NCBI RefSeq assembly: GCF_012275445.1
Contig: NZ_JAAZQK010000001.1
Span: forward strand, 243,198 to 307,197
DNA from: Rhizobacter sp. SG703
Lineage (GTDB): Bacteria > Pseudomonadota > Gammaproteobacteria > Burkholderiales > Burkholderiaceae_C
Length of the DNA stretch: 64,000 bases
Direction of reading: 5' to 3'
Shown here: piece by piece, positions 1 through 64,000 of the stretch
Layout of the letters: each line of letters opens with the position of its first letter
Numbering within the stretch: position 1 is the stretch's first letter
Notes under the pieces: model-generated
The model's input: the letters and a program-made list of their open reading frames with translations, nothing else
Databases searched by the model: none
Told to the model about the DNA's origin: nothing
Position numbers and translations under genes: made by a program

Positions 1-234
1 ATGGCGCATGCGATGGGCCTGGGCGGCTGCGATGCCGAAGGCACCGAGATCGCCGATGCCGTGCGCGAGATGAACGCGCGGCTCGGACTGGCGCCGGGAC
101 TGCGGGCGCTCGGCGTCACCGAAGACCTGTTCGAACGCGTGATCGACGGCGCGATGGTCGACCACTGCCACAAGACGAACCCGCGGCTGGCGACGCGGGA
201 CGATTACCGGGAGATGCTGGCCGCGTCGATGTAG
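1..234 (+). CDS. Iron-containing alcohol dehydrogenase, C-terminal fragment
   Basis: The reading frame is open from the first base of the window and ends at TAG 232-234, so only the last 77 or so codons are present and the true start lies upstream. The C-terminal pattern DHCHKTNPRLAT followed by a DYREMLAASM ending is typical of group III Fe-dependent alcohol dehydrogenases, where this region forms part of the helical metal-binding domain. These enzymes oxidise or reduce alcohols and aldehydes with NAD(P). The substrate cannot be judged from this fragment. Family assignment rests on recall of the C-terminal motif only; the Rossmann-like N-terminal domain is outside the window. Confidence 0.7.
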   Translation: MAHAMGLGGCDAEGTEIADAVREMNARLGLAPGLRALGVTEDLFERVIDGAMVDHCHKTNPRLATRDDYREMLAASM

Positions 235-299
235 CCGTCCGGCCCGCCGCGCTCGACGATGCGCAACACGCGCCAGCCAGCAGGCCCCCCCCGCACCGC

Positions 300-1616
<1,317 letters not shown>

Positions 1617-1695
1617 GTCGGTCTCCGGAAGTGTGAGAGGGTGAAAAAACGAGGACTTGATGACTTCAAGGATAGAAGCCATGCGTCCGTTTCGG

Positions 1696-1718
1696 AAGAC
1701 TTATGTCTTATATAAGAC
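1696..1718. promoter_or_regulatory. Overlapping inverted repeats upstream of aceA
   Basis: GTCTTATATAAGAC at 1705-1718 is a perfect 14-base palindrome. It shares its left arm with a second inverted repeat, AAGAC-TTAT-GTCTT at 1696-1709. The pair lies 80-100 bases upstream of the aceA start in a short AT-rich stretch that otherwise looks like a promoter region. The layout suggests two operator sites for a dimeric regulator of acetate or glyoxylate metabolism. I cannot name the regulator from the sequence. Confidence 0.5.
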
Positions 1719-1948
1719 TAAAAATATTAATCAATGAAATCAATGACTTGCAGTTTCATTTTCTGGATGTGAAACCAGCTCTTCCCATCTGGAAGAAAGC
1801 AACCGTGTGGCCCCTCACGACTTGCCACAATGCGAAATGACGTTTTCTTGATGTGGAAGCTGGCGCGTGCATGGAACCGCCCGCCTCCGCTTGTCACCAA
1901 CGCGAAATGCTGCGCGGACAAGATCGCGGGCTTTCGAGGAGTGCCTTC

Positions 1949-4369
1949 GTGTCGAACCGTCGTCTGTCGAGCCGCGTGCGGCTGTCCCTGCTGGCTTGCG
2001 TGTGCGCGGGCCTGGGCGCGTGTGGTGGGGACAGCTCGTCGTCCAGCGATCCCGCGCCGTCGCTGACCATTTCCGGCACGGCCGCCGTCGGCAGTGCGCT
2101 GGCGAATGCACCGGTCGCCGTTCGATGCGCCGACGGCGCCCAGGGCAGCACCACCACCCGCGCCGACGGCAGCTACACCGTCGCGCTGAACGGCAAGCTG
2201 CCCTGCGTCCTCGAAGCCGATGCGGGCGCTTCCGGCAAGCTGCATTCGCTCGCCACCGGCAGCGTTGGCACCGCGACGGCGCACCTCACGGTGCTGACCG
2301 AGGCCACGGTCGGCAAGTTCTCGGCGGACACGGTGGCCTACTTCTCGGGCTTCAACGCCGCCGCGGCCACCGACCTGACGGCCGCCAAGGTCGCCGCGGC
2401 CCAGGCGGCGGTCAAGGCCGAGCTGGTCGCCAACGGCGTGACCATTCCTGCGCCGGTCACCGATTTCCTGACCGGCGCACTGGTCGCAGCGTCCGCCGGC
2501 ACCGCCGGCAACGAGCACGACCAGCTGCTCGACGCGCTGGGCGCGAAGACCTTCAGCATCAAGCTGGTGGCGATGAACGATTTCCACGGCAGCATCACCA
2601 CGCCGGCCGCCACCAACGGCGGCACGGTGACCCTGCCCGACCCCGCCAATGCGGCCGGCACCAAGGTCAACGTCGGCGGTGCCGCCTACCTGGCCACCGC
2701 GATCAAGGCGCTGCGGGCCAAGGGGCCGAACAGCGTCGTGGTGGGTGCCGGCGACATGACCGGCGCCTCGCCCTTCGTCTCGTCGGCGACGCACGACGAA
2801 GCCTCGGTCGACGTGCTGAACCGCATCGGGCTCGAGATCACGTCGGTCGGCAACCACGAGTTCGACTACGGCCGCGCCGAACTGCTGCGCAAGCAGAACG
2901 GCGGCTGCTTCCCGGCCTCCGGCGCGCAGGGGGTGGCGGGTGCCGACACCTGCTTCATGGACGCGGCCACCGGCACCTACTCGGCCAGCGGCGGCACGTT
3001 CAGCGGCGCGAAGTACAAGTACCTGGCCGCCAACGTGGTCGACCAGGCCACCGGCACGCCGGTGCTGCCGGCCACGGCCATCAAGCGTTTCGGCCCGGTG
3101 GCGGTCGGCTTCATCGGCCTGACGCTGAAGGGCACCACCGAGCTGGTGGCCGGCACCGGCATCGCCGGCCTGGCGTTCCAGGAAGAATCCGCGACGATCA
3201 ACAGCCAGGCGAAGGCGCTGAAGGCCGCCGGCGTGCAGGCCGTCGTCGTGCTGATCCACCAGGGCGGCATCTCCACCGCAACCACCGTCAACGACAAGAG
3301 CTGCCCGGTCAGCTTCGGCGACCTCGGGACCATCCTCGACAAGCTCGGCACCGACGTCGACGTGGTCGTCAGCGGCCACAGCCACCAGGAATACGTCTGC
3401 AACTACACCGGCAAGGCCAGCGGCAAGCGCTACCTGGTCACGCAGACCGGCTTCTACGGCGGCGCGGTCACCGACATCGACCTCGGCGTCAAGCTGAAGA
3501 CCGGCGTGACCTCGATCGACGCCGCCACGGTGCCGATCATCCAGGCCGACAACAACACCGGCGTGACGGTGCCCGCCGCCTTTGCCAGCTTCGCGAAGGA
3601 TGCCGACATCGCCGCGCTGGTCAACAGCTACGTCGCCGTCTCGAACACGCTGGCGCAGAAGCAGGTCGGCACGCTCGGCGGCAACCTGATGCGGGCGCTG
3701 TTCACCGGCACCACCAACCGCGACGAATCGGCCGAAGGCGTGATGGGCTCGGTGATCGCCGACGCCTACCTGTACGGCACGCCGAACGGCGCCGACTTCG
3801 CGATGGTCAACCCGGGCGGCGTGCGCGCCGACCTGACCTGTGCCGCCGGTGCCACGCCGCCCTGCCCGGTGACCTACGCCCAGGTGAACACCGTGGCACC
3901 GTTCGCGAACACCGTCGTCAAGGTCTCCGTCACCGGCGCCCAGCTGGTCCGCCTGCTCGAGCAGCAGTGGGAAGCCCCGAACTGCACCGCCAAGTTCAAC
4001 CCGGCGACGATGCAGTACGGCCGCCTGCTGCAGGTCTCCGGCGGGCTGACCTACAGCTTCGACAACAGCGTCAATGCCTGGACCTCCGGCGCGAGCCCGA
4101 ACAACTGCGCGGCGGCAGGCACCGGGCATCGCGTGGTGGTGTCGTCGGTCAAGGTCAATGGCGTGGCGCTGGACCTGGCCAGGACCTACGTCGTCAGCAC
4201 CAACAACTTCCTGGGTCTCGGCAGCGGCGGCGACAACTTCACCGTGCTCGCCACCCAGGGCAGCAACGTGGTGGACTCCAAGGTGATCGACCTCGATGCG
4301 CTGATCGCCTACTTCCGCGAGAAATCGCCGGTCGCGCCGACGACGCCTCGCATCACGCGCATCAACTGA
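1949..4369 (+). CDS. Lipoprotein 5'-nucleotidase / metallophosphoesterase (UshA-like)
   Basis: Predicted surface or periplasmic nucleotidase releasing phosphate from nucleotides. The GTG start at 1949 is preferred because GAGGAG sits 7 bases upstream; the frame remains open to 1853. The N-terminus has a basic region, a hydrophobic stretch and a lipobox ending LGAC (Cys about residue 24), so it should be a lipoprotein. Residues about 35-200 form an extra N-terminal region with no obvious family. The calcineurin-like catalytic domain follows, with NDFHGS, GAGDMTG, SVGNHEFDYG and SGHSHQEY supplying the metal ligands. The C-terminal 5'-nucleotidase domain contains the MVNPGGVRADL region. At 806 residues it is longer than UshA (about 550). 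Its stop overlaps the start of the next gene (TGATG), implying cotranscription. Confidence 0.88.
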   Translation: MSNRRLSSRVRLSLLACVCAGLGACGGDSSSSSDPAPSLTISGTAAVGSALANAPVAVRCADGAQGSTTTRADGSYTVALNGKLPCVLEADAGASGKLHSLATGSVGTATAHLTVLTEATVGKFSADTVAYFSGFNAAAATDLTAAKVAAAQAAVKAELVANGVTIPAPVTDFLTGALVAASAGTAGNEHDQLLDALGAKTFSIKLVAMNDFHGSITTPAATNGGTVTLPDPANAAGTKVNVGGAAYLATAIKALRAKGPNSVVVGAGDMTGASPFVSSATHDEASVDVLNRIGLEITSVGNHEFDYGRAELLRKQNGGCFPASGAQGVAGADTCFMDAATGTYSASGGTFSGAKYKYLAANVVDQATGTPVLPATAIKRFGPVAVGFIGLTLKGTTELVAGTGIAGLAFQEESATINSQAKALKAAGVQAVVVLIHQGGISTATTVNDKSCPVSFGDLGTILDKLGTDVDVVVSGHSHQEYVCNYTGKASGKRYLVTQTGFYGGAVTDIDLGVKLKTGVTSIDAATVPIIQADNNTGVTVPAAFASFAKDADIAALVNSYVAVSNTLAQKQVGTLGGNLMRALFTGTTNRDESAEGVMGSVIADAYLYGTPNGADFAMVNPGGVRADLTCAAGATPPCPVTYAQVNTVAPFANTVVKVSVTGAQLVRLLEQQWEAPNCTAKFNPATMQYGRLLQVSGGLTYSFDNSVNAWTSGASPNNCAAAGTGHRVVVSSVKVNGVALDLARTYVVSTNNFLGLGSGGDNFTVLATQGSNVVDSKVIDLDALIAYFREKSPVAPTTPRITRIN

Positions 4370-4815
4370 TGCGACGCATCGCAGCGCTGGCGGGCATCGG
4401 CCTGGTCGGCATGTCATGCGGCTTGCTCGCGCTGCCGGTCCACGCGCTCGACAAGCCGCGATGGCAGGCGTTGACCGACGCGGTGCAGCAGACCTCGCAG
4501 ACCTGCCTGCACGAGATGCACCACGACACCGACGAATTCTCGGACTGCGTCGACGCAAGGCTGCTGCGTGCCGCCGGCAAGCCCGCGGAACAGCTCGGCA
4601 CGGCCTACCTGGGCCTGGTCGGTTGCGTATCGGCGGCACGGATCGCGACCTTGCATTCGGACACCTGCGCCCGCGGCTACCTCGCGCGGGTGGACGCATT
4701 GCGCAAGCCTTTGAAGCTGAGCCACGAGGCCTTGTGCCCCACGGTGGCCGGCGACTGCCGCAGCCGGCTGGCGCAGATCGAGGCGCTGCGCAGGGACAGC
4801 AAGCCGAAGCGATAA
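4369..4815 (+). CDS. Small secreted protein of unknown function
   Basis: A 148-residue protein with a clear Sec signal peptide (basic MRR, hydrophobic run, VHA-L cleavage region near residue 26). The mature part contains several cysteines spaced through the chain (CLHEM, DCVD, GCVS, TCARG, LCPT, DCRS), suggesting disulfides in the periplasm. The composition, with repeated C-x2-E/H patterns and a charged C-terminus, resembles lysozyme-inhibitor-like small secreted proteins, but I recognise no family. Translation is probably coupled to the upstream nucleotidase, because its ATG shares a base with that gene's TGA. Agmatinase begins 17 bases downstream, so these genes may be one operon. Confidence 0.75.
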   Translation: MRRIAALAGIGLVGMSCGLLALPVHALDKPRWQALTDAVQQTSQTCLHEMHHDTDEFSDCVDARLLRAAGKPAEQLGTAYLGLVGCVSAARIATLHSDTCARGYLARVDALRKPLKLSHEALCPTVAGDCRSRLAQIEALRRDSKPKR

Positions 4816-4832
4816 ACCGTGAGAATCGCGGG

Positions 4833-5777
4833 ATGAGCAGCTTCGCCTTCCTGTCGAACAACGCCTTCCTGAAGGCACCCGCCACGTCGGCCGACACGCC
4901 GTTCGCGGTCGCCGGCATCGCATGGGACGGCTCGGTGACGAACCGTCCCGGCGCGCGCTTCGGGCCACGCGCGATCCGCGAGGCGAGCCACATGCTGTGC
5001 GACGGCACGCATCCGTTCTTCGACATCGCACTGGAAGGCCAGCTCGGCGATGCCGGCGACCTGCTGTTGCCGAACACCAGCCTCGAGCGCATGCGCGCAG
5101 CGATGGGTCCGCAGGTGGCGCCGCTGATCCGCCGGCACCACATGGCCTGGCTGGGCGGCGACCATTCGATCACGCTGCCCTTGCTGCGCAGCTATGTCGA
5201 GTGGCTGGGCAAGCCGCTGGCGGTGATCCATTTCGATGCGCACTGCGACACCTGGGAGGACCACTTCGGCGAGCCGAGCGGCCACGGCACCTGGGTCTAC
5301 GAGGCGATCAACGAAGGCCTGGTGATCAAGGAGTGCTTCACGCAGATCGGCATCCGCTCGGCCGGCCAGCGCGAGGCGCGCGAGTACGTGCGCGACCAGG
5401 GCGGGCAGATCTTCACCGCCCGCGAGCTGCGCGGGCTCGACGGCGCGGTGCAGCTGCAGCCGGTGCTGTCGGCGATCCGCAGCCGGCTGTCGCGCCACGA
5501 CCATCCGCCGGTCTACCTGAGCCTGGACATCGACTGCCTCGACCCGGCATTCGCGCCCGGCACCGGCACGCCCGAGCCGGGTGGGCTGTCGACCACGCAG
5601 GTGCTGACGGTGCTGGAGGAGCTGGCCGACCTGCCGTTCGTCGGGATGGATTGCGTGGAGGTCTCGCCGCCGTACGACCATGCCGAGCTGACCAGCTACG
5701 CGGCAGCGAGCTTCGTGTGGACCTACCTGTGCGGGCAGGTGGCCCGGCCTACACCGCCAGCGCCGTCGTCTTCTTGA
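4833..5777 (+). CDS. speB: Agmatinase / arginase-family ureohydrolase
   Basis: Hydrolyses agmatine to putrescine and urea with a binuclear Mn centre. The 314-residue protein shows the three ureohydrolase metal motifs in order: GGDHSI (about residue 108), HFDAHCDTW (about 133) and SLDIDCLDPAF (about 230). The GTPEPGG segment and the late CVEVSPPYD motif are typical of agmatinases rather than arginases. It stands just before a large putrescine catabolic island, so it probably feeds that pathway from arginine-derived agmatine. The ATG at 4833 is the first start after the preceding stop. The last 29 bases overlap the 3' end of the convergent Lrp-type gene. Other ureohydrolases such as guanidinobutyrase cannot be excluded by motif alone. 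Confidence 0.88.
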   Translation: MSSFAFLSNNAFLKAPATSADTPFAVAGIAWDGSVTNRPGARFGPRAIREASHMLCDGTHPFFDIALEGQLGDAGDLLLPNTSLERMRAAMGPQVAPLIRRHHMAWLGGDHSITLPLLRSYVEWLGKPLAVIHFDAHCDTWEDHFGEPSGHGTWVYEAINEGLVIKECFTQIGIRSAGQREAREYVRDQGGQIFTARELRGLDGAVQLQPVLSAIRSRLSRHDHPPVYLSLDIDCLDPAFAPGTGTPEPGGLSTTQVLTVLEELADLPFVGMDCVEVSPPYDHAELTSYAAASFVWTYLCGQVARPTPPAPSSS

Positions 5778-6228
5778 CGGTCCGCAGCACCAGCATCGAG
5801 TTCGATCGCACGACCCCCGGCAGCCGCTCCAGCACCTCGGTGTGGAAGCGCTCCAGGTCGCCGGCGTCGCAGTAGGTGAAGCGCAGCAGGTAGTCGTTGG
5901 TGCCGGCGACGTAGAAGCAGTCGAGGATCTCGGCCACGCCGCGCACCGCCTGCTCGAACTCGGCCATCGCCGCCTGCGTCAGCTTCTCGAGGTTGACGAT
6001 CGTGAAGCTGGTGCCCGGCTGGCCGACCGCCTTCGAATCGATCAGCGCAACGTACTGCGCGATCACGCCGCCGTCTTCCAGCGCCTTCACGCGCCGCAGG
6101 CAGGCCGACGGCGACAGGTGAACCCGTTCGGCCAGGTCGACGTTGGCCAGCTTGCCCTCGACCTGCAAGACCCGCAGGATCTGGCGATCGATCGCATCGA
6201 GTTGCACCTTCGGCTTACTGCTTGCCAT
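5749..6228 (-). CDS. Lrp/AsnC-family transcriptional regulator
   Basis: A 159-residue protein with the family architecture: an N-terminal winged helix-turn-helix (LDAIDRQILRVLQ, then LAERVHLSPSACLRRVKALE, about residues 10-60) and a C-terminal RAM ligand-binding domain ending in the RTVKKTTAL tail. Members act as octamers that sense amino acids and regulate their catabolism. It is transcribed divergently from the aminotransferase at 6365 and away from the polyamine catabolic genes, so it is a reasonable candidate regulator for them, responding to an amino acid or polyamine breakdown product. That role is inferred from position only. Its 3' end overlaps the convergent agmatinase gene by 29 bases. 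Confidence 0.93.
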   Translation of the reverse strand: MASSKPKVQLDAIDRQILRVLQVEGKLANVDLAERVHLSPSACLRRVKALEDGGVIAQYVALIDSKAVGQPGTSFTIVNLEKLTQAAMAEFEQAVRGVAEILDCFYVAGTNDYLLRFTYCDAGDLERFHTEVLERLPGVVRSNSMLVLRTVKKTTALAV

Positions 6229-6291
6229 ATCCTGCGAATCCTTGGACGTTTCGCCGCATGATATTGCTCAACGAACCCAAATCGGGCTGCG

Positions 6292-6307
6292 TTGCGCAAG
6301 CAAATTT
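6292..6307. promoter_or_regulatory. Palindromes between the divergent Lrp gene and aminotransferase
   Basis: The 136-base divergent region holds a perfect 8-base palindrome TTGCGCAA (6292-6299) followed by AAATTT (6302-6307). Lrp/AsnC regulators often bind imperfect AT-centred palindromes next to their own genes, so this is a plausible operator for the adjacent regulator. No other site of the same form was seen in the window. Confidence 0.3.
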
Positions 6308-6364
6308 CGCGACAGCCCGGCTAGACTGCGTGACGGAAATCACAAGCCATCTGGACCGCCTGTC

Positions 6365-7669
6365 ATGGACAACACGCTCGACGCCCACTGGATGCCCTTC
6401 ACCGCCAACCGGCAGTTCAAGCAGGCGCCGCGCCTGCTGTCCAAGGCCGAAGGCATGCACTACTGGACCCCGGAGGGCCGCCAGGTGCTCGACGGCGCCG
6501 CCGGCCTGTGGTGCGTGAACGCCGGCCATGCGCGGCCGAAGATCGTGCAGGCGATCCAGGCGCAGGCGGCCGAGATGGATTTCGCGCCGCCGTTCCAGAT
6601 GGGCCACCCGAAGGCCTTCGAGCTCGCCGAGCGGCTGGTGCGGCTCGGGCCGGCCGAGCTGACCAAGGTGTTCTTCACCAACTCCGGCTCCGAAGCGGTC
6701 GAGACCGCGCTGAAAATGGCGATCGGCTACCACCGCGCCCGCGGCGAAGGCCAGCGCACCCGGCTGATCGGCCGCGAGCGCGGCTACCACGGCGTCAACT
6801 TCGGCGGCATCTCGGTCGGCGGGCTGGTCGCCAACCGCAAGATGTTCGGCAGCCTGCTGCCGGGCGTCGACCACATCCGCCACACGCACGACCCGCGCAA
6901 CGCGTTCACGCAGGGCCAGCCGCTGCACGGTGCCGAGCTGGCCGACGACCTGGAGCGCCTGGTCGCGCTGCACGATGCATCGACCATCGCCGCGGTGATC
7001 GTCGAGCCGGTCGCCGGCTCCACCGGCGTGCTGGTGCCGCCGCAGGGCTACCTCGAACGGCTGCGCGCGATCTGCGACAAGCACGGCATCCTGCTGATCT
7101 TCGACGAGGTCATCACCGGATTCGGCCGCCTCGGCGCGCCGTTCGCCGCGACGAAGTTCGGCGTCACGCCCGACCTGATGACCGTCGCCAAGGGCCTGAC
7201 CAACGGCGCGGTGCCGATGGGCGCGGTGTTCGCGAAGCAGCACGTGCACGACGCCTTCATGAACGGCCCGGAGCAGGCCATCGAGTTCTTCCACGGCTAC
7301 ACCTACTCGGCGCACCCGCTGGCCTGCGCCGCGGCGCTCGGCACGCTCGACACCTATGCCGACGAAGGCCTGCTGACGCGCGGCGAATCGATGGCCCCGA
7401 CCTTCGAGCGCGCGGTGCATTCGCTGAAGGACTTGCCGAACGTGGTCGACGTGCGCAACCTCGGCCTGGTCGGCGGCATCGAGCTCGCGCCGATCGACGG
7501 CCAGCCCGGCAAGCGAGCGTTCTCGGTCTTCCTCGACTGCTGGGAGAAGGGCCTGCTGATCCGCACCACCGGCGACACGATTGCGTTGTCGCCGCCGCTG
7601 ATCATCGAGAACAAGCACGTCGACCAGCTGATCGGGACCTTGTCCGACGCCATCAAGCGCGCCGCCTGA
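6365..7669 (+). CDS. bauA: Omega-amino acid (beta-alanine):pyruvate aminotransferase
   Basis: A 434-residue class III PLP aminotransferase. The N-terminal HWMPFTANRQFK block is characteristic of the beta-alanine/omega-amino acid:pyruvate group, which differs from the SpuC group also present here. Cofactor motifs are visible: NSGSEAVETALK, FDEVITGFGR with the PLP-ring Asp, and the Schiff-base Lys in TVAKGLTNGAVPMG. Transfers the terminal amino group of beta-alanine, GABA or related amines to pyruvate. In a polyamine context it could handle beta-alanine from the aminopropyl part of spermidine. First gene of the plus-strand island, 49 bases before puuB. The ATG at 6365 fits the family N-terminus. 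Confidence 0.85.
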   Translation: MDNTLDAHWMPFTANRQFKQAPRLLSKAEGMHYWTPEGRQVLDGAAGLWCVNAGHARPKIVQAIQAQAAEMDFAPPFQMGHPKAFELAERLVRLGPAELTKVFFTNSGSEAVETALKMAIGYHRARGEGQRTRLIGRERGYHGVNFGGISVGGLVANRKMFGSLLPGVDHIRHTHDPRNAFTQGQPLHGAELADDLERLVALHDASTIAAVIVEPVAGSTGVLVPPQGYLERLRAICDKHGILLIFDEVITGFGRLGAPFAATKFGVTPDLMTVAKGLTNGAVPMGAVFAKQHVHDAFMNGPEQAIEFFHGYTYSAHPLACAAALGTLDTYADEGLLTRGESMAPTFERAVHSLKDLPNVVDVRNLGLVGGIELAPIDGQPGKRAFSVFLDCWEKGLLIRTTGDTIALSPPLIIENKHVDQLIGTLSDAIKRAA

Positions 7670-7718
7670 AAGACATTCATCAACCGAACGTCAAAGGGCC
7701 CTGCCTAGCGCCTACCGT

Positions 7719-9047
7719 ATGAGCTTCCTGAGCGCCGACAGCGATCTCACCCGCCACTCGTACTACGCCGCGACCGTGCAGCGGGCGCCGGGCTTTCCCA
7801 CGCTGTCGTCGTCGCTCGACTGCGATGTCGCGGTGGTCGGCGGTGGTCTCGCGGGGCTGTCGGCCGCGATCGAACTGGCCGACCGCGGCTACCGCGTCGC
7901 ATTGCTCGAAGCCCGCGAGGTCGGCTGGGGCGCCTCGGGCCGCAACGGCGGCCAGGCCATCGCCGGCCTGGCCTGCGAGCAGACGGTGATCGAGGACCAG
8001 CTCGGCCTCGACGCATCGCGCCGCGTGTGGGCGATGACGCTCGAGGCGCTGGACCTGATCCACGAGCGCTGCAGGCGTTTCTCGATCGATTGCGACTGGC
8101 AGCCGGGCTACCTGAGCGTGGCCGTCAATGCCCGCAAGGCGCGCGAGCTGCACGACTGGCACGTGCTGATGCGCGAGCGCTACGACCACGACACCACCTG
8201 GATCGCGCCGGCCGACCTGCCGCAGTGGATCGCGAGCCCGCGTTTCCACAGCGGCGCGCACGATGCACGCTCGGGGCACCTGCATCCGCTGAAGTACAGC
8301 CTGGGGCTCGCGCGCGCCGCGGCCAGCCTCGGCGTGCAGCTGTTCGAGCAGTCGCCGGTCACGTCGATCACGCCCGGCCCCACGGTGCGGCTCGCCACAC
8401 CGCAAGGCGAGCTGCGCGCGAAGCACGTATTGCTCGCCGGCAACGTCTACCTGCAGGGCCTCGCGCCGCAGCTCGAACGCCGCATCATGCCGGTCGGCAC
8501 CTATATCGTGGCCTCGCGGCCGATGGCCCCCGAGCTGGCGCAGTCGCTGATCCCGTCGCGCTCGGCCGTGTGCGACACCAACTTCGTGCTCGACTACTTC
8601 CGCCCGACACCCGACCACCGCATGCTGTACGGCGGACGCGTCAGCTACAGCACCAGCACGCCGATCAACCTCGCGGCCAGCATGCAACGCCGCATGGCGC
8701 ACACCTTCCCGCAGCTGAAGGACACCGCGGTCGAGTTCTCGTGGGGCGGCTTCGTCGACATCAGCATGAACCGCGCGCCCGATTTCGGGCGCCTGCCCGC
8801 CGAGGGTGCAGGCGCCGGCGCGAAACCGCACCACGACAACATCTACTACCTGCAGGGGTTCTCGGGCCACGGCCTCGCGCTGACCGGCCTCGCCGGCAAG
8901 CTGGTCGCCGAGGCGATCGACGGCCACGCGGCCCGCTTCGACACCTTCGCGGCACTGCGACACCGCCCGTTCCCCGGCGGCCCGCTGCTGCGCACGCCGG
9001 CCCTCGTGATGGGCATGGCGTACTACCGCCTGAAGGACATGCTGTGA
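7719..9047 (+). CDS. puuB: Gamma-glutamylputrescine oxidase
   Basis: FAD-dependent oxidase of the DAO family, 442 residues. The dinucleotide-binding motif VVGGGLAGLSAAIELA is at about residues 38-53, followed by GWGASGRNGGQ, which is characteristic of the PuuB/OrdL group. In the Puu pathway it oxidises gamma-glutamylputrescine to gamma-glutamyl-4-aminobutyraldehyde, releasing ammonia and H2O2. Other members oxidise related amines, but the flanking puuD and puuA genes strongly support this role. The C-terminal GFSGHGLALTGLAGKLVAEA segment closes the FAD site. A 133-base gap with repeats and a hairpin separates it from puuD. Confidence 0.9.
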   Translation: MSFLSADSDLTRHSYYAATVQRAPGFPTLSSSLDCDVAVVGGGLAGLSAAIELADRGYRVALLEAREVGWGASGRNGGQAIAGLACEQTVIEDQLGLDASRRVWAMTLEALDLIHERCRRFSIDCDWQPGYLSVAVNARKARELHDWHVLMRERYDHDTTWIAPADLPQWIASPRFHSGAHDARSGHLHPLKYSLGLARAAASLGVQLFEQSPVTSITPGPTVRLATPQGELRAKHVLLAGNVYLQGLAPQLERRIMPVGTYIVASRPMAPELAQSLIPSRSAVCDTNFVLDYFRPTPDHRMLYGGRVSYSTSTPINLAASMQRRMAHTFPQLKDTAVEFSWGGFVDISMNRAPDFGRLPAEGAGAGAKPHHDNIYYLQGFSGHGLALTGLAGKLVAEAIDGHAARFDTFAALRHRPFPGGPLLRTPALVMGMAYYRLKDML

Positions 9048-9131
9048 GTGCCGCGGCGAGGTTCCTTCCGATTGACTTTGTGCCTCGTGGGGTCAAACTC
9101 ACAGGCACGCTCATTGCTCCACGTCTGTTGA

Positions 9132-9180
9132 CAGCAAGCCCAGTGTGCTGTCGCTCAACAAGCGACACGCAGCAAGCCCA
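9132..9180. repeat. Direct repeat and hairpin before puuD
   Basis: CAGCAAGCCCA occurs at 9132-9142 and again at 9170-9180, ending exactly at the puuD start codon. Between the copies lies a perfect 7-bp stem, TGTCGCT (9149-9155) and AGCGACA (9161-9167), with a 5-base loop. No T-tract follows, so it is not an obvious intrinsic terminator. It could affect mRNA processing or translation of puuD, which lacks a good Shine-Dalgarno sequence. Confidence 0.4.
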
Positions 9181-9969
9181 ATGAAAACACCCAACAAGCC
9201 GGTCGTCCTGGTCCCCGCGTGCAACCGACTGGTCGGCCTGCATCCCTTCCACATCGCGGGCAAGAAGTACATCGACGCGGTGCGCCTGGCCGGCTGCCTG
9301 CCGCTGGTCGTGCCCTCGTCCACCGCGGCCGAGATCGACGAACTGCTCGACGTCGCCGACGGCGTGCTGCTGACCGGCTCGCCGTCGAACGTGCACCCGA
9401 GCCACTTCGGCGAAGAGGTGCACGACCCGTCGCTGCCGCTCGACCCCGACCGCGACGACTGGACGCTGCCGATGATCCCGCGCGCCCTCGAACGCGGCAT
9501 CCCGCTGTTCGCGATCTGCCGCGGTTTCCAGGAGGCCAACGTCGCGCTCGGCGGCTCGCTGCACCAGGCCGTGCAGGAGGTGCCGGGCCAGCGCGACCAC
9601 CGCGGCGCGCCGCACCTGAAAGACGCGCCGCCCGAGGTGGTCTACGACTTCGCGCACGAGGTCACCGTGGTGCCCGGCGGCACGCTGGCGGGCATCGTCG
9701 AGAAGCCGTCGTTCCAGGTGAACTCGGTGCACGGCCAGGGCGTCAACAAGCTCGCGCCGGGGCTGCGCGTCGAGGCGCGCGCACCCGACGGCCTGGTCGA
9801 GGCCTTCTCGATGGCCGAGGCCAAGTCCTTCAACCTCTGCGTGCAATGGCACCCCGAATGGCAGGCCGCGCAGAACCCGATCTCGCTGCGCCTGTTCAAG
9901 GCCTTCGGCGCCGCCTGCCAGTCGTTCCGCGACCGCCACCGGGAGCCGCACCGCGACCCCGACCGTTAG
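9181..9969 (+). CDS. puuD: Gamma-glutamyl-GABA hydrolase
   Basis: Class I glutamine-amidotransferase-like peptidase (C26 family), 262 residues, close to E. coli PuuD in length. The nucleophile Cys lies in FAICRGFQE (about residue 113) and the catalytic His-Glu pair in CVQWHPEW (about 225). It releases GABA and glutamate from gamma-glutamyl-GABA in the putrescine pathway. The oxyanion and turn motif GVLLTGSPSNVHPSHFG matches the family. The ATG at 9181 gives the usual N-terminus (MKTPNKPVVLVP); an in-frame ATG at 9145 would add 12 residues and run through the hairpin. No strong ribosome binding site precedes either, so the start is uncertain. Confidence 0.9.
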   Translation: MKTPNKPVVLVPACNRLVGLHPFHIAGKKYIDAVRLAGCLPLVVPSSTAAEIDELLDVADGVLLTGSPSNVHPSHFGEEVHDPSLPLDPDRDDWTLPMIPRALERGIPLFAICRGFQEANVALGGSLHQAVQEVPGQRDHRGAPHLKDAPPEVVYDFAHEVTVVPGGTLAGIVEKPSFQVNSVHGQGVNKLAPGLRVEARAPDGLVEAFSMAEAKSFNLCVQWHPEWQAAQNPISLRLFKAFGAACQSFRDRHREPHRDPDR

Positions 9970-10050
9970 GTGCGTTCCACCCTGCCCTGACGCTCGACCC
10001 AACCGCCGGTCACCCTCGATCTGCGGCCAACGAATCAAACAGGTGATCCC

Positions 10051-11418
10051 ATGGTGGACAAGAACAACTTCAATTTCAGCGACCTCGAACAGTGGCTCAA
10101 CGACCGCCGCGTGACCGAGATCGAATGCCTGGTGCCCGACCTCACCGGCGTGGCCCGCGGCAAGATCCTGCCGCGCGAGAAATTCACCGAAGACCGCGGC
10201 ATGCGGCTGCCCGAGGCCATCGTCGCGATCGGCGTCACCGGTGAATTCCCCGAGGAAGGCCCTTACTACGACGTGATCCACGCGACCGACCGCGACATGC
10301 ACCTGCGCCCCGACCCGAGCACGGTGCGCATCGTGCCGTGGGCGGTCGACCCGACCGCGCAGGTCATCCACGACTGCTTCGACCGCGACGGCAAGATGAT
10401 TCCCTACGCGCCGCGCTCGGTGCTGCGCAACATCTGCGACCTGTATGCCGCCGAAGGCTGGGACCCGGTGGTCGCGCCCGAGCTCGAGTTCTACCTGATC
10501 GAGCGCAGCACCGACCCGAACCAGCCGCTGCGCCCGCCGAAGGGCCGCAGCGGCCGCGCCGAGACCTCGCGCCAGGCCTATTCGATCGATGCGGTGAACG
10601 AGTTCGACCCGCTGTTCGAAGACATCTACGCCTACTGCGAGCAGATGGAACTGAACGTCGACACGCTGATCCACGAGGTCGGCGCGGGCCAGATGGAGAT
10701 CAACTTCTTCCACGACCACCCACTCGGGCTGGCCGACGAGGTGTTCTTCTTCAAGCGCACGATCCGCGAGGCCGCGCTGCGCCACGAGATGTACGCCACC
10801 TTCATGGCCAAGCCGATGGCCAACGAACCCGGCAGCGCGATGCACGTGCACCAGAGCGTCGTCAGCAAGCTGACCGGCAAGAACATCTTCAGCAACGAGG
10901 ACGGCTCGCCGTCGAAGGAGTTCTTCTGGTACATCGGCGGGCTGCAGAAGTACACGCCGGCGGCGATGGCGCTGTTCGCGCCCTACGTCAACTCGTACCG
11001 CCGGCTCGCGCGCTCGACCGCGGCGCCGATCAACATCCAGTGGGGCACCGACAACCGCACGGTCGGCATCCGCTCGCCGGTGGCGACGCCGGCCGCGCGG
11101 CGGGTCGAGAACCGCGTGATCGGTGCGGATGCGAACCCCTACGTGGCGCTGGCTGCCACGCTCGCCTGCGGCTACCTCGGCATCAAGAACCGGATCGAGC
11201 CGGCCGCCGAGTGCAAGGGCGACGCCTACCTGTCGGAGTACCAGCTGCCGCGCTCGCTGAGCGAAGCGCTGGGCTGGTTGTCGGACGAGAAGGACCTGCA
11301 CGACGTGCTCGGCAAGCCGTTCATCACCGTCTACTCCGAGGTCAAGGAGATCGAGCACGACGAGTTCATGAAGGTGATCTCGCCGTGGGAGCGCGAGCAC
11401 CTTCTCCTCCACGTCTGA
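10051..11418 (+). CDS. puuA: Gamma-glutamylputrescine synthetase (glutamine synthetase family)
   Basis: ATP-dependent ligase joining glutamate to putrescine, the committed step of the Puu pathway. The 455-residue protein has the glutamine-synthetase fold signatures: LVPDLTGVARGKILP near the N-terminus, the catalytic Glu segment VAPELEFYLIER, the metal-binding GAGQMEINF, the glutamate-binding SAMHVHQS loop and the ATP-site segment TDNRTVGIRSP. It lacks the adenylylation loop of GlnA and has the PuuA-type length. It lies between puuD and spuC. The gap to spuC is only 14 bases, so the two are probably cotranscribed. AGGTGAT just before the ATG may act as a ribosome binding site. Confidence 0.92.
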   Translation: MVDKNNFNFSDLEQWLNDRRVTEIECLVPDLTGVARGKILPREKFTEDRGMRLPEAIVAIGVTGEFPEEGPYYDVIHATDRDMHLRPDPSTVRIVPWAVDPTAQVIHDCFDRDGKMIPYAPRSVLRNICDLYAAEGWDPVVAPELEFYLIERSTDPNQPLRPPKGRSGRAETSRQAYSIDAVNEFDPLFEDIYAYCEQMELNVDTLIHEVGAGQMEINFFHDHPLGLADEVFFFKRTIREAALRHEMYATFMAKPMANEPGSAMHVHQSVVSKLTGKNIFSNEDGSPSKEFFWYIGGLQKYTPAAMALFAPYVNSYRRLARSTAAPINIQWGTDNRTVGIRSPVATPAARRVENRVIGADANPYVALAATLACGYLGIKNRIEPAAECKGDAYLSEYQLPRSLSEALGWLSDEKDLHDVLGKPFITVYSEVKEIEHDEFMKVISPWEREHLLLHV

Positions 11419-11432
11419 CCGGGAGACCTCCG

Positions 11433-12818
11433 ATGGACCACACCACCTCACGCAGCACGCGCGACTGGCAGGCCGCCGACACGGCCCACTACCTGCACCC
11501 GTTCACCGACTACAAATCGCTGTCGTCCAAGGGCTCGCGCATCATCACCAAGGCCGACAACATCTACCTGTGGGACAGCGAGGGTCACAAGATCCTCGAC
11601 GCGATGTCCGGCCTGTGGTGCGTCAACGTCGGCTACGGCCGCCAGGAGCTGATCGATGCCGCCACCGCGCAGCTGAAGCAGTTGCCGTTCTACAACTCGT
11701 TCTTCCAGACCGCGACGCCGCCGGCGATCGAGCTGGCAGAGCTGCTGGCGCAGGTGACGCCGCCGCAGTTCAAGCACGTGTTCTTCAGCGGCTCGGGTTC
11801 CGAGGGCAACGACACCGTCGTGCGCATGGTGCGCCGCTACTGGGACGTGCTCGGCCAGCCCGAGCGCACGGTGATCGTCAGCCGCCACAACGCGTACCAC
11901 GGCTCGACGATGGCCGGCGCGTCGCTCGGCGGCATGAGCGGCATGCATGCGCAGGGCGGGCTGCCGATTCCGGGCATCGTGCACATCGAGCAGCCGTTCT
12001 GGTTCGAGAACGGCCAGGGGATGAACCGCGACGAGTTCGGCATCCGCGCGGCCGACTGGCTCGAAGCGAAGATCCTCGAGGTCGGCGCCGACAAGGTGGC
12101 GGCGTTCATCGGCGAGCCGGTGCAAGGCGCCGGGGGCGTGATCGTGCCGCCGTCGAGCTACTGGCCGGCGATCCAGCGCATCTGCGACAAGCACGGCATC
12201 CTGCTCGTCTCCGACGAGGTCATCACCGGCTTCGGCCGCACCGGCCGCTGGTTCGGCTGCGAGACGATGGGATTCAAGCCCGACCTGATGACCTTCGCGA
12301 AAGGCGTGACCTCCGGCTACATCCCGCTCGGCGGCGTGATGGTCGGCGAGCGCATCGCGAAGGTGCTGATCGAGCAAGGCGGCGAGTTCAACCACGGCTA
12401 CACCTACTCCGGCCACCCGGTGGCCTGCGCGGTGGCGCTGGCCAACATCCGGCTGATCCAGCGCGAGGGGCTGGTCGACCGCGTGCGCGACGAGCTCGGC
12501 CCGTACCTCGCGGCGCGCTTCGCCGAGCTCGGCGAGCACCCGCTGGTCGGCGAGGCGCAGACCTGCGGAATGATGGGCGCGCTGCAGCTGGTGAAGGACA
12601 AGGCGTCGAACCGCGTGTTCGACCCCTCGCTCGAGGTCGGCATGGTGTGCCGCGGCCACTGCTTCGGCAACGGGCTGATCATGCGTGCGGTCGGCGACCG
12701 GATGATCGTCGCGCCGCCGCTGGTGATGACGATCGCGCAGCTCGACGAGATGGTCGCGCTGATCCGCAAGTGCCTCGACCTCACGCTCGCCGACGTCAGG
12801 TCGCGCAGCTGGCTCTGA
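11433..12818 (+). CDS. spuC: Putrescine:pyruvate aminotransferase
   Basis: A 461-residue class III PLP aminotransferase of the SpuC group, recognised by the HYLHPFTDYKSL N-terminal block and by the family motifs SGSEGNDTVVRM, SDEVITGFGRTG and TFAKGVTSGYIPLGG (Schiff-base Lys). In Pseudomonas this enzyme converts putrescine to 4-aminobutyraldehyde with pyruvate as acceptor, bypassing gamma-glutamylation. Finding it directly after puuA shows that the organism encodes both putrescine routes in one operon. GGGAGA lies about 7 bases before the ATG at 11433. It is followed by the periplasmic polyamine-binding protein gene. Confidence 0.9.
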   Translation: MDHTTSRSTRDWQAADTAHYLHPFTDYKSLSSKGSRIITKADNIYLWDSEGHKILDAMSGLWCVNVGYGRQELIDAATAQLKQLPFYNSFFQTATPPAIELAELLAQVTPPQFKHVFFSGSGSEGNDTVVRMVRRYWDVLGQPERTVIVSRHNAYHGSTMAGASLGGMSGMHAQGGLPIPGIVHIEQPFWFENGQGMNRDEFGIRAADWLEAKILEVGADKVAAFIGEPVQGAGGVIVPPSSYWPAIQRICDKHGILLVSDEVITGFGRTGRWFGCETMGFKPDLMTFAKGVTSGYIPLGGVMVGERIAKVLIEQGGEFNHGYTYSGHPVACAVALANIRLIQREGLVDRVRDELGPYLAARFAELGEHPLVGEAQTCGMMGALQLVKDKASNRVFDPSLEVGMVCRGHCFGNGLIMRAVGDRMIVAPPLVMTIAQLDEMVALIRKCLDLTLADVRSRSWL

Positions 12819-12841
12819 ATTCACGCCCGGAGTTTTTCAAC

Positions 12842-13963
12842 ATGAAGGACATGACCATGAAGCAGGTGTTCGGTGCATTGGGATGCGCGTTGGCCGTCGT
12901 GCTGTGGGGCACGCCGGCCGTCGCGCAAGAGGAAGACAAGGTCATCAACATCTACAACTGGTCCGACTACATCGCCGACGACACGCTGGCGAACTTCGAG
13001 AAGGAGACCGGCATCAAGGTGCGCTACGACAATTTCGACAACAACGAAATCGTCCACGCGAAGCTGGTCGCCGGCAAGAGCGGCTACGACGTGGTGGTGC
13101 CGTCGTCGTACTGGGCCAAGCTGCAGGCCGACGGCGGGCTGCTGCGCAAGCTCGACAAGAGCAAGCTGCCGAACCTGAAGAACATGGACCCGCAGACGCA
13201 GGCGACGCTCGCGAAGCTGGATCCGGGCAACGACTACATGGTCGACTGGCTGTGGGGCTACACCACGGTGGGCATCAACGTCGACAAGGTGAAGGCGGCG
13301 CTCGGCAGCCTGCCGATGCCCGACAACGCCTGGGACCTGGTGTTCAAGCCGGAGTACATCGGCAAGCTCAAGTCCTGCGGCGTGTCCTTCCTCGACTCGC
13401 CGACCGACATCGTGCCGGCCGCGATGCACTACCTCGGCAAGCCGGCGTTCTCGCGCAATGCCGGCGACTACCAGGCGGTGCCGGACCTGCTGAAGAAGAT
13501 CCGCTCGTCGGTGACGCTGTTCAGCTCGTCGGGCTACATCAACGACATGGCCAACGGCTCGATCTGCGTCGCGCTCGGCTGGTCGGGCGACATCAACATC
13601 GCCCGCCAGCGCGCGATCGACAGCAAGACCGGGCAGAAGATCGAGGCGCTGATCCCGAAGACCGGCGGCGTGCTGTTCTTCGACACGATGGTGATCCCGG
13701 CCGACGCGCCGCACCCGGACAACGCGCACAAGTTCATCAACTACATCATGAAGCCCGAGGTGCACGCGTCGCTGACGAACAAGGTGTTCTACGCGAACCC
13801 GAACAAGGAATCGCGCAAGTTCATCAAGCCCGAGGTGGCGAGCAACCCGACGGTGTTCCCGGGCGATGCCGACATGCAGAAGATGGCACTGCCGGAGGCG
13901 GTGACCAACGACATCCGGCGCACGATGACGCGCATCTACACCTCGTTCAAGACCGGCATCTGA
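12842..13963 (+). CDS. potF: Periplasmic putrescine/polyamine-binding protein
   Basis: Solute-binding component of a PotFGHI-type ABC importer, 373 residues. A signal peptide ends at VAQE near residue 29; the mature protein begins with VINIYNWSDYIADDTL, the family hallmark in which Trp, Ser and Asp line the polyamine pocket. Further matches are DYMVDWLWGYTTVGIN and a late KFINYIMKPEV segment. Three in-frame ATGs cluster at the 5' end (12842, 12851, 12857); the first was taken because GGAG precedes it by 9 bases. The next transporter genes follow after a 136-base repeat-rich gap. Putrescine versus spermidine preference cannot be set by motif reading. Confidence 0.92.
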   Translation: MKDMTMKQVFGALGCALAVVLWGTPAVAQEEDKVINIYNWSDYIADDTLANFEKETGIKVRYDNFDNNEIVHAKLVAGKSGYDVVVPSSYWAKLQADGGLLRKLDKSKLPNLKNMDPQTQATLAKLDPGNDYMVDWLWGYTTVGINVDKVKAALGSLPMPDNAWDLVFKPEYIGKLKSCGVSFLDSPTDIVPAAMHYLGKPAFSRNAGDYQAVPDLLKKIRSSVTLFSSSGYINDMANGSICVALGWSGDINIARQRAIDSKTGQKIEALIPKTGGVLFFDTMVIPADAPHPDNAHKFINYIMKPEVHASLTNKVFYANPNKESRKFIKPEVASNPTVFPGDADMQKMALPEAVTNDIRRTMTRIYTSFKTGI

Positions 13964-14090
13964 TGGCCCACCCCCGAGGCGCTGACGCGGGCCCCCTCGG
14001 GCTGACGCCCTCTCCCCCTCAAGGGGACGCCGCCAGCGGCCCGGCAAAGCCGGTTCCGCGGCGGCCGCTTGATCTCAGCTCTTTGCGTGG
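13964..14090. repeat. Repeat-rich intergenic element between potF and potG
   Basis: This gap is packed with small inverted repeats: CCCGAGG pairing with CCTCGGG near 13972-14001, CCCC-TCAA-GGGG, a perfect CCGGC-AAA-GCCGG stem at 14041-14053, and the palindrome-rich CCGCGGCGGCCGC run. From memory, similar blocks are scattered in intergenic positions of Burkholderiales genomes, so this may be a dispersed REP-like element. Its place after the binding-protein gene could stabilise the potF message relative to the downstream genes. No T-tract marks it as a terminator. Confidence 0.55.
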
Positions 14091-14099
14091 ATCTTCCCA

Positions 14100-15209
14100 A
14101 TGACGGATACATCTCAAGGCGGCTTTCTTCGCATCGAGGATGTGGTGAAGGATTTCGGCGGCGGTGCCGTCGCGGTCAACCACGTCAGCGTCGACATCGC
14201 GAAGGGCGAGATCTTCGCGCTGCTCGGCTCGTCGGGCTGCGGCAAGACGACGCTGCTGCGCATGCTCGCGGGCTTCGAGACGCCGACCTCGGGCCGCATC
14301 GTGCTCGACGGGAAGGACCTGGCCGGCCTGCCGCCGTATGCGCGGCCGCTGAACATGATGTTCCAGTCGTATGCGCTGTTCCCGCACCTGACGGTCTGGG
14401 ACAACATCGCCTTCGGCCTGCGACGCGACCGGCTGCCGAAGGCCGAGATCGCCGAGCGGGTCGACGCGATGCTGAAGCTGGTGCAGCTGACGAAGTACGG
14501 CCAGCGCAAGCCGCACCAGCTGTCGGGCGGCCAGCAGCAGCGGGTGGCGCTGGCGCGCAGCCTGGCGAAGAAGCCGCAACTGCTGCTGCTCGACGAGCCG
14601 CTGGGCGCGCTCGACAAGAAGCTGCGCGAGGAAACGCAGATCGAGCTGGTGAACATCATCGAGGAGGTCGGCGTGACCTGCGTGATGGTGACGCACGACC
14701 AGGAAGAAGCGATGACGATGGCCTCGCGGATCGCGGTGATGAGCGAAGGCCGCTTCCTGCAGGTGGGCCCGCCGGCCGACATCTACGAGACGCCGGCCAC
14801 GCGCTTCGTCGCCGATTTCATCGGCAACGTGAACCTGATGGACGGTGCGGTCACCGAAGACCAGCCCGACCATGTCGTGATCACCTGCCCGGACTGCACG
14901 CACTACGTCGGCCACGGCATCACCGGCACCGAAGGCATGGAGGTCACGGTGGCGTTGCGGCCCGAGAAGATCCAGCTGTCGCGCCAGGTGCCGGCCGGCG
15001 AGCACGGCCCGCACAACCGGGCCCGCGGCAAGGTGAAGAACCTGGCGTACTTCGGCAGCTTCACGGTGTTCCACATCCAGCTGCCGAGCGGCGCGATGCT
15101 GAAGGTCAGCCAGAACAACGCCGAGCGGCACCGCGACGACGTGATCACCTGGGACGACGAGGTGTGGGCGCATTGGTCGCCGTCTGCCCATGTCGTGCTG
15201 ACGCAATGA
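14100..15209 (+). CDS. potG: Polyamine ABC transporter ATP-binding protein
   Basis: The 369-residue ATPase of the PotFGHI-type importer. Walker A is GSSGCGKTT (about residue 44), the signature is LSGGQQQRVALARS, Walker B is LLLLDEPLGALD and the switch is VTHDQEEAM. The C-terminal third is a TOBE regulatory domain (VTVALRPEKIQLS). These features match the MalK/PotA class of importer ATPases. The gene lies between the repeat element and the two permease genes and is separated from potH by only 10 bases. The ribosome binding site is weak, suggesting lower expression than potF. Confidence 0.92.
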   Translation: MTDTSQGGFLRIEDVVKDFGGGAVAVNHVSVDIAKGEIFALLGSSGCGKTTLLRMLAGFETPTSGRIVLDGKDLAGLPPYARPLNMMFQSYALFPHLTVWDNIAFGLRRDRLPKAEIAERVDAMLKLVQLTKYGQRKPHQLSGGQQQRVALARSLAKKPQLLLLDEPLGALDKKLREETQIELVNIIEEVGVTCVMVTHDQEEAMTMASRIAVMSEGRFLQVGPPADIYETPATRFVADFIGNVNLMDGAVTEDQPDHVVITCPDCTHYVGHGITGTEGMEVTVALRPEKIQLSRQVPAGEHGPHNRARGKVKNLAYFGSFTVFHIQLPSGAMLKVSQNNAERHRDDVITWDDEVWAHWSPSAHVVLTQ

Positions 15210-15219
15210 AAGCCCGGCC

Positions 15220-16137
15220 ATGAAAGCCCCCACCTGGTGGCGCGGCCGCAGCGCCGTCATCGGCATCCCCTACCTGTGGCTGCTCGCGTTCTTCCTCGCG
15301 CCGTTCCTGATCGTGCTGAAGTACAGCCTGTCGGAAATGGGCGCCGTGACGCCGAACGACATCACCAGCGTGGCCGACGGCGCGCTGAAGATCACGCTGA
15401 AGTTCGGCAACTACGTCTTCATGACCGGCGACGCGCTGTACTTCAAGGCCTATGTGTCGAGCCTGAAGTTCGCGCTGATCACCACCGTGCTGTGCCTCGC
15501 GATCGGCTACCCGTTCGCCTACTTCATGGCCCGGGCGAAGCAGAGCCTGCAGCCCGCCCTGCTGATGCTCGTGATGCTGCCGTTCTGGACCTCGTTCCTG
15601 CTGCGCGTCTACGCGTGGAAAGGCCTGCTCGAGGAGAACGGCTGGGTGCACCGCCTCGTGGTCGGGTTGCACCTCGATACGCTGCTCGTGCAGGCGCAGA
15701 TGATCGACGTGCCCGGCAAGCTGATGAACACGCCCTTCTCGCTGGTGATCGGCATGACCTACACCTACCTGCCGTTCATGATCCTGCCGCTGTACGCCAA
15801 CCTCGCGAAGATGGACCTGCGGCTGCTCGAGGCCGCGGCCGACCTCGGCGCGACGCCCTGGCAGGCGTTCTGGCGCATCACCGTGCCGCTGTCCAAGGCC
15901 GGCATCATCGCCGGCTCGATGCTGGTCTTCATTCCCTGCGTCGGCGAGTTCGTCACCCCCGAGCTGCTCGGCGGACCGCAGACGCTGATGATCGGCCGCG
16001 TGCTGTGGGACGAGTTCTTCAGCAACAACGACTGGACCATGGCCTCCACCGTTGCCGTCGTGCTGGTGCTGCTGATCGTGTTCCCGCTGGCGCTCTTCAA
16101 CAAGTACCAGGTCGAAAGCCAGGAGCGCAGGCGATGA
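15220..16137 (+). CDS. potH: Polyamine ABC transporter permease, first subunit
   Basis: A 305-residue inner-membrane protein with about six hydrophobic segments, starting at GIPYLWLLAFFLAPFLIVL. The EAA loop, EAAADLGATPWQAFWRITVPLS, contacts the ATPase and is well preserved. It forms the membrane channel with the next gene product. The start is 10 bases after the potG stop, and the stop overlaps the potI start as ATGA, so the permeases are translationally coupled. Assignment as PotH rather than PotB comes from similarity of the operon to potFGHI and is not certain. Confidence 0.9.
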   Translation: MKAPTWWRGRSAVIGIPYLWLLAFFLAPFLIVLKYSLSEMGAVTPNDITSVADGALKITLKFGNYVFMTGDALYFKAYVSSLKFALITTVLCLAIGYPFAYFMARAKQSLQPALLMLVMLPFWTSFLLRVYAWKGLLEENGWVHRLVVGLHLDTLLVQAQMIDVPGKLMNTPFSLVIGMTYTYLPFMILPLYANLAKMDLRLLEAAADLGATPWQAFWRITVPLSKAGIIAGSMLVFIPCVGEFVTPELLGGPQTLMIGRVLWDEFFSNNDWTMASTVAVVLVLLIVFPLALFNKYQVESQERRR

Positions 16138-16982
16138 GCGGCACCGTGCACCCGAAGGCCGCGTGGTTCGGCCGCGCCTGGCTGGCCGGCGGCTTCGTGT
16201 TCCTGTACCTGCCGATCGTCACGCTCGTCATCTACTCGTTCAACGCGTCGCCGCTGCCCACCGTGTGGGGCGGCTTCACGCTCGACTGGTACGGCAAGCT
16301 GGCCCACGACCGCGAGATGCTGTCCGGCCTGTGGCTGTCGCTGAAGATCGCCTTCCTCAGCGCCTGCGGCTCGGTCGTGCTGGGCACGCTGGCGGCGTTC
16401 TCGCTCGTCAAGTACCGGCGCTTCACCGGCCGCACGCTGTTCAACGGGCTGGTCAACGCGCCGCTGGTGATGCCCGAGGTGATCTGCGGGCTGTCGCTGC
16501 TGCTGATGCTGGTGTCGGTGCAGAAGGCGGTCGGCTTCCCCGAGCGCGGGTTGATGACGATCTGGCTCGGCCACCTGCTGCTCGGCATGTCGTACGCCAC
16601 CGTCGTCGTGCAGGCCCGCCTGCAGGACCTGAACCCGTCGCTCGAAGAGGCCGCGATGGACCTCGGCGCGCGGCCCTGGCAGGTGTTCACGCTGGTCACG
16701 CTGCCGATGATCGGCCAGGCGCTGGCTTCGGCCTGGCTGCTCACCTTCAGCCTGTCGCTCGACGACGTGGTGGTGTCGGCTTTCCTCTCCGGCCCCGGCG
16801 CCACCACGATGCCGCTGGTGATCTTCTCGCGCGCCCGGCTCGGGCTGAACCCGAGCGTCAATGCGGTCGCCACCGTGATCATCGTGGTCGTCGCCGTCTG
16901 CGTCGCGGCGGCCAGCCTCTGGATCGCGCGCGCCGAGCGGCGCCGCCTGCAGGAAATGAACGCGGCCCAGCGTGGCGCCTGA
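16134..16982 (+). CDS. potI: Polyamine ABC transporter permease, second subunit
   Basis: A 282-residue inner-membrane permease with about six transmembrane segments, the first within the N-terminal WLAGGFVFLYLPIVTLVIYSF region. The EAA motif EAAMDLGARPWQVFTLVTLPM is present. The SLDDVVVSAFLSGPGATTMPL stretch is typical of PotI/PotC proteins. It begins in an ATGA overlap with potH and is followed 39 bases later by the porin-like gene, which has a strong GAGGAG ribosome binding site. Confidence 0.9.
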   Translation: MSGTVHPKAAWFGRAWLAGGFVFLYLPIVTLVIYSFNASPLPTVWGGFTLDWYGKLAHDREMLSGLWLSLKIAFLSACGSVVLGTLAAFSLVKYRRFTGRTLFNGLVNAPLVMPEVICGLSLLLMLVSVQKAVGFPERGLMTIWLGHLLLGMSYATVVVQARLQDLNPSLEEAAMDLGARPWQVFTLVTLPMIGQALASAWLLTFSLSLDDVVVSAFLSGPGATTMPLVIFSRARLGLNPSVNAVATVIIVVVAVCVAAASLWIARAERRRLQEMNAAQRGA

Positions 16983-17021
16983 CATCGCAACACCCCGAAT
17001 CCAACCCCGAGGAGAAAACCG

Positions 17022-18446
17022 ATGAAGTTCGCGAAGCTCTCGACCCTGGCGCTGGCGATCGCCGCCGCGTTCGCGGCCCCCGCCCAGGCGCAGTCGAACA
17101 AGGAGTTGATGGACGAGTTGAAGGCGATGAAGCAGCGCATCGCGGACCTGGAGAAGAAGCTGGCCGAGAAGTCGGCCGCCGAGGTGAAGCCCAGCGAGAA
17201 GACACAGGAGAAGCAGTGGGGCATGACCCCCGAGCAGGTGCAGGACTTCAACCGCATCGCGGTGAAGACCGAGGCGCTCGAAGACGCGATGGAAGCGCAG
17301 GGGCTGAAGGGCCTGAAGATCAGCGGCTACTTCGACCCGAGCTACATCTACAACAAGAACCAGCACCGCGCCGGTTTCCAGTTCCTGAACCGCGTCTCGG
17401 ACGACGGCTACAACTACGACAACTCCTACTTCGGCGTCGCGAGCCTCGATTTCCAGAAGGAGATGGAAGGCGGCACCCGGTGGCGCCTGACGCTGATGCC
17501 CAACCGCGGTGCCGGCTCGATCGCCGACCCGGACGGCAACAGCATCGTCCACGAGGCCTCGGTGTCGGTCCCGATCGGCGACCTGCAGACGCGCTTCCTC
17601 GCCGGCCAGATCCCCGACTGGTCGGGCTACGAGTACGTGCAGCCGACGCTGACCAAGCTGGTCACGCGCGGCCTGCTGCTCGACTTCACCGAGCCGACCG
17701 CCTACACCGGCGCCGGCATGGAATTCATCCGCGGCAAGTGGGACAGCAAGTTCGTCATTGCGAACTACAACAAGACCAAGCAGGGCGCGAACCAGAAATC
17801 GCCGGTGTTCGCCTACCGCGTCGACTACTCGAAAGGCGAGTTCAACGGCTTCGGCTTCGCCGGCGTGCACGGCAAGGTCGCCAACTTCTCCGAAAGCGCG
17901 ATCGACCCGAACACGCTGGAGGTGATCCCGCAGGACGACACCCGCCTCGACCTGTTCGAGATCGACGGCTACTTCATCCGCGGCGACTGGACGGTGCAAG
18001 GCCAGGTCGGCTTCGGGCGGCAGCGCAATGCGGCTATCGTGCCGGCCGCGGACGGCAGCCTGCGCGATGCGCAGTGGTGGGGGGCGTCGGCGCTCGCGGC
18101 CTACAAGTTCGAGCCGCGCTTCGAAGGCGTGGTGCGGGTCGACTACATCAACAACAAGAAGAACGGCGGCGGGCTGCTGCAGTACTCGGTCGCGGACGAC
18201 CGCAACGGCATCGGCCCCGACCCGGCGCTGGGCTGCGCGCCGGGCGCGCTGGTCGACGGCTGCGACGAAGGCGCGAACCGCTATGCGCTGGCGGTCGGCT
18301 TCAACTACCTGATGACGCGCAACACGACCCTGAAGGCCGAATACCGGCTCGATCGCGCGACACTGCCGGTGTTCATCGACGCCAACGACGGCAGCTACAA
18401 GAAGAGCAACCACCTGCTGGGCGCGTCGGTGGTCGTATCGTTCTAA
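17022..18446 (+). CDS. Outer-membrane porin-like protein (DUF3138-type)
   Basis: A 474-residue secreted protein with a Sec signal peptide (cleaved near AQAQSNK, residue 23) and a short coiled-coil segment (LMDELKAMKQRIADLEKKLAE). The rest is rich in aromatic-ending beta-strand patterns and closes with VVVSF, the C-terminal Phe typical of outer-membrane barrels. The N-terminal helix plus barrel layout resembles phosphate-selective-porin-like families and, from memory, DUF3138. Placed directly after the polyamine permeases, it may provide outer-membrane entry for polyamines. The family call is moderate and the substrate is an inference. Confidence 0.72.
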   Translation: MKFAKLSTLALAIAAAFAAPAQAQSNKELMDELKAMKQRIADLEKKLAEKSAAEVKPSEKTQEKQWGMTPEQVQDFNRIAVKTEALEDAMEAQGLKGLKISGYFDPSYIYNKNQHRAGFQFLNRVSDDGYNYDNSYFGVASLDFQKEMEGGTRWRLTLMPNRGAGSIADPDGNSIVHEASVSVPIGDLQTRFLAGQIPDWSGYEYVQPTLTKLVTRGLLLDFTEPTAYTGAGMEFIRGKWDSKFVIANYNKTKQGANQKSPVFAYRVDYSKGEFNGFGFAGVHGKVANFSESAIDPNTLEVIPQDDTRLDLFEIDGYFIRGDWTVQGQVGFGRQRNAAIVPAADGSLRDAQWWGASALAAYKFEPRFEGVVRVDYINNKKNGGGLLQYSVADDRNGIGPDPALGCAPGALVDGCDEGANRYALAVGFNYLMTRNTTLKAEYRLDRATLPVFIDANDGSYKKSNHLLGASVVVSF

Positions 18447-18492
18447 GAGCTCAATCCCTGCTCAGGGCGAACGGTTTTGCAGAGGAGACGAG

Positions 18493-19980
18493 ATGAACTC
18501 GATTGACTGGACCGCCCGCGCTGCGGCGCTTCAACTCGACGGCCGCGCCTTCATCGGCGGCCAGCGCGTCGCGGCGCTCGCCGGCGAGACCTTCGGCTGC
18601 GTGTCGCCGCTCGATGGCCGCACGCTGGCCCCGGTGGCGCGCGGCCAGGCGGCCGACATCGATGCGGCGGTGCTGTCGGCGCGCCGAGCCTTCGACGACG
18701 GCCGCTGGGCGCGCAAGGCGCCGGCGCAGCGCAAGAAGGTGCTGCAGCGCTTCGCCGAGCTGATCCTCGGCGCGAAGGAGGAGCTGGCCCTGCTCGAGAC
18801 GCTCGACATGGGCAAGCCGATCAAGTACAGCCTGAGCGTCGACGTGCCGTCCACCGCGCGCTGCATCGCCTGGTATGCCGAGGCGGTCGACAAGGTCTAC
18901 GACGAGATCGCGCCGACGCCGCACAGCGCGCTGGCGCTGATCACGCGCGAGCCGATGGGCGTGATCGGCGCGATCGTGCCGTGGAACTACCCGATGATCA
19001 TGGCCTCGTGGAAGCTCGGCCCGGCACTCGCCGCCGGCAACAGCGTGGTGCTGAAGCCGAGCGAGAAATCGCCGCTGACCGCACTGCGCCTGGCCGAGCT
19101 CGCGCTGCAGGCCGGCCTGCCCGACGGCGTGTTCAACGTCGTGCCCGGCTACGGCCACGAGGCCGGCGAGGCGCTCGCGCTGCACCCGCAGGTCGATGCG
19201 ATCGGCTTCACCGGGTCGACCCGCGTCGGCCGCAAGATGCTGGAGTACGCCGGGCGCAGCAACCTGAAGCGGGTCTACAACGAGCTGGGCGGCAAGTCGG
19301 CCTTCGTCGTGTTCCCCGATTTCGACGACCTGCAACGCGCCGCGCAGACGGTGGCCGGCAGCATGTTCTTCAACCAGGGCGAATCGTGCAATGCGCCGTC
19401 GCGGGTGTTCGTGCACGACAGCATCGCCGACGATTTCGTGAAGACGGTGACGGTCGAGGCGCCGAAGTACCGGCCGGGCGACCCGCTCGACGCCGGCACC
19501 GAGCTCGGCGCGCTGGTCGACGACACGCAGCTGCGCACGGTGATGGGCTACATCGATGCCGGCCAGTCCGAGGGCGCCCGGCTCGCGGCGGGCGGCCGGC
19601 AGGCGCGCCAGGACAGCGGCGGCTACTTCGTCGAGCCGACGGTGTTCGACGGCGTGTCCAACACGATGAAGATCGCGCGCGAGGAGATCTTCGGGCCGGT
19701 GCTGTCGGTGATCCGCTTCAAGACCGAGGAAGAAGCGGTCGCGATGGCGAATGACAGCGCCTACGGGCTGCAGGCGAGCGTCTGGAGCAGCAACATCAAC
19801 CGTGCGCACCGCGTGGCGCGGGCACTGCGCGCCGGCACGGTGCACGTCAACCAGTACGACGAAGACGACATCACGGTGCCGTTCGGCGGCTTCAAGCAGA
19901 GCGGCAACGGGCGCGACAAGTCGCTGCATGCATTCGACAAGTACACCGAGCTGAAGACGACCTGGATCCGGCTCGACTGA
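18493..19980 (+). CDS. puuC: Gamma-glutamyl-gamma-aminobutyraldehyde dehydrogenase
   Basis: NAD(P)-dependent aldehyde dehydrogenase, 495 residues, the length of E. coli PuuC. Visible motifs are GVIGAIVPWNYPMIM, the cofactor-binding GFTGSTRVGRKML, the general-base Glu in NELGGKS and the nucleophile Cys in FFNQGESCNAPSRV. It oxidises gamma-glutamyl-4-aminobutyraldehyde, or free 4-aminobutyraldehyde from SpuC, to the acid. A good AGAGGAG site lies at 18481-18487, 5 bases before the start codon. gabT follows within 14 bases, linking aldehyde oxidation with GABA transamination. Confidence 0.9.
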   Translation: MNSIDWTARAAALQLDGRAFIGGQRVAALAGETFGCVSPLDGRTLAPVARGQAADIDAAVLSARRAFDDGRWARKAPAQRKKVLQRFAELILGAKEELALLETLDMGKPIKYSLSVDVPSTARCIAWYAEAVDKVYDEIAPTPHSALALITREPMGVIGAIVPWNYPMIMASWKLGPALAAGNSVVLKPSEKSPLTALRLAELALQAGLPDGVFNVVPGYGHEAGEALALHPQVDAIGFTGSTRVGRKMLEYAGRSNLKRVYNELGGKSAFVVFPDFDDLQRAAQTVAGSMFFNQGESCNAPSRVFVHDSIADDFVKTVTVEAPKYRPGDPLDAGTELGALVDDTQLRTVMGYIDAGQSEGARLAAGGRQARQDSGGYFVEPTVFDGVSNTMKIAREEIFGPVLSVIRFKTEEEAVAMANDSAYGLQASVWSSNINRAHRVARALRAGTVHVNQYDEDDITVPFGGFKQSGNGRDKSLHAFDKYTELKTTWIRLD

Positions 19981-19993
19981 CCGGGGAACCGTG

Positions 19994-21283
19994 ATGAACC
20001 ACTCCCTCAACGAACAACTGATGGCCCGCAAGGCCGCCGCCACGCCTCGCGGCGTCGGCGTGATGGGCAGCTTCTTCGCCGACCATGCCGAGAACGCCGA
20101 GCTGTGGGACGTCGAAGGCCGGCGCTTCCTCGACTTCGCCGGCGGCATCGCGGTGATGAACACCGGCCACCGCCACCCGAAGGTCGTCGCGGCGATCGAG
20201 GCGCAGCTGAAGCGCTTCACCCACACCTGCTACCAGGTCGTGCCCTACGAGGGCTACATCGCGCTGGCCGAGCAGCTCAATGCGCTGACGCCCGGCCGCC
20301 ATGCGAAGAAGACCGCGTTCTTCAGCACCGGCGCCGAAGCGATCGAGAACGCGGTGAAGATCGCGCGCGCCCACACGAAGCGCTCCGGCGTGATCGCGTT
20401 CGGCGGCGCCTTCCACGGGCGCAGCCTGTTCGCGGTCGCGCTGACCGGCAAGGTACAGCCGTACAAGGCCGGCTTCGGCCCGTTCCCGCCGGAGATCTAC
20501 CACGTCCCCTTCCCTGCCGAAGGCACGCACCTGGCCGACGTGCAGAAGGCGGTGCAGCACCTGTTCAAGGCCGACATCGAAGCGTCGCGGGTCGCCGCCA
20601 TCGTGTTCGAACCGGTGCAGGGCGAAGGCGGCTTCAACGTGATCCAGGCCGACGCGCTGCGCTGGCTGCGCGCACTGTGCGACGAGCACGGCATCGTGCT
20701 GATCGCCGACGAGGTGCAGACCGGGTTCGGCCGCACCGGCCGGCTGTTCGCGATGGAGCATTTCCCCGACGTGCTGCCCGACATCCTGGTCAGCGCCAAG
20801 TCGCTGGCCGCCGGGCTGCCGCTGTCGGCGGTGACCGGCCGCGCCGAGGTCATGGACGCGCCCTCGCCGGGGGGACTTGGCGGCACCTATGCCGGCAACC
20901 CGCTGGCGATCGCCGCGGCGCATGCGGTGATCGGCGTGATGCACGACGAACAGCTGCCCGCGCGCGGCCAGGCGCTCGGCGACCGGCTGAAGGCGGTGCT
21001 GAACGAGTCGCGCGCTGCCGTGCCGCAGATCGTCGACGTGCGCGGTCTCGGCGCGATGGTGGCGGTGCAGTTCAACCGTGCCGGCACCGACGCGCCCGAC
21101 GCCGCGTTCACGAAGCAGGTGCAGGCCGAAGCGCTGCAGCGCGGGCTGATCCTGCTGAGCTGCGGCGTCGATGCCAACGTGATCCGCTTCCTGTTCCCGC
21201 TGACGATTCCCGAGGCGCATTTCGCCGAGGCGACCGCGATCCTGCAGGCTTCGCTGAAGGCCGCGGCGGCCCGCCCCGCATGA
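19994..21283 (+). CDS. gabT: 4-aminobutyrate aminotransferase
   Basis: A 429-residue class III aminotransferase converting GABA and 2-oxoglutarate to succinic semialdehyde and glutamate. Motifs include STGAEAIENAVKIAR, AFHGRSL, IADEVQTGFGRTG and the Schiff-base Lys in SAKSLAAGLPLSAV, all typical of GabT. The ATG at 19994 was preferred to a GTG at 19991 because GGGGAA is properly spaced from it. The stop overlaps the next gene's start (ATGA). No gabD (succinic semialdehyde dehydrogenase) is present in the window, so the last step must be encoded elsewhere. Confidence 0.93.
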   Translation: MNHSLNEQLMARKAAATPRGVGVMGSFFADHAENAELWDVEGRRFLDFAGGIAVMNTGHRHPKVVAAIEAQLKRFTHTCYQVVPYEGYIALAEQLNALTPGRHAKKTAFFSTGAEAIENAVKIARAHTKRSGVIAFGGAFHGRSLFAVALTGKVQPYKAGFGPFPPEIYHVPFPAEGTHLADVQKAVQHLFKADIEASRVAAIVFEPVQGEGGFNVIQADALRWLRALCDEHGIVLIADEVQTGFGRTGRLFAMEHFPDVLPDILVSAKSLAAGLPLSAVTGRAEVMDAPSPGGLGGTYAGNPLAIAAAHAVIGVMHDEQLPARGQALGDRLKAVLNESRAAVPQIVDVRGLGAMVAVQFNRAGTDAPDAAFTKQVQAEALQRGLILLSCGVDANVIRFLFPLTIPEAHFAEATAILQASLKAAAARPA

Positions 21284-22611
21284 AGGAACTCCACGGGCCG
21301 CTTCGCGAGCGCCTGCAGGCCGAGGGCGTGCACACGCTGGTTGCACAGTTCACCGATGTGCACGGCGTCGCGAAGGGCAAGTACGTGCCGCTCGCGCATC
21401 TCGACAGCCTGCTGGCCGAAGGCGCCGGCTTTGCCGGTCCGTCGATCTGGGGCACCGGGCTGCCGCGCACCGGTCCGCGCGCGGAGTACTTCGGCCGCGG
21501 CCAGCCCGAGACCGCGCGCGCATTGCCGTGGATGCCGGGGTATGCGCGCATTGTCTGCGATGGCTTCGTCGCCGGCGAGCCCTTCGACGCCTGCCCGCGC
21601 CAGGTGCTGAAGCGCCAGCTGGCGCGGCTCGCCGAACGGGGCTGGACGCTGCGCACCGGCATCGAGCCGGAGTTCTTCCTGCTGCGCCGCACGGCCGACG
21701 ACGGCATCGCGCCGGCCGATCCGCACGACACGCTCGACAAGCCGTCGTACGACCTGAAGACGCTGCCGCGCCAGGCCACCTTCCTGCACGAGCTGAGCGA
21801 CGCGCTGACCGCCTGCGGCCTCGACGTGTTCCAGGTCGACCATGAAGACGCGCACGGCCAGTACGAGCTGAACTTCCACCATGCCGACGCGCTGCAGAGC
21901 GCCGACCACCTGATGCTGTTCAAGCTGGCCGCGCAGGCGCTGGCCGAGCGGCACGGCAGCATCTTCTCGATGATGCCGAAGCCGTTCGCGAACCAGCCGG
22001 GCAGCGGCATGCACTTCCATGTGTCGCTGTGGGCCGGCTCCGATTGCGTGTTCGCCGACCGGCAGCAGCCGCTGTCGACGCTGGCTGGGCAGTTCATCGC
22101 CGGCGTGCTGGCGCATTCGGCCGCGCTGTGCGCGCTGGCCGCGCCGACCGTCAACGGCTACAAGCGGCTGGTGGTCGGCGAATCGTTGTCGGGCACCAGC
22201 TGGGCGCCGGCCTACGTGGCGCACGGGCCGAACAACCGCACCGCGCTGGTCCGCACGCTCGGCGGCCGCTTCGAATGGCGCCTGCCGGATGCGTCGGCCA
22301 ACCCGTACCTGGCGACGGCCGGGCTGATCGCCGCCGGGCTCGACGGCATCGCCCGCGCGCTCGACCCGGGGCCGGCCTGCACCGACGACCTGTTCGCGCT
22401 GAGCCTGGCGCAGGTCCGCGAGCGCGGCATCGGGCTGCTGCCGCAAAGCCTGGGCGAGGCGGTCGACGCGCTCGAGGCCGACGGCGTGGTCCGCGCGGCG
22501 CTGGGCGAGACCTTGTCGGCGGAGTTCATCCGGCTCAAGCGCGCCGAGTGGACCGACTATGCGCGCCATGTGAGCGGCTGGGAGATTGCGCGGTACGCTT
22601 CGGCGTTCTGA
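21280..22611 (+). CDS. Glutamine-synthetase-like ligase, type III (GlnT-like)
   Basis: A second glutamine-synthetase-fold ligase, 443 residues, clearly different from puuA. It begins with a TDVHGVAKGKYVP segment and continues with GAGFAGPSIWG and MPGYARIVCDG, which I associate with GlnT or gamma-glutamylmethylamide-type ligases. Catalytic-site pieces are IEPEFFLL, GQYELNF, GSGMHFHVS and NNRTALVR. It probably gamma-glutamylates an amine rather than ammonia, since it is translationally coupled to gabT at the end of an amine catabolic operon. The amine could be a second polyamine or a monoamine. The exact substrate cannot be read from the sequence. Confidence 0.8.
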   Translation: MKELHGPLRERLQAEGVHTLVAQFTDVHGVAKGKYVPLAHLDSLLAEGAGFAGPSIWGTGLPRTGPRAEYFGRGQPETARALPWMPGYARIVCDGFVAGEPFDACPRQVLKRQLARLAERGWTLRTGIEPEFFLLRRTADDGIAPADPHDTLDKPSYDLKTLPRQATFLHELSDALTACGLDVFQVDHEDAHGQYELNFHHADALQSADHLMLFKLAAQALAERHGSIFSMMPKPFANQPGSGMHFHVSLWAGSDCVFADRQQPLSTLAGQFIAGVLAHSAALCALAAPTVNGYKRLVVGESLSGTSWAPAYVAHGPNNRTALVRTLGGRFEWRLPDASANPYLATAGLIAAGLDGIARALDPGPACTDDLFALSLAQVRERGIGLLPQSLGEAVDALEADGVVRAALGETLSAEFIRLKRAEWTDYARHVSGWEIARYASAF

Positions 22612-22644
22612 GCCCTCCCCTGTGCCCCTTCTCCTCCTTCTCGA

Positions 22645-23571
22645 ATGAACTCTTCGTCTTCGGCCCCGGTGGCCGCCCACCGCGCGCACGCGCCGTGGAT
22701 CGCCTACCTCTGCCTCGGCAGCTCGATGGCCCTGGTGGGCAGCTATGTGGGGCTGTCGAAGCTGCTGCTGGCGGTGTTCCCGGTCTTCCTGCTGGCCTGG
22801 CTGCGCTTCGGCATGGCGGCGGTCGCGATGGCCGGCTGGGTGAAGCGCCGGCCCGGCGAAACGCCGCTGAGCCGGCACGACCGCATCCTGCTGTTCTTCG
22901 AATCCTTCTTCGGCAACTTCCTGTTCTCGATCTGCATGCTGTTCGGCGTCGGCCTCAGCTCCGCGCTGGCGGCGGGCGTGATCATGGCGGCGATCCCGGC
23001 CGCAGTGGCGATCCTGTCGCGGCTGTTCCTGAAGGAGCGCATCGTGCCGCGCGTGGCGATGGGCATTGCGTGCGCGGTCGGCGGCATCGCGCTGGTGTCG
23101 GTGGTGGCGCACGGCGGTGACGACCAGGGCGGCAGCTCGCTGCTCGGCAACCTGCTGCTGTCCGGCGCGGTGATCTGCGAGGCCTCGTACGTGGTGATGG
23201 GCAAGAAGCTGACCGGCAACGTGTCGGCCAGGCGCATCAGCGCGCTGGTGAACCTGTGGGGGCTGGCGCTGGTGACGCCGCTCGGGCTGTGGCAGGCGAT
23301 GTCGTTCGACTTCGGCGCGGTGCAGCCGGGCTCGTGGTCGCTGCTGCTGTTCTATTCGCTGGCGGCCAGCATGGTCACCGTGTGGCTGTGGATGACCGGC
23401 CTGCGCCAGGTGCCGGCGTCATCGGCGGGCATCTTCACGGTGCTGCTGCCGATCAGCGCGGCGGCGATCGGCGTGGTGTTCCTCGGCGAGCGGATCAGCG
23501 CGACGCAGGCCGCGGCCTTCGGCCTGGCGATTGCCGGCGTGCTGCTGGCGACCTGGCCCCGCCGCTCGTAG
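22645..23571 (+). CDS. EamA/DMT-family transporter
   Basis: A 308-residue integral membrane protein of the drug/metabolite transporter superfamily. About ten hydrophobic segments are arranged as two EamA repeats; the second ends with the familiar LLPISAAAIGVVFLGERIS motif. It lies 33 bases after the GlnT-like gene and is probably the last gene of the polyamine operon. It could export an amine or amino acid overflow product, but DMT substrates are not predictable from sequence. The last 153 bases are overlapped on the other strand by the acylase frame. Confidence 0.85.
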   Translation: MNSSSSAPVAAHRAHAPWIAYLCLGSSMALVGSYVGLSKLLLAVFPVFLLAWLRFGMAAVAMAGWVKRRPGETPLSRHDRILLFFESFFGNFLFSICMLFGVGLSSALAAGVIMAAIPAAVAILSRLFLKERIVPRVAMGIACAVGGIALVSVVAHGGDDQGGSSLLGNLLLSGAVICEASYVVMGKKLTGNVSARRISALVNLWGLALVTPLGLWQAMSFDFGAVQPGSWSLLLFYSLAASMVTVWLWMTGLRQVPASSAGIFTVLLPISAAAIGVVFLGERISATQAAAFGLAIAGVLLATWPRRS

Positions 23572-25965
23572 CCGGATCGTGCGCAACGCGGGATCGCGCG
23601 CGATCTCGTCCTCGTGGAACGGAAAGCGCAGCCACGCGCGGCGGGCATGGCGCGCGACCGACGGCTCGGCCGCGCCCTCGCCCGCTTCGACCGCGCCGTC
23701 GCTCTCGCCATGCGCGAGCAAGGTGTCGGCCACCACGCCGCGCGGCCCGAAGCGCACCACCTGCAGGTAGCTGTTGGCGACCGCGTCCGGGCCGATGCCG
23801 TGCGTGTCGTCGCCATCGCAGACCACCGCGACGTAGCCCGCGCCATGGCAGCCGCCGTACAGCGCGAGCTGCTCGCCACCGCTGCGCACGAAGCGGCGCC
23901 GGCCCAGCGGTTCGTCGAGCGCCCAGCCGCGTTCGGCGAATGCCGCGACCGTGGCCGCCAGCGCCTGCGCGATGCGCGGATCGGAACCGTTCGGCGCGCG
24001 CGGTGTGTCCAGCGGCGACTGCGGCAAGAACGGCACGCCGAACAGCTCGGCATCGGGCAGGTCCTCGAGCCGCGCCCACAACGCATCCCACAGCAGCGCG
24101 CCGCGCGCGTCGGGCTCCGCGCGGCCGGACCAGCGCGCGAGCACCTCGCAGGCCCGACCCACGTCGGCCATCGCCGGTGCCGCGCAGCTCGGCGCCAGCA
24201 GCTCGCGCCGGAATCGCTCCGCCGCCCAGGCCCGCGGCGCGAGCACCGCCCGCTTCAGCCGTCCGGCCAGCGCCTCGGCCGAGCGCGCCGGCGCCGTCGC
24301 CAGCTCCTGCGCGATCGTGTGGCCCAGCCGCGCGCGCAGCGACAAGGCCTGCCGCTGCGCACCGATCACGCTCGGGTAGCCTTCCAGCGGCTGCTGCACG
24401 CTGAACAGCCAGTGGCTGTCGTTCATGTTCTCGACGTGGTCGCTGCGCAGCAGGCTCGGCAGCGCCGCCACCGGCATCGCACCCGGCTGCGGTGCCGCGG
24501 CATCGGCGGCCCAGTCGCAGTCCGCGCGGCTGCCGTCGAGGAACGGCGTGGCCGCATCGATCTGCGCGAAGCCGCGCGACAGCGCGGTGCTGCAGCGCTC
24601 GCGCAGCGCATCGGGCACGTTCGGCACCGTGCCCACGTCGGCGATCCACACCCGGCCGTCGCCGCGCCCGATGGCCGCGGTGTTGACCCACGGCATGCCG
24701 GCCTCGCGGCGCTGGATCGCGATGAAGTCGTCCAGCGAGCGCGCCTGGTTCCACGCGAAGAAGGTGCGGAACACCCGGAAGTTGTCGGCATTGATGTCGC
24801 GCAGCGCCAGGGCATGCGCCGTGCCCCAGCCGAACGGCGCGGCGCGCCGGCCGAGGTCGGCGATCGGGCCGAAGCGCGTGCCGTACAGCCGGCGCGTCAC
24901 CGGCTGCAGCGTGCCGTCGGCCGCGCGCACCTGCACCGTGACCTCGCGCGACTGCATCGCCTCGCTGGCACCGTCGACCCGGTAGCGCGTCGGGTCGGCC
25001 GGGTCCAGCGCCAGCTCGAAGAAGCCGAAACGGCGCGCGGCCGACACGGTGTGGCTCCACGCGATGCGGTCGTTGAAGCCGATCATCACCAGCGGCACGC
25101 CGAGGAAGCCGACCCCGGCCACGTCGACGCGGCCCGGGATGCTCAGGTGCATCTGGTAGAAGCGATCGGGTCCGCCCCAGTACCAGTGCGGATTGCCGAA
25201 CAGCACGCCGCCGGCTTCGCCGGTGGCCTCGCGGCCGAACGCCATCATGTTGCTGCCGAGCCCGGCCTGCTCGCCCAGCGGGTGCGCGAGCCGAGCGCGC
25301 AGCGTGCCGTCGTCGTCGGCCGCCTGGCCGACCTTCGCTGCGTCGGCCGTCGCGGGCCGCGCGTTGACGATCTCGGGAATGAAGCGCGCCTGCCCCGCGG
25401 CGACCTGCGCGGCGAACAGGCGGCGCAGGATGTCGTCGCCGGCGATCTCGTGCACCCACGGCTCGCGCAGGCAGGCCTGGCGCGGCGCGCCGGGTTGGCC
25501 GCGGACGTTGTCGCGTGCAGCGCTGCGCGCCTCCACGAGGTAGCGGTTGTAGCCGTCCGCATACCCGTCGGCCGCGGCCAGCAGGTCTGGCTGCAGCGCA
25601 GCGCGCGAACGCGCGAGCATCGCGTCGTCGGCGAACGCGCGGAAGTAGAAGTCCAGCTCCAGGTTGGTCGGCCGGCCGAAGGTGGACAGCCGCGCCGGCC
25701 GTGCGTCGGCCCCGAAGTGCTGCGATCGTTCGCCGCGCCAGGTGGTGAAGGCCTCGGCCAGCGTGCACAGCGCGTCCTGCGCCTGCGCATAGCCGATGCC
25801 GACGCCGAGCTCGCGCCAGCCTGGCGCGCGAATGTGCGGGATCCGGTCGGCGGTGCGGCGGATCTCGACGTCGCCCACCGGCGCCGCAGCCGCCGTCGAG
25901 ACCAGCAGCGGTGCCGACAGCAGCGGTGCGAGCGCGAGCAGCAGGCGTCGAATCGACAGGCTCAT
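23419..25965 (-). CDS. Periplasmic Ntn-hydrolase acylase (penicillin acylase / PvdQ family)
   Basis: An 848-residue secreted amidohydrolase precursor. A signal peptide covers residues 1-28 (MSLSIRR, hydrophobic, TAAAA). The autoproteolysis site is the GLG-SNMMAFG motif; Ser at about residue 237 would become the N-terminal nucleophile of the beta subunit, followed by GVLFGNPHWYW as in PvdQ-type enzymes. PvdQ removes the fatty acyl chain from pyoverdine precursor in the periplasm. Since this locus has a fatty acyl-AMP ligase loading module, the same job is likely here, though acyl-homoserine-lactone cleavage is an alternative. The ATG at 25965 overlaps the stop of the formyltransferase. The last 50 or so residues are Arg-rich and antisense to the transporter gene, and look unlike the family. 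Confidence 0.85.
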   Translation of the reverse strand: MSLSIRRLLLALAPLLSAPLLVSTAAAAPVGDVEIRRTADRIPHIRAPGWRELGVGIGYAQAQDALCTLAEAFTTWRGERSQHFGADARPARLSTFGRPTNLELDFYFRAFADDAMLARSRAALQPDLLAAADGYADGYNRYLVEARSAARDNVRGQPGAPRQACLREPWVHEIAGDDILRRLFAAQVAAGQARFIPEIVNARPATADAAKVGQAADDDGTLRARLAHPLGEQAGLGSNMMAFGREATGEAGGVLFGNPHWYWGGPDRFYQMHLSIPGRVDVAGVGFLGVPLVMIGFNDRIAWSHTVSAARRFGFFELALDPADPTRYRVDGASEAMQSREVTVQVRAADGTLQPVTRRLYGTRFGPIADLGRRAAPFGWGTAHALALRDINADNFRVFRTFFAWNQARSLDDFIAIQRREAGMPWVNTAAIGRGDGRVWIADVGTVPNVPDALRERCSTALSRGFAQIDAATPFLDGSRADCDWAADAAAPQPGAMPVAALPSLLRSDHVENMNDSHWLFSVQQPLEGYPSVIGAQRQALSLRARLGHTIAQELATAPARSAEALAGRLKRAVLAPRAWAAERFRRELLAPSCAAPAMADVGRACEVLARWSGRAEPDARGALLWDALWARLEDLPDAELFGVPFLPQSPLDTPRAPNGSDPRIAQALAATVAAFAERGWALDEPLGRRRFVRSGGEQLALYGGCHGAGYVAVVCDGDDTHGIGPDAVANSYLQVVRFGPRGVVADTLLAHGESDGAVEAGEGAAEPSVARHARRAWLRFPFHEDEIARDPALRTIRLRAAGPGRQQHAGNRQAEGRGLRRADPLAEEHHADRRRADRQQHREDARR

Positions 25966-26822
25966 GACGTCTCCTTCGCCCGTTCGGCGAGTGTCGCGAG
26001 CCCGCGCTGCAGCGCAGGGAACAGGCTCCGGTGGAAGTTGTTCCAGCGCAGCTCGAGGATGGTGTCGGCCGGGTCGATCTCGGTGGCCAGCACGTCGACG
26101 ATCACCTCGCCCGAATCGATGCCGTTGTCGACGTAGTGGAACGACGCACCGGTCTGCCGCACCGGCTCGACCGGCGTGCGCGCCATCGTGCGCCAGTCGA
26201 TGCGTTCGCCCCGGGCGCCGTGCAGCGCATCGAGCGTGGCCCACGCGCCGCGCCGCTGGTGCGGCGAGCCGTCGCGCGTGATGCCGGGATGGATGTTGAC
26301 GATGCGGCGGTGGAACGGCGCGCCCGGCCGCACCAGCGCGTCGAGGATGACCAGCAGGCCGTCGAGCACGACGACGTCGGCCCGCAGCGCGAGCAGCCGC
26401 GCCAGCAGCCGGGTTTCGAAATCGCGCTTGCCGGCCACGCGATCCGCCGCGCCGAGCGGCAGCCGGCGGTAGTGGGATGGCACCGTTTCCAGCAGCTCGA
26501 CGAGCGGCCGGCCCTGCACCTGCAGCGCCGGCGGGAACGGCCAGCAGCGGCTCGGGTGCGGCGAGAAGCCGTAGTCCTTCAGCAGCTCGCGGTCGCGCGG
26601 GTTGCCTTCGTCGTCGTCGACGATCACCGCCTGCAGCGAATACGCATCGCCGAGCGCGCTGCCGTTCAGCGTCTCGACCAGGAATTCGAGCGGCGACTTC
26701 ATGTAGCGCTGCCCGCCCTTGAACGCGACGGGCTGCCCGGCGCGGTCGGCGGCCGCGTTGCGCAGCGACGCGATGTAGACGAGCCTGGCCGGTCTCTCTG
26801 GCGGTCTGGTTGACGGTTCCAT
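25962..26822 (-). CDS. Hydroxyornithine formyltransferase (PvdF-like)
   Basis: A 286-residue protein of the formyltransferase fold. The N-terminal LVYIASLRNAAAD and KSPLEFLVETLNGSALGD resemble PvdF, which formylates N5-hydroxyornithine from N10-formyl-tetrahydrofolate. The catalytic region VNIHPGITRDG supplies the conserved Asn and His, with the Asp in DNGIDSGEVI. Product would be N5-formyl-N5-hydroxyornithine for the NRPS. The ATG at 26822 is preferred over one at 26829-26831, because the latter lies inside the proposed promoter -10 element (26832-26835) and would not be transcribed. It leads a two-gene operon with the acylase, and is divergent from the acetyltransferase. Confidence 0.82.
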   Translation of the reverse strand: MEPSTRPPERPARLVYIASLRNAAADRAGQPVAFKGGQRYMKSPLEFLVETLNGSALGDAYSLQAVIVDDDEGNPRDRELLKDYGFSPHPSRCWPFPPALQVQGRPLVELLETVPSHYRRLPLGAADRVAGKRDFETRLLARLLALRADVVVLDGLLVILDALVRPGAPFHRRIVNIHPGITRDGSPHQRRGAWATLDALHGARGERIDWRTMARTPVEPVRQTGASFHYVDNGIDSGEVIVDVLATEIDPADTILELRWNNFHRSLFPALQRGLATLAERAKETS

Positions 26823-26831
26823 GTGCCACAT

Positions 26832-26858
26832 GACGAAGCACGGGCCGCGCTGTTCAGC
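26832..26858 (-). promoter_or_regulatory. Predicted ECF sigma promoter for formyltransferase-acylase operon
   Basis: On the minus strand GCTGAACA (26858-26851) is followed after exactly 15 bases by CGTC (26835-26832), then ATG. The same arrangement and spacing occur in front of the divergent acetyltransferase and in front of mbtH. A -35-like element about 16 bases from a CGTC -10 is the known form of promoters read by PvdS/OrbS-type iron-starvation sigma factors. The proposed start codon is only 9 bases beyond CGTC, so the transcript may be leaderless. Confidence 0.7.
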
Positions 26859-26869
26859 GAACGACGTCG

Positions 26870-26896
26870 GCTGAACAAACCCATCGACCGCTCGTC
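26870..26896 (+). promoter_or_regulatory. Predicted ECF sigma promoter for acetyltransferase operon
   Basis: GCTGAACA (26870-26877), 15 bases, CGTC (26893-26896). The element matches the mbtH promoter beyond the core: both continue AACAAACCC after GCTG and have CTCGTCATGGA at the -10. It is back-to-back with the minus-strand promoter; the two -35 elements form an inverted repeat 11 bases apart centred on CGACGTCG. The ATG of the acetyltransferase begins 8 bases after CGTC, at or next to the expected transcription start. Confidence 0.72.
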
Positions 26897-26904
26897 ATGG
26901 AGGC

Positions 26905-28041
26905 ATGAACAGCGGCACCCCCCCACGACCCTCTCCCGACTTTGCAGCACCGCGCTGCGTGAGCCATCCGTTCGGCCAGGCGCTGCAGGTGCAGCGCGAC
27001 GGCGACCGGCTGGTGGTGACCGACCCGCAGCCGGCGCGTGCGGGCGATGCGCCTCGCGACCGCATCGGCCGCTGGCAGTGGCGGCACGGCATCGATGCAG
27101 GCCAGGACCCGGAACTGCAATGGCTCGGCCCCTGCTCCGGCGAGCCGTCGGCCGCCCACCTGCTGGCGATCCTCGAGGCGGCGTTCACCTTCGAGCCGCA
27201 CACCGCCCGCCTGCTGCTGCAACCGCCGTTCGCATCGGCGCTGAACCTGGTCGAGCACGGCCTCGCGCTGCCGGCCACCGGCGGCCGATGCATCGTGCAC
27301 CGCGAGATGTTCTTCCAGCACGCGCCGATGTGGCTGCCGCAGGTGGCCTCGCCGATCCCGCTGCGTTACGCACTCACCGGCGACCGCCGCCACCCGCTGC
27401 GCGCGGCCAAGCGCCGAGGCGTGCTGTACCAGCGCCACATCCCGTGGCTGGACCGCACGTTCTCGTTCCGCAGCCTCGACATCGATGCCGACCTGCCGCG
27501 CTTCCACCGCTGGATGAACGACCCCGACGTGGCCCAGGTCTGGCAGGAAGACGGCGACCTCGCGAAGCACCGCGGCTACCTCGACGCCATCGCCGCCGAC
27601 CCGCACATGCAGTCGATGATCGCCTGCCTGGACGGCGAGCCCTTCGGCTACTTCGAGGCCTACTGGGCGAAGGAGAACCGCATCGCGCCGTTCTGCGAGG
27701 CCGACGACCACGACCGCGGCTGGCATGTGCTGATCGGCGAACCGGACTTTCGCGGCAAGGCCTTCGCGACCGCGTGGCTCACGTCGATCTCGCACTACCT
27801 GTTCCTCGCCGACCCGCGCACCCGGCGCATCGTCGGCGAGCCGCGCGCCGACCACCGGCAGCAACTGCGCAACCTCGACCGCTCCGGCTACGCGAAGGTC
27901 AAGGAGTTCGACTTCCCGCACAAGCGCGCGATGCTGGTGACGCTGCTGCGCGAACGCTTCTTCACCGACACGCTGTGGTGGCCGCGCGAGGACGAGGCCC
28001 CCTTCGCCATCACCTCCACCACCCTGCAGGCAAGGACATGA
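26905..28041 (+). CDS. Siderophore hydroxamate acetyltransferase (IucB/RhbD-like GNAT)
   Basis: A 378-residue protein whose C-terminal half is a GNAT-fold acyltransferase of the siderophore type. Characteristic pieces are FHRWMNDPDVAQVWQEDG, GEPFGYFEAYWAKENRI and RGWHVLIGEPDFRGKAF, the acyl-CoA-binding region. These enzymes N-acylate hydroxyornithine or hydroxylysine with acetyl-CoA or a longer acyl-CoA. The N-terminal half (about residues 1-180) is the usual poorly conserved extension. The ATG at 26905 has GGAGG before it, but the predicted promoter puts transcription start close to this codon. The stop overlaps the monooxygenase start (ATGA), so hydroxylation and acylation are coupled genetically. 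Confidence 0.88.
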   Translation: MNSGTPPRPSPDFAAPRCVSHPFGQALQVQRDGDRLVVTDPQPARAGDAPRDRIGRWQWRHGIDAGQDPELQWLGPCSGEPSAAHLLAILEAAFTFEPHTARLLLQPPFASALNLVEHGLALPATGGRCIVHREMFFQHAPMWLPQVASPIPLRYALTGDRRHPLRAAKRRGVLYQRHIPWLDRTFSFRSLDIDADLPRFHRWMNDPDVAQVWQEDGDLAKHRGYLDAIAADPHMQSMIACLDGEPFGYFEAYWAKENRIAPFCEADDHDRGWHVLIGEPDFRGKAFATAWLTSISHYLFLADPRTRRIVGEPRADHRQQLRNLDRSGYAKVKEFDFPHKRAMLVTLLRERFFTDTLWWPREDEAPFAITSTTLQART

Positions 28042-29312
28042 GCATGCGCGTGCACGACCTCATCGGCATCGGCTTCGGGCCGTCGAACCTGGCGCTGGCG
28101 ATCGCGCTCGACGAGCAGCGGCGCGCCGGACGGCCGCTCGTCGACGCGCTGTTCATCGAGCGCCAGCCGGGCTTCGCATGGCATCCGGACATGCTGCTGC
28201 CGCACGCCCACATGCAGATCTCGTTCCTGAAGGACCTGGCGACGCTGCGCAACCCGACCAGCCGCTTCACCTTCGTGAACTACCTGCACCAGCAGGGCCG
28301 CTTGCAGGACTTCATCAACCTGAAGACCTTCTACCCGAGCCGCCGCGAGTTCAACGACTACCTCGGCTGGGCGGCCGCGCAGTTCGACGACAGCTGCGTG
28401 TACGGCGAAGAGGTGGTCGAGGTGCTGCCGCAGGCGCAGGGCCGCGAGGTGTCGCTGCTGCGGGTGCGCTCGCGCGACGCCGCCGGCCAGTGGCACGAGC
28501 GGCTCGCGCGCCACCTGGTGGTCAGCATCGGCGGCACCGCCCACATCCCCGAGGCCTTCCGCATACTGGCCGGCGACCCGCGGGTGATGCACTCCAGCGG
28601 CTACCTGGCGGGCATGGCGCGGCATGCCGATGCGAAGCGCATCGCGATCGTCGGCGCCGGCCAGAGCGCGGCCGAGCTGTTCATCGACCTGCATGGCCGG
28701 CCGAACGCGCCGCAGGTCGACCTCATCATGCGGGCCCGCGCGATCCGGCCGGCCGACGACAGCCCGTTCGTCAACGAGATCTTCAACGCCGGCTTCGTCG
28801 ACCACGTCTATGCGCAGCCCGAGGCGCAGCGGGCCGAGATGCTGGCGGCGTTCCGCCACACCAACTACGCCTGCGCCGACCTCGACCTGATCCGGCAGAT
28901 GTTCGCGGTGTTCTACGAGCAGCGCGTCAGCGGCGACGAGCAGCACCGCTTCCTGCGGCGGCACGAGATCCAGAGCGTGCGCGCCGCGCCCGACGGCATC
29001 CACCTGAACCTGCTCGACGTCGACGCCTCGCGCGAGAGCAGCCAACGCTACGACGCGGTGGTGCTGGCGACCGGCTATGCGCGCGAGCAGCACCATGCGC
29101 TGCTCGGCGAGCTGGCACCGTGGCTCGGGCGCCTGCAGGTCGACCGCGACTACCGCGTGATCGCGCCGCGCGAGTTCCGCCCGGCGGTGTTCCTGCAGGG
29201 GGCCTGCGAGACCACTCACGGGCTCAGCGACACGCTGCTGTCGATCACCGCGGTGCGCTCGAACGAGATCGCGACGAACCTTGCTACACTCAATGCGAAC
29301 AATTCTCATTGA
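28038..29312 (+). CDS. L-ornithine N5-monooxygenase (PvdA/IucD family)
   Basis: FAD- and NADPH-dependent hydroxylase making N5-hydroxyornithine, the hydroxamate precursor. The 424-residue protein has the FAD motif GIGFGPSNLALAIAL at residues 9-23, the substrate-region QISFLKDLATLRNPTS, the NADPH motif IVGAGQSAAE at about residue 210, and the C-terminal VLATGY and THGLSDTLLS segments. Together these are diagnostic for PvdA/SidA/IucD enzymes; ornithine is preferred over lysine because a PvdF-like gene is nearby. The ATG at 28038 overlaps the acetyltransferase stop. The sigma gene follows 20 bases later, and a Fur-box-like sequence lies in the last codons. Confidence 0.9.
   Translation: MSMRVHDLIGIGFGPSNLALAIALDEQRRAGRPLVDALFIERQPGFAWHPDMLLPHAHMQISFLKDLATLRNPTSRFTFVNYLHQQGRLQDFINLKTFYPSRREFNDYLGWAAAQFDDSCVYGEEVVEVLPQAQGREVSLLRVRSRDAAGQWHERLARHLVVSIGGTAHIPEAFRILAGDPRVMHSSGYLAGMARHADAKRIAIVGAGQSAAELFIDLHGRPNAPQVDLIMRARAIRPADDSPFVNEIFNAGFVDHVYAQPEAQRAEMLAAFRHTNYACADLDLIRQMFAVFYEQRVSGDEQHRFLRRHEIQSVRAAPDGIHLNLLDVDASRESSQRYDAVVLATGYAREQHHALLGELAPWLGRLQVDRDYRVIAPREFRPAVFLQGACETTHGLSDTLLSITAVRSNEIATNLATLNANNSH
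29294..29308. promoter_or_regulatory. Fur-box-like site before the first ECF sigma gene
   Basis: TGCGAACAATTCTCA matches the common 7-1-7 Fur half-site pair TGAGAAT-N-ATTCTCA at 12 of 14 positions. It sits inside a longer inverted repeat, AATGnGAA and TTCnCATT (29292-29310). The site lies in the final codons of the monooxygenase gene, 24 bases before the sigma-factor ATG. It suggests that the sigma/anti-sigma pair has its own iron-repressed promoter in addition to readthrough. Confidence 0.6.
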
Positions 29313-29332
29313 GCGAGGTGCTCTTCCAACGC

Positions 29333-29911
29333 ATGCGCGAGCTGATCCAGGAACTGGTGGCCCATTGTGCGGACCTGCGGCGGCAGCTGACGCGCGAGCT
29401 GCGCGATCCGCAGCACGCGGCGGACATCGCGCAGTCGAGCTTCGAGCGGGTCTATGCGCTGGCGCTGGGCGACGGGCCTCAGGCGTCGATCGCATCGCCG
29501 CGCGCGCTGCTGTTCCGCGTGGCGCGCAACCTGTGCATCGATGAAGCCCGGCACCGGCAGGTGGCCCAGCGCTGGCTGGTGGAGCAGTCGCCGATGGGCC
29601 TGCATGCGGCGGCGCCGTCGTGCGAATACGTGCATGCGCAGCGCCAGGTGCTGCGGCGCGTGATCGGCGTGCTGGAATCGCTGCCGCCGTTGCGGCGCGA
29701 GGTGTTCCTGCTGTTCCGCGCTTATGGCTTCACGCGCACCGAGATCGCCGGGCGGCTGACGCTCAGCGAAGCGGCGGTGGCCAAGCACCTGGTGCGCGCG
29801 GCGCTCGACTGCTCGCGGGTGTTTGCTGAGATGCAGGCCGAGTTGATCGAGGCACCTGCCGTCTCACCGCGCAGCAGTTTCCGCGCGACCTTGGCCGAGG
29901 ACTGGGCGTGA
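29333..29911 (+). CDS. fecI: ECF sigma factor, FecI type
   Basis: A 192-residue sigma-70 family protein with only regions 2 and 4. Region 2 covers about residues 20-75 (DIAQSSFERVYAL, RALLFRVARNLCIDEARH). Region 4 is LPPLRREVFLLFRAYGFTRTEIAGRLTLSEAAVAKHLVRA at about 117-157. Such factors direct transcription of ferri-siderophore receptor genes and are controlled by a FecR partner, which here starts in a GTGA overlap with this gene's stop. The ATG at 29333 was chosen as the first strong start; a TTG at 29309 in frame would overlap the Fur-like site. The likely target is the TonB receptor at 32958. Confidence 0.88.
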   Translation: MRELIQELVAHCADLRRQLTRELRDPQHAADIAQSSFERVYALALGDGPQASIASPRALLFRVARNLCIDEARHRQVAQRWLVEQSPMGLHAAAPSCEYVHAQRQVLRRVIGVLESLPPLRREVFLLFRAYGFTRTEIAGRLTLSEAAVAKHLVRAALDCSRVFAEMQAELIEAPAVSPRSSFRATLAEDWA

Positions 29912-30906
29912 GCCGCGCCGTGGTTGCCGAGAAGCTGATCGAGCACGCGCTCGACCTGGTCGTGAAGAGCGAGGTCGAGCCCGAGCCGGCGGCCGGCCGG
30001 GCGCTCGCGCGGCTGCGGCAGTGGATCTGCGAATCGCCCGATCACGCCGCGGCGGCCGATGAAGCGCGCCGGCGTTGGCAGATGCTGGGCGGTCTGTCCG
30101 ACGGGCTGCGCGAGCATTTCGAGGAGCCGGTCGCCGCGCCGGGGCGGCGCAACCTGCTGCTGTCGGCGGCTGCGGTGCTCGGCGGTGCGGCACTCGCCGG
30201 CCGGCTGGGTTGGCAATACTGGCAGGCGCCGGTGTTCACGGCGGCGTATCGGACGCAGCCGTTGCAGTTGCTCGACGTCACGCTGCCCGATGCCCAACCC
30301 GGCACGCAGCTGGCGTTGGGCGCCGACAGCGCGATCGACGTTCGGCTGCATCGGCAGCGGCGCATCGTGCGGCTCGACGGCGGCGAACTGCGTTGCGACG
30401 TGGCGCACGATCCGGCGCGGCCGTTCCAGGTGCTGACGCGCGACGCGCGCATCGAGGTGCTGGGCACGGTGTTCAGCCTGCGTGACCGCGGCGGTGCACT
30501 GACGGTCGGTGTCGAACGCGGGCGGGTGCAGGTGGCCTTGCGTGACGCGGCGGTGGATGGCGACGCAGACCGCTTCGGCCCACCCATCGTGCTGGGCGCT
30601 GGCGAGCTGATGGACATCCGCAACGGCATCGCGCAGCCGCCGCGCCCGGGCGATGCGGCCGCCCTCGCCGGCTGGCGCGACGGCTGGCTGAGCTTCCAGG
30701 ACACCCCGCTGCGCGAGATGCTCGCGAGCGTCAATGCCTACCGCGCCTCGCCCATCGTCAGCACCGATTCACGCGTCAACGCGATGCGGCTGACCGGCCG
30801 CTTCCCGGTGCGGGATGCGGCCGGGTTGCTGGCGGCGTTGCCGCAGGTGCTGCCGGTCACCGTCCGCCTGCGCATGGACGGTGGGGTTGAACTCGCCGCT
30901 CATTGA
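29908..30906 (+). CDS. fecR: FecR-family anti-sigma factor / signal transducer
   Basis: Inner-membrane regulator, 332 residues, starting with GTG within the sigma-gene stop. The cytoplasmic N-terminal domain (about residues 1-75) has the DUF4880-type pattern ending DEARRRWQMLGGL and would hold the sigma factor. A single membrane segment lies at about residues 80-98 (RRNLLLSAAAVLGGAALAGRL). The periplasmic FecR domain follows (DAQPGTQLALGADSAIDVRL, VEVLGTVFSL-type segment), and the C-terminal STN-like portion starts near WRDGWLSFQDTPLREMLASVN. It normally relays binding of the receptor signalling domain to the sigma factor. The AT-rich gene ends 12 bases downstream on the other strand. Confidence 0.9.
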   Translation: MSRAVVAEKLIEHALDLVVKSEVEPEPAAGRALARLRQWICESPDHAAAADEARRRWQMLGGLSDGLREHFEEPVAAPGRRNLLLSAAAVLGGAALAGRLGWQYWQAPVFTAAYRTQPLQLLDVTLPDAQPGTQLALGADSAIDVRLHRQRRIVRLDGGELRCDVAHDPARPFQVLTRDARIEVLGTVFSLRDRGGALTVGVERGRVQVALRDAAVDGDADRFGPPIVLGAGELMDIRNGIAQPPRPGDAAALAGWRDGWLSFQDTPLREMLASVNAYRASPIVSTDSRVNAMRLTGRFPVRDAAGLLAALPQVLPVTVRLRMDGGVELAAH

Positions 30907-30918
30907 CGAGCAGCAAGT

Positions 30919-32661
30919 TCAGTCCTTCTGCAGATGGAAATGCTGGCGCTTGGAGAGAAGATGATTCTCAATATCAAATCGAGTAATGTCCGACCGATGA
31001 TCGACTGCCTCTTTCGTTACCTTCCGGACCGCCTCATCGAAAGTCTCCGCCGTCTTGCCATGCTTCTCATACGACAGCGACAAGAAATCTGCCTTGCTGT
31101 ATTTGTGCGGCTCAAGTAGATGTTTGATCTCGGGATCCTTGAACGTCAAGGGCTCGGGGACAATGACATCATTCGATGACGCGGCCTTCCGACGCTGCTG
31201 CTGCTGCGCCAGCGCCACTTCGTGGCGAACCACCGGATCGTTCAACATGATTTCTCTGAAATTTGACCAGCAAGTCGGATTGAATAATTCTTCCTTGTTC
31301 TGAAACGCATCAAGCAGCTCACAAAATGCCTTCTTCGCGTCTTCCGGCCACCCCACGTACCCAGGATTTCGCTTCACCTCGCCGACTATGAACGCTGATA
31401 AATAGTCTCGACCATTCTCTCCTGGCGTATAGATTCCTTCATTTTTCCTGGTCAGACTTATATGCTTCAGATGCAATTTGACAAACTCACTTCGAAATGT
31501 CTTCGAAAATGGTGACGCAGTAGTCGCTCGCGGTAAAGTTGGCGCTGTTTTCGTCGAAACTGTGTGCTCCGCGTTTTCATTCCATCTTTGGAATCCCGGA
31601 TCTGCAACGAAAGCCTTGCAGAGCTGACTGTAGTGCCCGAAAAATGCCTCATCGGTAACATTCAAACGCTGATTGAATCCCAATATTTTATTCGCCAAGT
31701 CCGGGGACTCCTTCCAGCGGAACTCTGCACCAGCCTTTTCGGACCTGATGAAAGCAGTGATTTCTTTTCTTGCGTCTTCAGCCGTCACCCCTTTGGGAAA
31801 ATCCATATATTTCCCGCCACTTTTATCCGTCTTTATCTTATATTTTTTGGACAGCTCGGAAAATGTGGTGTAACACGCCTCTCTGTCCAGCAGATTGACC
31901 ACGTCGTGCTCAGCTTGAGAGTAATTTCGCTTCCACTTGGCGAGCTGAAGATCCCCATGCAAATCCCACTTGGTTTTCTCGTTTTTTAAAAAAGAATCGA
32001 TTTCCTTCTGCGAAATTGCGACAGCATTCTTTTTCATCTCCGAGCAAAAAACTTTTATCAAGTCTTCATGACTGATATTTTCGTATTGATGTCGAAGAGT
32101 CGCGAATAAATTCACCATCTGCTGGTGATTGCTACTGCTCAGGTTGGCTTGGTGCGCAAAACCCGACGAAATCTCCGGCTCGCCTGATTTATTTTCCTTC
32201 GTCTTCGTCGTGGCTCTCCGGGAATTCACGGGCGAGTGAATGGGCGATTTCTGTTCATTTTTCTGCGGTTCCAAACGTGGCGAAACGTTCGACCTAGACT
32301 TCGTTGGAATTTCTTTTAATTCATTTTGTTGCTGACGGTTGCCACTGCTCGGTTCGGCTTGATGCGCACCACCTGACGAAATCTCTGACTTGCCCGAGTT
32401 ATTTTCCAAACTGCAATTTTTCTTCGTCCTCGTCGTGGCTCTCGGAGAATTCACGCGTGAGTGAATTGATGACTTCTGCTCATCTTTCTGCGACTTGACA
32501 TGTGATGAACCGCTCGATCCGGACGAGGAATTTTTCAATGTCCTCTCTGTCAGAATCTCCGCGCCTGACCTTTCCGTTTTGACGTCTGTTTTCTTTTTTT
32601 TGTTTTTTCCCTTGAGCGAAAGCGATTCGAATGTTCGCTTAATTTTTTCGATCTTCTTCAT
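30919..32661 (-). CDS. AT-rich orphan gene, possible secreted effector
   Basis: A 580-residue protein of no family I recognise, in DNA with roughly 45% GC by eye against about 70% around it. The first 185 residues are low-complexity, rich in Ser, Lys, Asn, Thr and Gln, with no signal peptide or membrane segment. They contain two copies of a unit of about 50 residues (about 57-111 and 132-181) sharing QKxEQKSxIHSxVNS and RATTxTK. From residue 185 on the sequence looks folded, mostly helical, with scattered Trp and Cys. A disordered Ser-rich N-terminus before a folded domain recalls type III effectors, but no secretion genes are in the window. GAGG lies 7 bases before the ATG. Its position between fecR and the receptor and its codon use suggest recent acquisition. 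Confidence 0.8.
   Translation of the reverse strand: MKKIEKIKRTFESLSLKGKNKKKKTDVKTERSGAEILTERTLKNSSSGSSGSSHVKSQKDEQKSSIHSRVNSPRATTRTKKNCSLENNSGKSEISSGGAHQAEPSSGNRQQQNELKEIPTKSRSNVSPRLEPQKNEQKSPIHSPVNSRRATTKTKENKSGEPEISSGFAHQANLSSSNHQQMVNLFATLRHQYENISHEDLIKVFCSEMKKNAVAISQKEIDSFLKNEKTKWDLHGDLQLAKWKRNYSQAEHDVVNLLDREACYTTFSELSKKYKIKTDKSGGKYMDFPKGVTAEDARKEITAFIRSEKAGAEFRWKESPDLANKILGFNQRLNVTDEAFFGHYSQLCKAFVADPGFQRWNENAEHTVSTKTAPTLPRATTASPFSKTFRSEFVKLHLKHISLTRKNEGIYTPGENGRDYLSAFIVGEVKRNPGYVGWPEDAKKAFCELLDAFQNKEELFNPTCWSNFREIMLNDPVVRHEVALAQQQQRRKAASSNDVIVPEPLTFKDPEIKHLLEPHKYSKADFLSLSYEKHGKTAETFDEAVRKVTKEAVDHRSDITRFDIENHLLSKRQHFHLQKD
32120..32492. repeat. Tandem-like internal duplication in the AT-rich gene
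   Basis: Two DNA copies of about 150-165 bases lie at roughly 32120-32268 and 32330-32492, about 210-225 bases apart. They share blocks such as CGTCGTGGCTCTC, GACGAAATCTC and GAATTCACG. Similarity persists at the nucleotide level, so the duplication is fairly recent. It encodes the two similar disordered protein units. Confidence 0.7.
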
Positions 32662-32957
32662 CGTCGAACCTCATAGACATCGAGTTGATTGGACCCATAT
32701 CCCGTTCACTTTCAAGCGCTCTCTCAAAAGTCAACGGCTGCGGCGAACCCACTGAGTGCCCCCCGCCATCCGCTGGTTCCTGACCAAGTACACCTGTGTC
32801 TCGCTCCGTCACGCTGGGGAGCGCAGCCACCTGTCCCGCTTCTTCCTGCTCATTCGTCTAAGTAGTCAGAGAGCTCGCAAGCCAGCCCCCGGCCCCTTAC
32901 GCGGCCCCACGCCAGCGGCTCGTCGTTCATCACGCAACACAACCTCTGGAGTACCCC
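32662..32957. other. Divergent intergenic region between orphan gene and TonB receptor
   Basis: This 296-base gap has mixed composition, AT-rich near the orphan gene and GC-rich near the receptor, and marks the edge of the inserted segment. The receptor has a good GGAG ribosome binding site at the right end. I see neither a Fur box nor the GCTGAACA-N15-CGTC promoter found elsewhere in the locus. A CTCGTCGTT sequence about 45 bases before the receptor ATG could be a -10 element, but no matching -35 precedes it. No flanking direct repeat or insertion sequence was found. Confidence 0.5.
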
Positions 32958-35351
32958 ATGCGTTCCCTGCCCCGCCAACGCCTGCTCGTCGCAGCGCTGG
33001 CCGCCGCCTTCAGCGGCCCCTTCGCGCTGCCGCGCGCGCTCGCCCAGGCCGCCGTGCTGGCCGAAGCCGAGTTCGACGTCCAGGTGCCGGCCCAGCCGCT
33101 GGATGCCGCGCTGAACGAGCTGTCGCGCCAGACCGGCGTGGCCGTTCTCGCGGCCGGTGACGCCACCAGCGGCAAGACCTCGCGCGCCGTGTCGGGCCGC
33201 TTCAGCGCGGCCCAGGCGCTGCAGCAGATGCTCGCCGGCAGCGGCCTCGAAGCCGCCCGCGCGCCGAATGGCGGCTTCGCGGTGCGCCAGGCGTCGGCCG
33301 GAGCCGCCGCCGAAACCACCCTCCCCGCCCTCACCGTGCGCGCTCGCGCCGATGCCGATGCCGGCGGCTACGTCGCGCAGCACGCCAGCGTCGGCACCAA
33401 GACCGACACGCCGCTGGTCGAGGTGCCGCAGTCGATCTCGGTCATCGGCAGCCAGGAGATCGACGACAAGGGCCAGACGACGCTGACCGATGCGCTCGCG
33501 CAGACGCCGGGCGTCACGGTGAACCCCTACGGCTTCGATTCGCGCGGGCTCGACTGGGTGCTGCTGCGCGGCTTCGACGGCTGGTACACCAGCAGCTTCC
33601 GCGACGGGCTGGCGCAGAACGTCGGCATCACCTTCCTCGGCGTGCAGACCGAGGTCTACGGGCTGGAGCGCCTCGAGGTGCTGCGCGGCCCGTCGTCGGT
33701 GCTGTTCGGCAAGGGCGACGTCGGCGGTGTGGTGAACCGCGTCAGCAAGGTGCCCGGCCCCGACGCCGTGCGCGAGATCGGCGTGCAGACCGGCCGCTAC
33801 GACCGCAAGCAGGCGATGGCCGACCTGGGCGGCGCGATCGATGCCGAAGGGCAATGGCGCTGGCGCGTCGTCGGCCTGGGCCTGGACACCGGCACGCAGG
33901 ACCAGTACCCGAACGGCGAGCGCATGACACAGAAGCGCCAGTACCTCGCGCCATCGCTCAAGTGGCAGCCGACGCCGCAGACCTCGCTGACGCTGCAGGC
34001 CGAGGTGCTGCGCGACGACGGCTCCGACGACGTGCAGTTCGTCAGCACCGCCGACGACCGGCCGACCACGTTGAAGGAAGGCGACCCGTCCTACAGCCGC
34101 ATCGAGACCGGCTCGGATGCGATCGGCTGGCAGTTCGCGCACCGCTTCGACAGCGGCTGGCAGCTGCAGCAGAAGGCGCGCTATGCGCACCGCACGTCGG
34201 ACAAGCACCACATCCAGTCGTTCTACGGCGCCGATCCGAACCTGCTGCTGCGCCAGGCACGGCACGACGTGGAAGCGGTCGACGAGAACAGCATCGACAC
34301 CTCGGTGCAGGGCAAGGTGGACGGTGGCGGCATCTCGCACACGCTGCTGTTCGGCGTCGACATCGACCGCAGCCGGGCCGAGTGGCAGCGCTGGCAGGCC
34401 ATGACGACGCCGCTGGACCTGAGCAACCCGGTCTACGGCGTGCCGATCGCCGAGCCCACATCCCAATCGCGCGACAAGCAGGTGATCCTCGAGCAGGTCG
34501 GGCTGTATGCGCAGGACCAGGTGCGTCTCGATTCGCACTGGGGCCTGACGGTCGGCGTGCGCCAGGACCGGGTGAAGTCGCGCTACGAGAACCGCCTGGC
34601 CGATCCGGCCTTCGGCGAGGTCACCGTCGCCGAGCGCACCGACAACGCGACCACCGGCCGGCTGGGCGTCAGCTACCAGGTCGGCAACGGCTGGGCGCCG
34701 TATGCGAGCTATGGCGAGTCGTTCGTGCCGGTGATGGCGGTGGACGAAGGCGTGCTGTTCGACCCGAGCCGGGGCAAGCAGGTCGAGCTCGGTGTCAAGT
34801 ACATGCCCGAGGGCGAGGCGGTGTCATTCGCCGCGGCGGTGTTCGACCTGGAGAAGACCAACGTCGTGTCCTACGACCCGGTCGACTTCGTGCCGCACGC
34901 GATCGGCAAGGTGCGCTCGCGCGGGATCGAGCTCGAAGCCAAGGCGGCACTGACGCCGCAGCTGCGGCTGACCGGCTCGTTCACGGCGCTGGACATGAAG
35001 GTGCTGTCCAGCGCGATCGACAGCGAGGTCGGCAACATGCCGATCCTGACGCCGAAGCAGACCGCGTCCGTCTGGCTCGACTACGCACTGGGCGCTGCGG
35101 TCGCCCGCGGCGTGAGCATCGGCGGCGGCTTGCGCCATGTCGGCAAGCGCTGGGACAACGGCGCGAACACCGAATCGCAACCGGCCTACACGCTGGCCGA
35201 TGCCGCGGTGCGCTACGACAACGGCCCGTGGCGCTTCGCGCTGAACGTCAGCAACCTGTTCGACAAGGAGTACCTCGCCGGCCACGCGTACGGCAGCTAC
35301 TTCCGCGGCAATGAACGCAATGTGCTGCTGACGGCGAAGTACAGGTTCTGA
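32958..35351 (+). CDS. TonB-dependent ferri-siderophore receptor with signalling domain
   Basis: A 797-residue outer-membrane transporter. The signal peptide ends near ALAQA (about residue 30). Residues about 38-112 form an STN (secretin/TonB N-terminal) domain, FDVQVPAQPLDAALNELSRQTGVAVL, used to signal to FecR. The plug domain follows from about 140 to 260 (VPQSISVIGSQEI, GLERLEVLRGPSSVLFGKGDVGGVVN), then a 22-strand-type barrel ending in the C-terminal Phe of LLTAKYRF. The plug resembles the FhuA/FoxA/FpvA group for hydroxamate siderophores. With the FecI/FecR pair just upstream it completes a cell-surface signalling system, and the locus suggests that its ligand is the siderophore made by the adjacent assembly line. 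Confidence 0.92.
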   Translation: MRSLPRQRLLVAALAAAFSGPFALPRALAQAAVLAEAEFDVQVPAQPLDAALNELSRQTGVAVLAAGDATSGKTSRAVSGRFSAAQALQQMLAGSGLEAARAPNGGFAVRQASAGAAAETTLPALTVRARADADAGGYVAQHASVGTKTDTPLVEVPQSISVIGSQEIDDKGQTTLTDALAQTPGVTVNPYGFDSRGLDWVLLRGFDGWYTSSFRDGLAQNVGITFLGVQTEVYGLERLEVLRGPSSVLFGKGDVGGVVNRVSKVPGPDAVREIGVQTGRYDRKQAMADLGGAIDAEGQWRWRVVGLGLDTGTQDQYPNGERMTQKRQYLAPSLKWQPTPQTSLTLQAEVLRDDGSDDVQFVSTADDRPTTLKEGDPSYSRIETGSDAIGWQFAHRFDSGWQLQQKARYAHRTSDKHHIQSFYGADPNLLLRQARHDVEAVDENSIDTSVQGKVDGGGISHTLLFGVDIDRSRAEWQRWQAMTTPLDLSNPVYGVPIAEPTSQSRDKQVILEQVGLYAQDQVRLDSHWGLTVGVRQDRVKSRYENRLADPAFGEVTVAERTDNATTGRLGVSYQVGNGWAPYASYGESFVPVMAVDEGVLFDPSRGKQVELGVKYMPEGEAVSFAAAVFDLEKTNVVSYDPVDFVPHAIGKVRSRGIELEAKAALTPQLRLTGSFTALDMKVLSSAIDSEVGNMPILTPKQTASVWLDYALGAAVARGVSIGGGLRHVGKRWDNGANTESQPAYTLADAAVRYDNGPWRFALNVSNLFDKEYLAGHAYGSYFRGNERNVLLTAKYRF

Positions 35352-35362
35352 TCAGCCGCCGA

Positions 35363-36076
35363 TCAAGCACCGAAGCCGGCGTAGACGTTCTGCACGTCGT
35401 CGCCGGCGTCGAGCGCGGTCAGGAAGCTCTCCACTTCCTCCCGCTGCTCGGCCGTCAGGCTCTTCGGGTCGACCGGGTTCTTCGGCTTGTAGCCGAGCTT
35501 GGCCGACAGCACCGTGAAGCCCTGGCCTTGCAGCGCGCGGCTCACCAGGTCCAGGTCAGCGGGGTCGGTCAGGAACAGCGTGACGCCGTTCTCGTCGGCC
35601 GGCTCGAAGTCCTGCGCGCCGGCCTCGATCGCCGCCAGCTCCGGGTCGGCGCCCGGCGCCGCCGGCTCGGCCTCGATCATGCCGAGGTGGTCGAAATCCC
35701 AGGCCACCGAGCCCGAGGTGCCGAGCTGGCCCTTGCGGAACAGCACCCGCATCTCCGATGCCGCGCGGTTCACGTTGTCGGTCAGGCATTCGACCATCAC
35801 CGGCACGCGGTGCGGCGCGAAGCCCTCGTACAGCGCGTGCTCGAAGTGGACCGTCTCGCCGGTCAGCCCCGCGCCCTTCTTGATCGCGCGGTCCAGCGTG
35901 TCTTTCGGCATCGAGACCTTGCGCGCCTGTTCGACCACCAGCCGCAGCCGCGAGTTCGCGGCCGGGTCGGCGCCGTGGCGCGCGGCCACCATGATGTCCT
36001 TGGCCAGCTTGCCGAACAACCTGCTCTTGGCACTGGACGCCAGGTCCTTGTGATATGCCTTCCACTGCGCGCCCAT
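35363..36076 (-). CDS. YebC/PmpR-family regulatory or translation-associated protein
   Basis: A 237-residue member of the YebC/TACO1 family, with the hallmark N-terminus [35 protein letters not shown]. The typical later blocks are [30 protein letters not shown] and [13 protein letters not shown]. The family was annotated as transcriptional regulators; recent work places it at the ribosome, where it relieves stalling at proline runs. The N-terminus shows the YebN-type form ([17 protein letters not shown]) rather than the usual AGHSKW. It is a single-copy-type housekeeping gene that sits between the receptor (convergent, 11 bases) and the last NRPS gene (same strand, 61 bases), so it may be read through from the siderophore operon. 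Confidence 0.9.
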
Positions 36077-36137
36077 GCCGACGTTCCTTGGTTCGATGCC
36101 CGGGCGACATGCACCGGGACGACGATTCTAGGGTCGT

Positions 36138-39100
36138 TCAGCCGTCCAGCTTCTCCAGCGCTTCCCGCAGCGCCGCATGCAGCTGGGGGCGCCGGATGAT
36201 GTCGAGGTGGCTCGCGCCATCGATCACCCCGGTGGCCGCCACTGGCGCATGCTCCGCCCAGTCGCGCAGGCGGCCGACCGAATCGTTCACCGACGCCGCC
36301 GCCTGGAAGACGTGCAGCGGGGTGTCAAGGCGGCCATGCACCTGGCGCGCGCCCTGCGCCCGCTTGTCGACGGTGGCCCACAGCAGGTACTCCGCCGCGT
36401 CGTCGCCGTCGCCATCGAGCGGCAAGGTCCGGTCGCCGGCCAGCACCTGCTCGGCCAGGCCGTCGCGCTCGGCATCCTCCAGCCGCGCGAACAGCTCGCG
36501 CCACGCCTCGGCCATCGTCGACTTGGCGACCCAGGCGTCGATCTCGCGCCAGGCCAGCGCGCGCTCGTCGACGCCGAGCGGCCGCGACGCGCGCAGCGGC
36601 TCGGTCTCGAACACGTCGACCATGCCGATGAACTCGACCGCGACCCGCCCCTGCAGTTGCCGCGCGACCTCGATCGCCAGGTCGCCTCCCGACGACCAGC
36701 CGAGCAGCGCACAACGCCGCTGCGCCGCCGTCGCCTCGATGAAGGCGGCGTACTCCGCGGCCAGCGCCTCGACCGCGAAGCCGCGCCAGCGCTGGCGCGT
36801 GTAGACATGGCTGACGAAGCCGTGCACCGGCCGCGTCCCCTGCAACGCCTCGGCCAGCGGCAGGAACTCGCGCGAGTTGACGATCATCCCCGGCATGCAG
36901 TACAGCGGCACGCCGGTGCCGCCGGCGTGCAGGCAGATCGCATCGTGCTGCTGCGCGAGCCGCTGCTGCAGCCGCCCGGCCAGCGCGCTCACCCGCGTGG
37001 CCTGCATCAGGTCCGACAAGGCCAGCCCGGCGCCGCCCGGCACCTGCTTGCGGATGCGAGCGATCAGCTTCAGGCTGAGGATCGAATCGCCGCCGAGCTC
37101 GAAGAAGTCGTCGTCGCGGCCGACCGCGTCCGGCCCCAGGCCCAGGACCTCGCCGAACAGGCGCGCCAGGGCCTGCTCGGTGGGCCCGCGCGGCGGATCG
37201 ATGCGGCGGGCCGGCGCCGATGGCTGCGGCCGCGGCAGCGCGTTGCGGTCGATCTTGCCGTTCGGCGTCAGCGGCATCGCGTCGAGCACGACGACCGCCT
37301 CCGGCACCAGCGGGGCCGGCAGGCTGGCCTGCAGCGCGAGCCGCACGGCGGCGGCGTCCAGCGTCGCGCCGGCGCGCGCGACGACGTAGGCCCACAGCAC
37401 GGCGCTGCCGCTCTCGCCTTCGCCGGCCACCACCGCCGCATCCGCGACGCCGTCGATCGCGCGCAGCTGCGCGTGCAGTTCACCGGGTTCGACCCGGAAG
37501 CCGCGGATCTTCAGCTGGTCGTCGTTGCGGCCGAGGAACACCAGCGCGCCGTCGCTGCGCTGGCGCACGCGGTCGCCGGTGCGGTACAGCCGCTCGCCCG
37601 CCGACGAGTCGCCGAACGGCGATGCGACGAAGCGGCTCGCAGTCAGCCCCGGCTGCCCGAGGTAGCCGCGCGCGACACCCGGCCCGCCGACGAACAGCTC
37701 GCCGGCGATGCCCGGTTGCACCGGCGCCAGCGACTCGTCGAGCACGAACGCGGACATGCCGCCGATCGGCCGGCCGAGCGGCAACGCCGCATCGCCGTCG
37801 CCGGCGACGTGCATCAGCATGCCGACGCAGGTCTCCGTCGGCCCGTAGTGGTTGACGATGCGCAGCCCCGGCCGCAGCGCGCGCACGGTGGCCAGCAGCG
37901 CGGCATCGGCCGCCTCGCCGCCGAGCACCAGCGTGTGGGCCGGCAGCACGTCGTGCGGCCGCGCGGCGTTCAGCAGCCCCTTCAGGTGGCTCGGCACGAT
38001 CTTCAGCACGTCGATGCGGTGGCGGGCCATCGCGTCGGCGAACGCATCGGGGTCGAAGGCCGCGGCGCTGTCGAGCATCAGCAGGCTGCCGCCGGAACAC
38101 AGCGCGCCGAACAGCGCCGTGTGGCCCAGGTCGGCGGCGACGGTCGAGACCATCGCGAAGCGCAGGCCCGCCGGCAGCGGCAGACCATCGGCGTCCGCCA
38201 GCCGCGCCAGCATCGCCTGCGCGTAGTTCGCGAGCGCGCCGTGCGAGACGAGCACGCCCTTCGGCGCACCGGTCGAGCCGGAGGTGTAGATCAGGTACGC
38301 GGCCTGGTCGGGCAGCAGCACCGGTTCGGGCGCCAACGACGATGGCCCTGACGCCTCGAAGCGCGGCACCATCACGGGCAGCGTGCTCCACGGCACCGGC
38401 CCGGCCGCCATCAGCGCGCGCGCACCGCAGTCGCGCACCAACGCCTGCAGGCGCGGCACCGGCAGCGACGGGTCCAGCGGCACGGCCACGGCGCCGGCCT
38501 TCATCACCGCCAGCATCGCCAGCACGAACGGGCTGCCGCGTTCCAGCAGCAGCGCCACGCGCGCCTCGGCGCCGATGCCGCGCCGGGCCAGCTGCGCGGC
38601 CAGCTGGCGCGCGGCGCGCTGCAGCTGCGCATGGGTGTGCGAGCCCCGCGCGTCGAGCAGGGCCGGCTGCTGCGCATGCCGTTCGGCCTGCGCGGCCCAC
38701 AACGCCGGAATGCCGTGCCACGGCCATGACGGCGCCTCGCCGTGCAGCACCGACGGGGTGCCGGGCAGCGTGGTCGACGCCAGCGCGCGCTGCGGGTCGG
38801 CGGCGACCTGCGCCGCCAGGTGCACGAAGGCGGCCGCCAGCCGGTCGATCGTCGTGCGGTCGAACAGGTCGGTCGCCCAGGCGAGCTGGAAATCCAGGCC
38901 GCGGGCGTTTTCCATCAGGTCCAGGCTCAGGTCGAAGTGCACCTCGTCGACCGCGACGGCGTCGATCTCGATCTGCAGGCCGCCACCGGCCGCCAGCTCC
39001 GCGGCGCCACCGGTGGCCTGCGACGCGCACTTCACCTGGAACAGCGGGTTCAGCCCGGCGCTGCGCTCGATGCCGAGCGCTTCGACCAGCTGGTCCAGCG

Positions 39101-40193
39101 GCAGGTGGGCATGCTGCCGCGCGGCCAGCAGCCGCTCGCGCACCTGGCGCAGCAGCGCCGCGAAGCCGGCCTGCGGGTCGACGCGCAGCCGCAGCACCAG
39201 CACGTTGGTGAAGTGGCCGACCATGCCGGCCAGCTCGGGCCGGTCGCGGTTCGCCGACGGCACGCCGATGCACAGCTCGCGGTCGCCGCCGTAGCGGTGC
39301 AGCAGCAGTGCGAGCAAGGCGAGCGTCAGCATCGCGGGCGACGCGGCATCGCGGCGTGCCAGCGCGAGCAAGGCATCGCCGGTCGCGGGCGGCAGGCCGA
39401 AGGCCAGCAGCTCGCCGCGGGCGCTGCGCCGTGCGCCGCGCGGCCGGTCGAGCGGCAGCGTGGTGGTGGGCGGCGCGTCGCGCAGTTCGTCGACCCACCA
39501 GGCCCGCTGGCGCGCCAGCTCGCCGGCGGCCAGCCAGCGTTGCTGCCACTGCGCGTGGTCGGCGTACTGCAAGGCGGGCGGCTCGAGCGCCTGCGCCGGG
39601 TCGCGCAGCAGCGACGACAACTCCTGCAGCAGCAGCGCCACCGAGCCGCCGTCGGCCGCGATGTGGTGCACGCCGAGCAGCAGCACCAGCGCGCCGTCGG
39701 CCTCGCGGTGCAGCGCCGCGCGGAAGACCGGGCCGCGCTCCAGGTCGAAGGGCCGGGCCGCGAAGGCATGCGCGGCGGCATCGGTGCAGGGTCCATGAAC
39801 CGACCATCCGGATCCCGTCGACACGTCCTCCGTCTCGTCGACGATCTGCACCGCCTGCCCGTCGGCATCGAGACCGATCCGCGTGCGCAGCACCGCATGC
39901 CGCTGCACCAGCCGGCGCACCGCCGCCTGCACCTCGTCGGCGCAGCAGCCGCCGCGGATGCGCAGGCGCCCGGCCAGGTTGTAGGCCGGCGATTGCGGTG
40001 CGCGCTGCCAGGCCAGCCACAGCGCGCGCTGCGCCGGGGCCAGCGGCGCCGGCGTGCCGGGCTCGCGGGCGATCGGCGGCAGCGCGTCGAAGCCGATGCC
40101 TTCGGCGCGCAGGCGCTCGAGGAAGGCCGCGCGCTTGCCCTGCGGCAACTGCGCGAAGCGGCGCGACAGCGAAGCCAGTTCCATCGTCGTCAT
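36138..40193 (-). CDS. Nonribosomal peptide synthetase, C-A-T-TE (aspartate-type terminal module)
   Basis: The last enzyme of the assembly line, 1351 residues. Condensation domain with HHIAADG at about residue 178; adenylation domain with [11 protein letters not shown] at about 634; carrier domain with [10 protein letters not shown] at about 1034; thioesterase with GWSSGG at about 1166 and a late DGASH histidine. Aligning the adenylation pocket by eye to GrsA gives DLTKVGHVGK, almost the textbook aspartate code. The aspartate is probably beta-hydroxylated by the SyrP-type enzyme of the same operon, giving an iron ligand. The TE would release the chain as a free acid or a cycle. The start overlaps the previous stop as ATGA. 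Confidence 0.92.
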
Positions 40194-43100
40194 TCCAGCG
40201 TGTCTTCCAGTGAGTCTTCAAGTTCAGCGAGCAGCGCGCCGAGCCGCTCCGCGGTGCCGGCGGTCGACGGGGCCGGCAACGCAGCCGCCTGGCCGGCCAG
40301 CGTCGGGTGATCGAACACGGTGCGCAGCGGCACCTCCAGCCCCAGGCGGTGCCGCAGCTCGGCGACCAGCCGCACCGCGAGCAGCGAATGCCCGCCGAGC
40401 TCGAAGAAGTGATCGTGGCGGCCGACGTGCGGCACGCCGATCACCTCGCACCAGAGCGCCGCCAGCGCCTGCTCGGTGTCGCCGAGCGGCGGCACGTGCG
40501 CGGCCTCGTCGGCCGTGTCGGGCTCGGGCAGCGCGCGCCGGTCGACCTTGCCCACGGGGTTCAACGGCAGCGCCGGCAACGGCACCAACGCGGACGGCAG
40601 CATGTGCTCGGGCAACAGCGTCGCGAGCCGCGCGCGCAGCGCTGGCGGCTCGATCGATGCGCCGGGTTGCAGCGACACCCAGGCCACCAGCCGCGGCCCC
40701 GCCGACGAGGGCCGCGCGAGCACGACGGCCTCGCGCACCTCCGGCTGTGCCAGCAGCGCGGCCTCGATCTCGCCGAGCTCGATGCGGAAGCCGCGCAGCT
40801 TGACCTGGTGGTCCAGGCGGCCGAGGTACTCGATCTGGCCGTCGTCGTTCCAGCGCACCACGTCGCCGGTGCGGTAGAGCCGGCCGCCGTGGGCGTCGAA
40901 CGGATCGGCGACGAAGCGCTCGGCGGTCAGGCCCGGGCGCCCGAGGTAGCCGCGGGCCAGCAGCGGGCCGCCGATGCACAGTTCGCCGGCGACGCCGACC
41001 GGTACCGGGTGCAGGTCGGCATCGACGATGCGCAGCGCGCGGCCGGGCAAGGCGGTGCCGATCGGCACGGTGGACGGCAGCGGTGCGTCGCGGCGGACGA
41101 ACGGCGTGCAGTCCAGCGCCGCGGCGGTCGCGGTGGCCTCGGTCGGGCCGTAGGCGTTCAGCAGCGTCACGTGCGACAGGCCGGCGTCTCGCCAGGCCTG
41201 GAGGCCTTGCGGGGACATCGCCTCGCCACCGACGGTGACCTGGCGCAGTGCGCCCACATCGCCGCCGGGGTCGCGCGCGAAATCCTGCGCGAGCAACTGC
41301 CAGTACGCCGTCGTCAGGTCGGCGACGCTGATGCGCCGCGCGATCACCTCGCGGCGGAACTGCGCGCTGTCCCAGACCTCCGGGCCGCGCAGCACCACCG
41401 CGGCACCGATCGCCAGCGGTGCGAACAGCTGCTCGACGAAGGCGTCGAAGTTCAGCGTCGCGAACTGCAGCACGCGGTCGCCGGGCACGAGGCCGAAGCA
41501 CCCGGCCGCCGCGTGCACATGCCGCGCCAGCGTCCGGTGCGACACCCCCACGCCCTTCGGCCGGCCGGTCGAGCCGGAGGTGTGGATCACGTACGCGAGT
41601 TGATCCGGGTGCAGTGCGAGCTGCGGATCGCTCGCCGGTTGATGCTTCAGCGCGTCGGCATCCAGCTGCGCCAGCACCAGCGCGATGCCGCTGTCCTCCA
41701 CCATCGCCTGGCGCCGCTCGGCCGGATAGGCCGGGTCCAGCGGCACATAGGCCGCGCCGGCCTTCAGCACCGCCAGCACCGCGACGATCATCTCCATCGA
41801 CCGATCGAGCGCGATCCCGACGCAGGCCTGCGGCTGCACGCCCTGCGCGATCAGCTGGTGCGCGAGCCGGTTGGCCTGCGCGTTCAGTTCGCCGCGGCTC
41901 AGTTCGAGATCGCCGAACACCAGTGCCGTCGCGTCGGGCTGCACCCGGGCCAGCCGCTCGATCGTGCGGTGCACCGGCTCGGCCTCGGCGTGCGATTCGA
42001 TCACCGCGTTCTCACCCAGCCGCAGCAGCCGTTCGCGTTCGCCCTGCGCCAACAGCACCAGCTCGCCGACACACGCCCCCGGCTCGTGCACGAAGGCCGC
42101 CAGCACCCGCTCGACCTGCCCGGCCAGCCGCGCCACGGTCGCCTCGTCGAACGCGCCGTGCGCAAAGCGGTAGTCGAAGGCCAGCTGCTCGCCCTGGTGC
42201 AGCGCCAGCGTCAACGCATAGTGCGTGTCGTCGCTCGTGCTCGATGCACCGACGCGCAACCCGCCCGGCGGCGCCTCGCGCAGTGCCGCATCGATCGGGT
42301 AGTTCTCGAATACCAGCAGGCTGTCGAACAGCGCCTGCCCGCCCTGCCCGGCCCAGCGCTGGATCTCGACCAGCGGCGTGTGCTCGTGCTCGCGCGCCGC
42401 GAGCCCCTGCGCCTGCAGTTCGCGCAGCCAGTCGCCGAGCCGCTGCGCCGGGCGCAGTGTCGCCAGCACCGGCAGCGTGTTGATGAACAGCCCCAGCATC
42501 TGCTGCGCCCCCGGCAGCTCGGCTGGCCGGCCGGCGACGGTGCTGCCGAAGCACACCGTGCGCTGACCGGTGCAGCGCGCCAGCACCAGCGCCCAGGCGG
42601 CCTGCACCAGCGTGTTGATCGTCACCCGCTCGCGCCGCGCCGCGCCAACCAGCGGCTGCACCGCCAGCGTGCGGCGCAGGCCGCCCTGGCCGGGCCGCGG
42701 CGCAGCCGGCTTGCGCAGCGCCGAGGCGAGCTGCGTCGGCGCCTCCAGCCGCGCGAGCTGTGCGCGCCAGTGCGCTTCGCCGGCAGCCGGATCGCGCGCC
42801 AGCAGCCACGCGATGTGGTCGCGGAAGCGCCCGAGCGGCGGCGGCAAGGTCGCACCGTCGTACGCGCGCAGCACCTCGCCAAGCAACAGCGAGCTGCTCC
42901 AGCCGTCGAGCAGCAGGTGGTGCACGGTCCACACGACGTGGTGCCGGTCGTCCCGCGTGCGCAGCAGCGCGACGCGCATCAACGGCGGCTGCGCCAGGTC
43001 GAGCGGCGCCGAGAGTTCGGCCTGGGCGAAGTGGTCGACCTCCGCCGCGCCGCGGCCGCGCCAGTCCTGCACCGACCACGGCAGGTCGGCGCGGCGCGCC

Positions 43101-46100
43101 ACCCACTGCAGCGGCGGCTGCGCGATGAAGCCGCTGCGCAGCACCTCGTGGCGCGCCAGCACCGTGGTCCAGGCAGAGCGGAAACGCGCGACGTCCAGCC
43201 CATCGAGATCGACGCGCAGCTGCGTGCGGTAGGCCACGCCGCCGCCGTCGACCAGCGTCTGGAACAGCATGCCGGCCTGCATCGGCGACAGCGGGTACAG
43301 GTCGTCGAGGTGGTGCAGCGGCAGCGACGACACCAGGCCGTCCAGCGTGGCCTGGTCGACCCCCGCCAGCGGGAAGTCCGACGGCGTGACGCCCATCGCG
43401 CCGCTGACGCAATGCGCCCCCAGCGCCAGCAATTCGGCGCGGAACGCGTCGACGAAGCGCTGCACCTCGGCCACGTCGTGCCGCGCGCGGCTGAAGCGCA
43501 CCGCGAACGACAGCCGGCCGTGCAGCACCCGGCCGTCGACCGAGAACTCGTGCGCCTGCGGGGCGTTCTCGTCGACCGACGCGCCGGGGCGTTCATCGGC
43601 CGGTCGCCAGGCCGACTGCGCATCGACGCTGCCGTCGAACTGGCCGAGGTAGTTGAAGACCAGCTGCGCCTGCGGCAGCGTTTGCAGCGCCTGCCGGACT
43701 TCGGGCGACCCCAGGTGCTTGTGCAAGCCGTGCGCCAGGCCGCGCAGCGGGACCGCGCGCAGGCGCTCCTTCACCCGCTTCAGCGCCGCACCGGGCTCGC
43801 CCAGCGGGTCCAGCACCACCGGGTACAGGCTGGTGAACCAGCCGACCGTGCGCGACAGGTCGATCCCGTCGCCGAGGTCTTCGCGGCCGTGGCCTTCCAG
43901 GTCGATGCGGATGCGCTGGTGGCCGCTCCAGCCGCACAGCGCGCGGCCGAGCGCGGTCAGCAGCAGGTCGTTGACCTGGGTGCGGTAGGCGGCCGGGGCG
44001 CGCTTCAGCAGCGATTCGGTTTGCGCGGGGTCGAGCTGCAGGTCGATCGTGTGCTGGTGCGCGGCGGTGTTCGCGCCGTCGGGGCGAGCACACGGCAGTC
44101 CGGATGCCCATCCGGGGTCGTCGTCCACCGCCGCGTCCCGGATGGGCATCCGCGCTGCGAGGGTCTCGCTCCACGTCTGGTAGCTGTCGGTTTTCGGCGG
44201 GAGCACGACGGGTCGCCCCGCCACGCATTGCCCATACGCCGTCTGCAGGTCCTCGAGCAGGATGCGCCACGACACCCCGTCCACCACCAGGTGATGGACC
44301 GCGAGCATCAGCCGCCAGCTGCCATCGGCCACCTCGATCGCGAGACCGCGCAGCAGCGGGCCGCGCGACAGGTCGAGGCTGCGCTGCACCTCGTCGCACA
44401 GCGCCTCGACCTGCGCCGCACCGGCCGCGCGCCGCACCCACAGCAGCTCGCGCTGGCCGGCCTCGTCGTGCGGTGCATGGGCCTGGTGCCACGCACCATC
44501 CGCCTGCTGCGTGAAACGCAGCCGCAGGCTGTCGTGGTGCCGCACCAGCGCCGCCAGCGCCTGCGCCAGCGCCGCCGGCCGCAGCGGATCGCGGCTGTGC
44601 AGCAGCAGCGACTGGTTCCAGTGGTGGCGGTTGCGCAGCGCCAATGCGAAGAACTCGTGCTGGATCGGCAGCAGCGGCACCGCGCCGGTCGGCTCCGGCA
44701 TTGCACACGCCGCACGCGGTGCTTCGGCCTGCGCGAGCGGCGCCAGCAGCGCCGGCGTCTGCCGCTCGAACACCTGGCGCGGCGTCAGCGTCCAGCCCAG
44801 GCCGCGCATGCGCGCGACGATCTGCAGGCTCAGGATCGAATCGCCGCCCAGGTCGAAGAAGTTGTCGTGGCGGCCGACACGCGGCACGCCCAGCAGCTCG
44901 GCCCACAGTGTCGCCAGCGCCTGCTCGACCGGGCCCTGCGGCGCGGCGTAGCGGTCGTCGTCGGCCCGTGCCTCGATCACCGGCAGCGCTTGCCGGTCGA
45001 CCTTGCCGTTCGGGTTCAGCGGCAGCGCGTCCAGCACCGCGATCGCCGACGGCACCAGGTAGTCCGGCAAGCGCGCCGCGAGCTGCGCCCGCAGCTCGGC
45101 CGGCACCAGCACCGCGCCGGCCCGCGCGGTGACGTGCGCCACCAGCCGCGTCCCGCCCGGCCCCTGCTGCACGCTGGCCACCGCTTCGGCGACGCCGGGC
45201 AGCGGCATCAGCTGCGCCTCGACCTCGCCAAGCTCGATCCGGAACCCGCGCACCTTGACCTGCTGGTCGATGCGGCCGAGGTACTCCAACTGCGCGTCGC
45301 CGGCCGAATCGACGATCCAGCGCACCAGGTCGCCGGTGCGGTAGAGCCGGCCGCCGGCCGCGTCGAACGGATCGGCGACGAAGCGCTCGGCGGTCAGCCC
45401 CGCGCGGCCCAGGTAGCCGCGCGCCAGCCCGGCACCGCCCAGGACCAGCTCGCCGGCCGCGCCGGGCGGCAGCAGGTTCATGTCCGCATCCAGCACACGC
45501 GCGGTGCGGTCGCCGCAAGGCCGGCCGATCGGTACGTAGGCGGTGGCGATCTCCGCCGCATCGCCGCGCGCTTTCCATGCCACCGGCGTGACGACCGCCT
45601 CGGTCGGCCCGTAGCCGTTGATCAGCAGCCGCGGCCGCAGGTGCTCGCGCACCGCCTGCAGCCCGGCGCGCGGCATCGCTTCGCCGCCGAACGACAGCAG
45701 CGCGAGCGGCGCGCCGCCACCCTGGTCCGCGGCCCCCTGCGCCAGCGCCTGCAGGTAGGCCGGCGGGAAGCCGGCGTTCGTCACGCCGTGCTCGCGCGTC
45801 GCCGCGAGCGTCTGCGCCGGCGTCCACAGCGCCTCGTCGCGCAGCAGCAGCGATGCGCCGCAGCCGAGCACCGTCAGCAGCCGCTCGTGCGCGCCGTCGA
45901 ACGAGAACGACAGGAAGTGCAGCTCGCGGGTCGCCGGACCCATCTCGTACAGCAGCGCCGTCTCCCGGCAGTGCATCGCGAGCGGCCCGTGCGCCACCGC
46001 AACGCCCTTCGGCCGGCCGGTCGAGCCGGAGGTGTAGATCACGTAGGCCAGGCTGCCGTCGTGCAGCGGCACGGCGGGGTCGCTGTCCTGATCGCTGACG

Positions 46101-47953
46101 GCGCTGTCTTGCGCCTCCAGCTCGCGCACCGACTCGAGCGTCAGCAGCAAGGCCGCGCCGCCGTCGTCGCGCATGAAGGCCAGCCGGTCGGGCGGGTGCG
46201 ACGGGTCCATCGGCAAGTACGCGCCACCGGCCTTCAGCACCGCGAGCAGCGCGACGACCAGCTCGAACGAACGCGGCAGCGACACCGCGACCCGCGTCTC
46301 CGGCCCGACGCCCCGCGCGATCAGCCGGTGCGCGAGCCGGTTCGCACGGCGGTTCAGCTCGCCGTAGCGGAGCATGCCGTCGCCATGCAGCACGGCCGGC
46401 GCATCGGGGCGGCGGCGCGCATGGCGTTCGAACGCGCGGTGCACCCACACCTCCGGCTCGCGTCGCGGCGCATTCGCGCCCCAGGCCTGCAGCAGCTCGC
46501 GCTCCGCCGCATCGAGCAGGTCGACATCGCCGAGCGCCGTCTGCGGCTGCCACGCCAACGCGGCCAGCAGCGCGAGGTACTGCCGCGCGAGCCGCGCGAT
46601 CGTCGCCGGTTCGAACAAGGCCTCGGCATAGCTGAACACCGCCTGCACGCCGCCATCCGGATGCTCCAGCGTGTCGAGCGTCAGCTCGAACTGCGCGGCC
46701 AGTTCGTCCAGCGGCTGCTCGTGCACGCGCAGGCCGGGCAGTTGCGCCAGCAGCGCATCGCGGCCGCGCTGGTGGTTGCAGAGCACCTGGAACAACGGGG
46801 TCGTGCCGAGGCTGCGTTCGGGCTGCAGCGCATCGACGAGCTGCTCGAACGGCAGGTCGGGGTGCTCCTGCGCGCCGAGCGCGGCGTCGCGCGCCTGCTG
46901 CAGCACCTGCGCGAGCGGCATGCGCGCATGGACGACGTTGCGCAGCACCTGCGTGTTGACGAAGAAGCCGACCAGCCCCTCGGTCTCGACGCGCTGCCGG
47001 TTCGCGATCGGCACGCCGACCCGCACGTCGTGCTGGCCGCTCCAGCGCGCGAGCAGCGCCTGCCAGCCGGCCAGCAGCACGGTGAACAAGGTCGCCTGCT
47101 GCGCCTCGGCGCGCTGGCGCAGCGCGAGCACCAGCGCCGGCGGCAGCGCCACCGCGTGCCGGGCCGCGCGCAGCCGCGCCTCGGCCACGCGCGGGCGGTC
47201 GGTCGGCAGTTGCAGCACCGGGTGGTCGGTGCCCAGCTGCGCGGTCCAGTAGGCGAGTTGCCGCGCCTGCTCGCCGGCCGCGAGCCCGTGGCGCTGCCAG
47301 CGGGCGTAGTCGGCATAGCGGATCGGCAGCGGCGGCAGCGCGGCCACGCCGCCGGCCACGCGGGCCCGGTACTGCGCGACGAACTCGCCGACGATCACCT
47401 GCAGCGACGCGCCGTCGGACACGATGTGGTGCATCACGACCGCCAGCACGTGCTCCTGCGGCGCGAGCCGCAGCAGCGCGAGCCGCAGCAGCGGCCCGTG
47501 CGCCAGGTCGAACGGCTCGGCGTGGATGCGCCGCAGCTCCGCGGCCAGCGAGGCTTCGTCGGTGTCGCGCTCGGCCAGCCCGATCGCGGCGCCCGGCAGC
47601 ACGCGCGGCTGCGCGAGCCCGTCCGGCAACGGGTCGAACACGGTGCGCAGCGATTCGTGCCGCTCGACCAGCGCGTCGAAGCTCGCGCGCAGCGCCGCTG
47701 CGTCGAGCCGCCCGCGCAGCCGCAGCGCGCCGGCGATGTGGTACGCCGTGCTCGCCGGGTCGAGCCGCCACAGGAACCACTGGCGGGCTTGCGCAGGCGA
47801 CATCGGGTCGGGCTCGCCGGTCGCCGGCCACGGCACGATCGGCAGGCGGTCGAAGGCGATGCCCTGCTCGCGCAGCAGCGCCACGAAGGCGCTGCGCTTG
47901 TCGGCCGGCAGCCGGGTGAATCGCTCGGCGATGTCGCGGGCGCGTGAGCTCAT
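40190..47953 (-). CDS. Nonribosomal peptide synthetase, C-A-T-E-C-A-T (two basic residues)
   Basis: A dimodular synthetase of 2587 residues. Module 1: C (HHIVSDG, about 178), A (YTSGSTG, about 639), T ([10 protein letters not shown], about 1034), then an epimerisation domain (HHLVVDGVSW, about 1223, with the NYLGQFDG motif). Module 2: C (HHLLLDGWS, about 1679, of the D-acceptor kind expected after E), A (HTSGSTGRPKG, about 2124), T (ELGGHSLLAV, about 2517). By-eye pocket codes are DGEGSGGVTK and DAEDTGAATK. Acidic residues at positions 239 and 278 fit basic side chains, so both modules probably load acylated hydroxyornithine or ornithine, the first as the D-isomer. It begins directly after the upstream stop (TGAATG) and has a helical N-terminal region like that of the final synthetase. 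Confidence 0.92.
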   Translation of the reverse strand: MSSRARDIAERFTRLPADKRSAFVALLREQGIAFDRLPIVPWPATGEPDPMSPAQARQWFLWRLDPASTAYHIAGALRLRGRLDAAALRASFDALVERHESLRTVFDPLPDGLAQPRVLPGAAIGLAERDTDEASLAAELRRIHAEPFDLAHGPLLRLALLRLAPQEHVLAVVMHHIVSDGASLQVIVGEFVAQYRARVAGGVAALPPLPIRYADYARWQRHGLAAGEQARQLAYWTAQLGTDHPVLQLPTDRPRVAEARLRAARHAVALPPALVLALRQRAEAQQATLFTVLLAGWQALLARWSGQHDVRVGVPIANRQRVETEGLVGFFVNTQVLRNVVHARMPLAQVLQQARDAALGAQEHPDLPFEQLVDALQPERSLGTTPLFQVLCNHQRGRDALLAQLPGLRVHEQPLDELAAQFELTLDTLEHPDGGVQAVFSYAEALFEPATIARLARQYLALLAALAWQPQTALGDVDLLDAAERELLQAWGANAPRREPEVWVHRAFERHARRRPDAPAVLHGDGMLRYGELNRRANRLAHRLIARGVGPETRVAVSLPRSFELVVALLAVLKAGGAYLPMDPSHPPDRLAFMRDDGGAALLLTLESVRELEAQDSAVSDQDSDPAVPLHDGSLAYVIYTSGSTGRPKGVAVAHGPLAMHCRETALLYEMGPATRELHFLSFSFDGAHERLLTVLGCGASLLLRDEALWTPAQTLAATREHGVTNAGFPPAYLQALAQGAADQGGGAPLALLSFGGEAMPRAGLQAVREHLRPRLLINGYGPTEAVVTPVAWKARGDAAEIATAYVPIGRPCGDRTARVLDADMNLLPPGAAGELVLGGAGLARGYLGRAGLTAERFVADPFDAAGGRLYRTGDLVRWIVDSAGDAQLEYLGRIDQQVKVRGFRIELGEVEAQLMPLPGVAEAVASVQQGPGGTRLVAHVTARAGAVLVPAELRAQLAARLPDYLVPSAIAVLDALPLNPNGKVDRQALPVIEARADDDRYAAPQGPVEQALATLWAELLGVPRVGRHDNFFDLGGDSILSLQIVARMRGLGWTLTPRQVFERQTPALLAPLAQAEAPRAACAMPEPTGAVPLLPIQHEFFALALRNRHHWNQSLLLHSRDPLRPAALAQALAALVRHHDSLRLRFTQQADGAWHQAHAPHDEAGQRELLWVRRAAGAAQVEALCDEVQRSLDLSRGPLLRGLAIEVADGSWRLMLAVHHLVVDGVSWRILLEDLQTAYGQCVAGRPVVLPPKTDSYQTWSETLAARMPIRDAAVDDDPGWASGLPCARPDGANTAAHQHTIDLQLDPAQTESLLKRAPAAYRTQVNDLLLTALGRALCGWSGHQRIRIDLEGHGREDLGDGIDLSRTVGWFTSLYPVVLDPLGEPGAALKRVKERLRAVPLRGLAHGLHKHLGSPEVRQALQTLPQAQLVFNYLGQFDGSVDAQSAWRPADERPGASVDENAPQAHEFSVDGRVLHGRLSFAVRFSRARHDVAEVQRFVDAFRAELLALGAHCVSGAMGVTPSDFPLAGVDQATLDGLVSSLPLHHLDDLYPLSPMQAGMLFQTLVDGGGVAYRTQLRVDLDGLDVARFRSAWTTVLARHEVLRSGFIAQPPLQWVARRADLPWSVQDWRGRGAAEVDHFAQAELSAPLDLAQPPLMRVALLRTRDDRHHVVWTVHHLLLDGWSSSLLLGEVLRAYDGATLPPPLGRFRDHIAWLLARDPAAGEAHWRAQLARLEAPTQLASALRKPAAPRPGQGGLRRTLAVQPLVGAARRERVTINTLVQAAWALVLARCTGQRTVCFGSTVAGRPAELPGAQQMLGLFINTLPVLATLRPAQRLGDWLRELQAQGLAAREHEHTPLVEIQRWAGQGGQALFDSLLVFENYPIDAALREAPPGGLRVGASSTSDDTHYALTLALHQGEQLAFDYRFAHGAFDEATVARLAGQVERVLAAFVHEPGACVGELVLLAQGERERLLRLGENAVIESHAEAEPVHRTIERLARVQPDATALVFGDLELSRGELNAQANRLAHQLIAQGVQPQACVGIALDRSMEMIVAVLAVLKAGAAYVPLDPAYPAERRQAMVEDSGIALVLAQLDADALKHQPASDPQLALHPDQLAYVIHTSGSTGRPKGVGVSHRTLARHVHAAAGCFGLVPGDRVLQFATLNFDAFVEQLFAPLAIGAAVVLRGPEVWDSAQFRREVIARRISVADLTTAYWQLLAQDFARDPGGDVGALRQVTVGGEAMSPQGLQAWRDAGLSHVTLLNAYGPTEATATAAALDCTPFVRRDAPLPSTVPIGTALPGRALRIVDADLHPVPVGVAGELCIGGPLLARGYLGRPGLTAERFVADPFDAHGGRLYRTGDVVRWNDDGQIEYLGRLDHQVKLRGFRIELGEIEAALLAQPEVREAVVLARPSSAGPRLVAWVSLQPGASIEPPALRARLATLLPEHMLPSALVPLPALPLNPVGKVDRRALPEPDTADEAAHVPPLGDTEQALAALWCEVIGVPHVGRHDHFFELGGHSLLAVRLVAELRHRLGLEVPLRTVFDHPTLAGQAAALPAPSTAGTAERLGALLAELEDSLEDTLE

Positions 47954-60947
<12,994 letters not shown>

Positions 60948-60951
<4 letters not shown>

Positions 60952-61916
60952 CGGGACAGGTCCTGGTCGAGGTTGCCGTGCGGCTCGGCCATCGCGACCA
61001 CCACCTTGCGCGGGCCCTTGAACGGCGCACGCGCATGCGCGGCCAGCATGTTGTCGAGCATCAGCACGTCGCCGGCCTGCCAGCGGAACGACACCGTCTG
61101 CGCGTCGAGCACCGCGCGCACCTCGTCGAGCATCGCGTCGGGGATGGCCGAGCCGTCGGCGAAGCAGGCGGTGCGCGGCATCTCGTCGGCGCCCAGCAGC
61201 TCCTCGAGCGACTCGCGCACCTCCGGCGGCAGGTTCGACACGTGGAACAGGTGCGCCTGGTTGAACCACACCGTCTCGCCGCTGCGCGGGTGCACCGCGG
61301 TGGCCTGGCACAGCTGCGTGGTGCGCAGGTTGCCGTCGGGCTTCCATTCGAAGCGCACGCCCGAGCGGCTGCACCAGGCCTCGACCTCGTCTCGGCGGTC
61401 GGTGTTGAACACCTGCTGCCACGGCACGTCGAACTCGCCGTAGTTGCGCACGTACAGCACGCCGGGGGCGAAGCGGCGGCGGATCGCGTCGGGCATCTGG
61501 CGCCAGATCGCGCGGCTGTCGGCGATCGGCGTCTCGCCGCCCTCGGGCGCCGCGGTGACGCAGTGGAACCAGATCTTCATCGGCCACTCGCGTGTGTAGG
61601 CCTGCTCGTTGTGCAGCGGGATGCGCTGGTGCGCCGGGTACTCGGTGGAGGTGTAGACGCCGCCGCCGACCGCGCTGCGCGGCGTCGAGCCGAACTCGTA
61701 GGCGAGCAGCGGGTGGCCGAAGGCCGCGGCGAACGCGCGGAACGCATCGACGCCCGGCACCTCGAAGCCGCGCAACAGCACGCCGCCGATGCGCGCGAGC
61801 AGCGCGTCGATGTCGCCGCGCAGCGCCGCGAAGGCGCCGAGCAGCGGCTCGCCGGGGCGCGCAGGCGACAGCACGGCCGGCAGGGCCGCGCGGGCCGGAT
61901 TCAGCAAGTCGGTCAT
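60948..61916 (-). CDS. SyrP-type Fe(II)/2-oxoglutarate beta-hydroxylase
   Basis: A 322-residue TauD/TfdA-fold dioxygenase. The iron-binding triad is visible as H-x-E in IPLHNEQAY (about residue 118) and the distal His in AAHARAPF near residue 300, with the 2-oxoglutarate Arg in PFKGPRKVVVAM. Features such as YTSTEYPAHQRIPLHNE and FNTDRRDEVE match SyrP and related enzymes that hydroxylate carrier-bound aspartate in siderophores. The final module of this locus loads aspartate, which gives the enzyme an obvious substrate, producing beta-hydroxyaspartate. It lies between mbtH and the loading synthetase in one operon. Confidence 0.9.
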
Positions 61917-61973
61917 GGGATCCTCGTCAGGATGGCAACGGTTCCAGCGGCAGGCCGCCGCGCGACGCGTGCA

Positions 61974-62207
61974 TCAAGGTCCTGCCGCGGCCTGCTCGTC
62001 CATCCAGCGGCGCAGCGACAGCGGCCGCATGTCGGTCCATGCGGCGTCGACGAAGGCCAGCACGGTCTTCTTGTCGCCGCTGGCGCCGGGCACCGCGGTC
62101 CAGCCGGCGGGCACGGCCTTCCAGTGCGGCCAGATGGAATATTGGTCCTCGTGGTTGACGAGCACGATGAAGGTGTCGTCGTCGCGGTCGAAGCAGCTGG
62201 TGGACAT
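61974..62207 (-). CDS. MbtH-like NRPS accessory protein
   Basis: A 77-residue protein with the invariant MbtH signature: [17 protein letters not shown], then VPAGW and [14 protein letters not shown]. MbtH proteins bind adenylation domains and are needed for their solubility or activity; one copy usually serves the whole assembly line. It is the first gene after the predicted ECF promoter at 62251-62277 and leads the biosynthetic operon. The expected untranslated leader is about 35-40 bases. The gene ends 57 bases before the hydroxylase start. Confidence 0.96.
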
Positions 62208-62250
62208 GGCAAGGCTCGTGGTTCGCGCAGCAGTGCGCCTTGCCTTCCAT

Positions 62251-62277
62251 GACGAGCCGGGGGCGGGTTTGTTCAGC
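62251..62277 (-). promoter_or_regulatory. Predicted ECF sigma promoter for mbtH-NRPS operon
   Basis: Minus strand: GCTGAACA (62277-62270), 15 bases, CGTC (62254-62251). It is nearly identical to the acetyltransferase promoter: both read GCTGAACAAACCC, 8 variable bases, then CTCGTCATGGA. Matching outside the core in otherwise unrelated intergenic DNA argues for shared selection. Transcription would start near 62244, about 37 bases before the mbtH ATG. Confidence 0.75.
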
Positions 62278-62330
62278 GCCGCCCGCAGGTTCTGGCGGGC
62301 CGGGCGCCGGGCCGTCCCAAGCCGGCCCGC

Positions 62331-62364
62331 ATCCCCTCGGGGGATCGACCGGTGTACCCACCGG
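62331..62364. repeat. Two adjacent inverted repeats upstream of mbtH
   Basis: ATCCCC-TCG-GGGGAT (62331-62345) and CCGGTG-TACC-CACCGG (62349-62364) are perfect small inverted repeats next to each other. They lie just after the miniature FecR-like gene and before the mbtH promoter. Without T-tracts they are not clear terminators. They could attenuate readthrough from the sigma gene into the NRPS operon or serve as an operator. Confidence 0.4.
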
Positions 62365-62379
62365 GCGAGGGGTCGGACG

Positions 62380-62613
62380 TCAGTGCGGCAATCCGTCGTC
62401 GTCGTGCGCCGGCGGCACCAGCCCGCTCAGCAGCCACAACCGCGAGGCCTGCGCATGCGCGATGCGGTGTTGCGGATCGGCATCGAGCCAGCGGTTCAAG
62501 GCATCCAGCTCCGCATCGCCCAGCGGCTGCTCGTGCGCCTTCATCACCCAGTCCCAGGCGGCCTGCATGACAAGCTCCTGCGCGGGGTCTTCACGGTCCT
62601 GGTCGGGGCTCAT
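62380..62613 (-). CDS. Miniature FecR-like sigma regulator (DUF4880-type domain only)
   Basis: A protein of 77 residues (86 if the GTG at 62640 is used) consisting solely of the cytoplasmic N-terminal domain of FecR proteins. The core [42 protein letters not shown] is the family pattern, ending where full-length FecR would enter the membrane. No transmembrane segment or periplasmic domain follows. It lies 64 bases (37 with the GTG start) after the second ECF sigma gene, so it probably binds that sigma factor as an inhibitor or activator without receiving a surface signal. The ATG at 62613 lacks a good ribosome binding site, so the start is unsure. Confidence 0.78.
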
Positions 62614-62677
62614 CGGCGGGCGGCGCGCGCGGGTGCGCACGGGGCTGGCTGTGGAAACCGCCGATTCTAGGAGCGCC

Positions 62678-63202
62678 TCATTCGGCTTCGAGCAGGTGCC
62701 TGCAGCGCGTGAGCGCCTGGACCGCGTCGCGGATCATCGTGTTGACCAGCGCCGCCGACACGCCCAGCCGCTCGCCGATCGCGCGCTGCGTCAGGCCGCC
62801 CATGCGGTACAGCTCGAAGGCCTGACGCGTGCGCGCCGGCAGCCGGCCGAGCGCCTCGTCGACGATCACCAGGTTCTGCCGGCTGATCGCGTACTGCTCC
62901 GGCGTGCCCTGCGGCGCGGCAATGTGCTCGCCGCTCTCGCCGTCGGCGAACACGCCGGCCTCGAGCATCATGCGGCGCCGGCAGTCGATCGCCAGGTTGC
63001 GCACCACCTGGAAGCAGTAGCCGATCGGCTGCTGCACCGGCAGGCCGGGCGCCACGTCGGCGAGCTTCAGGAAGGCCTCCTGCACCACGTCTTCGGCCAG
63101 CTCGCGCCGGCCGGTGATCTTGTGGGCCAGGCCCTGCAGCTTGGCCCGGTGGGCCAGGAAAGCTCCGCCCAGCCCGGCGGGCTCATGGTTGGTGATGGAC
63201 AC
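62678..63202 (-). CDS. ECF sigma factor, PvdS/OrbS-like
   Basis: A 174-residue sigma factor with region 2 (LAHKITGRRELAEDVVQEAFLKL, then GYCFQVVRNLAIDCRRR) and region 4 (LPARTRQAFELYRMGGLTQRAIGERLGVSAALVNTMIRDA). The pattern matches iron-starvation sigma factors that switch on siderophore synthesis. The GTG at 63202 was chosen because AGGGGG precedes it and no ATG exists in a sensible place. A strong Fur box overlaps its promoter, so it should be made only in low iron. Its likely targets are the three GCTGAACA-N15-CGTC promoters of this locus. It differs from the FecI-type gene at 29333 and lies next to a FecR-like protein that lacks a membrane anchor. Confidence 0.88.
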   Translation of the reverse strand: MSITNHEPAGLGGAFLAHRAKLQGLAHKITGRRELAEDVVQEAFLKLADVAPGLPVQQPIGYCFQVVRNLAIDCRRRMMLEAGVFADGESGEHIAAPQGTPEQYAISRQNLVIVDEALGRLPARTRQAFELYRMGGLTQRAIGERLGVSAALVNTMIRDAVQALTRCRHLLEAE

Positions 63203-63234
63203 GCGCGCTACCCCCTGATGATTTCGCTGTTTGT

Positions 63235-63268
63235 TGAGAATGATTCTTATTTTCTTGGGCCACGTCAA
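63235..63268 (-). promoter_or_regulatory. Fur box over the promoter of the PvdS-like sigma gene
   Basis: TGAGAATGATTCTTA (63235-63249) matches the 7-1-7 Fur pair TGAGAAT-N-ATTCTCA at 13 of 14 positions. On the minus strand a TTGACG -35 (63268-63263) stands 17 bases from an AATCAT -10 that falls inside the box, so Fur with iron would block RNA polymerase. The box ends 33 bases before the GTG start. Confidence 0.8.
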
Positions 63269-63372
63269 GCGCCTTCGAATGACCCTGCGTCGGCCTGCCG
63301 GGGGCTTGATCCAGAATGCGAACCTCGTTCCTGACGCGAAGCCTTCCGGCCAACCCTGCGGAAAACCAACCG

Positions 63373-64000
63373 ATGCGCGTATTGCTGGTGGAAGACGACC
63401 GGATGATCGGCGCGGCCGTGCAGCAGGCCCTGTCCGACGCCGCCTATGCGGTCGACTGGACCACCGACGGCGAGCAGGCACTGGCCGCCGCGCTCGCGCA
63501 GGCCTACGACGTCGTGCTGCTCGACCTCGGGCTGCCGCTGCGCGACGGCATCGACGTGCTGCGCCAGCTGCGCGCGCGCAATGCGCATGTGCCGATCCTG
63601 ATCGTCACCGCGCGCGACGAGGTCGAGGACCGCATCGCCGGCCTCGACCTCGGCGCCGACGACTACGTGCTGAAGCCGTTCGACGTGCAGGAGCTGCTCG
63701 CCCGCATGCGCGCGGTGATGCGCCGGCAAGGCGGCTCGGCCTCGCCGCTGCTGACCAACGGCACGGTCACGCTCGACCCGGTGACGCGCGACGTCAGCTT
63801 CGAAGGCCACGCCGTCACGCTGTCGGGCCGCGAGTTCACGCTGCTGCAGGCGCTGCTGGTGCGGCCCGGCGCGATCCTGTCGCGCCAGGAGCTCGAGGAG
63901 CGCATCTACGGCTGGAACGAGGAGATCGAGAGCAACACCGTCGAGGTGCTGATCCACGGCATCCGCCGCAAGCTCGGACCGACCGTGATCCGCAACGTGC
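63373..64000 (+). CDS. OmpR-family response regulator, 3' truncated by window end
   Basis: The first 209 codons of a two-component response regulator. The receiver domain has the acidic pair in LLVEDDRM (residues 5-12), the phosphoacceptor Asp in DVVLLDLGLPLRDG (about residue 51), the conserved Thr in LIVTARDE and the Lys in DDYVLKPFD. The DNA-binding winged helix begins near residue 125 (LDPVTRDVSFEGHAVTLSGREFTLLQALL) and reaches VEVLIHGIRRKLG before the window stops. The sequence resembles the QseB/PmrA/TctD group. Its sensor kinase would be expected downstream. It is divergent from the PvdS-like gene and shares that promoter region. Confidence 0.93.
   Translation, partial: MRVLLVEDDRMIGAAVQQALSDAAYAVDWTTDGEQALAAALAQAYDVVLLDLGLPLRDGIDVLRQLRARNAHVPILIVTARDEVEDRIAGLDLGADDYVLKPFDVQELLARMRAVMRRQGGSASPLLTNGTVTLDPVTRDVSFEGHAVTLSGREFTLLQALLVRPGAILSRQELEERIYGWNEEIESNTVEVLIHGIRRKLGPTVIRNV

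Follow-up and report, generated by a model that had tools for sequence, protein, structure and literature searches.

A variant iron-starvation promoter at siderophore genes of Rhizobacter sp. SG703 and the ECF sigma factor that probably reads it

Which sigma factor reads a promoter-like motif that stands in front of several siderophore transcription units of the soil bacterium Rhizobacter sp. SG703, and how does its unusual -35 element relate to known iron-starvation promoters? The window, that is, the whole stretch of 64 kb analyzed here, carries by its domain matches a hybrid NRPS-PKS siderophore cluster, including a FecI/FecR/TonB-receptor set and a second ECF sigma factor gene (Table 1). 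A preliminary description of this DNA had placed three exact copies of GCTGAACA-N15-CGTC in front of formyltransferase, acetyltransferase, and mbtH genes. All three are present where it put them, the gene names agree with the Pfam domains, and AACAAACCC and CTCGTCATGGA are indeed common to the plus-strand copy and the mbtH copy. The three sites are very probably promoters of the sigma factor encoded at 62678-63202, an iron-starvation ECF sigma factor of the PvdS/OrbS type in which changes of the recognition helix match a G at promoter position -34.

The formyltransferase shares 97% identity with its counterpart in Rhizobacter sp. Root1238 and 89% with the one in Rhizobacter sp. OV335. A minus-strand ORF of 580 amino acids (30919-32661) separates fecR from the TonB receptor gene; it has 47.2% GC in a window of 70.6% GC, gave no match in Pfam and NCBIfam searches, and is probably of foreign origin.

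Table 1. Promoters, genes, and predicted regulatory sites of the siderophore cluster (positions in the window)
Feature	Position	Strand	Details
Formyltransferase operon promoter	26832..26858	-	-35 GCTGAAC, N16 after TGAAC, -10 CGTC at 26835-26832; exact motif
Acetyltransferase/ornithine monooxygenase operon promoter	26870..26896	+	-35 GCTGAAC, -10 CGTC at 26893-26896; exact motif
mbtH-NRPS transcription unit promoter	62251..62277	-	-35 GCTGAAC, -10 CGTC at 62254-62251; exact motif
N-hydroxyornithine formyltransferase	25962..26822	-	PF00551; ATG 9 nt past -10 CGTC
Penicillin-amidase-type acylase	23419..25965	-	PF01804; overlaps formyltransferase end; presumably PvdQ-like
GNAT acetyltransferase	26905..28041	+	PF13523; ATG 8 nt past -10 CGTC
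L-ornithine N5-monooxygenase	28038..29312	+	PF13434
FecI-like ECF sigma factor, cell-surface-signalling type	29309..29911	+	Sigma70_r4_2 and r2, within ORF 28178-29911
FecR-type sigma regulator	29908..30906	+	PF04773
TonB-dependent siderophore receptor with STN signalling domain	32958..35351	+	PF00593, PF07715, PF07660
Siderophore NRPS-PKS genes, four ORFs	36138..60942	-	Condensation, AMP-binding, KS, AT, KR, and thioesterase domains
TauD-family dioxygenase	60948..61916	-	PF02668
mbtH	61974..62207	-	PF03621; start 43 nt past its -10 CGTC
Stand-alone DUF4880 ORF, ~76 aa	62380..62610	-	PF16220; between sigma factor gene and mbtH
Iron-starvation ECF sigma factor, proposed reader of the motif	62678..63202	-	Sigma70_r2 and r4; Ala151 at 62750-62752, Thr155 at 62738-62740
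Fur box, predicted	63236..63254	.	15/19 bases, upstream of sigma factor gene

Specificity of the motif and extent of the regulon

Against a mean expectation of 0.02 copies, the window holds three exact copies of the motif, and three or more were reached in 0 of 100 shuffles. A genome-wide scan, which the preliminary description had proposed, gave a divided answer. The loose motif is unspecific: 12 exact matches in 6.51 Mb compare with 5 for the reversed pattern, the figures rise to 2317 and 1269 when up to two mismatches are allowed, and 8 of the 12 exact matches lie neither within the window nor at the additional site described below. Since the loose motif is so common in this high-GC genome, it was ruled out as a genome-wide classifier. 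Specificity comes from the flanking bases. In the window's genome (G000), GCTGAAC-N14-YTCGTCATG has four perfect matches, 10 at two mismatches, and none in between (reversed pattern, 5 at two mismatches or fewer), and the figures for zero, one, and two mismatches are 4, 0, and 9 (reversed pattern, 5) in G002 and 4, 0, and 12 (reversed pattern, 11) in G008, both of the same genus; because the extended motif was built from the sites of G000, only the counts of G002 and G008 are out of sample, and their sites are orthologous. The shorter form TGAAC-N14-YTCGTC matches the window's genome 29 times compared to 6 for its reverse; 5 of the 29 are the siderophore sites, 18 fall inside predicted genes, and 6 fall outside, as judged by a rough gene caller.

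A comparison with relatives, which the preliminary description had also proposed, shows conservation: the formyltransferase and acetyltransferase promoters are kept in Rhizobacter Root1238 (L019) and OV335 (L020), and orthologous sites stand beside mbtH in other genomes. The motif is real. Mere repetition in high-GC DNA, for which the frequency of the two-mismatch pattern might speak, has next to no credibility, being refuted by the control counts of the exact and extended forms and by their conservation at orthologous places.

The regulon had been described as three units; these are present, but it is wider. On contig C1, ~245 kb from the divergent pair of the window, an exact copy at 25345-25371 opposes a near copy at 25383-25409, and this pair sits between genes for a FhuF-type ferric reductase (PF06276) and an ABC exporter (PF00005, PF00664). 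In G008, the exporter site lies within the cluster, ~4 kb from the formyltransferase gene; given its distant position in the window's genome, the promoter would track function rather than location.

Could the back-to-back copies of GCTGAACA instead be a palindromic operator of a repressor or activator, with CGTC incidental? The inverted repeats of the two divergent pairs of the window's genome do have an identical gap, with 11 bp from -35 to -35 at the window's pair and at the fhuF/exporter pair alike. Yet the mbtH copy is single and unpaired, and orthologous sites of other genera have the same one-directional layout. In OV335, moreover, the formyltransferase pair has a gap of 10 bp, and the two -35 elements between fhuF and the exporter gene overlap as TTCAGCTGAA, with TGAA(C/T)-N16-CGTC preserved both ways. 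An operator, ruled out by this varying gap, is thus an extremely improbable reading. As promoters, the two overlapping sites of OV335 probably exclude each other. The overlap in OV335 (L020, 13986 region) is a palindrome, and the fhuF -35 element there is TGAAT.

The promoter class and its candidate sigma factor

That the siderophore units have an ECF-type promoter in common is supported by the exact, conserved motif. For its -35 element, a distinct specificity had been suggested; the element does differ from TAAAT/TAAA, but it is not distinct in kind, having the same spacing and -10 element and lying one base from the orthologous TAAAC. For PvdS, the iron-starvation box is given as TAAAT-N16-CGT (PMC2235872). 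The Rhizobacter sites have the N16 spacing and the CGT of the -10 element, with TGAAC at -35 where the box has TAAAT. Because the spacing is the same, TGAAC-N16-CGTC can be read as an iron-starvation box in which -34 has become G and -31 C, and because TGAAC replaces TAAAT, it is a variant of the PvdS box rather than a member. It is accordingly no new kind of promoter, and the notable change is that from A to G at -34.

How widespread is this change? We surveyed 80 named loci of formyltransferase orthologues for T-any-AA-C/T-N16-CGT-C/T, leaving -34 free and covering both strands of the 400 bp upstream. A site was found in 39 of the 80 loci and none in 41, including most Burkholderia loci. TGAAC occurs at 14 loci (Rhizobacter, Variovorax, and one Acidovorax), TAAAC at 12 (Azohydromonas, Zoogloea, Azotobacter, Acidovorax facilis, Roseateles, Thauera, Chitiniphilus, Duganella relatives, and Janthinobacterium), TAAAT at 13 (Pseudomonas plus one Janthinobacterium, the latter counted under TAAAC too), and TGAAT and TCAAC at one each.

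The sigma factor encoded at 62678-63202 has Sigma-70 regions 2 and 4 only, and its gene stands by mbtH of a siderophore NRPS cluster with one small ORF between, both of which characterize ECF09/ECF243. ECF09 genes also have no adjacent anti-sigma gene; here, the intervening ORF encodes DUF4880, related to the sigma-binding N terminus of FecR. OrbS/MbaS of Burkholderia (ECF09, now ECF243) is described as adjoining mbtH in a siderophore cluster and having a Fur box (PMC8908255); the Rhizobacter sigma factor is likewise located by mbtH and likewise has a predicted Fur box. It differs from OrbS in the absence of the C-terminal four-cysteine iron sensor, Cys-X2-Cys-X3-Cys-X5-Cys: cysteines are found only at 63, 74, and 167, C167 being the single C-terminal one. 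The OrbS helix (L145) is SQTLVHF, and in the B. cenocepacia locus no OrbS promoter was matched by the pattern. With the PvdS system of Pseudomonas, whose formyltransferase loci carry the TAAAT box, the Rhizobacter system shares spacing, -10 element, siderophore genes, and, by prediction, Fur above the sigma factor; it differs in the bases at -34 and -31, in the helix (SAALVNT instead of SPTLVNF), and in having the stand-alone DUF4880 ORF and no adjoining gene for an FpvR-type regulator. Siderophore sigma factors of Variovorax and Acidovorax also have TGAAC-N16-CGTC by the sigma factor gene and at the formyltransferase gene, with another helix, ALGLVNG or ALGLVNR. Promoter recognition by OrbS and PvdS has reportedly been treated by Agnoli et al. 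in 2019. The literature searched, from which subscription journals were mostly absent, yielded no description of TGAAC promoters of siderophore sigma factors or of a covariation between the base and the helix.

Sigma searches found relatives in 13 of 299 genomes of the family, 15 of 399 genomes of the order, and 5 of 43 genomes of family f5, and a profile search found them in 21 of 399 family genomes, these samples overlapping; the closest relatives outside the clade are only ~50% identical. The order sigma-[DUF4880]-promoter-mbtH recurs, with a DUF4880 match following the sigma factor gene in 16 of 26 sigma loci and T-R-AA-C/T-N16-CGTC before mbtH in many genomes. In G002 (L221, C48:84000-88000), ~1 kb of repeated sequence separates the DUF4880 ORF from the mbtH promoter, which is intact beside mbtH. 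DUF4880 is the N-terminal domain of FecR-type regulators, and the stand-alone ORF is similar to the FecR segment by which region 4 of the cognate sigma factor is bound; its product may possibly be a soluble partner of the sigma factor. Such FecR fragments activate FecI, and an FpvR fragment inhibits PvdS (PMC9249621). Upstream of the sigma factor gene, the predicted Fur box scores 15 of 19, a score also attained at the sigma factor genes of G002 and G008 and, within the window, at a single further place in the low-GC ORF at 30957; none of the three promoters scores above 9 of 19. Control of the sigma factor by Fur is therefore predicted from the position and score of this box.

Another candidate reader is the FecI-like sigma factor under the control of FecR and the TonB receptor. 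Its gene belongs to the acetyltransferase operon, and in Variovorax and Acidovorax its orthologues are encoded close to formyltransferase genes, at loci where TGAAC is present as well. It is, nevertheless, a very unlikely reader: at E <= 1e-20, an orthologue is found in 10 of 18 genomes and in none of the other 8, all of which have TGAAC by an iron-starvation sigma factor, although those 8 may have a more distant FecI-like sigma factor. Its helix, SEAAVAKH, is of another type, and the motif tracks the helix of the sigma factor at 62678-63202 instead. The pairing with the latter, inferred in the preliminary description, is now backed by gene order, by the match between base and helix, and by the missing orthologues of the rival, and this sigma factor is the most likely reader of the motif. 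In the mechanism we propose, Fur would leave the box before the sigma factor gene when iron is scarce, the sigma factor would be made, and RNA polymerase carrying it would start transcription at (G)CTGAAC-N16-CGTC, serving the formyltransferase, acetyltransferase/monooxygenase, mbtH-NRPS, ABC exporter, and fhuF units. The -35 element would be the TAAAC/TAAAT of the PvdS/OrbS type with G for A at -34, and the matching changes in the helix would be Thr to Ala at 151 and Phe to Thr at 155.

Covariation of the -34 base with the recognition helix

Does the base at -34 go along with the sigma factor across genomes? Each distinct sigma factor was paired with its adjoining -35 element or with the formyltransferase -35 element of the same genome, whatever the base at -34; among 54 distinct sigma factors (51 plus 3 added later), 42 were labelled and 12 without a usable site were left out of the count. 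All 19 sigma factors with TAAAC/TAAAT have Thr151 and Phe155. In the 20 with TGAAC, residue 151 is always Gly (16) or Ala (4), and residue 155 is Gly in 13, Thr in 3, Arg in 2, Ala in 1, and Phe in 1, this last exception being Roseateles L103, labelled TGAAC with Phe155 retained. The three with TGAAT fit poorly at 151/155 (L107, Thr/Phe; L114, Ser/Ile; L175, Pro/Ala), and for L123 (helix STSLANI), one of the 12 left out, the opposite strand carries a TAAAC site by which the rule would be broken. The rule was formed on the first 33 labelled pairs, in which column 151 alone split the groups fully and 155 was second best. Two pairs added after the rule fit it, G010 (SATLVNF, TAAAC) and G006 (SLGQVNG, TGAAC), both of the window's genus; the sigma factors of Azohydromonas, Chitiniphilus, Azotobacter, and Janthinobacterium were known before being paired with their promoters at the formyltransferase genes and are supporting rather than blind cases.

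Shared ancestry alone could produce such a match, with residues 151 and 155 not setting specificity. Four further columns separated 94% of those 33 rows, so that kinship accounts for part of the signal, and a tree built without the helix columns has just 3 state changes, 2 of them forced by well-supported branches. In the independent pairs, position 151 changes in the same direction in 2 of 2 and position 155 in 1 of 2; changes this few permit no significance test, and a fuller phylogenetic test was dropped for the same reason. We nonetheless consider ancestry alone unlikely, since the two best protein columns are those aligned with known contacts to -34, TGAAC was reached by two lineages with different helices (SAALVNT and ALGLVNG), and the later rows of the window's genus fit. 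On this tree, the -34 state is estimated to have changed at least twice.

In solved ECF sigma factors, to which the alignment is gap-free in the case of SigW, position 151 corresponds to SigW G167 and SigE G168, and position 155 corresponds to SigW T171 and SigE S172. SigE contacts -34 by hydrogen bonds of T169 and S172 and hydrophobic contacts of P166/G168/T169, and SigW by T168 and T171, the -35 elements being GGAAC for SigE of E. coli and GAAAC for SigW of B. subtilis (PMC6713349). Both share the AAC core with TGAAC, and the same helix positions contact -34, although these are different sigma groups. A purine contact by itself cannot discriminate A from G, and SigW, which has Gly and Thr at the aligned positions, recognizes A-34 (PMC6713349), so the rule would apply within the iron-starvation family only and not to ECF sigma factors at large. 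Residues 151 and 155 would be the ones that set specificity in this family. The two states can coexist: in Roseateles G023, a SATLVNF sigma factor goes with TAAAC and a SAALVNF sigma factor with TGAAC. The gene of this second sigma factor (L219, C1:951500-961500) stands by a divergent TGAAC pair between PepSY-TM and TonB receptor genes. What is new here, as far as comparison of sequences goes, is that the -34 base covaries with the recognition helix of the sigma factor; reader and promoter code appear to have changed together.

Predicted leaderless mRNAs and what the pairing would mean

In the window's genome, the start codon follows CGTC by 9 nt at the formyltransferase gene, 8 at the acetyltransferase gene, 9 at the exporter gene, 9 at fhuF (GTG), and 43 at mbtH. 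The first four distances recur unchanged in OV335, and both of those read in Root1238 match. In the formyltransferase gene, the nearest downstream ATG, GTG, or TTG in frame falls within the conserved region of the protein. Transcripts usually start 5 to 10 bases past the -10 element, which would leave leaders of 0 to ~4 nt; with start codons 8 or 9 nt past CGTC at four of the five promoters, leaderless mRNAs are predicted, and four of the five mRNAs would begin at or a few bases from the start codon. At mbtH, CGTCATG is out of frame with the gene, so its ATG would be part of the promoter and not of translation. A leaderless start as a family-wide trait was ruled out, since most other loci have normal leaders; at the formyltransferase genes of Variovorax and Acidovorax, the start codon lies 27 to 142 nt from the -10 element in 7 loci among those listed.

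What makes this promoter interesting is that the sigma factor appears to have changed along with it and that leaderless starts are predicted. More tentative is the broader reading, toward which we are slightly less than evenly disposed, that the whole regulon was recoded at -34 together with the helix, repeatedly and by different residues, with pairs coexisting in one genome, and that the promoters of Rhizobacter are packed, four of five being leaderless. If this holds, the specificity of iron-starvation sigma factors could be read from two helix positions and a single DNA base, a code of which natural examples exist on either side of the switch, and siderophore regulons would become predictable from the sigma factor sequence. 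It would also explain the absence of cross talk between related sigma factors of one cell, offer a source of orthogonal sigma-promoter pairs, and mean that a betaproteobacterial relative makes leaderless siderophore mRNAs.
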